From the NCBI GenBank assembly GCA_963921825.1, contig OY997591.1, positions 44,351,825 to 44,415,824 of the forward strand: a stretch of 64,000 bases of DNA. Direction: 5' to 3'. Shown piece after piece: positions 1 through 64,000 of this stretch (positions are counted from its first letter, which is position 1; every line of letters starts with the position of its first letter). The notes beneath the pieces were generated by a model. That model was not told the origin of the DNA. It was given only the letters and a program-made list of their open reading frames with translations, and made no database searches. The translations under genes and the position numbers were made by a program. The stretch comes from Erodium maritimum. Its lineage: Eukaryota; Streptophyta; Magnoliopsida; Geraniales; Geraniaceae.

Positions 1-381
1 TTTGGGAGTGATCGACATTGTCGGGGTTGCTTTTGCGCGTTTAATTCTTTAGAATTCAGCTTATTCCTGCAAGCTTAAAAGGTTGTTAATTGTGACAATT
101 GTAGACCGTGTCGCCTACCGTGGAAAGAGGAGGCTAAGCGGGAAATAGTGGAACTTTATCGGAACGAGAGCATCGGGTTTGACACGCTTCAAGAGGTAGG
201 GAAAAGTAGCCGGATCTCGGCCCTGACTAGGGAAAGTTAACAGTAGAATTGCATGTGACACCGGGGTGTCGTGGGTTAAGTAAGTTATCGAATATTAGAA
301 AGGCATGATACGAGAACGTAACGAGTATTGGAAATGCATGTGACACTTAGTAGTGTCGTAGGAGCAGATAACTTAGCGTTA

Positions 382-538
382 TTAGAATTACTGGAGGCAT
401 ATGACCATGCCCGGAGGTTGATTGCGAACTTATCGAGATTAGGAGTACTGGACGCATATGACCATGCCCGGAGGTTGATTGTGAAACTGTTGATATTAGG
501 ACTATTGAAGGCATTGGTTATGCCGGAGGTTGATTGTG
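382..538 (+). repeat. Minisatellite in Gypsy LTR, about 58-bp unit, 3 copies
   Basis: Three imperfect tandem units share the core catgcccggaggttgattg, with unit starts near 388, 446 and 505. They follow a looser repeat built on gcatgtgacac and agtgtcgta (about 249-360). The same unit is present once in the G3 LTRs (near 31640 and 62000) and three times, inverted, in G4 (about 59350-59520). Confidence 0.8.
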
Positions 539-543
539 TATTT

Positions 544-1130
544 TGTGTCTTGGGTGGCCATGAGAGCCCGTGTTTTACTGTTGTGTCTTGGGTGGCCATG
601 AGAGCCCGTACTTTACTGTTGTGTCTTGGGTGGCCGTGAGTGCCTGTGGGGTTGTTGAACCCGTGTCTTTACTGTTGGTGTGTCTTGGGAGGCCGTGAGT
701 GCCTGTGGGGTTGTTGAACCCGTGTCTTTATTGTTGGTGTGTCTTGGAAGGCCGTGAGTGCCTGTGGGGTTGTTGAGCCCGTGAGTTACTGTTGGTGTGT
801 CTTGGGTGGCCGTGAGTACCGTGGGATTGTTGAGCCCGTGAGTTACTGTTGGTGTGTCTTGGGTGGCCATGAGTGCCCGTGGGGTTGTTGAGCCCGTGAG
901 TTACTGTTGGTGTGTCTTGGGTGGCCATGAGTGCCCGTGGGGTTGTTGAGCCCGCAAGTTACTGTTGGTGTGTCTTGGGTGGCCGTTAGTGCCCGTGAGG
1001 TTGTTGAGCCCGTGAGTTATGGTTGGTGTGTCTTGGGAGGCCGTGAGTGCCCGTGGGGTTGTTGAGTCCGTGTTTTACCGTTGGTGTCTTGGGTGGCCAT
1101 GAGTGCCTGTGGAGTGTTGAACCGGTCTTG
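544..1130 (+). repeat. Minisatellite in Gypsy LTR, 38- to 59-bp unit, about 11 copies
   Basis: Tandem units begin gtgtcttgggtggccatgag and continue through gcccgtggggttgttgagccc. The first two are short (about 38 bp) and the rest 57-59 bp. The G3 LTRs carry only six or seven such units (31678-31925 and 62040-62310), so the array expands and contracts between copies. Confidence 0.92.
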
Positions 1131-1247
1131 TTGCTTTTTGTTGAACCTTGCTAATGATTGTGATTGTGTTTGCCCGAGGTTAGTGACCCGACTTCATGTT
1201 GGGAAGTGGTGTGGAATTTGGCTGGCTTACCTGACAGGGATCGGTAA

Positions 1248-1400
1248 GTTGCGAGCGTTCTTTGGCTGGCCTGACCGATTTCGAGTCTCGGGAGGTTGCG
1301 AGCGTTCTTTGGCTGGCTTGACCGAGTTCGAGTCTCAGGTAGTTGCGAGCGTTCTTTGCTAGCCTGACCGAGTTCGAGTCTCGGGAGGTTGTGAGCATTT
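1248..1400 (+). repeat. Minisatellite in Gypsy LTR, 47-bp unit, about 3 copies
   Basis: Units of about 47 bp share gcgagcgttctttggctgg and cgagtctcggg. Related inverted units occur in G4 at 48350-48500 and again near 58980-59060 and 59180-59220. The unit is absent from the G3 LTRs, which go straight from the 58-bp array to the next LTR block. Confidence 0.85.
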
Positions 1401-2122
1401 GTAGGCGATGAGAGGGCAGCTCCCCTTCCGACTAGCTATCGGAAAAGCAGCGTTGTATATATCGCCAACAGGTCGACCGACTGGAGCCTGACAGGGATCG
1501 GCAAAGTGCGTGGGGCAGGCTCGAGCCCAGCCGGATAGCAATCAGCACTGAGCAGCTGACATGAGTGCGATCCTTTGTGATCTTGTTTGGTGTGCGATCC
1601 TTTGCGATATTGGGTGATGCGTGGTGGTCTGTCGTGTCTTTGGAGGAGGTCGTCGATCGTTGTGTCGGGTCTACCTTACGTGTCCGAGTGTTGAGTCGAC
1701 TGAGGAAAGTATCAGTGTGTGGGTGTCGGTCGGGTTACTTGAGTTTGGGGATAGTGATCCCCGGGGTTGAGTTGGTTGTTGGTGTTACCGGCATTGTCTG
1801 CTAATTATGCCATAGTCAGTCTGTTATCCGTGGTGGTGAGCGAACGCTCACCCCTAGCTGCTTTTCCTACAGTTACCGGTCGCAGGTTGGACTAGGTGAG
1901 CTTCTGAAGCTTGAAGAGTTAGGAGCGGGATTCTGGGTTTATTTGAGTCTAGCGACGGATACCATACTTTTGTCCACTTGTTGGGACGTGTTTTAAGTTG
2001 TAAATGTTATTTTGTTGAACAAGTGGTGCTTTTAAAGTGGTTTATTGTAAAAGGTTTCAAAATGTTTTATTATTTTAAAGGTTCACGTCCTGAGTTCGGT
2101 TTACTGAAATTGGGGCGTGACA

Positions 2123-3046
2123 GATAAATACTTCCAACCTATGACATCAGAGACAGATCAGGCACCAATCTACACTCAAAACCACTTGATTCACAGATCA
2201 GCAGAAGCTCAAGAAAGCAGATCTCAACATCAAAACCTGTTTGACAAAGACCAACTATTCTACAAGAAGAAAACAGCAGCAACGTGGACTTAGATACAAT
2301 CGACCAATCTGCAACAACAACAAGCTTCCTCCTCCCTTGGCTACCCTCCACCTTGTTTTGAAGATGTTTACATAAACAAGGCTCGAAGACCCCCTACGAT
2401 GGGTTCAACACCTGATCAGCACACTCAGCAACAAAGAGAGATCATAGCTTATATCTGCAATTACCAGGCAAGGCCACTCAACCTTGGTTTGCAAATCTCT
2501 TCTCTGAAGTAGGGAGAGTAAAAAGGGTCCATATAGCTGCAAAACCAAAGAGATCAGGTAAATAGTTTGGCTTTTGCTATTTCTTTAATCACTCACAACT
2601 GTAGGAAGCCCTAAATTGTTTCAATGGCTATACAATCAATGGCTACAAACTTTATTTCCCAGAAGCTCGGGCCAAGAAAACTCCAAGCTCTAAACCAACA
2701 AATCAAAGGCAAGTCCAACTCCATCCTCTACCAGCACAAGAATAACCTCTAAGAATTCAGGGTACAATGGTCAAACAACATCAACTGATGCTACAAAACA
2801 GTCATCTGGCTATAGCTAACAAAAACTACACAGCTCAGACAATCGTGGAAGGTTTTACATCTGAAGGGTTTTATGAGATACATAGAAAATATTTGGGTAA
2901 TAAAGTACTTCTTTTACACTGTCCAAACCCTCAATTTGATAAAGAACTAATGTTAGAAGATAAAGTTTGGCTAAGCAAATGGCTTACAATCATGCCACGC
3001 AAAGAGGCTCTATATGAAAATGGGGGAAGATTCTTATGGGTTGCAA
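2123..3046 (+). pseudogene. LINE A ORF1, RRM and start of the DUF4283-like domain
   Basis: About 2560-2700 reads as an RNA recognition motif remnant: FGFCYF, then after a break EALNCFNGYTINGYKLYF, resembling KNYGFVFY and AIYNFNGVFERNYKLF of LINE B. An open stretch at 2767-3046 encodes HLAIANKN, SLGNKVAWVHCP-like KYLGNKVLLLHCP, then DKVWLSKW and GGRFLWVA, matching the LINE B order residue for residue in many places. The role in an active element would be RNA binding in the LINE ribonucleoprotein. The first 430 bp hold frame breaks. The frame is continuous across the C1 insertion site, which shows C1 entered an ORF. Confidence 0.75.
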
Positions 3047-4733
3047 TGTTGGGTCTCGAGGTAGGGTTGGAGATGAACCAACTCGCAGCGGAAAATCAAT
3101 GAAAACCAAGAGACGATTAAAAACATGAAACAACTAACAAAGAATGGATTCACAAGAGAAAAATTCAGCACTGTTTCTTACCAAAACAAGAGCACCGGGT
3201 AACGAATGATTGGGCTTGAGTCTCTAAGACGCCTACGTATCCACATGGGAATCAAAGACACGTAGTTCTTCTCTTTGAGGACTCAAGAACACAAAATGGA
3301 GATGAAACTTTGCCTTGGCCGAAATTGGGCAGGGGAGGGAGAGAAAATTGAGTTTCCTATTCTTGTCTTTTGTTTGTTATGTTGAAAAAAGATGACTTAA
3401 ACATAAGAAACCCCATACTTGTCCAACTAAAGGCATGCGACAAGTATGGTGACAAGTAAGGTGTAAATAGGACAAAGTATGGCTAGACAAGATGAGGTTA
3501 GGTGGTGAATCACCAACACCTTAATCCTTGTCTTGCTTACTTAGTACTAATTAATCAAGACTTGATTATTTAGTTCCATGGGCCTTGGTTGCATGAGCCT
3601 TTCATGGGCCTCTTGGAACATGGCCCATGACCATTTCCAACGAGGTCTTTCATTCGCTCATCGCCTCCAAGCCTTCCATACCGGAAGTGTCCAACATTAT
3701 CCGACGCAATCAATCCCAAGACTCCAAGCCTTGTCTTGATCCATAAAGTCCTATTCACTTACGGGCGCATGACCCAAAACCTAGTTTTGGTCATGTCCCG
3801 AGACAATTCCCTTTTGGTCATTCTCCATAAATGAAGTGTCAATGAGTTTCACACTCTGGTGTGACCCTTAGGTTTATGCATGTCAATATATCAACGTAAA
3901 ATCCCATTTTACTTGATCTTTTTTAATGGCACCTAACGAGACTTTAGTATTGCCTGACATTGCATAACGAATCGACTGTCGATTCTAACCTTTCCGTCGT
4001 CCGTGTCATTATCCTTTTATCTCCGATATTCTAATTGAGATAAGGCATAGAGCCGTCATCCTTATTATTCTCAATCATCGTTCCTTGATATGTGAGATGA
4101 CTGAAGATATGATACCCAGTATCATGTGCATGGCCATGCTATTCTTTCAATCACTCTCGATCAAGCGGCCGAGAACCGATATCTTTCCCATACCTCAGTA
4201 TGAGGGATAAATCCCTTAGCCACCTTTCGTGTCACTCATGTAGCCCATCCGCAAGCCAATCCTGGCCGTTATGGAAGCCCTGTTACGGACAACGTTAGGC
4301 TCAGGTCAAACTCAGTTGTTGACTACATAGCGATCACAAAGACTCCTTGGTCTAAGGATACATGACAAGCTACGACACTGAATATGTTCATGACTTAATC
4401 TATGGCACATATTCAGGGTGGGTCGTCCAATATCATGTCCCACATGATATCTATGATCAGACTCCGGAATCCCATTCCAATGACTAACAGAACGTAAGCC
4501 ATAAAGAGCCATCTTTCATACTAGTCGCTTCTAGTGAAGCTTTGTTGATTAGGGACCCATCGAGTGTGATCTATCTCGATCTATGGTTCTATTCGCATAG
4601 TGGGCATAGATCAGAGCACACATCGATATATTACACCAACATATAAGTAATATAAAGCCGCTTTAATTTTAATGCTACCGATGACATATACATTTGGATA
4701 TTTAGGATTGAACTATGGACACTAAGACTAACA
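3047..4733 (-). mobile_element. Solo Copia LTR C1, TSD tgcaa
   Basis: A 1687-bp LTR lies in reverse orientation, with termini tgttgggtctcgagg and taagactaaca, flanked by tgcaa at 3042-3046 and 4734-4738. No internal sequence is present, so it is a solo LTR left by recombination between the two LTRs of one element. The perfect TSD shows the ends are original. It is a few percent different from the C4 and C6 LTRs and so older than those. Confidence 0.95.
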
Positions 4734-4738
4734 TGCAA

Positions 4739-5346
4739 TAAATGGTATTATTTATCAAGGGTAGTGTGAGGAGACTTTTACAGCTGCTGTCAACAATTTG
4801 GGGAGCTATGTCTGTACACATCCATTAACTTCGGCAGGTTTACAAATAGATATTGCTTATGTGCTAATTCAAACAAACATCTACAAAAATACAGTAGCTG
4901 AAGTAGATATCTAACTGGGAAACCAATGCTATAACATTTGGATCAATCCTTTACCAAATGAAGAGGTGCCAGAAATATTAGTACAACGCCACAATCACTT
5001 AGATTAGGAAAGCTCAGAATTTCCTACTTCCACCCCAGATGAAGGTAGAGATAAAAACTCAGGTGACACAGATGAAAATGAAGATTCCCTGTCCTATGCA
5101 TCAACTCCTACCAAAAATAGTCAAAGAACTTTGGAGATTGGAGAAGAAAAGGAAGAGAATGTTGGCAGAAGCACATGCATTAATGTGGAAGAAGTAATTG
5201 TTGAGAAATATTTGTCTAAAAGAGTCTACAGTGCAAATAGACTTATCATTGAAGATGTAAATGATGAGATCTCTTGTCCTGAAACAACAATGCTTTGATA
5301 ATTACAAGTCTAGAAAGGAAGGAATCACAACAACACACTGAGCCAT
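4739..5346 (+). pseudogene. LINE A ORF1, rest of the DUF4283-like domain and acidic linker
   Basis: The sequence resumes directly after C1. It encodes GSYVCTHPLTSAGLQIDIAY, which matches GSMIYSHPITKAGTYIDIAY of LINE B, then a Glu/Asp/Ser-rich stretch (about 5030-5170) like the acidic linker of LINE B. At least three in-frame stops are visible, for example the TAG before CEETF near 4769. The end is the MITE target site. No function is expected now. Confidence 0.75.
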
Positions 5347-5355
5347 TAATTACTA

Positions 5356-5743
5356 GGGATAAATTTGTTTCCTAACCTTTACAAACGTTACATTATCAGA
5401 TCCTATCTCAGGCCAACGTTTGGTCTCAATTCCTAACATAATAGGTTTGGAATTTCTCAGAAACTATAAAAAACCGTCTAAACTCACGATTCCGTCAACT
5501 CATCCAAGCGTTGTCGTTGTTGGCGTACATTACCCATGGTGCCTTCCTCGACGTTGAATTTATCCTCGTTCTCAAGCAACCGAACCCAATGCTCGACGAG
5601 TTGACGGAATCGGGAGTTTCGACGGCTTTTTATAGTTTCTGAGAAATTCCAAACCTATTATATTAGGAACTGAGACCAAACGTTGGCCTCGGTTAGGATC
5701 TGATAATGAGACGTTTGTAAAGACTAGGAAACAGAGTTTTCCC
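5356..5743. mobile_element. Mutator-type MITE with 146-bp terminal inverted repeats, TSD taattacta
   Basis: The left arm (5356-5501) and right arm (5598-5743) are imperfect reverse complements (about 85-90% by eye), starting gggataaa and gggaaaac. A 96-bp core separates them. The identical 9-bp repeats at 5347-5355 and 5744-5752 are the TSD length of Mutator-like transposons. There is no transposase, so movement would depend on a related MULE elsewhere. It sits in LINE A ORF1. The core is richer in G+C than the arms and is open in one frame. Confidence 0.9.
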
Positions 5744-5752
5744 TAATTACTA

Positions 5753-6301
5753 CAGCACAGCTGCCATTGGAGTCTCAAATTCTGGAGCTACAGAACCTCA
5801 TTGTCGATGATATCCTCCAATAAGAAAAGATGATCACTGAAGAAATCCCTAGCCTCAAAACCTTGCCTCACCATCAACCTTGAAGATCTACAACAACGAA
5901 GAACATTCAGCAAAGCATTCTCGGTCTCCTTAGACTTTAGTTGACAATACTGAGTCAAATCATGTTTGTCTAACTAATTTGGTCAGCAAGGAACTAATAT
6001 TGTATACAGCTAAGGGAGCAATACAAGGGCACATCACCATTAAATGAAAGGAGTGGCTCCAAAAAAGAATATTTCTCCTACTTCAGACAACCTTGCTTTG
6101 GAAAAGGGATTGATACATATCTAAATCTCACTTCACTTGGGTCCATACCAGCCCTACTAAATGGCTTAGAAGGAATACTCAGTGATGGGTTAGAAGGGAT
6201 TTTCAGAGACAACTCATTTCAACTCTCAGACTCACTACAATTAGACTCAGACTCAAGAAGTAGCTGATTTTTTGGGAATAACAAAAAACCATAAAAAAAA
6301 T
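5753..6301 (+). pseudogene. LINE A ORF1, C-terminal remnant
   Basis: This block continues LINE A after the MITE. Near 6200-6300 a frame reads QLSDSLQLDSDSRS, then DFLGITKN and lysines, resembling the LINE B segment QLQLEQRQILEVADSLGLTT followed by its KK-rich nuclear-localisation-like tail. Homology is weak between 5800 and 6150. C2 begins inside the basic-tail codons, so C2 also landed in ORF1. Confidence 0.6.
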
Positions 6302-6621
6302 TGTTCGGTCTCGAGGTAAGGTTGGAGATGAACCAACTCGCAACGGAAAATATTTAAAACCAAGAGACGATTAAAATCATGAAACAACTAACAAAGAATG
6401 GAGTCACAAGAGAAAATTTCAGCACTATTTCTTACCAAAACAGAACACCATGTAACGAATGATGTGGCTTGAGTCACCAAGACGCCTACGTATCCTACAA
6501 GGAATCAAAGCCACGTAGTTCTAATCTTAGAGGACTCAAATACACAAAAAGGAGGAAGAACACATCAATGGCCGAAATTGGGGTGGGGAGGGAGAGAAAA
6601 TGTTGTTTTCTTTTTGTGCCT
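6302..6621 (-). repeat. C2 3' LTR, left arm
   Basis: Begins tgttcggtctcgagg, the diverged reverse-strand LTR end of this Copia family, and runs to the LINE B junction. The last 12 bases (6610-6621, ctttttgtgcct) are one copy of the LINE B target-site duplication. Together with 21098-22457 it makes up the 3' LTR. Confidence 0.9.
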
Positions 6622-7289
6622 TTTTTTTTGATCGGCAAAGCAAATTTAGATTAAAAACCTCTTTCGAGATGAAAGAGGAGGTGAGTACAACCAATATTAA
6701 TAAGAAGGTAAACGAACCAACTTAAAGATACTTACTAAATACAAAAATAAGAAACTTGCGTGTCAAGTCACCTTATACTAAAGGTGTCCTAATTGAAATG
6801 ATTTCTTGCATGTCAAGGAACCTACTGTTGAAGGTCTCTGAATTGCACTGAATTGTAATCTGAATTTTGTTGAGCTTCCAAACTTGAGATAGATCCAAGT
6901 GTGTTGCTAAATCAGTGGATGTGAAATTGAGCTGAGATTGATTGTGTCTTCCTCGGCTTACTTTGAATAAAATGATCTTGGAGGCATAAGAAAATGTTCT
7001 TAGTTGTAATACCAGATTGTTCTTACTTGCAATCCAAGGAAAGATAGACAAGGGAGTCTATTTAAAATATGACCTCTTCTATGCCTGGCCTGAGAAGAAG
7101 TTGTTGAAATGGTTCAAGTCTTGCATTTTTTTCAGCAAATCAAGGTGCAAATAATCTTTTTCTGCATAATTTGCTTCAATTCTGTCATCTTTTTCTGCAT
7201 ATTTTGCTTCAAATCTGCCAGCTTCAGCAACATGACTGTGGATATCAAAAAAGCCAACTGCAACCAACCTAAAAAAGAAAGAACTCAAC
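6622..7289 (-). other. LINE B 3' UTR and poly-A end
   Basis: Noncoding tail after ORF2. Read on the minus strand it ends tttgctttgccgatc followed by the A-run, a form common at plant L1 3' ends. A 7-bp stem (cctcttt at 6658-6664, aaagagg at 6672-6678) with a 7-base loop lies about 30 bases from the tail. Short open frames here have no recognised homology. Confidence 0.75.
6658..6678 (-). promoter_or_regulatory. 3' stem-loop near the LINE B poly-A tail
   Basis: A perfect 7-bp inverted repeat (CCTCTTT/AAAGAGG) with the loop CATCTCG when read on the minus strand. Conserved 3' hairpins are known in several plant L1 lineages, where the reverse transcriptase is thought to recognise them. Assignment of that role here is inference from position and shape. 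Confidence 0.6.
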
Positions 7290-8591
7290 CTAGCAAAGAC
7301 TACTCACACAGGACCAAGAAGGTGAAGAAGTAGAAAAGCCTACACACCAAAGAGGAGAGCCAAACACAAGGAACCTTACCAAACTCACCACAGTACCCAA
7401 ACCCACCCAAACCCTTCCCCATCCCAACCCCAGAAGTAAGTTAGTAAGTAGAAGCACAGGTGGCTGGGGCAGTGATCCAGGATTTGAAGGAGAAGAAGAG
7501 TCCTCCAGATTTGAATTTTGGCCATTCCCAAGAGTAAGATTGATGCAACACCTTTTGGAAGATTTCTTGAGCTTCAAGTTTTTGTTCTCAAATATTTTCC
7601 CATTTCTTGCTAACCAAATCTGCCAGCACCCTATATGAATGATCTTGTTCCAGCATAGTTTGAATTTTTTTCTCACTAGAGAGGACCAGGATGTGAAGTG
7701 ATTTTTTGTACTGGATGGTATAGCTCCTGAGATCCCCCACCATTTAAATATCAGGCCCCAAACTTCCCAAGCAGTTTGACAGTGTAATAATGTATGAGAG
7801 GCATCTTCTAAATCATTGCAGCAAACTGGACAAATTAAGCCTTGTAAGGATAGATCCATCCCTCTTGAATCAAGAAAGCATTTGGTTGGGATTGCTTCTA
7901 GGCATGCCAGCCAGCAAAAGGCAGTGATTTTGGGTGGTAAACCAGGCCTCCATAGAGCCTTTGTCCATGAATCAGTGAGAGATGGAGCAAAGGAATTGGT
8001 GTCTATGAGTGCATATAATTTCTTTACTGTGAACCCTCTTTGATCACCAGACCAACCCAATAAATCCTCTTGTGTTGATATAGAAACTCCTTCCAATATT
8101 GTTTGCAAGGCAATGAGGTCTGATTCTGCCCTTCCTCTAGGAGTGTTCCTAAAATTTAGCTCCCACATTCCATTAGACCAAGCTTCAGATACCAATTGTG
8201 TTTTTGTCCTTGCTAGTAAAAATAATCTTGGGAATAGGTGTTTGAAAGACAATTCCCCCCACCAAATATCTTTCCAGAAGAACATTCTCTGGCCATTTCC
8301 CAGCTTCCAAGTTAGTCCCTGAACTCCAAAGAGTGTTGAGAATAATGGATTAGCATTCAGAGCAAGTATATGAGACATGAAGCTTGAACTTCCAATCTCA
8401 GTAAATGTGGATAGGTCCCATTCTGAGTCCTCCCACCCATATTTTGCACAGATGATTCTTTTCCAAAGAGTGTTTTTTTCCAAGGCAAATCTCCACCACC
8501 ATTTTGCTAATAGAACAATATTCATTTTGGCTAACTTCTTTATCCCTAGCCCTCCTAAATTTTTTGAATTGCAAACCTTATCCCAGCCCAC
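7290..8591 (-). pseudogene. LINE B ORF2, C-terminal part with zf-RVT domain
   Basis: An open stretch of 433 codons. It starts at VGWDKVC / NLGGLGIKK, the usual post-RT motif of plant LINE ORF2, and continues with LLAKWWWRF and KRIICAKYG. Around residues 205-275 it contains LPPKITAFCWLA, then CPVC, then HTLLHCQTAWEVW, a zinc-binding reverse-transcriptase-associated (zf-RVT) domain with its Cys/His pattern kept. It is the in-frame continuation of the next segment upstream, separated only by a TAG after MESW. The last about 60 residues look unrelated to the family and may be out of the original frame. Not functional as it stands. Confidence 0.85.
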
Positions 8592-9106
8592 TTTGCAGAA
8601 GGCCCTTGCAACTGAGCTTCCATGCCAAAGAAATCTCCTCTACCAAGATTCCATTTGTTTGATTACCCCTTTTGGAGCTCTGATCACTGAGAAGAAGTAT
8701 AGAGGTAAGGCACTTAAGGTTGATTTGATGAGTGTGATCCTCCCACCCAATGATAATAATTTGGCTTGCCACAGTCCTAGTCCTGCTTTGAACTTCTTGA
8801 TTATTGGATCCCATGTTTTTATCCTCTTGGGATTGTCCCCTAGTGGAAAACCTAGGTATATTGTAGGGAGACTTCCCACTGAGCATTGAAGTGTTTTTGT
8901 CAGTTCTCTTTGCTCCTCTTCTGCTAGGTTGAATGGAATTGCTTCTGATTTTTCATAGTTGACTGATAGTCCTGATGCCATTTTAAACATTGTAAGAGCA
9001 AATTTGAGGCCCAAGGCATTAGACTTTGTAGCTTTGAAGAAGAACATTGAATCATCTACAAATTGTAGATGAGTTATAGTAGGGCCTGTGTTGTTGAATT
9101 GAATGG
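8592..9106 (-). pseudogene. LINE B ORF2, reverse transcriptase C-terminal part
   Basis: Begins at the Copia C3 junction. THLQFVDDSMFFFKA holds the FVDD catalytic pair of the reverse transcriptase palm (codons near 9060). It continues with LKFALTMFKMASGLSVNYEK, then YLGFPLG and ALPLYFFSV, all typical of plant LINE RT and thumb. One in-frame TAG (near 8640) ends the open run. In a live element it would copy LINE RNA at nicked target DNA. A short piece of RT, perhaps 15-25 codons, appears to be missing between this block and the one at 16064, so the site of C3 has been eroded. Confidence 0.85.
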
Positions 9107-9289
9107 GTCTTGGAGACTCAAGCCAATCATTCGTTAACCGGTGTTCTTGTTTTGGTAAGAACTAGTGCTGAATTTTTCTCTTGTGAATCCATTCTTTGTT
9201 AGTTGTTTCATGGTTTTAATCGTCTCTTGGTTTTTATTGATTTTCCACTGCGAGTTGGTTCATCTCCAACCCTACCTCGAGACCCAACA
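9107..9289 (+). repeat. C3 5' LTR, partial
   Basis: Matches the last 183 bp of the family LTR (compare 15876-16058) and ends gacccaaca directly before the primer-binding site. Confidence 0.92.
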
Positions 9290-9290
9290 G

Positions 9291-9302
9291 TGGTATCAGA
9301 GA
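9291..9302 (+). promoter_or_regulatory. C3 primer-binding site, initiator tRNA-Met type
   Basis: tggtatcagaga follows the LTR end by one base and matches the plant initiator tRNA-Met primer site pattern tggtatcagagc at all but the last base. The corresponding sites of the other copies are at 27441-27452 (C2), 42904-42916 (C4) and 51903-51915 (C6). Confidence 0.88.
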
Positions 9303-9804
9303 CATGCTACCTTCGGGATTCACAAGACGGTGTTCAAAGTTTCGGTTTTGCTTGAAAGTTTCGTTTTTGGCATGTTGTTTTGCTAAATTGATTGATAACA
9401 TGTTTTAAATTATTGTTTATGTATTTAATGCATGTAAAATGAATTTTTGAAAATTATTTCAAATCTGGAAATTTTGAAAAAAGTTTGATTTTTCGGGTCT
9501 CGGGAGCGGGACTCTCGGGGAGCTGAAACCGAAACCGAACGGGGCTCCGTTGGACGGAGCTAGGCCAAGCATGACCATTGGATGGTTGATATGCTAAGGC
9601 TAAACCGTTTTGTTAGTTATGACGAGTTTGGAACCGTCATGACGAACTCGAAGATCAAATGTTCAAAAGTTTCATTTTGAACGGTTTCGATAAACCGAGC
9701 ATCAAAAAATTTCGAAACTTGGCTATTAAATAAAACCGGAAAATCACATGATGTTTGATAACATGATTGTTTGATAACACGATGTGTGATGTGATGTTGG
9801 CATG

Positions 9805-10092
9805 GTGTACATAATAGCCCCGAGCTTGATTTAATTATTTATCGCTTTTCACGGCCTGCGAGCCGTTAGAGTTAGCGTGTAATTATTCTTTCAAGGTGTG
9901 GTCGTCGAACCACTTGTGTGTAATATTTATTTATTCTCGACCTGCGAGTCGTGTATTGAATTGTAATTTTTTACTCAAGACGAAGAAAGGGCGAAAAAGT
10001 CATTTGGTGGATTTTCGGGTGTTAGCATCGGCTTGGAGTCGGTGGAGCTCATGAAGATAGTGGGAGTTATTTTAGGGGGCTATTATGTGCAC
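9805..10092 (+). promoter_or_regulatory. Copia leader RNA domain (C3 copy): long-range helix plus three hairpins
   Basis: The strands gtgtacataatagcccc (9805-9821) and ggggctattatgtgcac (10076-10092) pair over 17 bp with one G-U. They enclose hairpins at 9851-9866 (acggc, loop ctgcga, gccgt), 9898-9913 (gtggt, loop cgtcga, accac) and 9938-9951 (cgac, loop ctgcga, gtcg). It lies between the primer site and gag, where packaging and dimerisation signals of LTR elements usually sit. That role is inference. Confidence 0.7.
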
Positions 10093-10243
10093 ATTTATCG
10101 CTTTATGCTTGGTTTAGTTTATGCATGACTAATTCTATGTGTTTTAGAATTGCATGCTTAACTTTATTTACCGAGCATATCACCTCACATGCAAAGATAA
10201 AATTGGAATTTTAATCCTTGTGTGTGAGCCCTTAGAATCGCAT

Positions 10244-10664
10244 TACATTGGATGTAGTTGACGGGTTCGAAGGAAGAATTACATTGGATGTAATTTGAGG
10301 CATCATTGCATTTGGAATGTAGTTGATGTGCTCATCGCATCTAGGATGTGTCAAAGTTTTAAACACAACCGGACAAGTAAAAACGGGTCATGTCCGATAC
10401 CTCCCAATTATCAACACCTTACTACCTCCCCGTCCTATGGGTGTCGTGCGCATTAGCGGAGCATCCATGGGAAAGCGGGGTAGTAGGTTTGGACGACATA
10501 TGTGAGTGTCGTGCGCATTAGCGGAGCACCTACATAGTGACGAGCCATAGTTGAGAATTGGTGGACCCGACTACGATTCTTAGCCTGAGGTTGAGCTAGG
10601 GTAACAGATAGGGTAAGCCGTGTACATAAGTACATACCCTAGCCAGGAGTCACATTGGATGTGA
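10244..10664 (+). repeat. Repeated small hairpin motif in the Copia leader
   Basis: Three copies of an interrupted palindrome occur: tacattggatgta (10244-10256), ttacattggatgtaa (10279-10293) and tcacattggatgtga (10650-10664), plus a looser one near 10309-10321. A 23-bp direct repeat starting gtgtcgtgcgcattagcg lies between them at 10441-10463 and 10506-10528. Confidence 0.75.
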
Positions 10665-10843
10665 TTGGATGGAGTCCTACCTACATAACTCGATTAAGTG
10701 GTGAGCATTAGTTCAGCTTAATCGAGTGAATCAAGGATCTTGGTTTCAGATTCTAAAGGTTTAGAATCGATTGTTGGTGTTTAAGCTTGATCTTCATAAA
10801 ATTTATTCAGTTTACTGATTGAATTTTATCTGTTGTAGATCAA

Positions 10844-13800
10844 ATGGCAAATTCAGCGAACATTAATAGTTTGTCATTAAAAACCATTTTTGACAGGGTC
10901 AAGCTAAATAGGACAAACTATTTGGACTGGTACAGAATTTTGAGGATGGTCCTCAAGTCTGAACGCAAAGAATATGTCCTTCACAAGGCTGTCTCTAAGA
11001 CCATATCAGAGTTACATGAAGTGTCAATAACTGCTGAGAAGAATATATCAGGGATCTAGGATCCAAGGATATTCTGATGGTCAACAAGGGAATTGGAAGT
11101 GGCAAGGGCGGGGTCCATGCGCACTTGGCAGGAAAGATGAGACACCTGAGAATGTCTGCTTCTACTGCCAACAGCCTGGTCAGTGGAACCGGGATTACAG
11201 GAAGTTCACGGCTTATCTGAAGAAGGGCAGTGGGACTGCGCCTTCATCAAATAACCTGGATGATCTGAAGAAAGGCAGTAGGACTGCGCCTTCATCAGGA
11301 AACCTGGATGATCTAAGGAAGGGTGGTGGGACCGTGCCTTCATCCGGTATTAACTCTATAGAGCTACATCTCTCTACTTCCAAAGATTCATGGGTATTAG
11401 ATACCAGGACTGAATCTCACACATGCACTAATATATGGTGGGTGAAAGTAGGAGAGGTCTGGAAAGCACGAAGTGGACCTCAGAGTTGTGGCAATTGCTG
11501 TAGGATCCATGAGTCTTGCTTTGCCAAGTGGCCTTGTCTTAGTATTGTATAATGTATATTGCATACCTACTTTAAGTAGGAATATTATATCTGTATCCGT
11601 GTTTGACAAGGAAGGATATAATGTTAATATTGGAAATGGAGTTTTCAATGTTCTATGCAATGATATGTTTTATACCAATACTGACTTGGTTGAAGGATTG
11701 TACATATTAGATATGGGTAACAATGCCTCAAGTTCTATATATTACGTTAATACCAAGAGGTCTAAATCCAACGATTTAAACCTGACTCTGTTATGGCACT
11801 GTCATTTGGGTCGCATAAACAAGAAGCGCCTATCATCACTTCAGAAGTGCGGGCTTTCAGGTTCATTCGAATTCCATTCGATCGATAGGTGCAAGGTTTG
11901 TTTGATGGGCAAAATGATTAAAGTGCCATTTATCGATCGCGATGAAAGGGCGGGTGAATTATTGGGGCTGATACACTCGAATGTGTGTAGACCAATAACT
12001 TCACTTGCCAGGAGGGGTTTTAGCTACTTTATCACATTTACTTATGATTACAGTAAATATGGTTATGTCTATTCGCTGAGACATAAGTCTGAAGCTTTTG
12101 ATAAATTCAAAGAGTTTAAGACTAAAGTAGAAAACCAGCTCGACAAAGGTATTAAGGCACTTCGATTGGATCGAGGTGGAAAATACTTGAACATAGAGTT
12201 ATTAAATCATCTAAAAGAGAATGGGATCCTTTTGGAATGGACTCCTCCTAGGACACTGTAGTTGAAAGGTGTAGCCAAACGGAGAAATCGGACATTGTTA
12301 GACAATGGTCCGTTCCATGATTAGTTGGACTGATCTCCCAATCTCTTTCTGGGGTTATGCTCTAGAGACGACCGCATTCATAATGAATCGGGCTTCGACG
12401 AAAGGTGTGGAAGGGACACCATTTCAAAATGGTATGGGATGATGCCCGCTTTGTCCTACCTAAAGATTTGTGGTTGCGAGGCTTATGTGAAACATTTGGT
12501 TTCGACTAATCTCGAACCAAGATCTGAGATATGCACCTTCGTGTGGTATCCCAAAGCAACAAGGGGATACTATTTCTACAATCCCAGTGAGAACATGGTG
12601 TTCGTCACTTGGGGTGGGGTCTTTATGGAAAAGAAGTTTTGTTTCCAAAGACATCATTGGGAGGACTGTGCATCTCGAAGAAATTCAGGATGGTACAGAT
12701 CTGTCTAAACCAAATGACAACACAGTAGAAAGGAGCCAGAGATTGTCGTGGAGTAAGAACCAATTCTTGTTACAATTCTGGAAGGTCCAAGGCGATTTGA
12801 AAGGATCAATCTTCTACCTCCAAGATATGGTATCCGGAGGTGACAATGAAGTCATGGTGGATCACGATGATCCAGCCACCTTTCAAGAAGTCGTGGATGG
12901 GCCCGACTCCGAGTTATGGCTGGGAGCCATGAGGGAGGAAATGCAATCTATGTCGGACAACTAATTCTGGGAACTTGTTGATCCCATCAATGGTGTGAGG
13001 AGCATCGGATGCAAATGGATCTTCAAGGTGAAGATGGACATGGACGGCAACCCTCTGACCTACAAAGCTCAACTGGTGGCGAAAGGTTATAGGCAGATCC
13101 AATGGATTGACTATGAGGAAACCTTCTCCCTAGTGGCTATGGTCAAAATCGATCCAAATTCTTCTTGACATAACTGCGTATCATAATTACGAGATATGGA
13201 AAGTGGATGTCAAAACAGCTTTCCTAAATGGAAATATGACTGAGTACGTTTGTATGTCTCGGCCCAAAGGTTTTGACGATCCGAAGAATAAGGGAAAGAT
13301 TTATAAGTTGTTGAAATCCATTTATGGATTGAAACGAACTGCTCGGAGTTGGATCCTTCGTTTTGATGAAGCTGTAATTGGATTTGGCTTAATCAAGAAC
13401 GAGGATGAATCTTGCGTTTATAAGAAGGCTAGTGGGAGCAAGATTACATTTCTGGTTCTCATTGAAAACGACATCCCAACCTTGCACGAGACTCAAGCTT
13501 GGTTGAGGAAGTGTTTTTCAATAAAGGACTTAGGCGATGCTTCTTATATCTTAAGGATTAAGATATGTAGAGATCGCACCAAGAGGGTCTTGGATTTAAG
13601 TAAGGGAACCTATGTGAACAAGGCATTGAGTAGTCTCTTAATGCTCGATTCAAAGAAAGGACTCTTACCCACTAGTCATGGCATTCATCTCAGCAAGACT
13701 CAGTGTCCTAAGACACCTGATGAGCTGAAAAGGATGATGAGAATCCTATGCGCCTGGGGGCAGGATCGATCATATATGCCATGACATGTATAAGACCGGA

Positions 13801-14220
13801 CGTCTCGTAAGCCTTATGTTGTACCAGTAGACATCAGTCTAACCCGGGGAAAGATGATGATGAACTAGTCGTCGAAGGATGAGTAGACGCTAGTTTTCCA
13901 AGACAAATCCAGATGACTTTAGAAGTCAATCAGGATATGTGTTTATGCTGAATGGCAGAGCTTTAGCTGGGAGAGCGTAAAGCAAGATACCATTGCCGAA
14001 TCTACAACAGAGGCCAAGTACATGGATGCTGCAGAGGTAGCTAAGGAGGCTATGTGGATTTGGAAATTCACGGCAGGGTTGGGCGTAATTTAAAACCCAT
14101 CCAGCCTGGTGAATCCATTTTGCGACAACACAAGGGCCATTGCGCAAGCTAAAAGCCCAGATCGCATAACAAATCCAAACATGTACTACGGCGTATCCAC
14201 CTAATCAGAGAAATACTGAA
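10844..14220 (+). pseudogene. C3 gag-pol remnants
   Basis: In order: a Copia-type gag start (LDRVKLNGTNYLDWYRILR-like, from 10844), a CCHC zinc-knuckle remnant (CFYCQQPGHW near 11152), a gag-pre-integrase segment (LLWHCHLGRINKKRL, about 11790), integrase core (FSYFITFTYDYSKYGYVYS, about 12020), reverse transcriptase (DVKTAFLNGN, IYGLKRT, about 13203-13784) and RNase H (about 13930-14220). The family is Ty1/Copia; LTR length and layout suggest a long-LTR lineage near Tork or Angela, not settled here. The coding region is broken many times and shows no intact polyprotein. Confidence 0.88.
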
Positions 14221-14370
14221 CTGAGGTGAAGTGAAGATAACCTATATTGCAACAGATAATAACATAGCCAACCCTTTGACTAAGGCAGTGTCGCTGCCTA
14301 AACATGTTAGACATGTAAAGTCGATGGGGACATATTGGAGTTTAGATTGGAACTAGGGCAAGTGGGAGAT

Positions 14371-16058
14371 TGTTAGTCTTAGTGCCCGTAGTTCAATCCT
14401 AAATGTCCAAATGTACATATCATCGTTAGCAATAAAATTAAAGCGGCTTTATATTACTTATGTGTTGGAGTAATATATCGATGTGTGCTCTGATCTATGC
14501 CCACCATGCGAATAGAACCATAGATCGAGATAGATCACACTCGATGGGTCCCTAGTCAACAAAGCTTCACTAGAAGCGACTAGTATGAAAGATGGCTCTT
14601 TATGGCTTACGTTTTGTTAGTCATTGGAATGGGATTCCGGAGTCTGATCATAGATATCATGTGGGACATGATATTGGACGACCCGCCCTGAATATGTGCC
14701 ATAGATTAAGTCATGAACATATTCAGTGTCGTAGCTTGTCATGTATCCTTAGACCAATGAGTCTTTGTGATCGCTATGTAGTCAACAACTGAGTTTGACC
14801 TGAGCCTAACGTTGTCCGTAACAGGGCTTCCATAACGGCCAGGATTGGCTTGCGGATGGGCTACATGAGTGACACGAAAGGCGGCTAAGGGATTTATCCC
14901 TCATACTGAGGTATGGGAAAGATATCGGTTCTCGGCCGCTTGATCGAGAGTGACTGAAAGAATAGCATGGCCATGCACATGATACTGGGTATCATATCTT
15001 CAGTCATCTCACATATCAAGGAACGGTGATTGAGAATAATAAGGATGACGGCTCTATGCCTTATCTCAATCAGGATATCGGAGATAAAAGGATAATGACA
15101 GGGATGACGGAAAGGTTAGAATCGACAGGTTCGATTCGTTATGCAGTGTCAGGCAATACTAAAGTCTCGTTAGTTGCCACTTAAATAGGATCAAGTAAAA
15201 TGGGATTTTACGTTGATCTATTGACATGCATAAACCTAAGGGTCACACCGGAGGATGAAACTCATTGACACATTTATGGAGAATGGCCAAAAGGGAGTTG
15301 TCTCGGGACATGACCAAAATTGGGGTTTGGGTCATGTGCCCGTACGTGAATAGGACTTTACGGATCGAGACAAGGCTTGGAGTCTTGGGATTGATCGCGT
15401 CGGATAATGTTGGACATTTCCGGTATGGAAGGCTTGGAGGCGATGAGCGAATCACGAGACCTCGTTAGAAATGGCCACGGGCCATGTTCCAAGAGGCCCA
15501 TGAAAGGCCCATGCAACCAAGACCCATGGAACTAATTAATCAAGTCTTGATTAATTAGTACTAAGTAAGCAAGACAAGGATTAAGGTGTTGGTGATTCAC
15601 CACCTAACCCAATCTTGTCTTGCCATACTTTGTCCTATTTACACCTTACTTGACACCATACTTGTCCCATGCCTTTAGTTGGACAAGTATGTGTTTTGTT
15701 ATGTTGAAGTCATCTTTTTTCAACATAACAAACACTAGACAAGAATAGGAAACACATTTTCTCTCCCTATTCCATGGCCATTTCGGGTTTGGCTAGTTTT
15801 CACCTCCATTTTTGTGTTCTTGAGTCCTCAAAGAGAAGAACTACGTGGCTTTGATTCCCATGTGGATACGTAGGCGTCTTGGAGACTCAAGTCAATCATT
15901 CGTTAACCAGTGTTCTTGTTTTGGTAAGAACTAGTGCTGAATTTTTCTCTTGTGAATCCATTCTGTGTTAGTTGTTTCATGGTTTTAATCGTCTCTTGGT
16001 TTTCATTGATTTTCCGCTGCGAGTTGGTTCATCTCCAACCCTACCTCGACACCCAACA
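14371..16058 (+). repeat. C3 3' LTR
   Basis: A 1688-bp LTR from tgttagtcttagtgcc to acacccaaca, preceded by a purine tract (aagtgggagat) that serves as plus-strand primer in this family. Confidence 0.95.
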
Positions 16059-16063
16059 GTTTA

Positions 16064-16926
16064 GGCCTTCTGCAATTAAAACAAAGAGTAGAGGGGAGAG
16101 GGCACATCCTTATCTTAATCCTCTACTCATTTGGAAGTCTTGGCTCGGTGAGCCATTTATGAGGACTAATATATATGCTCTTAATCATGAACTAATCCAC
16201 ATTTTCCACTTGAGCCCAAACTGCATTCTTGTAAGAATTTGCATAATGTAAGTCCAACTGACCTTATCAAATGCTTTTTCAAAATCAGCTTTGAAAATCA
16301 TGGCCTTAAGCTTTTTGGATTGAATATCACCTACCACCTCAGAAGCAATTAAAATTCAATCTACTATTTGTCTTCCTTGAATGAAGCCAGTCTGTTCTTC
16401 CCCAATTAGTTAGCCCAATAACCTGTTTCAGTCTGGTTGAGAGTAGCTTTGAAAGGATTTTGTATGGACCACCCATCAAACTTATAGGCCTGTAGTCATT
16501 AAAGCTGAGAGGAGCTGTATTTTTTGGTATCAAGGCCAAAAATGATGAGTTGAGTCCTTTTCCCAGTTGTCCAGTTTTGTGAAAGCAATGTAGGAAGCTC
16601 ATCAAATCTTCTTTTATTATCTGCCAGCAAACTTGGAAGAATTTTAAAGTATATCCATCTGGTCCAGTGGCCTTTTCAGCATTGTATGCCATTATTGCTT
16701 GTAGTGTTTCCTCTTCTGAGAATGGTCTTTCCAACCAAGATGCTTGTTCAGGTGACAGAGTTGAGAAGGGGAGGCTGTGTAGTGTGACATCTGTGGGTTT
16801 TGTTGCCTTGAATCTGGCTGCAAAGTGTTCTATAACAGCCTTTTTTATCTGATTTGGGTTGCTCAGAAGCTCCTCATTATAAATTATGTTTCTGATCTTG
16901 TTGCTAGCTCCCTTATAATTTTCCAC
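16064..16926 (-). pseudogene. LINE B ORF2, reverse transcriptase N-terminal part
   Basis: On the minus strand an open run from 16926 encodes NEELLSNPNQIKKAVIEHF, then EEETLQAI, KATGPDGYTLKFFQ and LALIPKN, followed by FNDYRPISLMGGPYKILSKL. These are the fingers and first palm motifs of plant L1 RT. After a frame change near 16400 the sequence continues with FKADFEKAFDKVSW (the first catalytic aspartate region, about 16280) and CPLSPLLFVLIAEGLN up to the C3 boundary. Two in-frame stops are visible in the last part. It acts with the FVDD block at 8592-9106 in an intact element. Confidence 0.87.
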
Positions 16927-16960
16927 CCTATGGAAATACTTTGATCCTTTATCCCCTTCA

Positions 16961-18030
16961 TCAATCCATTTTTTTTCTTGCCTTTTGAGCCCATAATTTG
17001 GACAATTGCTTGAATTTCATGATTAGTGCTGCTTTGAGTGCCCGTCTCTTAGAGCATTCTAGTGGTGTTAGAGTTCTTGAGTTAATTACATTATCTAGCT
17101 CATCTATATCTTTGGTCAGTATAGCAATTTGTGTTTCTATATGACCAAAGACATTTTTGTTCCAAGCTTTGAGATCCTGCTTGAGCAATTTAAGTTTCAT
17201 CCATAGTATATAGTAGGGCTGACCTGACAAGGCATATGAGCTCCAGAAGTGTTGCACTGCCTGTAGAAATCTTGGATCTTCTGTCCAAACATTTAGGAAT
17301 TTGAATGGCCTAGGACCCCAGTCTATAAGAATGTCATATAATATAACTGGTCTGTGATCTGAGATGGTTCTTGGTAAGCATTGTTGTGTGAGGGAGCTGA
17401 ATGAAGCTAGAAAATCCTGTGATATGAGGAACCTATCCAGTCTTGAGACCCTTGACTGTGGACCAAACCATGTGTATTTTCCTCCTTGTAGTGGCAGATC
17501 AATAAGTCCAGTATTGTTGATGAAGTTCTGAAGATAAATCATATCATTACCTCCTGCCCTTTGAGAAGATATTTCTATTGTTGAGACAATTGCATTGAAA
17601 TCCCCCCTACTACAATGTGATGATCAGAAGGAAGAGTTATGAGTATTTCTTCCAACTTCTCCCATAACTCTTTTCTTTCAGAAGATGAGCTAGAGGAAGC
17701 ATAGATGTTAATTATGCAGCAAGCTGAGCCAGAGAGTAATAATTTTCCCAACCAGATTAGAGCTCCCTTTATCACAAAAGATCTGGTTAGTTCAAAGACT
17801 CTACTCCTCCATATAGAGATAATGCCTCCTTTTGTATCTGAGGCATCCAAAAAGCAAAACTCCCAACCCTCTCTCAAGTTGCATGATCTGAGAAAGTTTG
17901 AGGGCATAGTATATATCTTTGATTCCTGAATGAATATAAAAGATGGGGCTTGCTTGTGTATCAAGTCACTGAGACATCTCCTCTTTTCAGAGGAGGATAT
18001 TCCTCTCACATTCCATGAGAGGAATTTCAT
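16961..18030 (-). pseudogene. LINE B ORF2, AP-type endonuclease domain
   Basis: MKFLSWNVRGISSSEKRR at 18030 is the standard start of plant LINE ORF2, and the ATG lies six bases after the preceding ORF1-tail stop, so reinitiation or coupling is likely. Further motifs are FIFIQESK (catalytic Glu), GGIISIW and NIYASS. The aspartate motif GGDFNA is shifted by loss of one G in a G-run near 17603. The second half (17542-16961) gives DLPLQGGKYTWFGP, SRLDRFLIS and ISDHRPVI, the SDH end motif. The enzyme nicks target DNA to prime reverse transcription. At least two frame lesions are present; all main motifs are still readable. Confidence 0.9.
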
Positions 18031-18036
18031 GTTGTA

Positions 18037-18564
18037 TTAGTTTGTGCCCAAGTGTTTGGAATTATCTTCCAACACTAGATCAGTATCTGAATCTCTCTCC
18101 AAGCCTACACAGTCATTCTCAGAAGCTCCATCCAAGTCTACATAAGGGTTCTTCAGCTTATCCAATTCCATCAACTGTTTAACTATTTCCTTATCACTCA
18201 TCTTTGCTTTGAGGCCAATTGATTTTCCAACGCTCCAAGCTTTTTTGGCCAGAGAGTTACCTTCTAAATCCTTGATTTTTGTTGCAGGAGTGCTCAGAGC
18301 ATTGTCAATGGGTTGCTTGAGTTTTGATCTGGTTCTGTATTCATGTGATGTGGTGTCCTTGGTGGATTTTTTCTTCTTTTTGGAGAGAGGTTTTGTCTTT
18401 TTCTGAGGCTTGTGGGTAGTTAATCCCAGTGAATCTGCCACCTCCAGAATTTGTCTTTGTTCAAGTTGTAGTTGCAATGGAGAAAACTGATGGTCATCCA
18501 TACTAGGGCCACTTTGAAGATATTCTAATCCCAGAAAATCCTTTGATTGAGAAGGTTGTGACAA
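18037..18564 (-). pseudogene. LINE B ORF1 C-terminal tail, basic
   Basis: 175 open codons, with a Gln-rich stretch (PLQLQLEQRQ, residues 29-38) and a cluster of lysines (KKTKPLSKKKKKSTKD, about 54-69) that looks like a nuclear-localisation or nucleic-acid-binding tail. An acidic end follows. Similar sequence closes ORF1 in LINE A (about 6200-6300). It is probably the end of ORF1, separated from the main ORF1 by a degraded 260 bp (18565-18824), rather than an independent gene. Confidence 0.6.
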
Positions 18565-18824
18565 ATATTCCTTTGACAGTCTGCAACAATTAATGGAGAA
18601 GTGTTGGTGTTTGTATAATCTGAAGCAATTTCATTTTGAGCCTAACCCACATTTATTGCTCCAGCTATATTTGTACTTGTTTCTAGTATAATAATCTAAG
18701 AAGTGACTGCAATCTCTTGTGTAAAAGCAGTTTCCAGTGGATTTAGATGTAATGGTGGCTCTGTCTTCTCTTCTCTAGAAGAGATAATTTGTAAAGTAGA
18801 AGTGACTTTGGTGAGCATGTTTTG

Positions 18825-20702
18825 TTAACTCTCCCTTCCTGGCATTGGAACTGAAGTGATTGAGTTATCAACTAGTACTATAGAGATTGGAGTTGTAGCT
18901 TGCACTATATCTTTGTTTTGAATATTTGTTTCTTGAGTTTGTAATATATCTTCCACTATCTGATTTTGCAGACTATCTTCTTCCACCACATGTTCTTCAT
19001 GTGTATTAAGTGTGGGTATCCTCTTTTGGTCCCTCAGAGAAAGGTCATTCTCTACTGTCTGAGCATTCAATAAAAGAATGTTTTCCTCCAAATCCTTTTG
19101 GAATAAATGCTTGTGGTTGTTGCAGACTTCAGTTACCATTAATGATTCCCCAGCCTTGTCTGTTTCTATGATTGGGGAGAGAAGAACAGGAGCTTCCTTT
19201 TCAATCCTTAGAGTAATTAAGCCCTCTTCTACAGCATGATCATCTGACAATGTGACTCCAAATTCTGAGGATATATCATCTGACAGATCTTGAGAATTAG
19301 TCTCAGAGCCACTTGTGTCTTCATCTTCGTTAGCTTTGACTGGAAATGGAGGGAGTTCTTGTGGTTTGATTGTATTAATCCAAACTTTATAAGCTTTGTG
19401 TCCCAAGTAGATTGTTGACTCCTCAGAGAAAGATAGCAGCTGATAAGAATGTATTAGTACATAAGCTATATCTATGTAGGTACCTGCTTTTGTTATAGGA
19501 TGTGAATAAATCATTGATCCTTTGTCCACCACTGCTGCTTGAAAGGTTTCATCACACCATCCTTGAATTGGTACACCATGTATAGTTGTCCATAGAAAGC
19601 TTCCTCCTTTGTCACAGAGATGGTTGAAATTTGGAATAAAAGTGAACCAGTTTTGCAGCCAATCCCTATCCTCTTTCATTATTTCTTCTCCATACAGTTC
19701 ATCAGGGCAATGCACCCAAGCAACCTTGTTGCCAAGTGATTTGATATTTAGCTCATACACACCTTGTAAAGCTATCTCTCTTTGGATGGCTTCCACAGTG
19801 AGGTTAAGGTGTGTTATTGCCAGGTGACCTTTTGCCATTACTTTGACATTCCTTGAGACTATTGATCCTCTATGTCTATAGTCTTGATAAGATGTAGGTC
19901 TGCTCTCTCCCTTCTCAGCATTGAATATGGGCAAGTTTTTCCTAGACTCAGTGTTAAGGCTTTTATTCCAAGGTTTTGCAACAAAGAGCTTATAGTTCCT
20001 TTCAAAAACACCATTGAAGTTATATATAGCTGCTTCCAAGTCTTCTAAAGTATTGTAGAACACAAAACCATAATTCTTCCCTCTCTTGTTTGCTGCTTGA
20101 GCCATATTAGACTTGTAGTAGCCCTTTGTGCAGCCAAATTTATTTTCCAGCCAACCTCTATCCAGATGAGGGGGAATATTACAAACATAAGCAGTGTGAA
20201 GTGCTCTTCCCCTTGTCTTTGCTTCTTCTACTGTTTTTCCTTTTGTATCCAGGATCCATTTTGATTTTTTCTGAGCTGGCTGAGGCATTATTCCTTCAAA
20301 CCCAAGTGGAGGATATCCTATAGAGGAGGAGTCTTGAGGTTCTTGAGGCTTGCCTGAAGTCCCAGTAGATTTGTTGAGGGACCTCAGACCTAAGTTGGCT
20401 TGAGCATATCTAGAGTGAAGAGAGTCTGGGGTTTGATCAGTGTCTGAGTTTAGAGGCTGAAAGTTTTTATAATAGAACATTTTTTGGCCATCCAGCCATT
20501 TTGTTTTTCCCCCTGGTGAATACTGTTGTGTTCTATCTGAGGAGAAGATTGAGAGGGCTCTTTTCTTTGTTCCCAGCTTGTTAGACCTTTTGTTGTGAGT
20601 GTAGGTAACCAAATGAGCTCTGTTCTGAGGCAGAGGAGTGTTTTCATTTTGGCTTCCACTGAGTTCTTGGACTGTGAGTGCAGCTCTAGTACTTTTGGCC
20701 AT
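18825..20702 (-). CDS. LINE B ORF1 protein with RRM and DUF4283-like domain, 625 aa
   Basis: A single open frame from MAKSTRAALT. Residues about 170-243 form an RNA recognition motif (RNP2-like AYVCNI at 171-176, RNP1-like KNYGFVFY at 209-216). Residues about 290-420 hold a DUF4283-like region (HLAITHLNLT, SLGNKVAWVHCP, GGSFLWTTIHG, ITKAGTYIDIAYVLI). The rest is an acidic, Ser/Glu-rich linker. Plant LINE ORF1 proteins bind the element RNA; here an RRM replaces the more usual CCHC knuckle. No CCHC motif is seen. The frame is intact, but its original end was probably further on (18037). Because ORF2 is dead, expression would at most give a free RNA-binding protein. Confidence 0.82.
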   Translation of the reverse strand: MAKSTRAALTVQELSGSQNENTPLPQNRAHLVTYTHNKRSNKLGTKKRALSIFSSDRTQQYSPGGKTKWLDGQKMFYYKNFQPLNSDTDQTPDSLHSRYAQANLGLRSLNKSTGTSGKPQEPQDSSSIGYPPLGFEGIMPQPAQKKSKWILDTKGKTVEEAKTRGRALHTAYVCNIPPHLDRGWLENKFGCTKGYYKSNMAQAANKRGKNYGFVFYNTLEDLEAAIYNFNGVFERNYKLFVAKPWNKSLNTESRKNLPIFNAEKGESRPTSYQDYRHRGSIVSRNVKVMAKGHLAITHLNLTVEAIQREIALQGVYELNIKSLGNKVAWVHCPDELYGEEIMKEDRDWLQNWFTFIPNFNHLCDKGGSFLWTTIHGVPIQGWCDETFQAAVVDKGSMIYSHPITKAGTYIDIAYVLIHSYQLLSFSEESTIYLGHKAYKVWINTIKPQELPPFPVKANEDEDTSGSETNSQDLSDDISSEFGVTLSDDHAVEEGLITLRIEKEAPVLLSPIIETDKAGESLMVTEVCNNHKHLFQKDLEENILLLNAQTVENDLSLRDQKRIPTLNTHEEHVVEEDSLQNQIVEDILQTQETNIQNKDIVQATTPISIVLVDNSITSVPMPGRES

Positions 20703-21097
20703 GTGTGGATGTTTATAGCTAAATCCTTGCTACATATACCAGTTGAAGAAATACAGAGACAAGGACTTTTCTTTTGAAATTTTTGTATCTGTCGAATAAA
20801 CTCTCGCAAGAAAAAATGTATCAGTTGAATAAGTATAGAATGAACCTTGTTTGTTGATCAGGAGCTGCTACCAGAGTGATTAAGAAGAGGTCTTGTGCCA
20901 TGTTTCTATCTTGTTTTTGGATCAATAGCTGCTACCAGATGGAGTTAGTATAAGATTTGTGGCTTGCATGGTTGAAGATCTTCATACGTTATTGTTGCAA
21001 CTTCATAGAAACTAGAATAGCTATTGTAGCATGTTGGGAGAGTTTGGAAAAATCAAGGCTAAAAGGTTGAGACTCCCTTCTAAAAGGTTGAGACTCC
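20703..21097 (-). other. LINE B 5' UTR
   Basis: About 395 noncoding bases upstream of ORF1. The extreme 5' end carries a tandem pair of a 21-bp unit (aaaaggttgagactccctt, 21061-21099, read on the plus strand), the outer one abutting the TSD. No promoter motif is clear. A near-repeat pair, gagctgctaccaga (about 20861) and tagctgctaccaga (about 20927), lies inside. Confidence 0.6.
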
Positions 21098-22457
21098 CTT
21101 TTTGTGTCTTGTGTTTGTTATGTTGAAAAAAAATAACTTAAACATAATAAACCCCATCAATTTGTCCAACTAAAGGCATGGGACAAGTATGGTGCTAAGT
21201 AAGGCTAGACAAGATGGGGTTGGGTGGTGAATCATCAATACCTTAATCCTTGTCTTGCTTACTTAGTACTAATTAATCAATAATTGATTAATTAGTTCCA
21301 TGGGCCTTGGTTGCATGGGCCTCTCATGGACCTCTTGGAACAGGGCCCGTGGTCATTCCTAACGAGGTCCAGTGATGCGCTTATCGCCTCCAAGCCTTCC
21401 ATATTGGAAATGTCCAACATTATCCGACGTGATCAATCCCAAGACTCCAAGCCTTGTCTCGATCCGTAATGTCCTATTCAATCACAGGCACATGACCCAA
21501 AACCCAATTTTGGTCATGTCCTAAGACAACTCCCTTTTGGCCATTCTCCATAAATGTATCAATGAGTTTCATCCTCCGATGTGAGCCTTAGGTTTATGCA
21601 TGTCAATATATCAACGTAAAATCTCATTTTACTTTATCCTTTATAAGTGGAAACTAACGAGACTTTAGTATTGCCTGACACTGTATAACGAATCAACCAT
21701 GTCGATTCTAACCTTTCTGTCGTCCATATCATTATCCATTTATCACCGATATCCTGATTGAGATAAGGCATATAACCATCATCCTTATTGTTCTCAATCA
21801 TTGTTCCTTGATATGTGAGATGACTGAATATATGATACTCAGTATCATGTGCATGACCATGCTATTATTTAAGTCACTCTCGATTAAGCGACCGAGAACC
21901 GATATCTTTCCCATACCGCAGTATGAGGGATAAATCCCATTAGCCATCTTTCGTGTCACTCATGCAGTCCGTCCCCAAGCCAATCCTGGCCGTTATGGAA
22001 ACCCTGTCATAGGCAACATTGGGATCAGGTCAAACTCAGTTGTTTACTGCATAGTAATCACAAAGACACCTTGGTCTAAGGATACATGACAAGCTACGAC
22101 AATGACTATGTTCATGACTTGATCTATGGAACATATTCATGTCGGGTCGTCCAATATCATGTCCCATATGATATCTATGATCAGACTCCAGAATCTCATT
22201 CCAATGACTAACAGAATGTAAGCCATAAAGAGCCATCTTTCATGTTATTTGCTTCTAGTGAAGCTTTGTTGACTAGGGACCCATCGAGTGTGATTTATCT
22301 CGATCTATGGTTCTATTTGCATTGTGGGCATAGATCAGAGCACACATCGATATATTACTCCAACACATATGTAATATAAAGCCGCTTTAATTTTATTGCT
22401 AACGATGATATATACATTTGGACATTTAGGATTGAACTACGGGCACTAAGACTAACA
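21098..22457 (-). repeat. C2 3' LTR, right arm
   Basis: Continues the LTR interrupted at 6621, starting with the second copy of the LINE B TSD, and ends taagactaaca before the rc purine tract (atctcccacttgcc). Confidence 0.92.
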
Positions 22458-25400
22458 ATCTCCCACTTGCCCTAGTTCCAATCTAAACTCCAATATGTCC
22501 TGATCGACTTTACATGTCTAACATGTGTAGGCAGTAACAGTGTCTTAGTCAAAGGGTTGGCTATGTTATCATCCGTTGAAATATGAGATATCTTCACTTC
22601 ACCTCGGTTCAGTATTTCTCTGATGAGGTGGGTACGTCGTAGTACATGTTTGGATTTGTCATGCGATCTGGGCTTTTAGCTTGCGCAATGGCCCTTGTGT
22701 TGTCGAAAAATGGATTCGCTGGGCTAGATGGGTTTTTAATTACACCCAACCCTGCCGTGAATTTCCAAATCCACATAGCCTCCTTAGCTGCCTCTGCAGT
22801 ATTCATGTACTTGGCCTCTGTCGTAGTTCGGCAACGGTATCTTGCTTTACGCTCGCCCAACTAAAGCTCTGCAATTCAGCATAAACATATATCATGACTG
22901 ACTCATACAGTCATCTAGATTTATCTTGGAAAACTAGCGTCTACCCATCCTTCGACGACTAGTTCATCATCATCTTTCCTTCGGGTTAGACTGATGTCTA
23001 CTGGTACAACATAAGGCTTACAAGACGTATATGATCGATCCTGCCCCCATGCATATGAGATTCACATCATCCATTTCAGCTCATCAGGTGTCTTAGGACA
23101 CTGAGTCTTGGTGAGTTGAATGCCATGACTAGTGGGTAAGAGTTCTTTCTTTGAATTGACCATTGAGAACCTACTCAATGCATTGTTCACATAGGTTCCC
23201 CGACTTAAATCCAATACCCTCTTGGTGTGATCTCTACATATCTTAATCCCTAAGATATAAGTAGCATCGCCTAAGTCCTTTATTGAGAAACACTTCCTCA
23301 ACCAAGCTTTAGTCTCGTGCAAGATTGGGATGTCGTTTCCATTGAGCACTAGAAAGGTAATCTTGCTCCCACTAGCCTTCTTATAAACGCAAGGTTCATC
23401 CTCGTTCTTGATTAAATCAAATCCAATTACAGCTTCATCAAAACGAAGGTTCCAACTCTGAGAAGCTTGTCTCCATCCATAAATGGATTTCGAAAACTTA
23501 CAAATCTTTCCCTTGTTCTTCGGATCGACAAAACCTTCTGGCTGAGACATAAAAGGTCCTCAGTCAAACTTCCATTGAGGAAAGCAGTTTTGACATCCAC
23601 TTGCCATATCTCGTAATTATGATATGTAGTTATGTCAAGAAGAATTTGGATCGATTTTGACAATAGCCACTAGGGAGAAGGTTTCATCATAGTCAATGCA
23701 TTGGATCTCCCTATAACCTTTCTCCACCAGTCGAGCTTTATAGGTCAAAGGTTACCTTCCATGTCCATTTTCACCTTGAAGATCCATTTGCATCTGATGA
23801 CCCTTACACCATTGATGGGATCAACCAGTTCCCAGACTTGGTTGTCCGACATGGATCGCATTTCCTCCCTCATGACTCCAAACCATAACTTGGAGTCAGG
23901 CCCATCCATGACTTCGTTAAAGGTGGCTGGATCATTGTGATCCACCATGACTTCATTGTCACCTCTGGATACCATATCTTGGAGGTGGATGACTGATCCT
24001 TTCAGATCGCCTTGGACCTTCAGGAATTGGTTCTTACTCTACGACAATCTCTGGCTCCATTTCTACTGGGTTGTCAATTGGATTAGACGGATTTGTACCA
24101 TCCTGAATTTCTTTGAGATGCACAGTCCTCCCAATGATGTCTTTGGAAACAAAACTCCTTTTTCATATAGACCCACCCCAAGCAACGAACACCATGTTCT
24201 CACTGGGTTTGTAGAATTAGTATCCCCTTATTTCTTTGGGATACCCCACGAAGGTGCATATCTCAGATCTTGGTTTGAGCTTAGTTGAAACCAAATGTTT
24301 CACTTAAGCCTCGCAACCAAAAATCTTTAGGAACGACAAAGCGGGCATCTTTCCATGCCATTTCTAAAATGGTGTCCCTTCCACAGCCTTTTTCGGAGCC
24401 TGATTCACTATGAATGCGGTCGTCTCTAGAGAATAACCCTAGTAAGAGATTGGGAGATCTGTCCAACTGATCATGGATCGGACCATATCCAATAAAGTCT
24501 GATTTCTCCGCTCGGGCACAACATTCAACTGTGGTGTTCCAGGAGGAGTCCATTCTGAAGAGATCACGCTCTCCACCAGATGATCTAAAAACTCTATGGT
24601 TAAGTATTTTCCACCTCGGTCCAATCGAAGTGTCTCAATACTTTTCTCGAGCCGGTTTTCTGCTTCAGTCTTTAACTCTTTGAATTTATCAAAAGCTTCA
24701 GACTTATGTCTTATTGAATAGACAAAACCATATCTACTATAATCATTAGTAAATGTGATGAAGTAGCTAAAACTCCTCTTGGCCAACGAACCTATTGGTC
24801 CACACACATCCGAGTGTATCAGCCCCAATATTTCACCCGCCCTTTCACCGCGATCGATAAAGGGAGCTTTAGTCATTTTTCCCATCAAACAAGCCTTGCA
24901 CCTATCGATCGAATGGACCTGAAAGCCCGCACTTCTGAAGTGCTGATAGGCGCTTCTTGTTTATGCGACGCAAATGACAGTGCCATAAAAGAGTTAGGTT
25001 TAAAACACTGGATTTCGACCTCTTAGTATTAACATAATATATAGAACTTGAGGCATTGTTAACCATATCTAATATTTACAATCCTCCAACCAAGTTAGTA
25101 CTAGCATAAAACATATCATTGCATAGAACATTGAAAACTCCATTTCCAATATTAACATTATATCCTTCTTTGTCAAACACGGATACAGATATAATATTCC
25201 TACTAAAAACAGGTATGCAATATACATTATACAATACTAAGAGAAGGCCACTTGGCAAAGAGAGATTCATGGATCCTACAGCAGTTGCCACAACTCCGAG
25301 GTCCACTTCGTACTTTCCAAACCTCTCCTACTTTCAGCCACTATACGTTAGAGCATGTGTGAGATTCAGTCCTGGTATCTAATACCTATGAATATTTGGA

Positions 25401-27453
25401 AGTAGAGAGATGTAGCTCTATAGAGTTAATACCGGATGAAGGCACGGTCCCACCGCCCTTCCTTAGATCATATAGGTTTCCTGATGAAGTCCCGGTCCTA
25501 CTACCCTTCTTCAAATCATCCAGGCTATCTGATGAAGGCGCATTCCTACTACCCTTCTTCATATTAGCCGTGAACTTCCTATAATCCCGGTTCCAATGAC
25601 CAGGTTGTTGGCAATATCAGCAGACATTCTCAGGTGTCTTATCTTTCCCGCCAAGTTTGCATGGGCCCCACCCTTGCCACTTCCAATTCCCTCGTTGACC
25701 ATCAGAATGTCCTTGGATCCCAAATCCCTGATATTCTTCTCAGTAGTTAATGACATTTCATGTAACTCTGATACGGTCTTAGAGACAACCTTATCAAGGA
25801 CATATTCTTTGTGTTCATACTTGAGGACTATCCTCAAAATTCTGTACCAGTCCAAATAGTTTGTCCCATTTAGCTTGACCCTGTCACGAATGGTTTTTAA
25901 CGACAAACTATTAAAGTTTGCTGAATTTTCCATTTGATGTACAATAGATAAAATTCAATTAGTTAACTGAATAAATTTTATGAAGATCAAGCTTAAACAC
26001 CAACAACCGATTCTATACATTTAGAATCTAAAACCAGGATCTTTGATTCGCTCGATCAAGCTGAACGAAGGCTCACCACTCAATCGAGCTATGTAGGTAG
26101 GGCCCCATCCAATCACATCCAATGTGACTCTTGGCTAGGGTATGTACTTAAGTACACGACTTACCCTATCTGATACCCTGGCTCAACCCTAGCTTAGAAT
26201 CGTAGTCGGGTCCACCAATTTTTAACTATGACCCGCCACTATGTAGGTGCTCCGCTAAGGCGCACAACACCCATATATGTCGTCCAAACCTACTACCCCG
26301 CTTTCCCATGGATGCTCTGCTAAGGCACACGACACCCATAGGACGGGGAGGTTGTAAGGTGTTTATAATTGGAAGGTATCAGACATGACTCGTTTTTACT
26401 TGTCGGTTGTGTTTAAAACTTTAGGATCAAATACATTCCAAATGTAATGATGCCTCCAATTACATCCCATGTAGTTCTTCCTTCGAACCCGTCAACTACA
26501 TCCAATGTAATGACGGTTCTAAGGGCTCACAAACAAGGATCAAAACCCAATTTTATCTTTGCATGTGAGGTGATATGCTCGGTAAATAAAGTTAAGCATA
26601 CAATTCTAATCCAACACATAGAATTAATCATGCATAAACTAAACCAAGCATAAAGCGATAAATGTGCACATAATAGCCCCCTAAACTAACTCGAACTAGC
26701 TTCTTGAGCCCCACCAACTCCAAGCCGATGTCAACACCGGAAAAACCACCAATTGACATTTTCGCCCTTTCTTCGTCTTGAGAAAAATATTACAATTTAA
26801 TACACGACTCGCAGGTCGGGAATTAATAAATATTACAAATAAGTGGTTTGACGACCACACCTTGAAAGAATTATTACACGCTAACTTTAACGGCTCGCAG
26901 GCCGTGAAAAGCGATAAATAATTAAATCGAGCTCGAGGCTATTATGTACACCATGCCAACACCACATCACACATCGTGTTGTCAAACAAGCATGTTATCA
27001 AACATCATGTGATTTTCCAGTTTTGATTAATAGCCAAGTTCCAAAAAAAAAAAAATTGATGCTCTGTTTATCGAAACCGTTCAAAATTGAAACTTTTGAA
27101 TATTTGATCTTCGAGTTCGCCATGACGGTTCCAAACTCGTCATAACTAACAAAAGGTTTTAGCCTTGGCGTATCAACCAGCCAATGGTCATGCTTGGCCT
27201 AGCTCCGTCCAACAGAGCCCCGTTCGATCCCGGTTTTGGCTCCCTGAGAGTCCTGATCCCGAGACCCGATATATCAAAAAAAAACTTAAAATTTCCAGGT
27301 TTGAAATAATTTTAAGAATTCATTTTAGATGCATTAAATCCATAAACAAGAATTTAAAACAGGTTATCAAACAATTTGGCAAATTAACATGTCAAAACTG
27401 AAACTTTCAACACCGACTTGTGAATCCCGAAGGTAGCACAGCTCTGATAACAC
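22458..27453 (-). pseudogene. C2 internal region: gag-pol remnants and leader
   Basis: On the minus strand, from right to left: primer site (27441-27452), leader with the same 288-nt RNA domain as C3 (26664-26951), gag (from about 25933), integrase (about 24880-24440), reverse transcriptase (about 23663-23062) and RNase H (about 22860-22609). The protein order and family are as in C3, but sequence divergence is clearly higher. It is broken many times. Confidence 0.88.
26664..26951 (-). promoter_or_regulatory. Copia leader RNA domain (C2 copy)
   Basis: The same domain as at 9805-10092 and also exactly 288 nt. Outer strands are at 26935-26951 and 26664-26680; hairpins at 26890-26905, 26843-26858 and 26805-26818. 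In this oldest copy the outer helix has one C-to-U change that still pairs as G-U, and the middle loop has changed while its stem has not. Confidence 0.7.
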
Positions 27454-28110
27454 TGTTGGGTCTCAAGGTAGGGTTGGAGATGAACCAAATCGCAGCGGAT
27501 AATCAATGAAAACCAAGAGACAATTAAAACCATGAAACAACTAATAAAGAATGGATTCACAAGAGAAAAATTCAGCATTATTTCTTACCAAAACAAGAAC
27601 ACCGGGTAACGAATGACTTGGCTTGAATCTCCACGACAATTACGTTTCCTCCAAGGAATCAAAGCCACGTAGTTCTAAGCTTAGAGGACTCAAGAACATA
27701 AAATGGAGGAAGAACACATCCATGGCCGAAATTTGGGAGGGGAGGGAGAGAAAATGTTGTTTCCTATTTGTGTCTTGTGTTTGTTATGTTGAAAAAAGAT
27801 GACTTAAACATAACAAACTTCATCAACTTGTCCAACTAAAGGCATGGGACAAGTATGATGTAAATAGGACAAGTATGGTGCTAAGTAAGGCTAGACAAGT
27901 TGGGGTTAGGTGGTGAATCACCAACACCTTAATCATTGTCTTTCTTACTTAGTACTAATTAATCAAGACTTAATTAATTAGTTCCATGGGCCTTGGTTGC
28001 ATGGGCCTCTCATGGTCTTCTTGGAACATGGCTCATGGCCATGCCAAACGAGGTCCCGTGATGCGCTTATCGCCTCCAAGCCTTCCATACGGGAAAAGTA
28101 CAACATTATC
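27454..28110 (-). repeat. C2 5' LTR, visible part
   Basis: Starts tgttgggtctcaagg and follows the family LTR to acattatc at 28110, where Gypsy G2 begins. The remaining LTR must lie beyond the window on the far side of G2. Confidence 0.9.
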
Positions 28111-29986
28111 TGTCACGCCCCGAATTCAGTATGACCGAACCCGGAACGCGAACAGTGAAGCAAGTAAAACAAAGTCTCAAATAGTTTAATAAACTGCTTT
28201 AAAAGCACCACTTCTATTAATCAAAACAATACTTTTACAAACTGAGTTTTAATTTAAAGGCGAAAGAACACTAAAACAAGAGTGTACGTCGCTAGACAAC
28301 CCCGACAGCCCGGACTCTCGCTCCCAGTTCTTCAAGCCTCGAGAGATCCTCCTAGTCCGCCTCGCGAACGGTAACTGTAGGAAAAGCAGCAAGGGGTGAG
28401 CGTTTCGCTCACCACCACGGATACCAGACTAACTACGGCATACCAGCAGAAATGCCGGGAACACTGGCAACAAACAAACACAAAGGGGACTACTACCCCA
28501 AATCACAATTTAAACTCGACTGTCACACAAATAACTGTCAATTTCCCCCAACCATCTAATACCCGTGCATGTAATACTCCGCAAATAGAAAAATATAACA
28601 TAACGACCAACTACCACTCAGCAAGTCAGTCAACAACTATACGAGTTCAACACCCCACAGGCACACATGGCCACACACAAACACAATCAGTTCACTCAAC
28701 CTACGGGCACAACCAGGTGCCCACATGTAATTCCTATCGCACGGTAAGTTTACTTAACCTACGGCACCACCAGGTGCCACATCCATTTATATTGTTTGAT
28801 ACGTTCACTTATCCTACGACACCACCAAGTGTCACATGCATTTCTATTGTTCGATAAGTTCACTTATCCTACGACACCACCAAGTGTCACATGCATTTCT
28901 ATTGTTCGATAAGTTCACTTATCCTACGACACCACCAAATGTCACATGCATTTCTACTAATAACTTTCCTTAGTCAAGGACGATATCCGGCTACTTTTCC
29001 CTACCTCGTAAAGTGTTCCAAATGTCCATGCTCAAGCTCCGGCGCGCTCGCGATCACCCGCTTAGCCTCCTCTTTCCGCGGTCGGTGGCTAGGTCCTAAG
29101 TGATCAAAATAATACACTTTTTAATATGCAGGCCAAACCTGAATTTAAAGTAGTTAACGTCCAAATGCAACCCCGACAATGCTGATCACTCCCATACTTC
29201 CCAATTGCTCGACACTGTCAACAATGGGCCCGGAAAGGCCCGATTCGCCCTGCTCGGCGAATCTGCCCGGGATCGGAAAACTGCCCTCCGGGGCTCCGAA
29301 AATTCCCATTTTTGTTTCTACAACCATAATATAGTTCACGTGTTCCAACGCAATCGACGAAATCAATTTCTGATACCCGAGCGATTTAATTCCGCGTTTA
29401 AAGTTTCTAACCCAAATTTCTGAATTCTCACAAATTAATTCCATAGTTCGTTCCGGGTGTGAATTATCGACTCGGAGATCATCCAATACCACCCGAACAC
29501 AAAAAACCCGAGGCCCGGCCAAGTGGGCCCCACACGGCCACACCGGAAAACGCCCCCTTTCGCCCCAAAACGTTCCTAACGAACCCAAAACCTCAACCAT
29601 TCATCTTTAAACCATTTCTAACCAAAACCCTATAATTCAAACGTGTCAAAACGAGAAAAAGATGGGTTCTTACCGTAGGGAACGATGAGGGGATGACGAA
29701 TACGTGAGAATTGAGACGATCTGTCGGTCGGGTCGTCAGGAAATCGACACAACTCTTCTCTTTTTCTTTCTCCTTCTTCTTCTCTCTTCTTTATCTCTCT
29801 TCCCTCTCCTTTTTTCTGAAATTGCCGAACATCTCTCATCCCTTTCCCTTTTTATTTTGTTCTAAAATCAAACACACACCAAAAAGACCAAAATACCCCC
29901 ATCCCTTTTGTCTTTTAATTCAAAGTACAAGGGAACATTATTCCTTTCAACTCCCTTCCACTTTTATGACAAGTGTCAAGTGGGTC
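28111..29986 (-). repeat. Gypsy G2 3' LTR, larger arm
   Basis: Starts tgtcacgccccgaattc, the reverse complement of the Gypsy LTR end, and runs to the G3 insertion (TSD gggtc, 29982-29986). It includes 55-bp repeats (about 28790-28965) and a pyrimidine tract (about 29753-29820). The other arm is at 63148-63567 and G2 pol follows it, so this is the 3' LTR of a minus-strand element. Confidence 0.93.
28790..28965 (-). repeat. 55-bp minisatellite in the G2 LTR, about 3 copies
   Basis: Units contain cctacgacaccaccaagtg and tgcatttctattgttcg; the second and third are almost identical. Related single units occur in the G1 and G3 LTRs (about 340 and 31585). Confidence 0.9.
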
Positions 29987-30469
29987 TGTAAGAACCATTC
30001 CCGGTCAACGTCAGGAAAATCGGCGAAAAACAGGAAAATTTAAAAAATTTAGACAGACACTTAAATGAACAAATTTGACCCCGAGGGTCATAGCGGACTT
30101 AAGTTGACCCCGATATCGACCAAAGCGAGTTCCGGGGGACTCAGGGCAACTTTCTGACCAATTTGGGAAATGTTGACTTTTCGCTGGAAAAGTCAACTGA
30201 GCGACGTTTTGGTCCATTCGAGGTCCGTTTTGGATCCAAAAAGTTTAGCCGTCGTCGCAGCGATCTTAGTTGAGCCGTTTCCTTGTAGCCCGTGAAGTTT
30301 CGTAATTTCTTGGAAAAAGTGCACGTTCGGGGCCCGAAACAGCCGAATTTTGCGAAAGGTGTGGGACCCACTTGCCACATGTCAAATATGTGGTGGTGTT
30401 AGGTATTTTTGAAACAAGAAAAAGATGAGAGGATGGAGGGGGTTCGGCCATAGTGTGAAAAAGTGGGGT

Positions 30470-30530
30470 TTTTGGAGAGAGAAAGTAGATAGAAGGAAGA
30501 GAGAAGAAAGGGAGAAAAAGAGAAGAAGAT
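30470..30530 (+). promoter_or_regulatory. GA-rich tract in the Gypsy LTR
   Basis: About 60 bases of almost pure purine. Counterparts are the CT tracts at about 29753-29820 (G2) and 60604-60690 (G4) and the GA tract at about 47385-47411 (G3 3' LTR). GA/CT tracts near transcription starts are common in plants; any promoter role here is inference. Confidence 0.45.
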
Positions 30531-31677
30531 TGGGGGTTTTGCCACTGTTCCCGACGATCAAACCGATAGATCGTCTCTACGTTCAAGGAATCGAGTTCCC
30601 ATCGACATTCTCTACGGTGAGCATCTAACCGATTTTCGTTTAAGTTTGAAAGTTAAGGTTTGGATTAAATCTAGTGGTTTGTGGTTGAGTTGAGGTGTGG
30701 AGTTTGTGGGAGGTGCTTTGGAGCGAAAGGATGATCATTTTCCGGTGACCAGAGGCTCAGGGGAGCTCCAGCCACCGTGCACGGTGGCTGGCCGGCCATG
30801 GGGTGGCTGGCCGGAGCTAGGACCAGCCACCAGCTTGGTGGACCGGCCCAAAAATGGCCCTATCCACCCACGGACAAAGATGGCCGGGTGGGGCCCACGT
30901 GCCTGGGTCACGGGTTTCGTGTTCGGGTGGTTTAGGACGTTCCCCAAGTCGTTAATCCACACCCGGATCGAAATTTGGAATTAAATTTGAAAGTTGTAAT
31001 TGACGGGTTTAGAAACTTTAAAACGCGAAATAAATTACTCGGAAGTCGGAATTTGATTCCTTCAAGTGCCTAGGAACCCTTGAATTATTCTAAGACCGTA
31101 GAAACGAAAACGGGAATTTTCTGAGCCCCGGAAGGACGTTTTCCTATCCCGGGCAGATTCGCCGGGTCGGGTGAAACGGGCCTTTCCGGGTCCATTATCG
31201 ACAATGTTGAGTAATTGGGAAGTTTGGGACTGATCTACATTGTCGGGGTTACTTTTGGGCGTCAAGTTTATTAAAATTCAGTTTATGTCTGCGAACTTAA
31301 ACGTATTTAAATTTGTGTTCTTATTAGATCGTGCCACCGACAGAGGAAAGGGAAAGCTAGGCGAGTGATCGAGATCACGCTGGAGCTTGTTTGTGAGCTT
31401 TTGGGGAAAGCATACGAGGTAGGGAAAAGTAGCCGGATCTCGGCCCTGACTAGGGAAAGTTAACAGTAGAAATACATGTGACACTTGGGTGTCGTGGGTT
31501 AAGTAAGTTTATCAAACAATAGAAAGACAGGCGACATCGGTTGGTGTCGTATGATATGGGAACTTATCGAACAATAGAAATGCATGTGACACTTAGTAGT
31601 GTCGTAGGAGCAGTGAACTTTCGATATTAGAATTACTGGAGGCATCTGGTATTGCCCGGAGGTTGATTGTTTAGTTT

Positions 31678-31925
31678 GTGTCTTGGGTGGCCATGAGAGC
31701 CCGTACTTTACTGTTTGTGTCTTGGGTGGCAATGAGAGCCCGTACTTTACTGTTTGTGTCTTGGGTGGCCATGAGAGCCCGTACTTTACTGTTAGTGTCT
31801 TGGGTGGCCATGAGAGCCCGTATTTTACTGTTGGTGTGTCTTGGGTGGCCATGAGTGCCCGTGGGGTTGTTGAACCCATGTTTTACCGTTGGTGCCTTGG
31901 GTGGCCATGAGTGCCTGTGAAGTGT
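31678..31925 (+). repeat. Minisatellite in the G3 5' LTR, about 6 copies
   Basis: The same unit as the G1 array at 544-1130 (gtgtcttgggtggccatgag), mostly in its short 38- to 40-bp form. The matching array of the 3' LTR is at about 62040-62310 with a different mix of short and long units. Confidence 0.9.
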
Positions 31926-32814
31926 TAAACATGTGTTGTTGTTGTCGGTTGAACTTCACTTGTGGTTGTGATTGTGGTTACCTGAGGTTGGGGGCCCGCC
32001 TCAAAATGAAGGGGGTCCCGTGATCGCGCGCGTATGCATGTTCAGACGAGGTAGGGGGGCCGCCTGAGAGTAAAGGGGTCCTGGCAACGCGTGCGTGGTG
32101 GTGACAAGTCCAAAGCCTGATCCGACTTTGTGTCGGGAAAAGTGCGACATGTCGACCGCCTGATCCAACCGTCGTGTTGGGAAAAGTGCGACAGGTCGAC
32201 CGCCTGGCCTGACAGGGATCCGCAAAGTGCGTGGGGACTGAGTAGCTGGAGTGCGATCCTATGTGATCTTGTTGGGTGTGCGATCCTTTGTGATCTTGGA
32301 TGTTGCGCGGTTATCTTTTGAGTCTTTGGTGGAAGTCGTAATCGTTGTGTCGGGTGTACATTACGTGTCCGAGTTTTGAGTCGGTTGAGGAAAGTAATAG
32401 TCGTGTGTCAGTCGGGTTACTTGAGTTTAAAGATAGTAGTCCCCAGTGTTTGGGTTGTTGTTTGTGTTACCGGCATTGCCTGCTAGTATGCCGTAGTCAG
32501 TCTGTTATCCGTGGTGGTGAGCGAACGCTCACCCCTAGCTGCTTTTCCTACAGGTACTGATCGCGGGACGAAGTAGGTGAGCTCTCGAAGCTTGAAGAGC
32601 TAGGAGCGGGAGTCCGGGTTTCTTTTTTTGAGTCTAGCGACGTACGCCTTGTATTTTGTCCGCTTGTTGGGAAGTACTTTTGAGTTGTAAATTATTATTT
32701 TGATTAACTAAATGGTGGTTTTAAAGTTATTTATTTAAAAGGTTTGAAAATGTTTTATTGTCTTAAATGTTCGCGTTCCGGGTTCGGTTCTACTGAATTT
32801 GGGGCGTGACAGCT

Positions 32815-32826
32815 TGGTATCAGAGC
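32815..32826 (+). promoter_or_regulatory. G3 primer-binding site, initiator tRNA-Met type
   Basis: tggtatcagagc begins four bases after the LTR end and matches the plant initiator tRNA-Met 3' end complement. Confidence 0.9.
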
Positions 32827-33006
32827 TCGAGGTTTCACACCTCGGACTGTACGTCAATTAGGTGGGTGAGTCGAGTCAGTAAAAGTCCCGTCGTGCGTTG
32901 GGTACGCAAGTGGGTACAATGTAGTTCGGGGACGCCTGGACCGGGTTGTAACTACCTGACGTCAAGAAATGAGGTTTTATAATGAAGTGGAGAAAGTTTT
33001 AAAATT

Positions 33007-33172
33007 GGTTGGCCCAGTGGGCGTGTTTTTAAATTTGTTGGCCCGGTGGGTATGTTTTAAACTTAATTGGCCCTGTGGGCGTATGTTTAAGTTGGTTGGC
33101 CAGGTGGGCATGTTTCGACTTTGGTTGGCCCGGTGGGCGTGTGTTGTTGTTGTTTGGCCTAGTCGGCTTGTG
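33007..33172 (+). repeat. 29-bp tandem repeat in the G3 leader, about 6 copies
   Basis: Units share ttggcccggtgggcgtgt with a variable T-rich joint. The array lies between the primer site and gag. The surrounding leader (32827-33659) has no other recognised feature. Confidence 0.88.
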
Positions 33173-33659
33173 ATTGAGGTTGAGTGACTTGAGTTGATCT
33201 GTGAGTCGTTCTGCGTGTGTTTGTAAATTGGTGGTCGAGCGTGTGTGTCGTTTAAGGCTATTTTTAGGGTTAAAACGGGGTAAGGTTCGAGTTTGAAACG
33301 ATTTTGGAAAACAGGCATGCGCGAGTGTCACGGACCCTGTCACGGATCCATGACGGCAGCGCGTTTTGGAAATTTTAGGGCCTTCGTCACGGCTCCGTGA
33401 CCCCAACCCCACCGTCTTGGTTGCGCAGTTTTTGTGTTGTTGTTGCGTGACTTGGTGCACGTTTGTGCGGTTTATTTGAGGTTTCTCTTACGTGTTCTAG
33501 TAATTGAGGTTTAATGACGTGAGCTGGGTGACATCTTGGTAGCGAGTACGCTAGAGTTAGACGTAGACCGTGTGAACGCTATTATTTATAGAGCACGTCG
33601 TCGTTGTTTAAAATCACAAACTAAACGTTTGCGTGTATCCGTGCAGAGGATACCGACAC

Positions 33660-34925
33660 ATGGCTCGTGGCAGACGAGGACGATCAGCCGTGACACGGGG
33701 ACGGGCGCCCGCGCGTGGCAGAAGGGGACGGTCAGCAGGGGCACCAGGACAAATGCCCACCCTCGAGCCCGCCGAGTACGCGGAAGCCCAGGGTACTCTT
33801 GTCGGAGAGGACAGGAGGAGCGACGCGGGACCATCTACGGGCACGCCCAGCATCCCGCCGGTCACAGACCCTCCCACTACGACCGCCCTGGACGAGCTGA
33901 CCAGGACGGTGCAGAGTTTGGTGGCGATCATCGCCAGTAGAGAGTCGGCATCGCCAGCTCCGGAGACAGCAGCTGTTCCAGCAAGGCCCGTTCAGGCCGA
34001 AGGCCATACGGCCCGGACACTGCTGGACTTTCGGAAGCTGGGCATACCCACATTTGTCGGGGAGCCGAACAACGACCTAGCCGAGAGATGGCTGGAGCAG
34101 GTCACGCGGGACCTGGACACCTCAGGCATCGAGGATGGTCGCCGCAGAGTGTCCTTTGCAGCTCATCAGCTGAGGGACAGCGCCTAGCACTGGTGGGGGA
34201 GTGTGAGGGACAGAGTTGGGCACGACTACGGTCTCTTCCAGACGGTCTTTCTGGTGCAGTGTTTTCCCGTGTCGGCTCGGTTGGACCGACATCGGCACTT
34301 CCTGGAACTACAGCAGGATGGGATGTCAGTGGCAGAATATGAGGCCAGATTCACGTCCCTGACCCGATTCGCACCAGAAATGGTGGCCACAGAGCTGAAC
34401 CGTTGCCTGCGGTTCGAAGGGGGGCTGAGGCCGGTGATTCGGGATCGAGTTCTCGCCCTGAGGTTGCGGGAGTACTCAGAGCTCATGGACATGACAGCAA
34501 CAGTGGAGCAGGGTCTCCAAGATGCAGCCAGGACCCGTGAGGTTCGACAACGGCCGACAAGTGTTGCAGGGTCGTCCGAGTTCCGAGATCCGAGGAGACA
34601 GAGGATCACGGGGTTCTTCCGGCCACAGGCTCAGCAGGGCGGAGTGAGACGGATGGGGTCGGTGGCATCAGTGGGGCCAGTCGCTTCAGAGAGACGGTCG
34701 AGATGCTTTGGCTGGGGGCAGCCAGGCCACATGCATCGAGAGTGTCCGATGGGCACGGGGCCGAGATCCGGCGAGGCCAGGTGTTTCCGGTGCGGCCGGG
34801 TTGGGCACTATATTGCAAGGTGCCCTGATCCGATTGAGGCAACGTCAGCGCGGCGACCGCAACAGTCGTATACAGTGCAGTCGCCCAGGGGTCTCCCGCG
34901 TCAGAGTCAGCAATCGAGGTTCTAA
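33660..34925 (+). pseudogene. G3 gag remnant (capsid and two zinc knuckles)
   Basis: Starts MARGRRGRSAVTRGRAPAR, an Arg-rich start common in Tekay gag proteins. It continues with a retrotransposon gag domain (FVGEPNNDLAERWLEQV, then EYEARFTSLTRFAPE and LRFEGGLRP) and two zinc-knuckle-like segments (CFGWGQPGHMHREC and CFRCGRVGHYIARC). The earlier in-frame ATG at 33633 gives a less likely start. Gag would form the virus-like particle. The region is broken. Confidence 0.85.
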
Positions 34926-35024
34926 CAGTCGTCCACGAGCGCGCCAGTTCCGAGACAGCAGAAGAGATCTGGGTATCCAGCAGTCAGTGCGCCGGGTCAG
35001 AGGCAGCAGGCGTCCCAGGGAAGA

Positions 35025-36143
35025 GTGTACGCAGTTACTGTCTCCCGGGCCCCTGGATCCATTACCCACCGCGAGACCATTCAGGGTACGTGTTTATTGT
35101 ATCATTTATGGGCGTTGTTCTTATTTGATACTGGGGCGTCGCACTCGTTTATTTCGTTGAGTTGTGCTAAGAGGTTGGGGCTGAGTTTAGAGCCGTTGAG
35201 TCCACCCCTGTGCCTGGACACCCCAGTTGGGGGTGATGTATTGTTGACTAGGGTCTATCGTGCCTGCGAAATTAGAGTCGCAGACTGTCCTTGCCCAGGT
35301 GACCTTCTCGTGCTGGGAATGACGACCTTTGACGTGATCTTGGAAATGGATTGGCTGGTGAAGTACCCAGCCAATGTCGACTGCTACAGGCGTTGTCTGC
35401 AGTGGAGGAAGTATCGGCTGTGTAGAGCCGAGAGTTACCGCGAGTGGTATGCGAGTTCCCCGAGGTCTTTCCTGAGGAGTTGAGCGGGTTGCCACCGGAA
35501 CGTGAGGTGGAGTTCGGGATTGACCTGGTACCGGGAACGGCAGCGATATCGATGGCGCCTTACAGGTTTGCGTCGGTAGAGTTGACTGAGCTGAAGCGTC
35601 AGCTCGAGAAGCTTCAGGAGAAGGGATTTATCCGTCCGAGCTTCTCGTCGTGGGGAGCACCAGTATTCTTCGTGAAGAAGAAAAGTGGAGAGCTTCGGAT
35701 GTGTATAGATTACCGGAAGCTGAACCGGGTTACGGTGAAGAACTGATTCCCGATGCCGAGGATTGACGACTTGTTCGACCAGTTGAGAGGGTCGACCTGT
35801 TTCTCGAAGATCGATCTGCGATCCGGATATTACCAGTTGCGAGTCCGAGAGGGGGACGTCGCAAAGACTGCATTCCGGACACGCTATAGGCATTACGAGT
35901 TCTTGGTGATGCTGTTTGGACTGGCGAACGCACCTGCAACGTTCATGGATCTGATGAACAGTATATTCCGGCCGTACTTAGATCACTTTGTGGTGGTGTT
36001 CGTAGACGACATCTTGATCTATTCGCAGATCGAGGCGGCACATGAGGTACATCTGAGAACTGTTCTGACCCTGCTACGCACGCATCAGCTCTATGCCAAC
36101 CTGGAGAAGTGCTAGTTTTGGCTCGCTGAGGTGAAATTCCTCG
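35025..36143 (+). pseudogene. G3 pol remnants: protease and first part of reverse transcriptase
   Basis: An aspartic protease segment (FDTGASHSFIS near 35125) is followed by the RT segments [30 protein letters not shown] (about 35700), [12 protein letters not shown] and VDDILIYS (about 36005), ending at Copia C4. The order protease-RT is that of Gypsy elements. Broken. Confidence 0.88.
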
Positions 36144-37831
36144 TGTTGGGTCTCGAGGTAGGGTTGGAGATGAACCAACTCGCAGCGGAAAATCAATGAA
36201 AACCAAGAGACAATTAGAACCATGAAACAACTAACAAAGAATGGATTAACAAGAGAAAAATTCAGCACTAGTTCTTACCAAAACAAGAACACCGGTTAAC
36301 GAATGATTGGCTTGAGTCTCCAAGACGCCTACGTATCCACATGGGAATCAAAGCCACGTAGTTCTTCTCTTTGAGGACTCAAGAACACAAACATGGAGGT
36401 GGAAACTAGCCAAACCCGAAATGGCCATGGAAGAGGGAGAGAAAATGTGTTTCCTATTCTTGTCTTGTGTTTGTTATGTTGAAAAAAGATGACTTAAACA
36501 TAACAAAACCCATACTTGTCCAACTAAAGGCATGGGACAAGTATGGTGTCAAGTAAGGTGTAAATAGGACAAAGTATGGCAAGACAAGATTGGGTTAGGT
36601 GGTGAATCACCAACACCTTAATCCTTGTCTTGCTTACTTAGTACTAATTAATCAAGACTTGATTAATTAGTTCCATGGGCCTTGGTTGCATGGGCCTTTC
36701 ATGGGCCTCTTGGAACATGGCCCGTGGCCATTTCTAACGAGGTCCCGTGATTCGCTCATCGCCTCCAAGCCTTCCATACCGGAAATGTCCAACATTATCC
36801 GACGCGATCAATCCCAAGACTCCAAGCCTTGTCTCGATCCGTAAAGTCCTATTCACGTACGGGCACATGACCCAAAACCCAGTTTTGGTCATGTCCCGAG
36901 ACAACTCCCTTTTGGCCATTCTCCATAAATGTGTCAATGAGTTTCATCCTCCGGTGTGACCCTTAGGTTTATGCATGTCAATAGATCAACGTAAAATCCC
37001 ATTTTACTTGATCCTATTTAAGTGGCAACTAACGAGACTTTAGTATTGCCTGACACTGCATAGCGAATCGACCCTTTCGATTCTAACCTTTCCGTCGTCC
37101 CTGTCATTATCCTTTTATCTCCGATATCCTGATTGAGATAAGGCATAGAGCCGTCATCCTTATTATTCTCAATCACCGTTCCTTGATATGTGAGATGACT
37201 GAAGATATGATACCCAGTATCATGTGCATGGCCATGCTATTCTTTCAGTCACTCTCGATCAAGCGGCCGAGAACCGATATCTTTCTCATACCTCAGTATG
37301 AGGGATAAATCCCTTAGCCGCCTTTCGTGTCACTCATGTAGCCCGTCCCCAAGCCAATCCTGGCCGTTATGGAAGCCCTGTTACGGACAACGTTAGGCTC
37401 AGGTCAAACTCAGTTGTTGACTACATAGCAATCACAAAGACTCCTTGGTCTAAGGATACATGACAAGCTACGACACTGAATATGTTCATGACTTAATCTA
37501 TGGCACATATTCAGGGCGGGTCGTCCAATATCATGTCCCACATGATATCTATGATCAGACTCCGGAATCCCATTCCAATGACTAACAGAACGTAAGCCAT
37601 AAAGAGCCATATTTCATACTAGTCGCTTCTAGTGAAGCTTTGTTGACTAGGGACCCATCGAGTGTGATCTATCTCGATCTATGGTTCTATTCGCATGGTG
37701 GGCATAGATCAGAGCACACATCGATATATTACTCCAACACATAAGTAATATAAAGCCGCTTTAATTTTATTGCTAACGATGATATATACATTTGGACATT
37801 TAGGATTGAACTACGGGCACTAAGACTAACA
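36144..37831 (-). repeat. C4 3' LTR
   Basis: 1688 bp, from tgttgggtctcgagg to taagactaaca, followed by the rc purine tract. Confidence 0.96.
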
Positions 37832-37982
37832 ATCTCCCACTTGCCCTAGTTCCAATCTAAACTCCAATATGTCCCCATCGACTTTACATGTCTAACATGT
37901 TCAGGCAGTGACACTGCCTTAGTCAAAGGGTTGGCTATGTTATCATCTGTTGCAATATCGGTTATCTTCACTTCACCTCAGT

Positions 37983-40900
37983 TCAGTATTTATCTGATGA
38001 GGTGGATACGCCGCAGTACATGTTTGGATTTGTTATGCGATCTAGGCTTTTAGCTTGCGCAATGTCCCTTGTGTTGTCGCAAAATGGATTCACCGGACTG
38101 GATGGGTTTTTAATTACACCCAGCCCTGCCATGAATTTCCAAATCCATATAGCCTCCTTAGCTGCCTCTGCAGCATCCATGTACTTGGCCTCTGTCGTAG
38201 ATTCGGCAATGGTATCTTTCTTTACGCTTTCCCAGCTAAAGCTCTGCCATTCAGCGTAAACACATATCCTGATTGACTTCTAAAGTCATCTGGATTTGTC
38301 TTGGAAAACTAGCGTCTACTCATCCTTCGACGACTAGTTCAGCATCATCTTTCCCCCGGGTTAGAATGATGTCTACTGGTACAACATAAGGCTTACGAGA
38401 CGTCTGGTCTCATACATGTCATGGCATATATGATCGATCCTGCCCCCAGGCGCATAGGATTCTCATCATCCTTTTCAGCTCATCAGGTGTCTTAGGACAC
38501 TGAGTCTTGCTGAGATGAATGCCATGACTAGTAGGTAAAAGTCCTTTCTTTGAATCGAGCATTAAGAACCTACTCAATGCCTTGTTCACATAGGTTCCCT
38601 GACTTAAATCCAAGACCCTCTTGGTGCGATCTCTACATATCTTAATCCTTAAGATATGAGAAGCATCGCCTAAGTCCTTTATGTAAAAACACTTCCTCAA
38701 CCAAGCTTTAGTCTCGTGCAAGGTCGGGATGTCGTTTTCAATGAGAACCAGAAAGGTAATATTGCTCCCACTAGCCTTCTTATAAACGCAAGATTCATCC
38801 TCGTTCTTGATTAAGCCAAATCCAATTACAGCTTCATCAAAACGAAGGATCCAACTCTGAGAAGTTCGTTTCAATCCATAAATGGATTTCAACAACTTAT
38901 AAATCTTTCCTTTATTCTTCGGATCGTCAAAACCTTTGGGCCGAGACATACAAACGTACTCAGTCAAATTTCAATTTAGGAAAGCGGTTTTGACATCCAC
39001 TTGCCATATCTCGTAATTATGATACGCAGTTATGTCAAGAAGAATTTGGATCGATTTTGACCATAGCCACTAAGGAGAAGGTTTCCTCATAGTCAATCCA
39101 TTGGATCTGCCTATAACCTTTCGCCACCAGTTGAGCTTTGTAGGTCAGAGGGTTGCCGTCCATGTCCATCTTCACCTTGAAGATCCATTTGCATCCTATG
39201 GTCCTCACACCATTGATGGGATCAACCGGTTCCCAGACTCGGTTGTCCGACATGGATTGCATTTCCTCCCTCATGGCTCCCAGCCATAACTCGGAGTTGG
39301 GCCCATCCATGACTTCCTGAAAGGTGGCTGGATCATCGTGATCCACCATGACTTCATTGTCACCTCCGGATACCATATCTTGGAGGTGGAAGATTGATCC
39401 TTTCAAATCGCCTTGGACCTTCCGGAATTGTAACAGGAATTGGTTCTTACTCTACGACAATCTCTGGCTCCTTTCTACTGGGTTGCCAATTGGTTTAGAC
39501 AGATCTGTACCATCCTGAATTTCTTCGAGATGCACAGTCCTCCCAATGACGTCTTTGGAAACAAAACTTCTTTTCCACAAAGACCCCACCCCAAGCGACG
39601 AACACCATGTTCTCACTGGGATTGTAGAAATAGTATCCCCTTGTTGCTTTGGGATACCACACGAAGGTGCATATCTCAGATCTTGGTTCGAGCTTAGTCG
39701 AAACCAAATGTTTCACATAAGCCTCGCAACCACAAATCTTTAGGAAGGACAAAGCGGGCATCATCCCGTACCATTTTTAAAATGGTGTCCCTTCCACACC
39801 CTTCGTCGAAGCCCGATTCACTATGAATGCGGTCGTCTCTAGAGCATAATCCCAGAAAGAGATTGGGAGATCAGTCCAACTAATAATGGAACGGATCATT
39901 GTCTAACAATGTCCGATTTCTCCGTTTGGCTACACCTTTCATCTACAGTGTCCCAGGAGGAGTCCATTCCAAAAGGATCCCATTCTCTTTTAGATGATCT
40001 AATAACTCTGTGGTCAAGTATAGTCCACCTCGATCCAATCGAAGTGCCTTAATACCTTTGTCGAGCTGGTTTTCTACTTTAGTCTTAAACTCTTTGAATT
40101 TATCAAAAGCTTCAGACTTATGTCTCAGCGAATAGACATAACCATATTTACTGTAATCATCAGTAAATGTGATAAAGTAGCTAAAACCCCTCCTGGCAAG
40201 TGAACTTATTGGTCTACACACATTCGAGTGTATCAGCCCCAATAATTCACCCGCCCTTTCATCGCGATCGATAAAAGGGCACTTTAGTCATTTTGCCCAT
40301 CAAACAAACCTTGCACCTATCTATCGAATGGAATTCGAATGAACCTGAAAGCCCGCACTTCTGAAGTGCTGATAGGCGCTTCTTGTTTATGCGACCCAAA
40401 TGACAGTACCATAACAGAGTTAGGTTTAAATCGTTGGATTTAGACCTCTTGGTATTAACGGAATATATAGAACTTGAGGCATTGTTACCCATATCTAATA
40501 TGTACAATCCTCCAACCATGTCAGTACTGGTATAAAACATATCATTGCATAGAACATTGAAAACTCCATTTCCAATATTAACATTATATCCTTCCTTGTC
40601 AAACACGGATACAGATATAATATTCCTACTAAAAGTAGGTATGCAATATACATTATACAATACTAAGACAAGGCCTCTTGGCAAAGCAAGACTCATGGAT
40701 CCTACAGTAGTTGCCACAACTCTGAGGTCCATTTCGTGCTTTCCAAATCTCTCCTACTTTCAGCCACCATATATTAGTGCATGTGTGAGATTCAGTCATG
40801 GTATCTAATACCCATGAATCTTTGGAAGTAGAGAGATGTAGCTCTATAGAGTTAATACCGATTGAAGGCACGGTCCCACCGCCCTTCCTTAGATCATCCA

Positions 40901-41361
40901 GGTTTCCTGATGAAGGCGCAGTCTTACTGCCCTTCTTCAGATCATCCAGGCTATTTGATGAAGGCGTAGTCCCACTGCCCTTCTTCAGATCAGCCGTGAA
41001 CTTCCTGTAATCCCGGTTCCAATGACCAGGCTGTTGGCAGTAGAAGCAGACATTCTCAGATGTCTCATCTTTCCTGCCAAGTGCGCATGGGCCCCGCCCT
41101 TGCCACTTCCAATTCCCTTGTTGACCATCAGAATATCCTTGGATCCCAGATCCCTGATATATTCTTCTCAGCAATTAATAACACTTCATGTAACTCTGAT
41201 ATGGTCTTAGAGACAGCCTTGTCAAGGACATATTCTTTGCGTTCAGACTTGAGGACTATCCTCAAAATTCTGTACCAGTCCAAATAGTTTGTCCCATTTA
41301 GCTTGACCCTGTCAAGAATGGTTTTTAATGACAAACTATTAGTGTTCGCTGAATTTGCCAT
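37983..41361 (-). pseudogene. C4 gag-pol remnants
   Basis: From right to left: gag start (41361), zinc knuckle CFYCQQPGHWNRD (about 41050), gag-pre-integrase (about 40400), integrase core (about 40240-39943), RT (DPKNKGKIYKLLKSIYGLKR, about 38967-38419) and RNase H (about 38260-37983). The content is that of C3 and C6. Broken. Confidence 0.9.
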
Positions 41362-42113
41362 TTGATCTACAACAGATAAAATTCAATCAGTAAACTGAAT
41401 AAATTTTATGAAGATCAAGCTTAAACACCAACAATCGATTCTAAACCTTTAGAATCTGAAACCAAGATCCTTGATTCACTCGATTAAGCTGAACTAATGC
41501 TCACCACTTAATCGAGCTATGTAGGTAGGACTCCATCCAATCACATCCAATGTGACTCTTGGCTAGGGTATGTACTTATGTACACGACTTACCCTATCTG
41601 TTACCCTAGCTCAACCTCAGGCTGAGAATCGTAGTCGGGTCCACCAATTTTCAACTATGGCTCGTCACTATGTAGGTGCTCCGCTAATGCGCACGACACC
41701 CACATATGTCGTCCAAACCTACTACCCCGCTTCCCCATGGATGCTCCGCTAATGCGCACGACACCCATAGGACGGGGAGGTAGTAAGGTGTTGATGATTG
41801 GGAGGTATCGGACATGACCCGCTTTTACTTGTCCAGTTGTGTTCAAAACTTTGGCACATCCTAGATGCGATGAGCACATCAACTACATTCCAAATGCAAT
41901 GATGCCTCAAATTACATCCAATGTAATTCTTCCTTTAAACCCGTCAACTACATCCAATGCAATGACGGTTCTAAGGGTTCACACACAAGGATTAAAATTC
42001 CAATTTTATCTTTGCATGTGAGGTGATATGCTCGGTAAATAAAGTTAAGCATGCAATTCTAAAACACATAGAATTAATCATGCATAAACTAAACCAAGCA
42101 TAAAGCGATAAAT

Positions 42114-42401
42114 GTGCACATAATAGCCCCCTAAACTAACTCCCACTAGCTTCTTGAGCTCCACCGACTCCAAGCCGATGCCAACACCCGAAAAGCCACC
42201 AAATGACCTTTTCGCCCTTTCTTCATCTTGAGTAAAATATTACAATTTAATACACGACTCGCAGGTCGGGAATAAATAAATATTACAAACAAGTGGTTCG
42301 ACGACCACACATTGAAAGAATAATTACACGCTAACTCTAACGGCTCGCAGGCCGTGAAAAGCGATAAATAATTAAATCGAGCTCGGGGCTATTATGTACA
42401 C
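42114..42401 (-). promoter_or_regulatory. Copia leader RNA domain (C4 copy)
   Basis: The same 288-nt domain as at 9805-10092. Outer strands are at 42385-42401 and 42114-42130, hairpins at 42340-42355, 42293-42308 and 42255-42268. Confidence 0.7.
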
Positions 42402-42917
42402 CATGCCAACATCACATCACACATCGTGTTATCAAACAAGCATGTTATCAAACATCATGTGATTTTCCGGTTTTAATTAATAGCCAAGTTTCGAAATTTT
42501 TTGATGCTCGGTTTATCGAAACCGTTCAAAAATGAAACTTTTGAACATTTGATCTTCGAGTTCGTCATGACGGTTCCAAACTCGTCATAACTAACAAAAC
42601 GGTTTAGCCTTGGCATATCAACCATCCAATGGTCATGCTTGGCCTAGCTCCGTCCAACGGAGCCCCGTTCGGTCCCGGTTTCGGCTCCCCGAGAGTCCCG
42701 CTCCCGAGACCCGAAAAATCAAATTTTTTTCAAAATTTCCAGATTTGAAATAATTTTCAAAAATTCATTTTACATGCATTAAATCCATAAACAAGAATTT
42801 AAAACATGTTATCAAACAATTTAGCAAAACAACATGCCAAAAACGAAACTTTCAAGCAAAACCGAAACTATGAACACCGTCTTGTGAATCCCGAAGGTAG
42901 CACGGCTCTGATACCAC

Positions 42918-44605
42918 TGTTGGGTCTCGAGGTAGGGTTGGAGATGAACCAACTCGCAGCGGAAAATCAATGAAAACCAAGAGACAATTAGAACCATGAA
43001 ACAACTAACAAAGAATGGATTAACAAGAGAAAAATTCAGCACTAGTTCTTACCAAAACAAGAACACCGGTTAACGAATGATTGGCTTGAGTCTCCAAGAC
43101 GCCTACGTATCCACATGGGAATCAAAGCCACGTAGTTCTTCTCTTTGAGGACTCAAGAACACAAACATGGAGGTGGAAACTAGCCAAACCCGAAATGGCC
43201 ATGGAAGAGGGAGAGAAAATGTGTTTCCTATTCTTGTCTTGTGTTTGTTATGTTGAAAAAAGATGACTTAAACATAACAAAACCCATACTTGTCCAACTA
43301 AAGGCATGGGACAAGTATGGTGTCAAGTAAGGTGTAAATAGGACAAAGTATGGCAAGACAAGATTGGGTTAGGTGGTGAATCACCAACACCTTAATCCTT
43401 GTCTTGCTTACTTAGTACTAATTAATCAAGACTTGATTAATTAGTTCCATGGGCCTTGGTTGCATGGGCCTTTCATGGGCCTCTTGGAACATGGCCCATG
43501 GCCATTTCTAACGAGGTCCCGTGATTCGCTCATCGCCTCCAAGCCTTCCATACCGGAAATGTCCAACATTATCCGACGCGATCAATCCCAAGACTCCAAG
43601 CCTTGTCTCGATCCGTAAAGTCCTATTCACGTACGGGCACATGACCCAAAACCCAGTTTTGGTCATGTCCCGAGACAACTCCCTTTTGGCCATTCTCCAT
43701 AAATGTGTCAATGAGTTTCATCCTCCGGTGTGACCCTTAGGTTTATGCATGTCAATAGATCAACGTAAAATCCCATTTTACTTGATCCTATTTAAGTGGC
43801 AACTAACGAGACTTTAGTATTGCCTGACACTGCATAGCGAATCGACCCTGTCGATTCTAACCTTTCCGTCGTCCCTGTCATTATCCTTTTATCTCCGATA
43901 TCCTGATTGAGATAAGGCATAGAGCCGTCATCCTTATTATTCTCAATCACCGTTCCTTGATATGTGAGATGACTGAAGATATGATACCCAGTATCATGTG
44001 CATGGCCATGCTATTCTTTCAGTCACTCTCGATCAAGCGGCCGAGAACCGATATCTTTCTCATACCTCAGTATGAGGGATAAATCCCTTAGCCGCCTTTC
44101 GTGTCACTCATGTAGCCCGTCCCCAAGCCAATCCTGGCCGTTATGGAAGCCCTGTTACGGACAACGTTAGGCTCAGGTCAAACTCAGTTGTTGACTACAT
44201 AGCAATCACAAAGACTCCTTGGTCTAAGGATACATGACAAGCTACGACACTGAATATGTTCATGACTTAATCTATGGCACATATTCAGGGCGGGTCGTCC
44301 AATATCATGTCCCACATGATATCTATGATCAGACTCCGGAATCCCATTCCAATGACTAACAGAACGTAAGCCATAAAGAGCCATATTTCATACTAGTCGC
44401 TTCTAGTGAAGCTTTGTTGACTAGGGACCCATCGAGTGTGATCTATCTCGATCTATGGTTCTATTCGCATGGTGGGCATAGATCAGAGCACACATCGATA
44501 TATTACTCCAACACATAAGTAATATAAAGCCGCTTTAATTTTATTGCTAACGATGATATATACATTTGGACATTTAGGATTGAACTACGGGCACTAAGAC
44601 TAACA
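42918..44605 (-). repeat. C4 5' LTR
   Basis: 1688 bp, next to the primer site at 42904-42916, and nearly identical to 36144-37831. Confidence 0.96.
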
Positions 44606-44610
44606 CCTCG

Positions 44611-46455
44611 GTCACATTGTATCCCGTGACGGTATACTGGTCGATCCGTCGAAGATCGACGCGGTTTCGAAGTGGGCACGGCCCACGAGTGTCTTCGAGA
44701 TCTGCAGCTTTCTGGGGTTGGCAGGCTATTATCGGCGATTTGTCCAGGACTTTGCGCGACTAGCCGCGCCGATGACTCTGTTGACGCGCAAGGGAGTCGG
44801 ATTTGTGTGTACAGAGGATTGTGAACGTGCGTTCAAGGAGTTGAAGACTCGACTGACTACCGCTCCAGTATTGGTAGTGCCAGAGCGAGGGATCGGGTAT
44901 GAGGTCTACTGTGATGTGTCCGGTGAAGGACTGGGCTGTGAACTATTGCAGTTGGGTAGAGTTGTCGCTTATGGCTCCAGGCAGTTGAAGACACACGAGC
45001 GCAACTATCCCACCCATGACTTGGAGCTAGCAGCAGTCGTGTTCGCGCTAAAAGGCTAGCGGTATTATCTGTATGGCGAGGGATATCAGGTGTTTTCGTA
45101 CCACAAGAGCCTCAAGTACATCTTTTCCCAACGAGACCTGAACATGCGCCAGCGGAGATGGATGGAGCTACTTGAGGAGTACGACTTTGAGCTACACTAC
45201 CATCCGGGTAAGGCGAACGTGGTCGCCGACGCCTTGAGTAGGAAGTCGGTTCCGAGTATTGCTAGCATATCAGTCCGAGAGTGGGACATGATGGGGGAAC
45301 TGAGCACGTTCGGGGCTTGAGCTAGAGGAGTTTACTGGTGGTGTGGCCACGTGCTCCTTGGTGGCTCAGCCCTCACTACTTGCCTGAGTGTTGGAGGCGC
45401 AGTCAGAGGACGTCGAGACGTCGGAGATCCGAGAGAGGGTCGCCAACGGTAACGAGGTGGTAGGCTAGGAGATCAGTGCAGATTGGGGACCACGGTATCG
45501 AGGAGGGTTTTTCGTGTCGGGTAACTGTAGGGACGACGTGTTGCGAGAGTCACATCATTCGCGTCTTACAGTGCACCCGGGTGGCACCAATATGTACCGC
45601 GACATCAGGCGGCACTTCTGGTGGAGCGGGATGCGGAGAGCGGTCGCAGAATTTGTATCGAGGTGCCTCGTCTGTCAGCAGGTGAAGGCCGAACATCAGC
45701 GTCCCACCGGATTGTTGCAGCCACTGCCGATTGCCCAGTGGAAGTGGGAGCATATCACGATGGACTTCGTGTGTGGACTACCGAGATCGCCGAAGGGACA
45801 CGACACCGTATGGGTAGTAGTCGATCGGTTGACCAAGTCGGCCCATTTCCTGGCTATGAGGATGACTGATCTGGTCGACAAGTTGAGCAGCCTGTACATT
45901 CAGGAGATAGTGCGTCTACATGGGGTCCCTGTGTCGATAGTGTCTGATAGGGATCCTCGTTTCACGTCCAGATTTTGGCCGAGTCTGCAGACCGCGTTGG
46001 GGACCGAGGTCCTACTCAGTACAGCACACCATCCCCAGACAGACGGTCAGTCCGAGCGCACTATTCAGATCTTGGAAGACATGTTGCGGGCATGTGTGCT
46101 GGACTTCAGGGGATCATGGGAGACCCACTTGCCGTTGGTCGAGTTCGCCTACAACAACAACTTCCAGGCCAGTATTGGGATGGCACCGTTTGAAGCGTTG
46201 TATGGGAGGCCGTGTCGATCGCCAGTGTGTTGGGCAGAGGTGGGGCACAAGGGTCTGTTGGGGCCAGATCTTGTCAGAGAGATGACAGAGAAGGTCGCGT
46301 TGATACGCGAGCGGTTGAAGACCGCACAGAGTCGGCAGAAGAGCTATGCCGACAGACGACGTCGACATCTTGAGTTCCCAGTCGGGGATCACGTGTTCCT
46401 GAAGGTGAGCCCGAGGAAGGGACTGGTACGGTTCAGACGCAGCGGGGGCATGTAG
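44611..46455 (+). pseudogene. G3 pol remnants: RNase H and integrase
   Basis: Resumes after C4 with the end of RT ([20 protein letters not shown], about 44709-44770), RNase H ([20 protein letters not shown], then [20 protein letters not shown] and [13 protein letters not shown], to about 45245), an H2C2 zinc-binding segment (about 45560-45680) and integrase core (MDFVCGLPRSPKGHDTVWVV, VSDRDPRFTSRFW, GQSERTIQ, about 45750-46075). This is the Gypsy gene order. Broken. Confidence 0.9.
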
Positions 46456-46484
46456 CCCCGCGGTACATTGGCCTTTTCGAGATC

Positions 46485-46852
46485 TTGAGCAGAGTGGGAG
46501 CAGTGGCCTATCGTTTTGCGTTACCACCGCAACTTGGGAGAGTTCATAACGTCTTCCACGTGTCCCAGTTGCGGCAGTACAATGCGGACCCCTCCCACGT
46601 CATTGAGTGGGTAGATATCGAGGTGGTTGACGATGTCTCCTATAAGGAGCAGCCTGTTCGGATCATGGACACACGGGAGCAGTACCTGCCTGGCAAGGTT
46701 ATCCGCCTGGTACGGGTGCAGTGGAGGCATCACAGGGCTGAGTCGAATTGGGAACGCGAGGACGAGGTTCGCGCGAAGTGCCCCGACTCGTTCGACTCCC
46801 GAGGTACGTCTGTATTAAATTTCGTGGACGAAATTCCTTTAAAGTGGTAGAT
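46485..46852 (+). pseudogene. G3 integrase tail with chromodomain-like segment and polypurine region
   Basis: YRFALPPQLGRVHNVFHVSQ is followed by VQWRHHRAESNWEREDEVRA, the form seen at the C-terminus of Tekay/Del integrases, where a chromodomain is thought to direct insertion to heterochromatin. A short purine stretch (aaagtggtaga) precedes the 3' LTR at 46853. Confidence 0.85.
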
Positions 46853-47706
46853 TGTAAGAACCACTCCCGGTCAACGCTAGTCAAATCGGCGAAAAAAAGG
46901 AAAATTTAAAAATTTTAGACAGACACTTAAATGAACCTAAATTTGACCCCGAGGGTCATACCGGACTTAAGTTGACCACGATATCGACCAAAGCGAGTTC
47001 CGGGGGACTCAGGGCAACTTTCTGACCAATTTGGGAAATGTTGACTTTTCGCTGGAAAAGTCAACCGAGCGACGTTTTGGTCCATTCGAGGTCCGTTTTG
47101 GATCCAAAAAGCTTAGTCGTCGTCGCAGCGGTCTTAGTTGAGCCGTTTCCTTGTAGCCCGTGAAGTTTCCTAATTTCTTCGAAAAAGTGCCCGTTCGGGG
47201 CCTGAAACAGCCGAATTTCACGAATCTGATTGGAAAATATCTAGGGGATATTTTCCACAAGGTGTGGGACCCACTTGCCACATATCAAATATGTGGTGGT
47301 GTTAGGTATTTTTGAAACAAGACAAAGATGAGAGGTTGGAGGGGGTTCGGCCTTAGTGTGAAAAAGTGGGGTTTTTGGAGAGAAAGTAGATAGAAGGAAG
47401 AGAGAAGAAGGTTGGGGGTTTTGCCACTATTCTCGACGATGAAACCGATAGATCATCTCAACGTTCAAGGAATCGAGTTCCCATCGACATTCTCTACGGT
47501 GAGCATCTAACCGATTTTCGTTTTGTTAAGTTTGAAAGTTAGGGTTTGGGTTAAATCTAGTGATTTGTGGTTGAGTTGAGGTGTGGGGTTCGTGGGAGGT
47601 TCTTTGGAGCGAAAGGATGATCGTTTTCCAGTGACCGGAGGCTCGGGGGAGCTCCAGCCACCGTGCACGATGGCTGGCCGGAGCTAGGACCGGCCACCAC
47701 CATGGT
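46853..47706 (+). repeat. G3 3' LTR, first arm
   Basis: Begins tgtaagaaccactcccgg and follows the 5' LTR to caccatggt, where G4 is inserted (TSD atggt, 47702-47706). Confidence 0.95.
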
Positions 47707-48349
47707 TGTCACGCCCCAATTTCAATAAACCGAACTCGGGACGCGAACGTTTTAAAAACATAAAAAACACTTGAAACCTGTTTTCATTAACTCACTTTAA
47801 AATACCAGTTTAGTTCAACAGAATAATACTTAAAACTTAAAATACGTCCCAACACGTGGACAAAAGTACAAGGTATCTGTCACTAGACTCAAAAGACAAA
47901 ACCCGGACTCCGCTCCTAGCTCCACAAGCTTCGAGAGCTCACCTAGTCCGTCCCACGAACAGTACCTGTAGGAAAAGCAGCTAGGGGTGAGCGTTCGCTC
48001 ACCACCACGGATAACAGACTGACTACGACATAATTAGCAGACAAAGCAAGTAACACCAACAACAACTCAACACCGGGAAACACCATCCCCAACCCAAGTA
48101 CTCTAACTGAACATACACCCACTGTTGCCTTCCCTGACCAACTCGACACCCTGACACGTAATGTAGACCCGACACAACTATTGACGACCTCTTCCAAGGA
48201 CTCAAAAGAGAGTTACGCAACACCAAACAGCATCACAAGGGATCACACCCCAAACAAAGATCACGAAGGATCGCACACCAAACAAGATCATAAAGGATAG
48301 CAAACCAGCTGCCAAGAACGCTCACGCCCTCCCGGGACTCTAACCCAGT

Positions 48350-48500
48350 CAGGCCAACCCAAGAATGCTGCAACTTACCGGGACTCTAACCCGTAAGCCA
48401 GCCGGAAAATGCTTGCACTTACCGAGACTCTAACTCGTAAGCCAGCCAAAGAATGCGTGCAACTTACCGGGACTCTAACCCGTAAGCCAGCCAAAGTATG
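48350..48500 (-). repeat. About 46-bp minisatellite in G4, about 3-4 copies
   Basis: Units share cttaccgggactctaaccc and gtaagccagcc. This is the inverted counterpart of the G1 47-bp array, and further units lie at 58980-59060 and 59180-59220 on the far side of C6. Confidence 0.85.
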
Positions 48501-48513
48501 CTCACAAACCCAA

Positions 48514-50201
48514 TGTTAGTCTTAGTGCCCGTAGTTCAATCCTAAATGTCCAAATGTATATATCATCGTTAGCAATAAAATTAAAGCGGCTTTATATTAC
48601 TTATGTGTTGGAGTAATATATCGATGTGTGCTCTGATCTATGCCCACCATGCGAATAGAACCATAGATCGAGATAGATCACACTCGATGGGTCCCTAGTC
48701 AACAAAGCTTCACTAGAAGCGACTAGTATGAAAGATGGCTCTTTATGGCTTACGTTCTGTTAGTCATTGGAATGGGATTTCGGAGTCTGATCATAGATAT
48801 CATGTGGGACAAGATATTGGACGACCCGCCCTGAATATGTGCCATAGATTAAGTCATGAACATATTCAGTGTCGTAGCTTGTCATGTATCCTTAGACCAA
48901 GGAGTCTTTGTGATCGCTATGTAGTCAACAACTGAGTTTGACCTGAGCCTAACGTTGTCCGTAACAGGGCTTCCATAACGGCCAGGATTGGCTTGGGGAC
49001 GGGCTACATGAGTGACACGAAAGGCGGCTAAGGGATTTATCCCTCATACTGAGGTATGGGAAAGATATCGGTTCTCGGCCGCTTGATCGAGAGTGACTGG
49101 AAGAATAGCATGGCCATGCACATGATACTGGGTATCATATCTTCAGTCATCTCACATATCAAGGAACGGTGATTGAGAATAATAAGGATGACGGCTCTAT
49201 GCCTTATCTCAATCAGGATATCGGAGATAAAAGGATAATGACAGGGACGACGGAAAGGTTAGAATCGACAGGGTCGATTCGTTATGTAGTGTCAGGCAAT
49301 ACTAAAGTCTCGTTAGTTGCCACTTAAATAGGATCAAGTAAAATGGGATTTTACGTTGATCTATTGACATGCATAAACCTAAGGGTCACACCGGAGGATG
49401 AAACTCATTGACACATTTATGGAGAATGGCCAAAAGGGAGTTGTCTCGGGACATGACCAAAACTGGGTTTTGGGTCATGTGCCCGTAAGTGAATAGGACT
49501 TTACGGATCGAGATAAGGCTTGGAGTCTTGGGATTGATCGCGTCGGATAATGTTGGACATTTCCGGTATGGAAGGCATGGAGGCGATGAGCGAATCACGG
49601 GACCTCGTTGGAAATGGTCACGGGCCATGTTCCAAGAGGCCCATGAAAGGCCCATGCAACCAAGGCCCATGGAACTAATTAATCAAGTCTTGATTAATTA
49701 GTACTAAGTAAGCAAGACAAGGATTAAGGTGTTGGTGATTCACCACCTAACACAATCTTGTCTTGCCATACTTTGTCCTATTTACACCTTACTTGACACC
49801 ATACTTGTCCCATGCCTTTAGTTGGACAAGTATGGGTTTTGTTATGTTTAAGTCATCTTTTTTCAACATAACAAAGACAAGACAAGAATAGGAAACACAT
49901 TTTCTCTCCCTCTTCCATGGCCATTTCGGGTTTGGCTAGTTTCCTCCTCCATTTTTGTGTTCTTGAGTCCTCAAAGAGAAGAACTACGTGGCTTTGATTC
50001 CCATGTGGATACGTAGGCGTCTTGGAGACTCAAGCCAATCATTCGTTAACCGGTGTTCTTGTTTTGGTAAGAACTAGTGCTGAATTTTTCTCTTGTTAAT
50101 CCATTCTTTGTTAGTTGTTTCATGGTTCTAATTGTCTCTTGGTTTTCATTGATTTTCCGCTGCGAGTTGGTTCATCTCCAACCTTACCTCGAGACCCAAC
50201 A
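48514..50201 (+). mobile_element. Solo Copia LTR C5, TSD cccaa
   Basis: A 1688-bp plus-strand LTR, flanked by cccaa at 48509-48513 and 50202-50206. No internal region. It is nearly the same as the C6 LTR, so both the insertion and the LTR-LTR recombination are recent. Confidence 0.95.
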
Positions 50202-50228
50202 CCCAAACCACACACGCGCGGCCAGGAC

Positions 50229-51901
50229 TGTTAGTCTTAGTGCCCGTAGTTCAATCCTAAATGTCCAAATGTACATATCATCGTTAGCAATAAAATTAAA
50301 GCGGCTTTATATTACTTATGTGTTGGAGTAATATATCGACGTGTGCTCTGATCTATGCCCACCATGCGAATAGAACCATAGATCGAGATAGATCACACTC
50401 GATGGGTCCCTAGTCAACAAAGCTTCACTAGAAGCGACTAGTATGAAAGATGGCTCTTTATGGCTTACGTTCTGTTAGTCATTGGAATGGGATTCCGGAG
50501 TCTGATCATAGATATCATGTGGGACATGATATTGGACGACCCGCCCTGAATATGTGCCATAGATTAAGTCATGAACATATTCAGTGTTGTAGCTTGTCAT
50601 GTATCCTTAGACCAAGGAGTCTTTGTGATCGCTATGTAGTCAACAACTGAGTTTGACCTGAGCCTAACGTTGTCCGTAACAGGGCTTCCATAACGGCCAG
50701 GATTGGCTTGGGGACGGGCTACATGAGTGACACGAAAGACGGCTAAGGGATTTATCCCTCATACTAAGGTATGGGAAAGATATCGGTTCTCGGCCGCTTG
50801 ATCGAGAGTGACTGGAAGAATAGCATGGCCATGCACATGATACTGGGTATCATATCTTCAGTCATCTCACATATCAAGGAACGGTGATTGAGAATAATAA
50901 GGATGACGGCTCTATGCCTTATCTCAATCAGGATATCGGAGATAAAAGGATAATGACAGGGACGACGGAAAGGTTAGAATCGACAGGGTCGATTCGCTAT
51001 GCAGTGTCAGGCAATACTAAAGTCTCGTTAGTTGCCACTTAAATAGGATCAAGTAAAATGGGATTTTACGTTGATCTATTGACATGCATAAACCTAAGGG
51101 TCACACCGGAGGATGAAACTCATTGACACATATATGGAGAATGGCCAAAAGGGAGTTGTCTCGGGATATGACCAAAACTGGGTTTTGGGTCATGTGCCCG
51201 TAAGTGAATAGGACTTTACGGATCGAGACAAGGCTTGGAGTCTTGGGATTGATCGCGTCGGATAATGTTGGACATTTCCGGTATGGAAGGCTTGGAGGCG
51301 ATGAGCGAATCACGAGACCTCGTTGGAAATGGCCATGGGCCATGTTCCAAGAGGCCCATGAAAGGCCCATGGAACTAATTAATCAAGTCTTGATTAATTA
51401 GTACTAAGTAAGCAAGACAAGGATTAAGGTGTTGGTGATTCACCACCTAACCCAATCTTGTCTTGCCATACTTTGTCCTATTTACACCTTACTTGACACC
51501 ATACTTGTCCCATGCCTTTAGTTGGACAAGTATGGGTTTTGTTATGTTTAAGTCATCTTTTTTCAACATAACAAACACAAGACAAGAATAGGAAACACAT
51601 TTTCTCTCCCTCTTCCATGGCCATTTCGGGTTTGGATAGTTTCCACCTCCATGTTTGTGTTCTTGAGTCCTCAAAGAGAAGAACTACGTGGCTTTGATTC
51701 CCATGTGGATACGTAGGCGTCTTGGAGACTCAAGCCAATCATTCGTTAACCGGTGTTCTTGTTTTGGTAAGAACTAGTGCTGAATTTTTCTCTTGTTAAT
51801 CCATTCTTTGTTAGTTGTTTCATGGTTCTAATTGTCTCTTGGTTTTCATTGATTTTCCGCTGCGAGTTGGTTCATCTCCAACCTTACCTCGAGACCCAAC
51901 A
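50229..51901 (+). repeat. C6 5' LTR
   Basis: From tgttagtcttagtgcc to gagacccaaca. It contains at least eight short-loop inverted repeats (see findings), the strongest a 29-base palindrome at 51374-51402 and an 11-bp stem at 51500-51510 with 51524-51534. Confidence 0.96.
51374..51402 (+). promoter_or_regulatory. 29-base palindrome in the Copia LTR
   Basis: actaattaatcaag and its reverse complement flank a single T. It is present in the C3-C6 LTRs (for example about 49675-49703 and 58127-58155). Function unknown; it could be a strong RNA hairpin or a protein-binding site in the U3 region. Confidence 0.6.
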
Positions 51902-51902
51902 G

Positions 51903-51915
51903 TGGTATCAGAGCC
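51903..51915 (+). promoter_or_regulatory. C6 primer-binding site, initiator tRNA-Met type
   Basis: tggtatcagagcc starts two bases after the LTR end and matches the plant initiator tRNA-Met site in full. Confidence 0.92.
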
Positions 51916-52417
51916 GTGCTACCTTCGGGATTCACAAGACGGTGTTCAAAGTTTCGGTTTTGCTTGAAAGTTTCGTTTTGGCATGTTGTTTTGCTAAATT
52001 GTTTGATAACATGTTTTAAATTATTGTTTATGGATTTAATGCATGTAAAATGAATTTTTGAAAATTATTTCAAATCTGGAAATTTTGAAAAAAAATTTGA
52101 TTTTTCGGGTCTCGGGAGCGGGACTCTCGGGGAGCCGAAACCGGGACCGAACGGGGCTCCGTTGGACGGAGCTAGGCCAAGCATGACCATTGGATGGTTG
52201 ATATGCCAAGGCTAAACCGTTTTGTTAGTTATGACGAGTTTGGAACCGTCATGACGAACTCGAAGATCAAATGTTCAAAAGTTTCATTTTTGAACGGTTT
52301 CGATAAACCGAGCATCAAAAAATTTCGAAACTTGGCTATTAATTAAAACCGGAAAATCACATGATGTTTGATAACATGCTTGTTTGATAACACGATGTGT
52401 GATGTGATGTTGGCATG

Positions 52418-52705
52418 GTGTACATAATAGCCCCGAGCTCGATTTAATTATTTATCGCTTTTCACGGCCTGCGAGCCGTTAGAGTTAGCGTGTAATTATT
52501 CTTTCAAGGTGTGGTCGTCGAACCACTTGTTTGTAATATTTATTTATTCCCGACCTGCGAGTCGTGTATTAAATTGTAATATTTTACTCAACACGAAGAA
52601 AGGGCGAAAAGGTCATTTGGTGGCTTTTCGGGTGTTGGCATCGGCTTGGAGTCGGTGGAGCTCAAGAAGCTAGTGGGAGTTAGTTTAGGGGGCTATTATG
52701 TGCAC
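52418..52705 (+). promoter_or_regulatory. Copia leader RNA domain (C6 copy)
   Basis: Outer strands are at 52418-52434 and 52689-52705, hairpins at 52464-52479, 52511-52526 and 52551-52564. The spacing is identical to C3. The rest of the leader to gag (52706-53457) holds the repeated 15-nt hairpins. Confidence 0.7.
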
Positions 52706-53457
52706 ATTTATCGCTTTATGCTTGGTTTAGTTTATGCATGATTAATTCTATGTGTTTTAGAATTACATGCTTAACTTTATTTACCGAGCATATCACCTCA
52801 CATGCAAAGATAAAATTGGAATTTTAATCCTTGTGTGTGAACCCTTAGAACCGTCATTACATTGGATGTAGTTGACGGGTTCAAAGGAAGAATTACATTG
52901 GATGTAATTTGAGGCATCATTGCATTTGGAATGTAGTTGATGTGCTCATCGCATCTAGGATGTGCCAAAGTTTTGAACACAACTGGACAAGTAAAAGCGG
53001 GTCATGTCCGATACCTCCCAATAATCAACACCTTACTACCTCCCCGTCCTATGGGTGTCGTGCGCATTAGCGGAGCATCCATGGGGAAGCGGGGTAGTAG
53101 GTTTGGACGACATATGTGGGTGTCGTGCGCATTAGCGGAGCACCTACATAGTGACGGGCCATAGTTGAAAATTGGTGGACCCGACTACGATTCTCAGCCT
53201 GAGGTTGAGCTAGGGTAACAGATAGGGTAAGTCGTGTACATAAGTACATACCCTAGCCAAGAGTCACATTGGATGTGATTGGATGGAGTCCTACCTACAT
53301 AGCTCGATTAAGTGGTGAGCATTAGTTCAGCTTAATCGAGTGAATCAAGGATCTTGGTTTCAGATTCTAAAGGTTTAGAATCGATTGTTGGTGTTTAAGC
53401 TTGATCTTCATAAAATTTATTCAGTTTACTGATTGAATTTTATCTGTTGTAGATCAA

Positions 53458-56400
53458 ATGGCAAATTCAACGAACATTAATAGTTTGTCATTAAAAACCA
53501 TTCTTGACAGGGTCAAGCTAAATGGGACAAACTATTTGGACTGGTACAGAATTTTGAGGATAGTCCTCAAGTCTGAACGCAAAGAATATGTCCTTGACAA
53601 AGCTGTCTCTAAGACCATATCAGAGTTACATGAAGTGTCATTAACTGCTGAGAAGAATATCTCAGGGATCTGGGATCCAAGGATATTCTGATGGTCAACA
53701 AGGGAATTGGAAGTGGCAAGGGCTGGGCCCATGCGCACTTGGCAGGAAAGATGAGACACCTGAGAATGTCTGCTTCTACTGCCAACAGCCTGGTCATTGG
53801 AACCGGGATTACAGGAAGTTCACGGCTGATCTGAAGAAGGGCAGTGGGACTGCGCCTTCATCAAATAGCCTGGATGATCTGAAGAAGGGCAGTAGGACTG
53901 CGCCTTCATCAGGAAACCTGGATGATCTAAGGAAGGGCGGTGGGACCGTGCCTTCATTCGGTATTAATTCTATAGAGCTACATCTCTCTACTTCCAAAGA
54001 TTTATGGGTATTAGATACCATGACTGAATCTCACACATGCACTAATATATGGTGGCTGAAAGTAGGAGAGATTTGGAAAGCACGAAATGGACCTCAGAGT
54101 TGTGGCAACTGCTGTAGGATCTATGAGTCTTGCTTTGCCAAGAGGCCTTGTCTTAGTATTGTATAATGTATATTGCATACCTACTTTTAGTAGGAATATT
54201 ATATCTGTATCCGTGTTTGACAAGGAAGGATATAATGTTAATATTGGAAATGGAGTTTTCAATGTTCTATGCAATGATATGTTTTATACCAGTACTGACA
54301 TGGTTGGAGGATTGTACATATATAGATATGGGTAACAATGCCTCAAGTTCTATATATTCCGTTAATACCAAGAGGTCTAAATCCAACGATTTAAACCTAA
54401 CTCTGTTATGGTACTGTCATTTGGGTCGCATAAACAAGAAGCGCCTATCAGCACTTCAGAAGTGCGGGCTTTCAGGTTCATTCGAATTCCATTCGATCGA
54501 TAGGTGCAAGGTTTGTTTGATGGGCAAAATGACTAAAGTGCCCTTTATTGATCGCGATGAAAGGGCGGGTGAATTATTGGGGCTGATACACTCGAATGTG
54601 TGTAGACCAATAAGTTCACTTGCCAGGAGGGGTTTTAGCTACTTTATCACATTTACTGATGATTACAGTAAATATGGTTATGTCTATTCGGTGAGACATA
54701 AGTCTGAAGCTTTTGATAAATTCAAAGAGTTTAAGACTATAGTAGAAAACCAGCTCGACAAAGGTATTAAGGCACTTCGATTGGATCGAGGTGGAAAATA
54801 CTTGACCACAGAGTTATTAGATCATCTAAAAGAGAATGGGATCCTTTTGAAATGGACTCCTCCTAGGTCACTGTAGTTGAAAGGTGTAGCCAAACGGAGA
54901 AATCGGACATTGTTAGACAATGGTCTGTTCCATGATTAGTTGGACTGATCTCCCAATCTCTTTTAGGGGTTTTGCTCTAGAGACGACCGCATTCATAGTG
55001 AATCGGGCTTCGACGAATGGTGTGGAATGGACACCATTTTAAAAATGGTACGGGATGATGCCCGCTTTGTCCTTCCTAAAGATTTGTGGTTGCGAGGCTT
55101 ATGTGAAACATTTGGTTTCGACTAAGCTCGAACCAAGATCTGAGATATGCACCTTCGTGTGGTATCCCAAAGCAACAAGGGGATACTATTTCTACAATCC
55201 CAGTGAGAACATGGTGTTCGTCGCTTGGGGTGGGGTCTTTATGGAAAAGAAGTTTTGTTTCCAAAGACGTCATTGGGAGGACTGTGCATCTCGAAGAAAT
55301 TCAGGATGGTACAGATCTGTCTAAACCAATTGGCAACCCAGTAGAAAGGAGCCAGAGATTGTCGTAGAGTAAGAACCAATTCCTGTTACAATTCCGGAAG
55401 GTCCAAGGCGATTTGAAAGGATCAATCTTCCACCTCCAAGATATGGTATCCGGAGGTGACAATGAAGTCATGGTGGATCACGATGATCCAGCCACCTTTC
55501 AGGAAGTCGTGGATGGGCCCGACTCCGAGTTATGGCTGGGAGCCATGAGGGAGGAAATGCAATCCATGTCGGACAACCGAGTCTGGGAACCAGTTGATCC
55601 CATCAATGGTGTGAAGACCATCGGATGCAAATGGATCTTCAAGGTGAAGATGGACATGGATGGCAACCCTCTGACCTACAAAGCTCAACTGGTGGCGAAA
55701 GGTTATAGGCATGGATTGACTATGAGGAAACCTTCTCCCTAGTGGCTATGGTCAAAATCGATCCAAATTCTTCTTGACATAACTGCGTATTATAATTACG
55801 AGATATGGCAAGTGGATGTCAAAACCGCTTTCCTAAATGGAAATTTGACTGAGTACGTTTGTATGTCTCGGCCCAAAGGTTTTGACGATCCGAAGAATAA
55901 AGGAAAAATTTATAAGTTGTTGAAATCCATTTATGGATTGAAACGAACTTCTCGGAGTTGGATCCTTCGTTTTGATGAAGCTGTAATTGGATTTGGCTTA
56001 ATCAAGAACGAGGATGAATCTTGCGTTTATAAGAAGGCTAGTGGGAGCAATATTACCTTTCTGGTTCTCATTGAAAACGACATCCCAACCTTGCACGAGA
56101 CTAAAGCTTGGTTGAGGAAGTGTTTTTCAATAAAGGACTTAGGCGATGCTTCTTATATCTTAAGGATTAAGATATGTAGAGATCGCACCAAGAGGGTCTT
56201 GGATTTAAGTCAGGGAACCTATGTGAACAAGGCATTGAGTAGGTTCTTAATGCTCGATTCAAAGAAAGGACTCTTACCCACTAGTCATGGCATTCATCTC
56301 AGCAAGACTTAGTGTCCTAAGACACCTGATGAGCTGAAAAGGATGATGAGAATCCTATGCGCCTGGGGGTAGGATCGATCATATATGCCATGACATATAT

Positions 56401-56830
56401 GAGACCAGACGTCTCGTAAGCCTTATGTTGTACCAGTAGACATCATTCTAACCCGGGGGGAAAGATGATGTTGAACTAGTCGTCGAAGGATGAGTAGACG
56501 CTAGTTTTCCAAGACAAATCCAGATGACTTTAGAAGTCAATCAGGATATGTGTTTACGCTGAATGGTAGAGCTTTAGCTGGGAGAGCGTAAAGCAAGATA
56601 TCATTGCCGAATCTACGATAGAGGCCAAGTACATGGATGCTGCAGAGGCAGCTAAGGAGGCTATGTGGATTTGGAAATTCATGGCAGGGCTGGGTGTAAT
56701 TAAAAACCCATCCAGCCTGGTGAATCCATCTTGCGACAACACAAGGGCCATTGCGCAAGCTAAAAGCCTAGATCGTATAACAAATCCAAACATGTACTAC
56801 GGCGTATCCACCTCATCAGATAAATACTGA
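53458..56830 (+). pseudogene. C6 gag-pol remnants
   Basis: gag start at 53458, zinc knuckle about 53770, gag-pre-integrase about 54410, integrase core about 54630-54830, RT (MDVKTAFLNGNLTEYVCMSR, about 55812-56312) and RNase H about 56580-56830. The arrangement matches C3 and C4. Broken, with no complete polyprotein. Confidence 0.9.
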
Positions 56831-56981
56831 ACTGAGGTGAAGTGAAGATAACCGATATTGCAACAGATGATAACATAGCCAACCCTTTGACTAAGGCAGT
56901 GTCACTGCCTGAACATGTTAGACATGTAAAGTCGATGGGGACATATTGGAGTTTAGATTGGAACTAGGGCAAGTGGGAGAT

Positions 56982-58654
56982 TGTTAGTCTTAGTGCCCGT
57001 AGTTCAATCCTAAATGTCCAAATGTACATATCATCGTTAGCAATAAAATTAAAGCGGCTTTATATTACTTATGTGTTGGAGTAATATATCGACGTGTGCT
57101 CTGATCTATGCCCACCATGCGAATAGAACCATAGATCGAGATAGATCACACTCGATGGGTCCCTAGTCAACAAAGCTTCACTAGAAGCGACTAGTATGAA
57201 AGATGGCTCTTTATGGCTTACGTTCTGTTAGTCATTGGAATGGGATTCCGGAGTCTGATCATAGATATCATGTGGGACATGATATTGGACGACCCGCCCT
57301 GAATATGTGCCATAGATTAAGTCATGAACATATTCAGTGTTGTAGCTTGTCATGTATCCTTAGACCAAGGAGTCTTTGTGATCGCTATGTAGTCAACAAC
57401 TGAGTTTGACCTGAGCCTAACGTTGTCCGTAACAGGGCTTCCATAACGGCCAGGATTGGCTTGGGGACGGGCTACATGAGTGACACGAAAGACGGCTAAG
57501 GGATTTATCCCTCATACTAAGGTATGGGAAAGATATCGGTTCTCGGCCGCTTGATCGAGAGTGACTGGAAGAATAGCATGGCCATGCACATGATACTGGG
57601 TATCATATCTTCAGTCATCTCACATATCAAGGAACGGTGATTGAGAATAATAAGGATGACGGCTCTATGCCTTATCTCAATCAGGATATCGGAGATAAAA
57701 GGATAATGACAGGGACGACGGAAAGGTTAGAATCGACAGGGTCGATTCGCTATGCAGTGTCAGGCAATACTAAAGTCTCGTTAGTTGCCACTTAAATAGG
57801 ATCAAGTAAAATGGGATTTTACGTTGATCTATTGACATGCATAAACCTAAGGGTCACACCGGAGGATGAAACTCATTGACACATATATGGAGAATGGCCA
57901 AAAGGGAGTTGTCTCGGGATATGACCAAAACTGGGTTTTGGGTCATGTGCCCGTAAGTGAATAGGACTTTACGGATCGAGACAAGGCTTGGAGTCTTGGG
58001 ATTGATCGCGTCGGATAATGTTGGACATTTCCGGTATGGAAGGCTTGGAGGCGATGAGCGAATCACGAGACCTCGTTGGAAATGGCCATGGGCCATGTTC
58101 CAAGAGGCCCATGAAAGGCCCATGGAACTAATTAATCAAGTCTTGATTAATTAGTACTAAGTAAGCAAGACAAGGATTAAGGTGTTGGTGATTCACCACC
58201 TAACCCAATCTTGTCTTGCCATACTTTGTCCTATTTACACCTTACTTGACACCATACTTGTCCCATGCCTTTAGTTGGACAAGTATGGGTTTTGTTATGT
58301 TTAAGTCATCTTTTTTCAACATAACAAACACAAGACAAGAATAGGAAACACATTTTCTCTCCCTCTTCCATGGCCATTTCGGGTTTGGCTAGTTTCCACC
58401 TCCATGTTTGTGTTCTTGAGTCCTCAAAGAGAAGAACTACGTGGCTTTGATTCCCATGTGGATACGTAGGCGTCTTGGAGACTCAAGCCAATCATTCGTT
58501 AACCGGTGTTCTTGTTTTGGTAAGAACTAGTGCTGAATTTTTCTCTTGTTAATCCATTCTTTGTTAGTTGTTTCATGGTTCTAATTGTCTCTTGGTTTTC
58601 ATTGATTTTCCGCTGCGAGTTGGTTCATCTCCAACCTTACCTCGAGACCCAACA
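56982..58654 (+). repeat. C6 3' LTR
   Basis: 1673 bp, preceded by the purine tract aagtgggagat and followed by the TSD aggac. Confidence 0.96.
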
Positions 58655-58799
58655 AGGACCCCTTTATTGGCGGGCGGGCCCCCTGCCCCGTCTGAACATG
58701 CAGACGCGTGTGCTCGTGGACCCCCGTTTCATGAAGCGGGCCCCCAACCTCAGGTAACCACAATCACAATCACAAACACAATCACAAGCAAGTTCAACA

Positions 58800-59345
58800 A
58801 CCAGTAACAACACAGGTTCAACACTCACAGGCACTCATGGCCACCAAGACACCAATAGTAAAACTCGGACTCAACAGCCCCACAGGCACTCACGGCCTCC
58901 CAAGACACACCGACAGTAAGACACGGACTCAACAGCCCCACAGGCACTCACGGCCTCCCAAGACACCAACCATAAAACACGCTTGCAACTTACCGAGACT
59001 CTAACTCGTAAGCCAGCTAAAGAAAGCTTGCAACCCCCCGAGACTCTAACTCGGTCAGGCCAGCCAAAGACACCAACCTTAGTACACGGGCTCTCAAGGC
59101 CACCCAAAACACCAAAGGTAAAGACACGGGTTCAACAACCCCACGGGCACTCATGGCCACCCAAAACTCAACAATAAAACACGCTTGCAACTTACCGAGA
59201 CTCTAACTCGTAAGCCAGCTAAAACACCAACAGTAAAGTACGGGCTCTCATGGCCACCCAAACACGAATAATAACACGGGCTCTCATGGCCACCCAAGAC
59301 TCAACAATAATAATACACGGGCTCTCAAGGCCACCCAAGACGCCA
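58800..59345 (-). repeat. Inverted minisatellites in G4
   Basis: Reverse-orientation units of the gtgtcttgggtggccatgag type are mixed with units of the 47-bp cttaccgagactctaactc type. The two unit families alternate here, whereas in G1 they form separate blocks, so the array has been shuffled. Confidence 0.85.
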
Positions 59346-61198
59346 AAATAAACAATCAACCTCCGGCTTAACCCAAGCCTCCAACAGTCCTAATATCAAC
59401 AGTTTCACAATCAACCTCCGGGCATGGTCATATGCCTCCAGTACTCCTAATATCGATAAGTTCACAATCAACCTCCGGGCATGGTCATATGCCTCCAGTA
59501 AAAAAATTATCGCTAAGTTCTCTACTCCTACGACACTACTAAGTGTCACATGCCTTTCCAATAATTACTAAGTTCACGTAACATGCTTTTCTAATATTTA
59601 AATGAACCTATTCAACCCACGACACCCCTGTGTCACATGCAATTCTACTGTTAACTTTCCCCAGTCAGGGCCGAGATCCGGCTACTTTTCCCTACCTAGT
59701 GCGTGTTCTCTCAAAAGCCAAACCACGAGCTCCGGTGATGATCTCAGTCACTCACCCAGTTTTCCCTTGCCTCGGTCCGTGGCACGATCTAAAGGAACAC
59801 AATTTAAAGTCACTGAACAACTCGCAGGCAATAAACCGAAAACCATTAAACTCGATGGCCAAACGTAACCCCGACAATGTCGATCACTCCCAAACTTCCC
59901 AATTACTCAACATTGTCGATAAGGGACCCTTAAAGGCCCGATTCGCCCAACATGGCGAATCTGCCCGGTTTTCAATAATTGCCTTCCGGGGCTCCAAAAG
60001 CCCCCGTTTTCGTTTCTACGGTCTTAGAATATTTCAAGGAACCCAACGCCCTTGACGGAAACGAATTCCGACTTCCGAGTCAATTAATTAACGTTTAAAG
60101 TTTCTAAAACCCGTTAATTACAACTTCTCCAATTTAATTCCAATTTTCGATTCGATTAAGGGTAAATGGTCCGGGAAACGTTTTAAACCTCCCGAACACT
60201 AAAACCGAGCACCCGAGTACGTGGGCCCCACCCGGCCCACTTGGGCCGTGGCCCTAGGGTTTAAATGAGGCTCGGCCACCATGGTGGTTGCCGGCCCTAG
60301 CTCCGGCCAGCCACCTCCTATGGTGGCCGGCCACCCCCCATGGTGGCCGGGGCTTCTCCCGAGCCCCCGGTCACCGGAAAATGTCCAATCAAACCTCCAA
60401 CACCTCTGAAACGTCTCCAACAATTACCCCAACACCAAAACCACCTTAAACTAATAGTTTTACAAAAACCTAACTTCCAAAATTAATCAAAACGAGAATC
60501 GGTTCGGTGTATACCGTAGAGGAGAACGAGGGGAGTGCACTTTCTCCTAGCCTCGAGACGATCCCGTGGTTGGATGAGCGTGAATAGTGCTCCTAACCCT
60601 GCTTTTCCTTCTTCTTCTCTCCTTTTCTCTCTTCTCCTTCTCTCTCTAAAACTAACTCTCTTCTTCTTTTTTTCTATTTTTTTTCCTTTTTTGACTTAAG
60701 TGGCCGAACCCCCCTTAGTCCTCTCATCTTGTTTTCCCTCCAAACTAACAACACCACATATTGGACAAGTGGCAAGTTGGGTTCCACACCTTTTAGAAAA
60801 TATCTCCTAGCTATTTTCCAATCAGATTCGCGAAAAACGGACGTTTCGGGCCCCGAACGGGCACTTTTTCCAAGAAATTACGAAACTTCACGGGCTACAA
60901 GGAAACGGCTCAACTAAGACCACTGCGACGATGGCTAAGCTTTTTAGATCCAAAACGCTCCTCGAATGGACCAAAACGTCGCTCGGTTGACTTTTCCAGC
61001 GAAAAGTCAACTTTTCCCAAATTGATCAGAAAGTTGCCCCGAGTCCCCCGGAACTCACTTTGGTCAATAACGGGGTCAACTTAAGTCCGGTATGACCCTC
61101 GGGGTCCAATTCCGGTTCAATTCAGTGTCTGCTCAAAATTTTTAAATTTTCCTGTTTTTCGCAGGTTTGACTGGCGTTGACCGGGAGTGGTTATTACA

Positions 61199-63147
61199 AT
61201 GGTGGACCGGCCCAAAAATGGCCCTAGCTACCCACGGAAAATGATGGCCGGGTGGGGCCCACATGCCCGGGTCACGGGTTTCGTGTTCGGGTAGTTTAGG
61301 GCGTTCCCCAAGTCGTTAATCCACACCCGGATCGAAATTTGGAATTAAATTGTGAAAGTTGTAATTGACGGGTTTAGAAACTTTAAAACGCGAATTAAAT
61401 TACTCGGAAGTCGGAATTTGATTCCGTCAAGTGCCTAGGAACCCTTGAATTATTCTAAGACCGTAGAAACGAAAACGGGAATTTTCGGAGCCCCTGAAGG
61501 ACGTTTTCCAAATCCGATCAGATTCACCGGGTCGGGAGAAACGGGCGTTTCCGGGTCCATTATCGACAATGTCAAGTAATTAGGAAGTTTGGGACTGATC
61601 GACATTGTCGGGGTTACTTTTGGGCGTCAAGTTTATTAAAGTTCAGTTTATGTCTGCGAACTTAAAAGTATTTAAATTTGTGTTCTTATTAGATCGTGCC
61701 ACCGACAGAGGAAAGGGAAAGCTAGGCGAGTGATCGAGATCACGCCGGAGCTTGTTTGTGAGCTTTTGGGGAAAGCATACGAAGTAGGGAAAAGTAGCCG
61801 GATCTCGGCCCTGACTAGGGAAAGTTAACAGTAGAAATGCATGTGACACTTGGGTGTCGTGGGTTAAGTAAGTTTATCAAACAATAGAAAGGCAGGCGAC
61901 ACCGGGTGGTGTCGTATGATACGGGAACGTATCGAACAATAGAAATGCATGTGACACTTAGTAGTGTCGTAGGAGCAGTGAACTTTCGATATTAGAATTA
62001 CTGGAGGCATCTGGTATTGCCCGGAGGTTGATTGTTTAGTTTGTGTCTTGGGTGACCATGAGAGCCGGTACTTTACTGTTTTTGTCTTGGGTGTCCATGA
62101 GAGCCCGTACTTTACTGTTTGTGTCTTGGGTGGCCATGAGAGCCCGTATTTTACTGTTGGTGTGTCTTGGGTAGCCATGAGTGCCCGTGGGGTTGTTGAA
62201 TTCGTGTTTTACCGTTGGTGCCTTGGGTGGCCATGAGTGCCCGTGGGGTTGTCGAACCCGTGTTTTACCGTTGGTGTCTTGGGTGGCCATGAGTGCCTAT
62301 GAAGTGTTAAACCTGTGTTGTTGCTGTCGGTTGAACTTCGCTTGTGGTTGTGATTGTGGTTACCTGAGGTTGGGGCCCGCCTCAAAATAAAGGGGGTCCC
62401 GTGATCACGCGCGTATGCATGTTCAGACGAGGTAGGGGGGCCGCCTGAGAGTAAAGGGGTCCTAGCAACGTGTGCATGGTGGTGACAGATCGACAGCCTG
62501 ATCTGACTTTGTGCCGGGAAAAGTGCGACAGGTCGACCGCCTGGCTTGACAGGGATCGGCAAAGTGTGGGGGGACTGAGTAGCTGGAGTGCGATCCTTTG
62601 TGATCTTGTTTGGTGTGTGATCCTTTGTGATCTTGGGTGTTGCGCGGTTATCTTTTGAGTCTTTGGTGGAAGTCGTAATCGTTGTGTCGGGTCTACATTA
62701 CGTGTCCGAGTGTTGAGTCGGTTGAGGAAAGTAATAGTCGTGTGTCAGTCGGGTTACTTGAGTTTGGGGATAGTAGTCCCCGGTGTTTGGGTTGTTGTTG
62801 GTGTTACCGGCATTGCCTGCTAGTATGTCGTAGTCAGTCTGTTATCCGTGGTGGTGAGCGAATGCTCACCCCTAGCTGCTTTTCCTACAGGTATTGATCG
62901 CGGGACGGACTAGGTGAGCTCTCAAAGCTTGAAGAGCTAGGAGCGGGAGTCCGGGTTTCTTTTTTTGAGTCTAGCGACGTACGCCTTGTATTTTGTCCGC
63001 TTGTTGGGACGTACTTTTGAGTTGTAAATTATTATTCGATTAACTAAATGGTGGTTTTAAAGTGATTTATTTAAAAGGTTTGAAAATGTTTTATTGTCTT
63101 AAACGTTCGCGTTCCGGGTTCGGTTCTACTGAATTTGGGGCGTGACA
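61199..63147 (+). repeat. G3 3' LTR, second arm
   Basis: Begins with the second atggt TSD copy and continues exactly where 47706 stopped (ggaccggcccaaaaatgg, as at 30840), ending ggggcgtgaca at 63147. It includes a unit array at about 62040-62310. Confidence 0.95.
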
Positions 63148-63567
63148 GGGTCCCACTAGTTAGAAAAATATCTTTGTAGATATTTTTCGGTTAGATTCGC
63201 GAAATTCGGCCGTCTCGGGCCCCGTGCGGGCCCATTTTCCATGAATTTACGAAATTTCGTGGCTACAAGGAAACGGCCCAACTAAGACTGCTGTAACGAC
63301 GGCTAAGCTTTTTGGATCCAAATCGGGCCACGAACGGACCAAAACGTCGCTCGGTTGACTTTTTTCGACAAAAAAGTTAACTTCTCCCGAATTGGTCAAA
63401 AAGTTGCCCTGAGTCACCCAGAACTCACTTTGGTCTATATCGGGGTCAACTTAAGTCCGATATGACCCTCGGGGTCAATTTTAGGTTCATTTAAGTGGGT
63501 GTCCAAAATTTTAAATATTTTTGTTTTTCCGCCGGTAAACCGGCGTTGACCAGGAGCGGTCCTTACA
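63148..63567 (-). repeat. Gypsy G2 3' LTR, smaller arm
   Basis: After the TSD gggtc, the reverse-orientation G2 LTR continues from 29986 and ends with ccttaca, the complement of the LTR start. Confidence 0.92.
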
Positions 63568-64000
63568 ATGTACCCCCCTTAAAGGAATTTCGTCCGCGAA
63601 ATTTAAGACAGATGTACCTTAGGAGTCGAACAGATCGGGGTACTTCGCGCGAACCTCGTCCTCGCGCTCCCAAGTCGACTCAGCCCCGTGGTGCCACCAC
63701 TGCACACGTACTAGGCGGATAACCTTGCCACGCAAGACCTGCTCCCGTGTGTCCATGATTCGAACCAGTGTCTCCTCATACGAGACATCACCAGCCACCT
63801 CGACATCTTCCCACTCAATGACGTTAGAGGGGTCCGCATTATACTTCCGCAACTGGGAAACGTGGAGATTCCCAAGCTGCGGTGGTAGTGCAAGTCGGTA
63901 TGCAATTGATCCCACTCTACTCAGACCTCGAAAGGCCCGATATACTACGGGGCTAACTTGCCTCTGCCGCGGTTGAAACGTACCAGTCCATTCTTCAGAC
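63568..64000 (-). pseudogene. G2 integrase tail with chromodomain-like segment, cut by the window edge
   Basis: On the minus strand: YRLALPPQLGNLHVSQLRKY, then VIEWEDVEVAGDVSYEE and VQWWHHGAESTWEREDEVRA, close to the G3 tail at 46485-46850. A purine-rich stretch lies just before the LTR. The rest of the element is off the right edge. Interrupted at least twice in the visible part. Confidence 0.87.

Follow-up and report, generated by a model that had tools for sequence, protein, structure and literature searches.

The choice of RNA for assembly by plant LTR retrotransposons is largely unexplained. For Ty1 and Ty3, the packaging sequences are, according to the accessible portion of a review, not clearly defined, and scattered sites may contribute (PMC4974528). 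The same portion states that packaging of Ty3 RNA needs the zinc finger of Gag3, and that Ty1 Gag is devoid of a zinc finger (PMC4974528), unlike the Gag of family A described below, which has a CCHC match. The available sections of two reports on Ty1 describe a 5' domain, within the first 326 nt, in which a long-range pseudoknot and kissing hairpins serve dimerisation and packaging (PMC5454406, PMC8396678). The element studied here is likewise of the Copia type, with long-range pairing near its 5' end that encloses hairpins; unlike the pseudoknot of Ty1, this pairing is a plain helix situated 515 nt after the primer site. A long-range helix that organises hairpins between the primer site and gag is also described, in the accessible part of the report, for the retroviral Psi of MMTV (PMC11449360).

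We analyzed a window of 64,000 nucleotides from Erodium maritimum (assembly GCA_963921825.1, 763 Mb in 40 contigs; contig OY997591.1, positions 44,351,825 to 44,415,824), which contains four copies of the element, termed C2, C3, C4 and C6. The first-pass annotation of this DNA had proposed a closed 288-nt RNA domain in the leaders of these copies. We found that the closed domain is real, common and uncovaried, and that the stronger RNA-level signal is an array of NGG/UAG-triloop hairpins extending over the entire element, with one such hairpin inside the domain.

The element belongs to Copia, as its integrase precedes RVT_2 and it possesses LTRs and an iMet-type primer site, TGGTATCAG, directly 3' of the LTR; the Pfam domains gag_pre-integrs, rve (in C3 under the Pfam cut-off) and RVT_2 are present. 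The LTR is 1688 bp long, with the two LTRs of C4 being 99.9% identical and the 5' LTR of C3 being shortened to about 185 bp. In C3 the primer site lies at 9291 and the gag ATG at 10847, and the domain was correctly placed between them. Across the eight other Copia lineages examined in this genome, the distance from the primer site to the gag match is 99-274 nt in every case, and the long leader is therefore peculiar to this group. The gag of C3, C4, C6 and most other loci ends after about 70 codons; we designate these copies family N. In the loci L041, L048 and L055 gag continues past this break, and these define family A. Family N (window 10847 onward, and the equivalents in C4 and C6) also shows degraded pol frames, so that it stands as a non-autonomous family beside the gag-intact family A. 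A search with the A-type gag gave 1308 candidates, of which all 150 that were scored are 99-100% identical, many of them in long open frames. A CCHC match is found in the gag-pol piece of both A copies inspected, while the last cysteine is replaced by tyrosine in the N copies C3, C4 and C6. Tandem elements with seemingly common LTRs occur in both families: in N, the domain or gag matches are 6772-6777 nt apart (C7:35659096-35672926 and C1:14739270-14752840), and in A the matches are 7264 nt apart (C7:56515508-56530347).

The domain and its parts in the window are as follows:
9291..10846, forward strand: leader of C3, running from the primer site up to but not including the gag ATG, 1556 nt long and containing 40 ATGs
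9805..10092, forward strand: closed leader domain of C3 (sequence, folding)
9805..9821, forward strand: 5' arm of the 17-bp closing helix of C3 (sequence, folding)
10076..10092, forward strand: 3' arm of the 17-bp closing helix of C3 (sequence, folding)
9851..9866, forward strand: hairpin 1, loop CTGCGA, folding probability 0.74-0.84 in C3
9898..9913, forward strand: hairpin 2 (middle), folding probability 0.83-0.97 in C3
9938..9951, forward strand: hairpin 3 as first annotated, loop CTGCGA, paralogue of hairpin 1; folding unsupportive, probability 0.03 in C3
52418..52705, forward strand: closed leader domain of C6 (sequence, folding)
42114..42401, reverse strand: closed leader domain of C4 (sequence, folding)
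26664..26951, reverse strand: closed leader domain of C2, an old copy (sequence, folding)

At all four places the closing helix pairs GTGTACATAATAGCCCC with GGGGCTATTATGTGCAC, 254 nt apart, through 16 Watson-Crick pairs and one U-G pair; the domain is on the forward strand in C3 and C6 and on the reverse strand in C2 and C4. Its length is exactly 288 nt in each of the four copies, as had been claimed, and in 63 of 72 rows comprising the window and the additional loci (two window copies being counted twice), with the others spanning 284-289 nt. The two changes reported for C2 were also borne out: position 16 of the arm goes from C to T, turning a C-G pair into a U-G pair, and the middle hairpin is altered in its loop alone. 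Among the long-range inverted repeats in the leader this helix ranks first, scoring 18.7 where 12 leader shuffles reached no more than 14.5, and the minimum free energy of the domain has a z-score of -3.2, with 0 of 200 shuffles being equally good. When eight full leaders were folded as 1620-nt ensembles, the mean pair probability of the closing helix was 0.97-1.00 in all eight, and 99-100% of the pairing of the domain was internal to it. Most family A copies keep 16 of the 17 pairs, with U-G becoming U-A, the outer G-C becoming G-U and the innermost pair being lost.

Of the three hairpins said to be enclosed by the helix, folding supports two. Hairpin 1 has a probability of 0.74-1.00 in the six leaders, out of the eight folded, where the CTGCGA loop was found, and hairpin 2 one of 0.83-0.99 in the four window copies (the other four leaders were left unscored because their loop differs). 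In contrast, hairpin 3 reaches at most 0.03 in seven of the eight leaders, and 0.51-0.54 in C2. The loop CTGCGA is indeed common to hairpins 1 and 3, which are paralogues 86 nt apart, distinguished by a single base pair, G-C against A-U, below an unchanged loop, and form part of an imperfect internal duplication of about 85 nt. A role for CTGCGA as a kissing loop was considered and dropped since, by inspection, the loop lacks self-complementarity. The unit contains three occurrences of the related heptamer CTGCGAG, where 0.4 are expected, at 9248-9254 (end of the LTR, close to the primer site), 9857-9863 and 9943-9949 (hairpins 1 and 3); the heptamer is lost in some copies. The domain also holds a hairpin with a UGG triloop (10026-10044) that had escaped the first-pass annotation.

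The domain occurs thousands of times in the genome: at three mismatches or fewer, the 5' arm gave 5864 + 5830 genome matches and the reversed pattern 469 + 481, where one domain may match twice because its two arms are almost reverse complements of each other. Family A carries the same domain, at 39 further places at 95% identity (spans of 287-290 nt) and in all 13 family A leaders fetched. All 30 loci that were cut out, which are exact arm matches at the first positions on one contig, lie within the leader of the A/N Copia group, and none is free-standing. Two stretches of the window taken at first for homologues of the domain (46852-47193 and 60858-61199) turned out to be unrelated sequence. 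Covariance models of Rfam 15 gave two chance-level matches in window 9000-11000, both far under the gathering score.

The covariation expected of a conserved structure was absent: none of 45 pairs showed a two-sided change among 77 aligned domains (71 distinct), where a shuffle control expects 0.2. This sample consists of families A and N alone. We searched for distant families in several ways. Twenty gag starts fetched via Pfam PF14223 included none that was related; a search with L058 returned family A again; viral contigs gave no matches. A search with the piece upstream of L048 recovered relatives down to 73% identity, with 20 fetched places being devoid of the leader, and was unhelpful because the piece is flanking DNA of another repeat. 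No distant family having been found, the test rests on A and N, which differ by only about 4-5% in the domain, and it is thus weak rather than contrary. Variable sites number 9 of 34 in the closing helix, where the 5' arm is partly invariant through the selection of loci by exact arm matches, 5 of 20 in the stems of hairpins 1 and 2, and 63 of 180 elsewhere in the domain; neither the arms nor the hairpin stems are less variable than other sites (stems against others, p 0.46). Fixed differences between A and N amount to 24/505 from the primer site to the domain, 13/288 in the domain, 27/752 from the domain to the ATG, and 20/155 at the gag start, the last figure being partly inflated by an alignment break. 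By this measure the domain is not better conserved than its flanks; the entire leader is conserved to an equal degree, so that the domain does not stand out. Structured RNA thus lies between the primer site and gag, as in Psi, and maintenance of the structure by compensatory change, likewise a mark of Psi, was not seen in the 71 distinct, little-diverged sequences. As for the packaging, dimerisation or translation-control function first suggested, a cis-acting role on genomic RNA fits, and the tests of covariation and conservation lend the domain itself no support.

These results bear on a second explanation, in which the domain is a neutral relic, left by an ancient inverted duplication or by the capture of an inverted-repeat element, that became fixed before A and N diverged and has stayed stable only through the youth of the families. 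Such an origin would account for the missing covariation and extra conservation, for the internal duplications around the domain and for an A/N divergence of just about 4.5% within it. Against it, there is no target-site duplication at the domain ends, all 30 exact-arm-match loci sit in this leader with no free element among them, and the helix retains a pair probability close to 1 in A copies, in N copies and in old ones; we regard it as a rather unlikely account. The narrower idea of a MITE or inverted-repeat DNA transposon was rejected, given the lack of target-site duplication and the confinement of 30/30 exact matches to the leader. The sequence ATTTATCGCTTT is repeated exactly at 9837-9848, within the domain, and at 10093-10104, directly after the 3' arm, and this repeat is possibly a trace of the origin of the inverted repeat. 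Elsewhere in the leader there are three 23-nt copies around ACATTGGATGT (window 10240-10669) and two 26-nt copies of TGNGTGTCGTGCGCATTAGCGGAGCA (window 10438-10528).

A listing of perfect UGG-loop hairpins from the leader produced nine, one of them within the domain and one in gag. We defined array hairpins as stems of at least 6 bp with a triloop UGG, GGG, AGG or UAG. C3 has 23 of these, which, along with the arrays of the other copies, are located as follows:
9543..9561, forward: triloop hairpin ggctccgtTGGacggagct
9572..9588, forward: triloop hairpin tgaccatTGGatggttg
10026..10044, forward: triloop hairpin catcggctTGGagtcggtg, within the domain, folding probability 0.75 in C3
10242..10258, forward: triloop hairpin attacatTGGatgtagt
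10276..10296, forward: triloop hairpin gaattacatTGGatgtaattt
10305..10323, forward: triloop hairpin attgcattTGGaatgtagt
10336..10350, forward: triloop hairpin cgcatcTAGgatgtg, low folding probability, 0.02 in C3
10648..10666, forward: triloop hairpin agtcacatTGGatgtgatt
10889..10903, forward: triloop hairpin tttgacAGGgtcaag, gag
10939..10957, forward: triloop hairpin tttgaggaTGGtcctcaag, gag
12158..12178, forward: triloop hairpin cacttcgatTGGatcgaggtg, pol
12293..12307, forward: triloop hairpin cattgtTAGacaatg, pol
12319..12335, forward: triloop hairpin gattagtTGGactgatc, pol
12914..12932, forward: triloop hairpin ttatggctGGGagccatga, pol
13019..13035, forward: triloop hairpin atcttcaAGGtgaagat, pol
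13579..13593, forward: triloop hairpin ccaagaGGGtcttgg, pol
13914..13928, forward: triloop hairpin tgacttTAGaagtca, pol
14302..14316, forward: triloop hairpin acatgtTAGacatgt
14624..14640, forward: triloop hairpin ttggaatGGGattccgg, 3' LTR
14653..14675, forward: triloop hairpin gatatcatgtGGGacatgatatt, 3' LTR
14979..14995, forward: triloop hairpin atgatacTGGgtatcat, 3' LTR
15195..15211, forward: triloop hairpin gtaaaatGGGattttac, 3' LTR
15371..15387, forward: triloop hairpin caaggctTGGagtcttg, 3' LTR
50482..57998, forward: array of C6, 32 NGG/TAG triloop hairpins, two LTRs included
36815..44352, reverse: array of C4, 31 NGG/TAG triloop hairpins, two LTRs included
21440..27219, reverse: decayed array of the old copy C2, 10 NGG/TAG triloop hairpins remaining

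In the C6 leader the TGG triloop occurs seven times on stems of at least 6 bp, whereas the commonest triloop of any kind never exceeds three in 500 shuffles. The C4 unit, comprising one LTR and the internal part (6784 nt), contains 43 triloop hairpins, against a mean of 14.7 and a maximum of 29 in 1000 exact dinucleotide shuffles, and 25 of these belong to the NGG/TAG loop class (TGG 12, GGG 5, TAG 5 and AGG 3), against a mean of 1.08 and a maximum of 5; the loop class was picked post hoc from the data, while the test on triloops of any kind was not. Sense loops number 25 and reverse-complement loops 1, and with Watson-Crick pairs only there remain 26 triloop hairpins, 16 of the loop class and none with a reverse-complement loop. 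Loop length 3 alone is enriched (43 against 15.1), with lengths 4-9 falling inside the range of 60 shuffles. U-A closes 17 of the 25 loop-class hairpins, which are distributed over the LTR (7), the leader (8) and gag-pol (10). Controls, counted with CGG added to the loop class, gave 8 hairpins in 29.8 kb of window DNA not belonging to the family, 5 in 25.8 kb taken from other repeats that were fetched and 3 in 13.3 kb from eight other Copia lineages, together 16 in 68.9 kb. The array of family A has 22 distinct hairpins in 7.6 kb and no reverse loops. The element thus bears stem-loops sharing a loop motif in numbers that exceed chance, and the element-wide array is statistically firm. In the leader ensembles, array hairpins with a probability of at least 0.6 make up 8/11 in C6 and in C4, 8/10 in the A copy L113, 6/10 in C3, 6/8 in L108, 3/7 in L048 and 3/8 in C2. 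The UGG hairpin of the domain is predicted for C3 and for A copies and has a probability of 0.00-0.05 in C2, C4 and C6, and the cgcatcTAGgatgtg hairpin is poorly folded in all copies (0.02-0.23).

This distribution bears on a further proposal, that structures in the leader act in translation, splicing or export, such that the leader would be bypassed by splicing or an internal start, with the structured unspliced RNA being left for packaging. A 1.56-kb leader with 40 ATGs before gag would suit such a bypass, as would donor-like GTAAG sites at 9155 (LTR) and 10613 (late leader) and, identified by eye, an acceptor-like TTGTAG at 10836-10841, six bases before the gag ATG; the accessible part of a report on BARE1 describes distinct pools of RNA, one translated, one spliced and one packaged (PMC3735527). 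Nevertheless, a role restricted to the leader leaves the array in the LTR and pol unexplained, and we consider this proposal improbable. As an observation in its own right, the GTAAG and TTGTAG sites suggest possible splicing of the leader.

Comparison of the families provides a measure of how the array is retained. Outside the stems, A and N diverge by 5.9% (LTR), 5.6% (leader) and 13.3% (pol). Within stems, 27 of 599 sites are changed, compared with 518 of 5394 at the remaining sites, a low figure that is partly ascertainment, N being the family in which the hairpins were called; when A serves as the starting point, leader stems show no conservation (17/249 against 82/1403), and the hairpins lost in the leader all lie outside the loop class. 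In C2, whose changes are mostly its own, stems show no conservation (49/580 against 465/5348). From N to A, 37 of 43 triloops and 22 of 25 loop-class hairpins are retained, from A to N 37 of 44 and 21 of 22, and from C4 to the old copy C2 22 of 43 and 14 of 25. A neutral simulation taking C4 as the ancestor, with a fixed transition bias and with indels and codon constraint ignored, reaches the product observed for both directions, at any split of the divergence, with P 0.001-0.004 for the loop class and 0.006-0.013 for all triloops. Hairpins are thus kept in the related elements A and N beyond simulated neutral decay. Two-sided stem changes show no excess of pairing, with four paired and five broken; clean pair-keeping changes occur at C4-unit positions 3310/3314, 4252/4266 and 5963/5985, a fourth pair (4714/4720) is kept in an otherwise lost hairpin, and the pair 3355/3373 is broken by a change from T-G to C-A. 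The loops in pol drift, with 11 of 54 sites changed, some leaving the NGG class.

The main rival for the array as a functional entity is fold-back synthesis, in which the nascent strand folds back during reverse transcription and copies itself, converting near-palindromes to perfect short hairpins of no benefit to the element. Quasipalindrome template switching has been described for E. coli (PMC7202029). The process would explain the perfect stems, the fixed minimal loop length and the one-strand bias, as well as the spread over LTR, leader and coding region, the pair-keeping two-sided changes and the fact that transmitted lineages retain the hairpins better than a chromosomal copy does. It is opposed only by the loop bias and the restriction to this family: fold-back copying by itself does not yield the NGG/UAG loop class, and the other Copia lineages of the genome, which likewise reverse-transcribe, have just 3 hairpins in 13.3 kb. 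We hold it to be possible, if on the unlikely side. Should the palindromes be such a by-product, they would record an unrecognised mutational habit of the reverse transcriptase. Action of the hairpins in DNA or silencing, for instance as binding sites or sources of small RNAs, appears very improbable to us: the hairpins are palindromic in DNA too, are present in the LTRs and belong to a very abundant family, but the differing sequences of their stems argue against a DNA-sequence-specific reader and their loop bias is strand-specific.

The CCHC knuckles of retroviral nucleocapsid proteins recognise unpaired G. Family N has its gag deleted, exists in thousands of copies and has its leader in common with the gag-intact family A, which indicates that N RNA is recognised in trans. 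We favor, tentatively and at a little under even odds, the reading that the array consists of dispersed Gag-recognition hairpins, for which we infer Gag binding, function at the RNA level and packaging as the outcome. The main recurring element would be the short NGG/UAG-triloop hairpin, mostly U-A closed and sense-oriented over LTR, leader and gag-pol, presenting an unpaired G in a tight loop to the single CCHC zinc knuckle of the family A Gag, and many such low-affinity sites on one RNA would label it for assembly. The domain would be one locally closed module of the long (1.56 kb) structured leader of this abundant A and N Copia group, with the 17-bp helix holding the module folded apart from the remainder. 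N RNAs, without a full Gag product, would ride in A particles, and the array could be a natural mark of self given this dependence. The full statement, that two to three dozen NGG/UAG triloop hairpins along the entire RNA are read by the Gag zinc knuckle and mark both autonomous and gag-less members for assembly, we would give a probability of roughly one in three. If true, it would constitute a dispersed packaging-signal system in an LTR retrotransposon, and a loop-coded array in thousands of copies, common to Gag-making and Gag-less families, would make RNA choice testable in vitro.

Searches of the open-licence literature turned up no counter-example to the claimed novelty of the domain shape in plant Copia leaders, and no publication about a triloop-hairpin array in LTR retrotransposons. 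The dispersed packaging signals of ssRNA viruses, as described in a review (PMC6281560), are likewise many short stem-loops with varied stems and a common loop motif on the genomic RNA; for these viruses coat-protein binding is demonstrated, whereas the NGG/UAG triloops of the plant Copia array are putative Gag-binding sites. Similarly, the Psi hairpins of MMTV bind Gag, according to the available part of that study (PMC11449360), while those of the present element are candidate Gag sites and its array covers the whole element. The Ty1 5' domain works on helper-dependent RNAs, by the accessible sections of the reports cited above, which likens it to the situation of A and N. In barley, BARE2 is a gag-less Copia family parasitic on the autonomous BARE1, with conserved packaging signals presumed (PMC3735527), and is in this respect like family N beside family A; unlike for the A/N group, the accessible part of that report mentions no triloop array.
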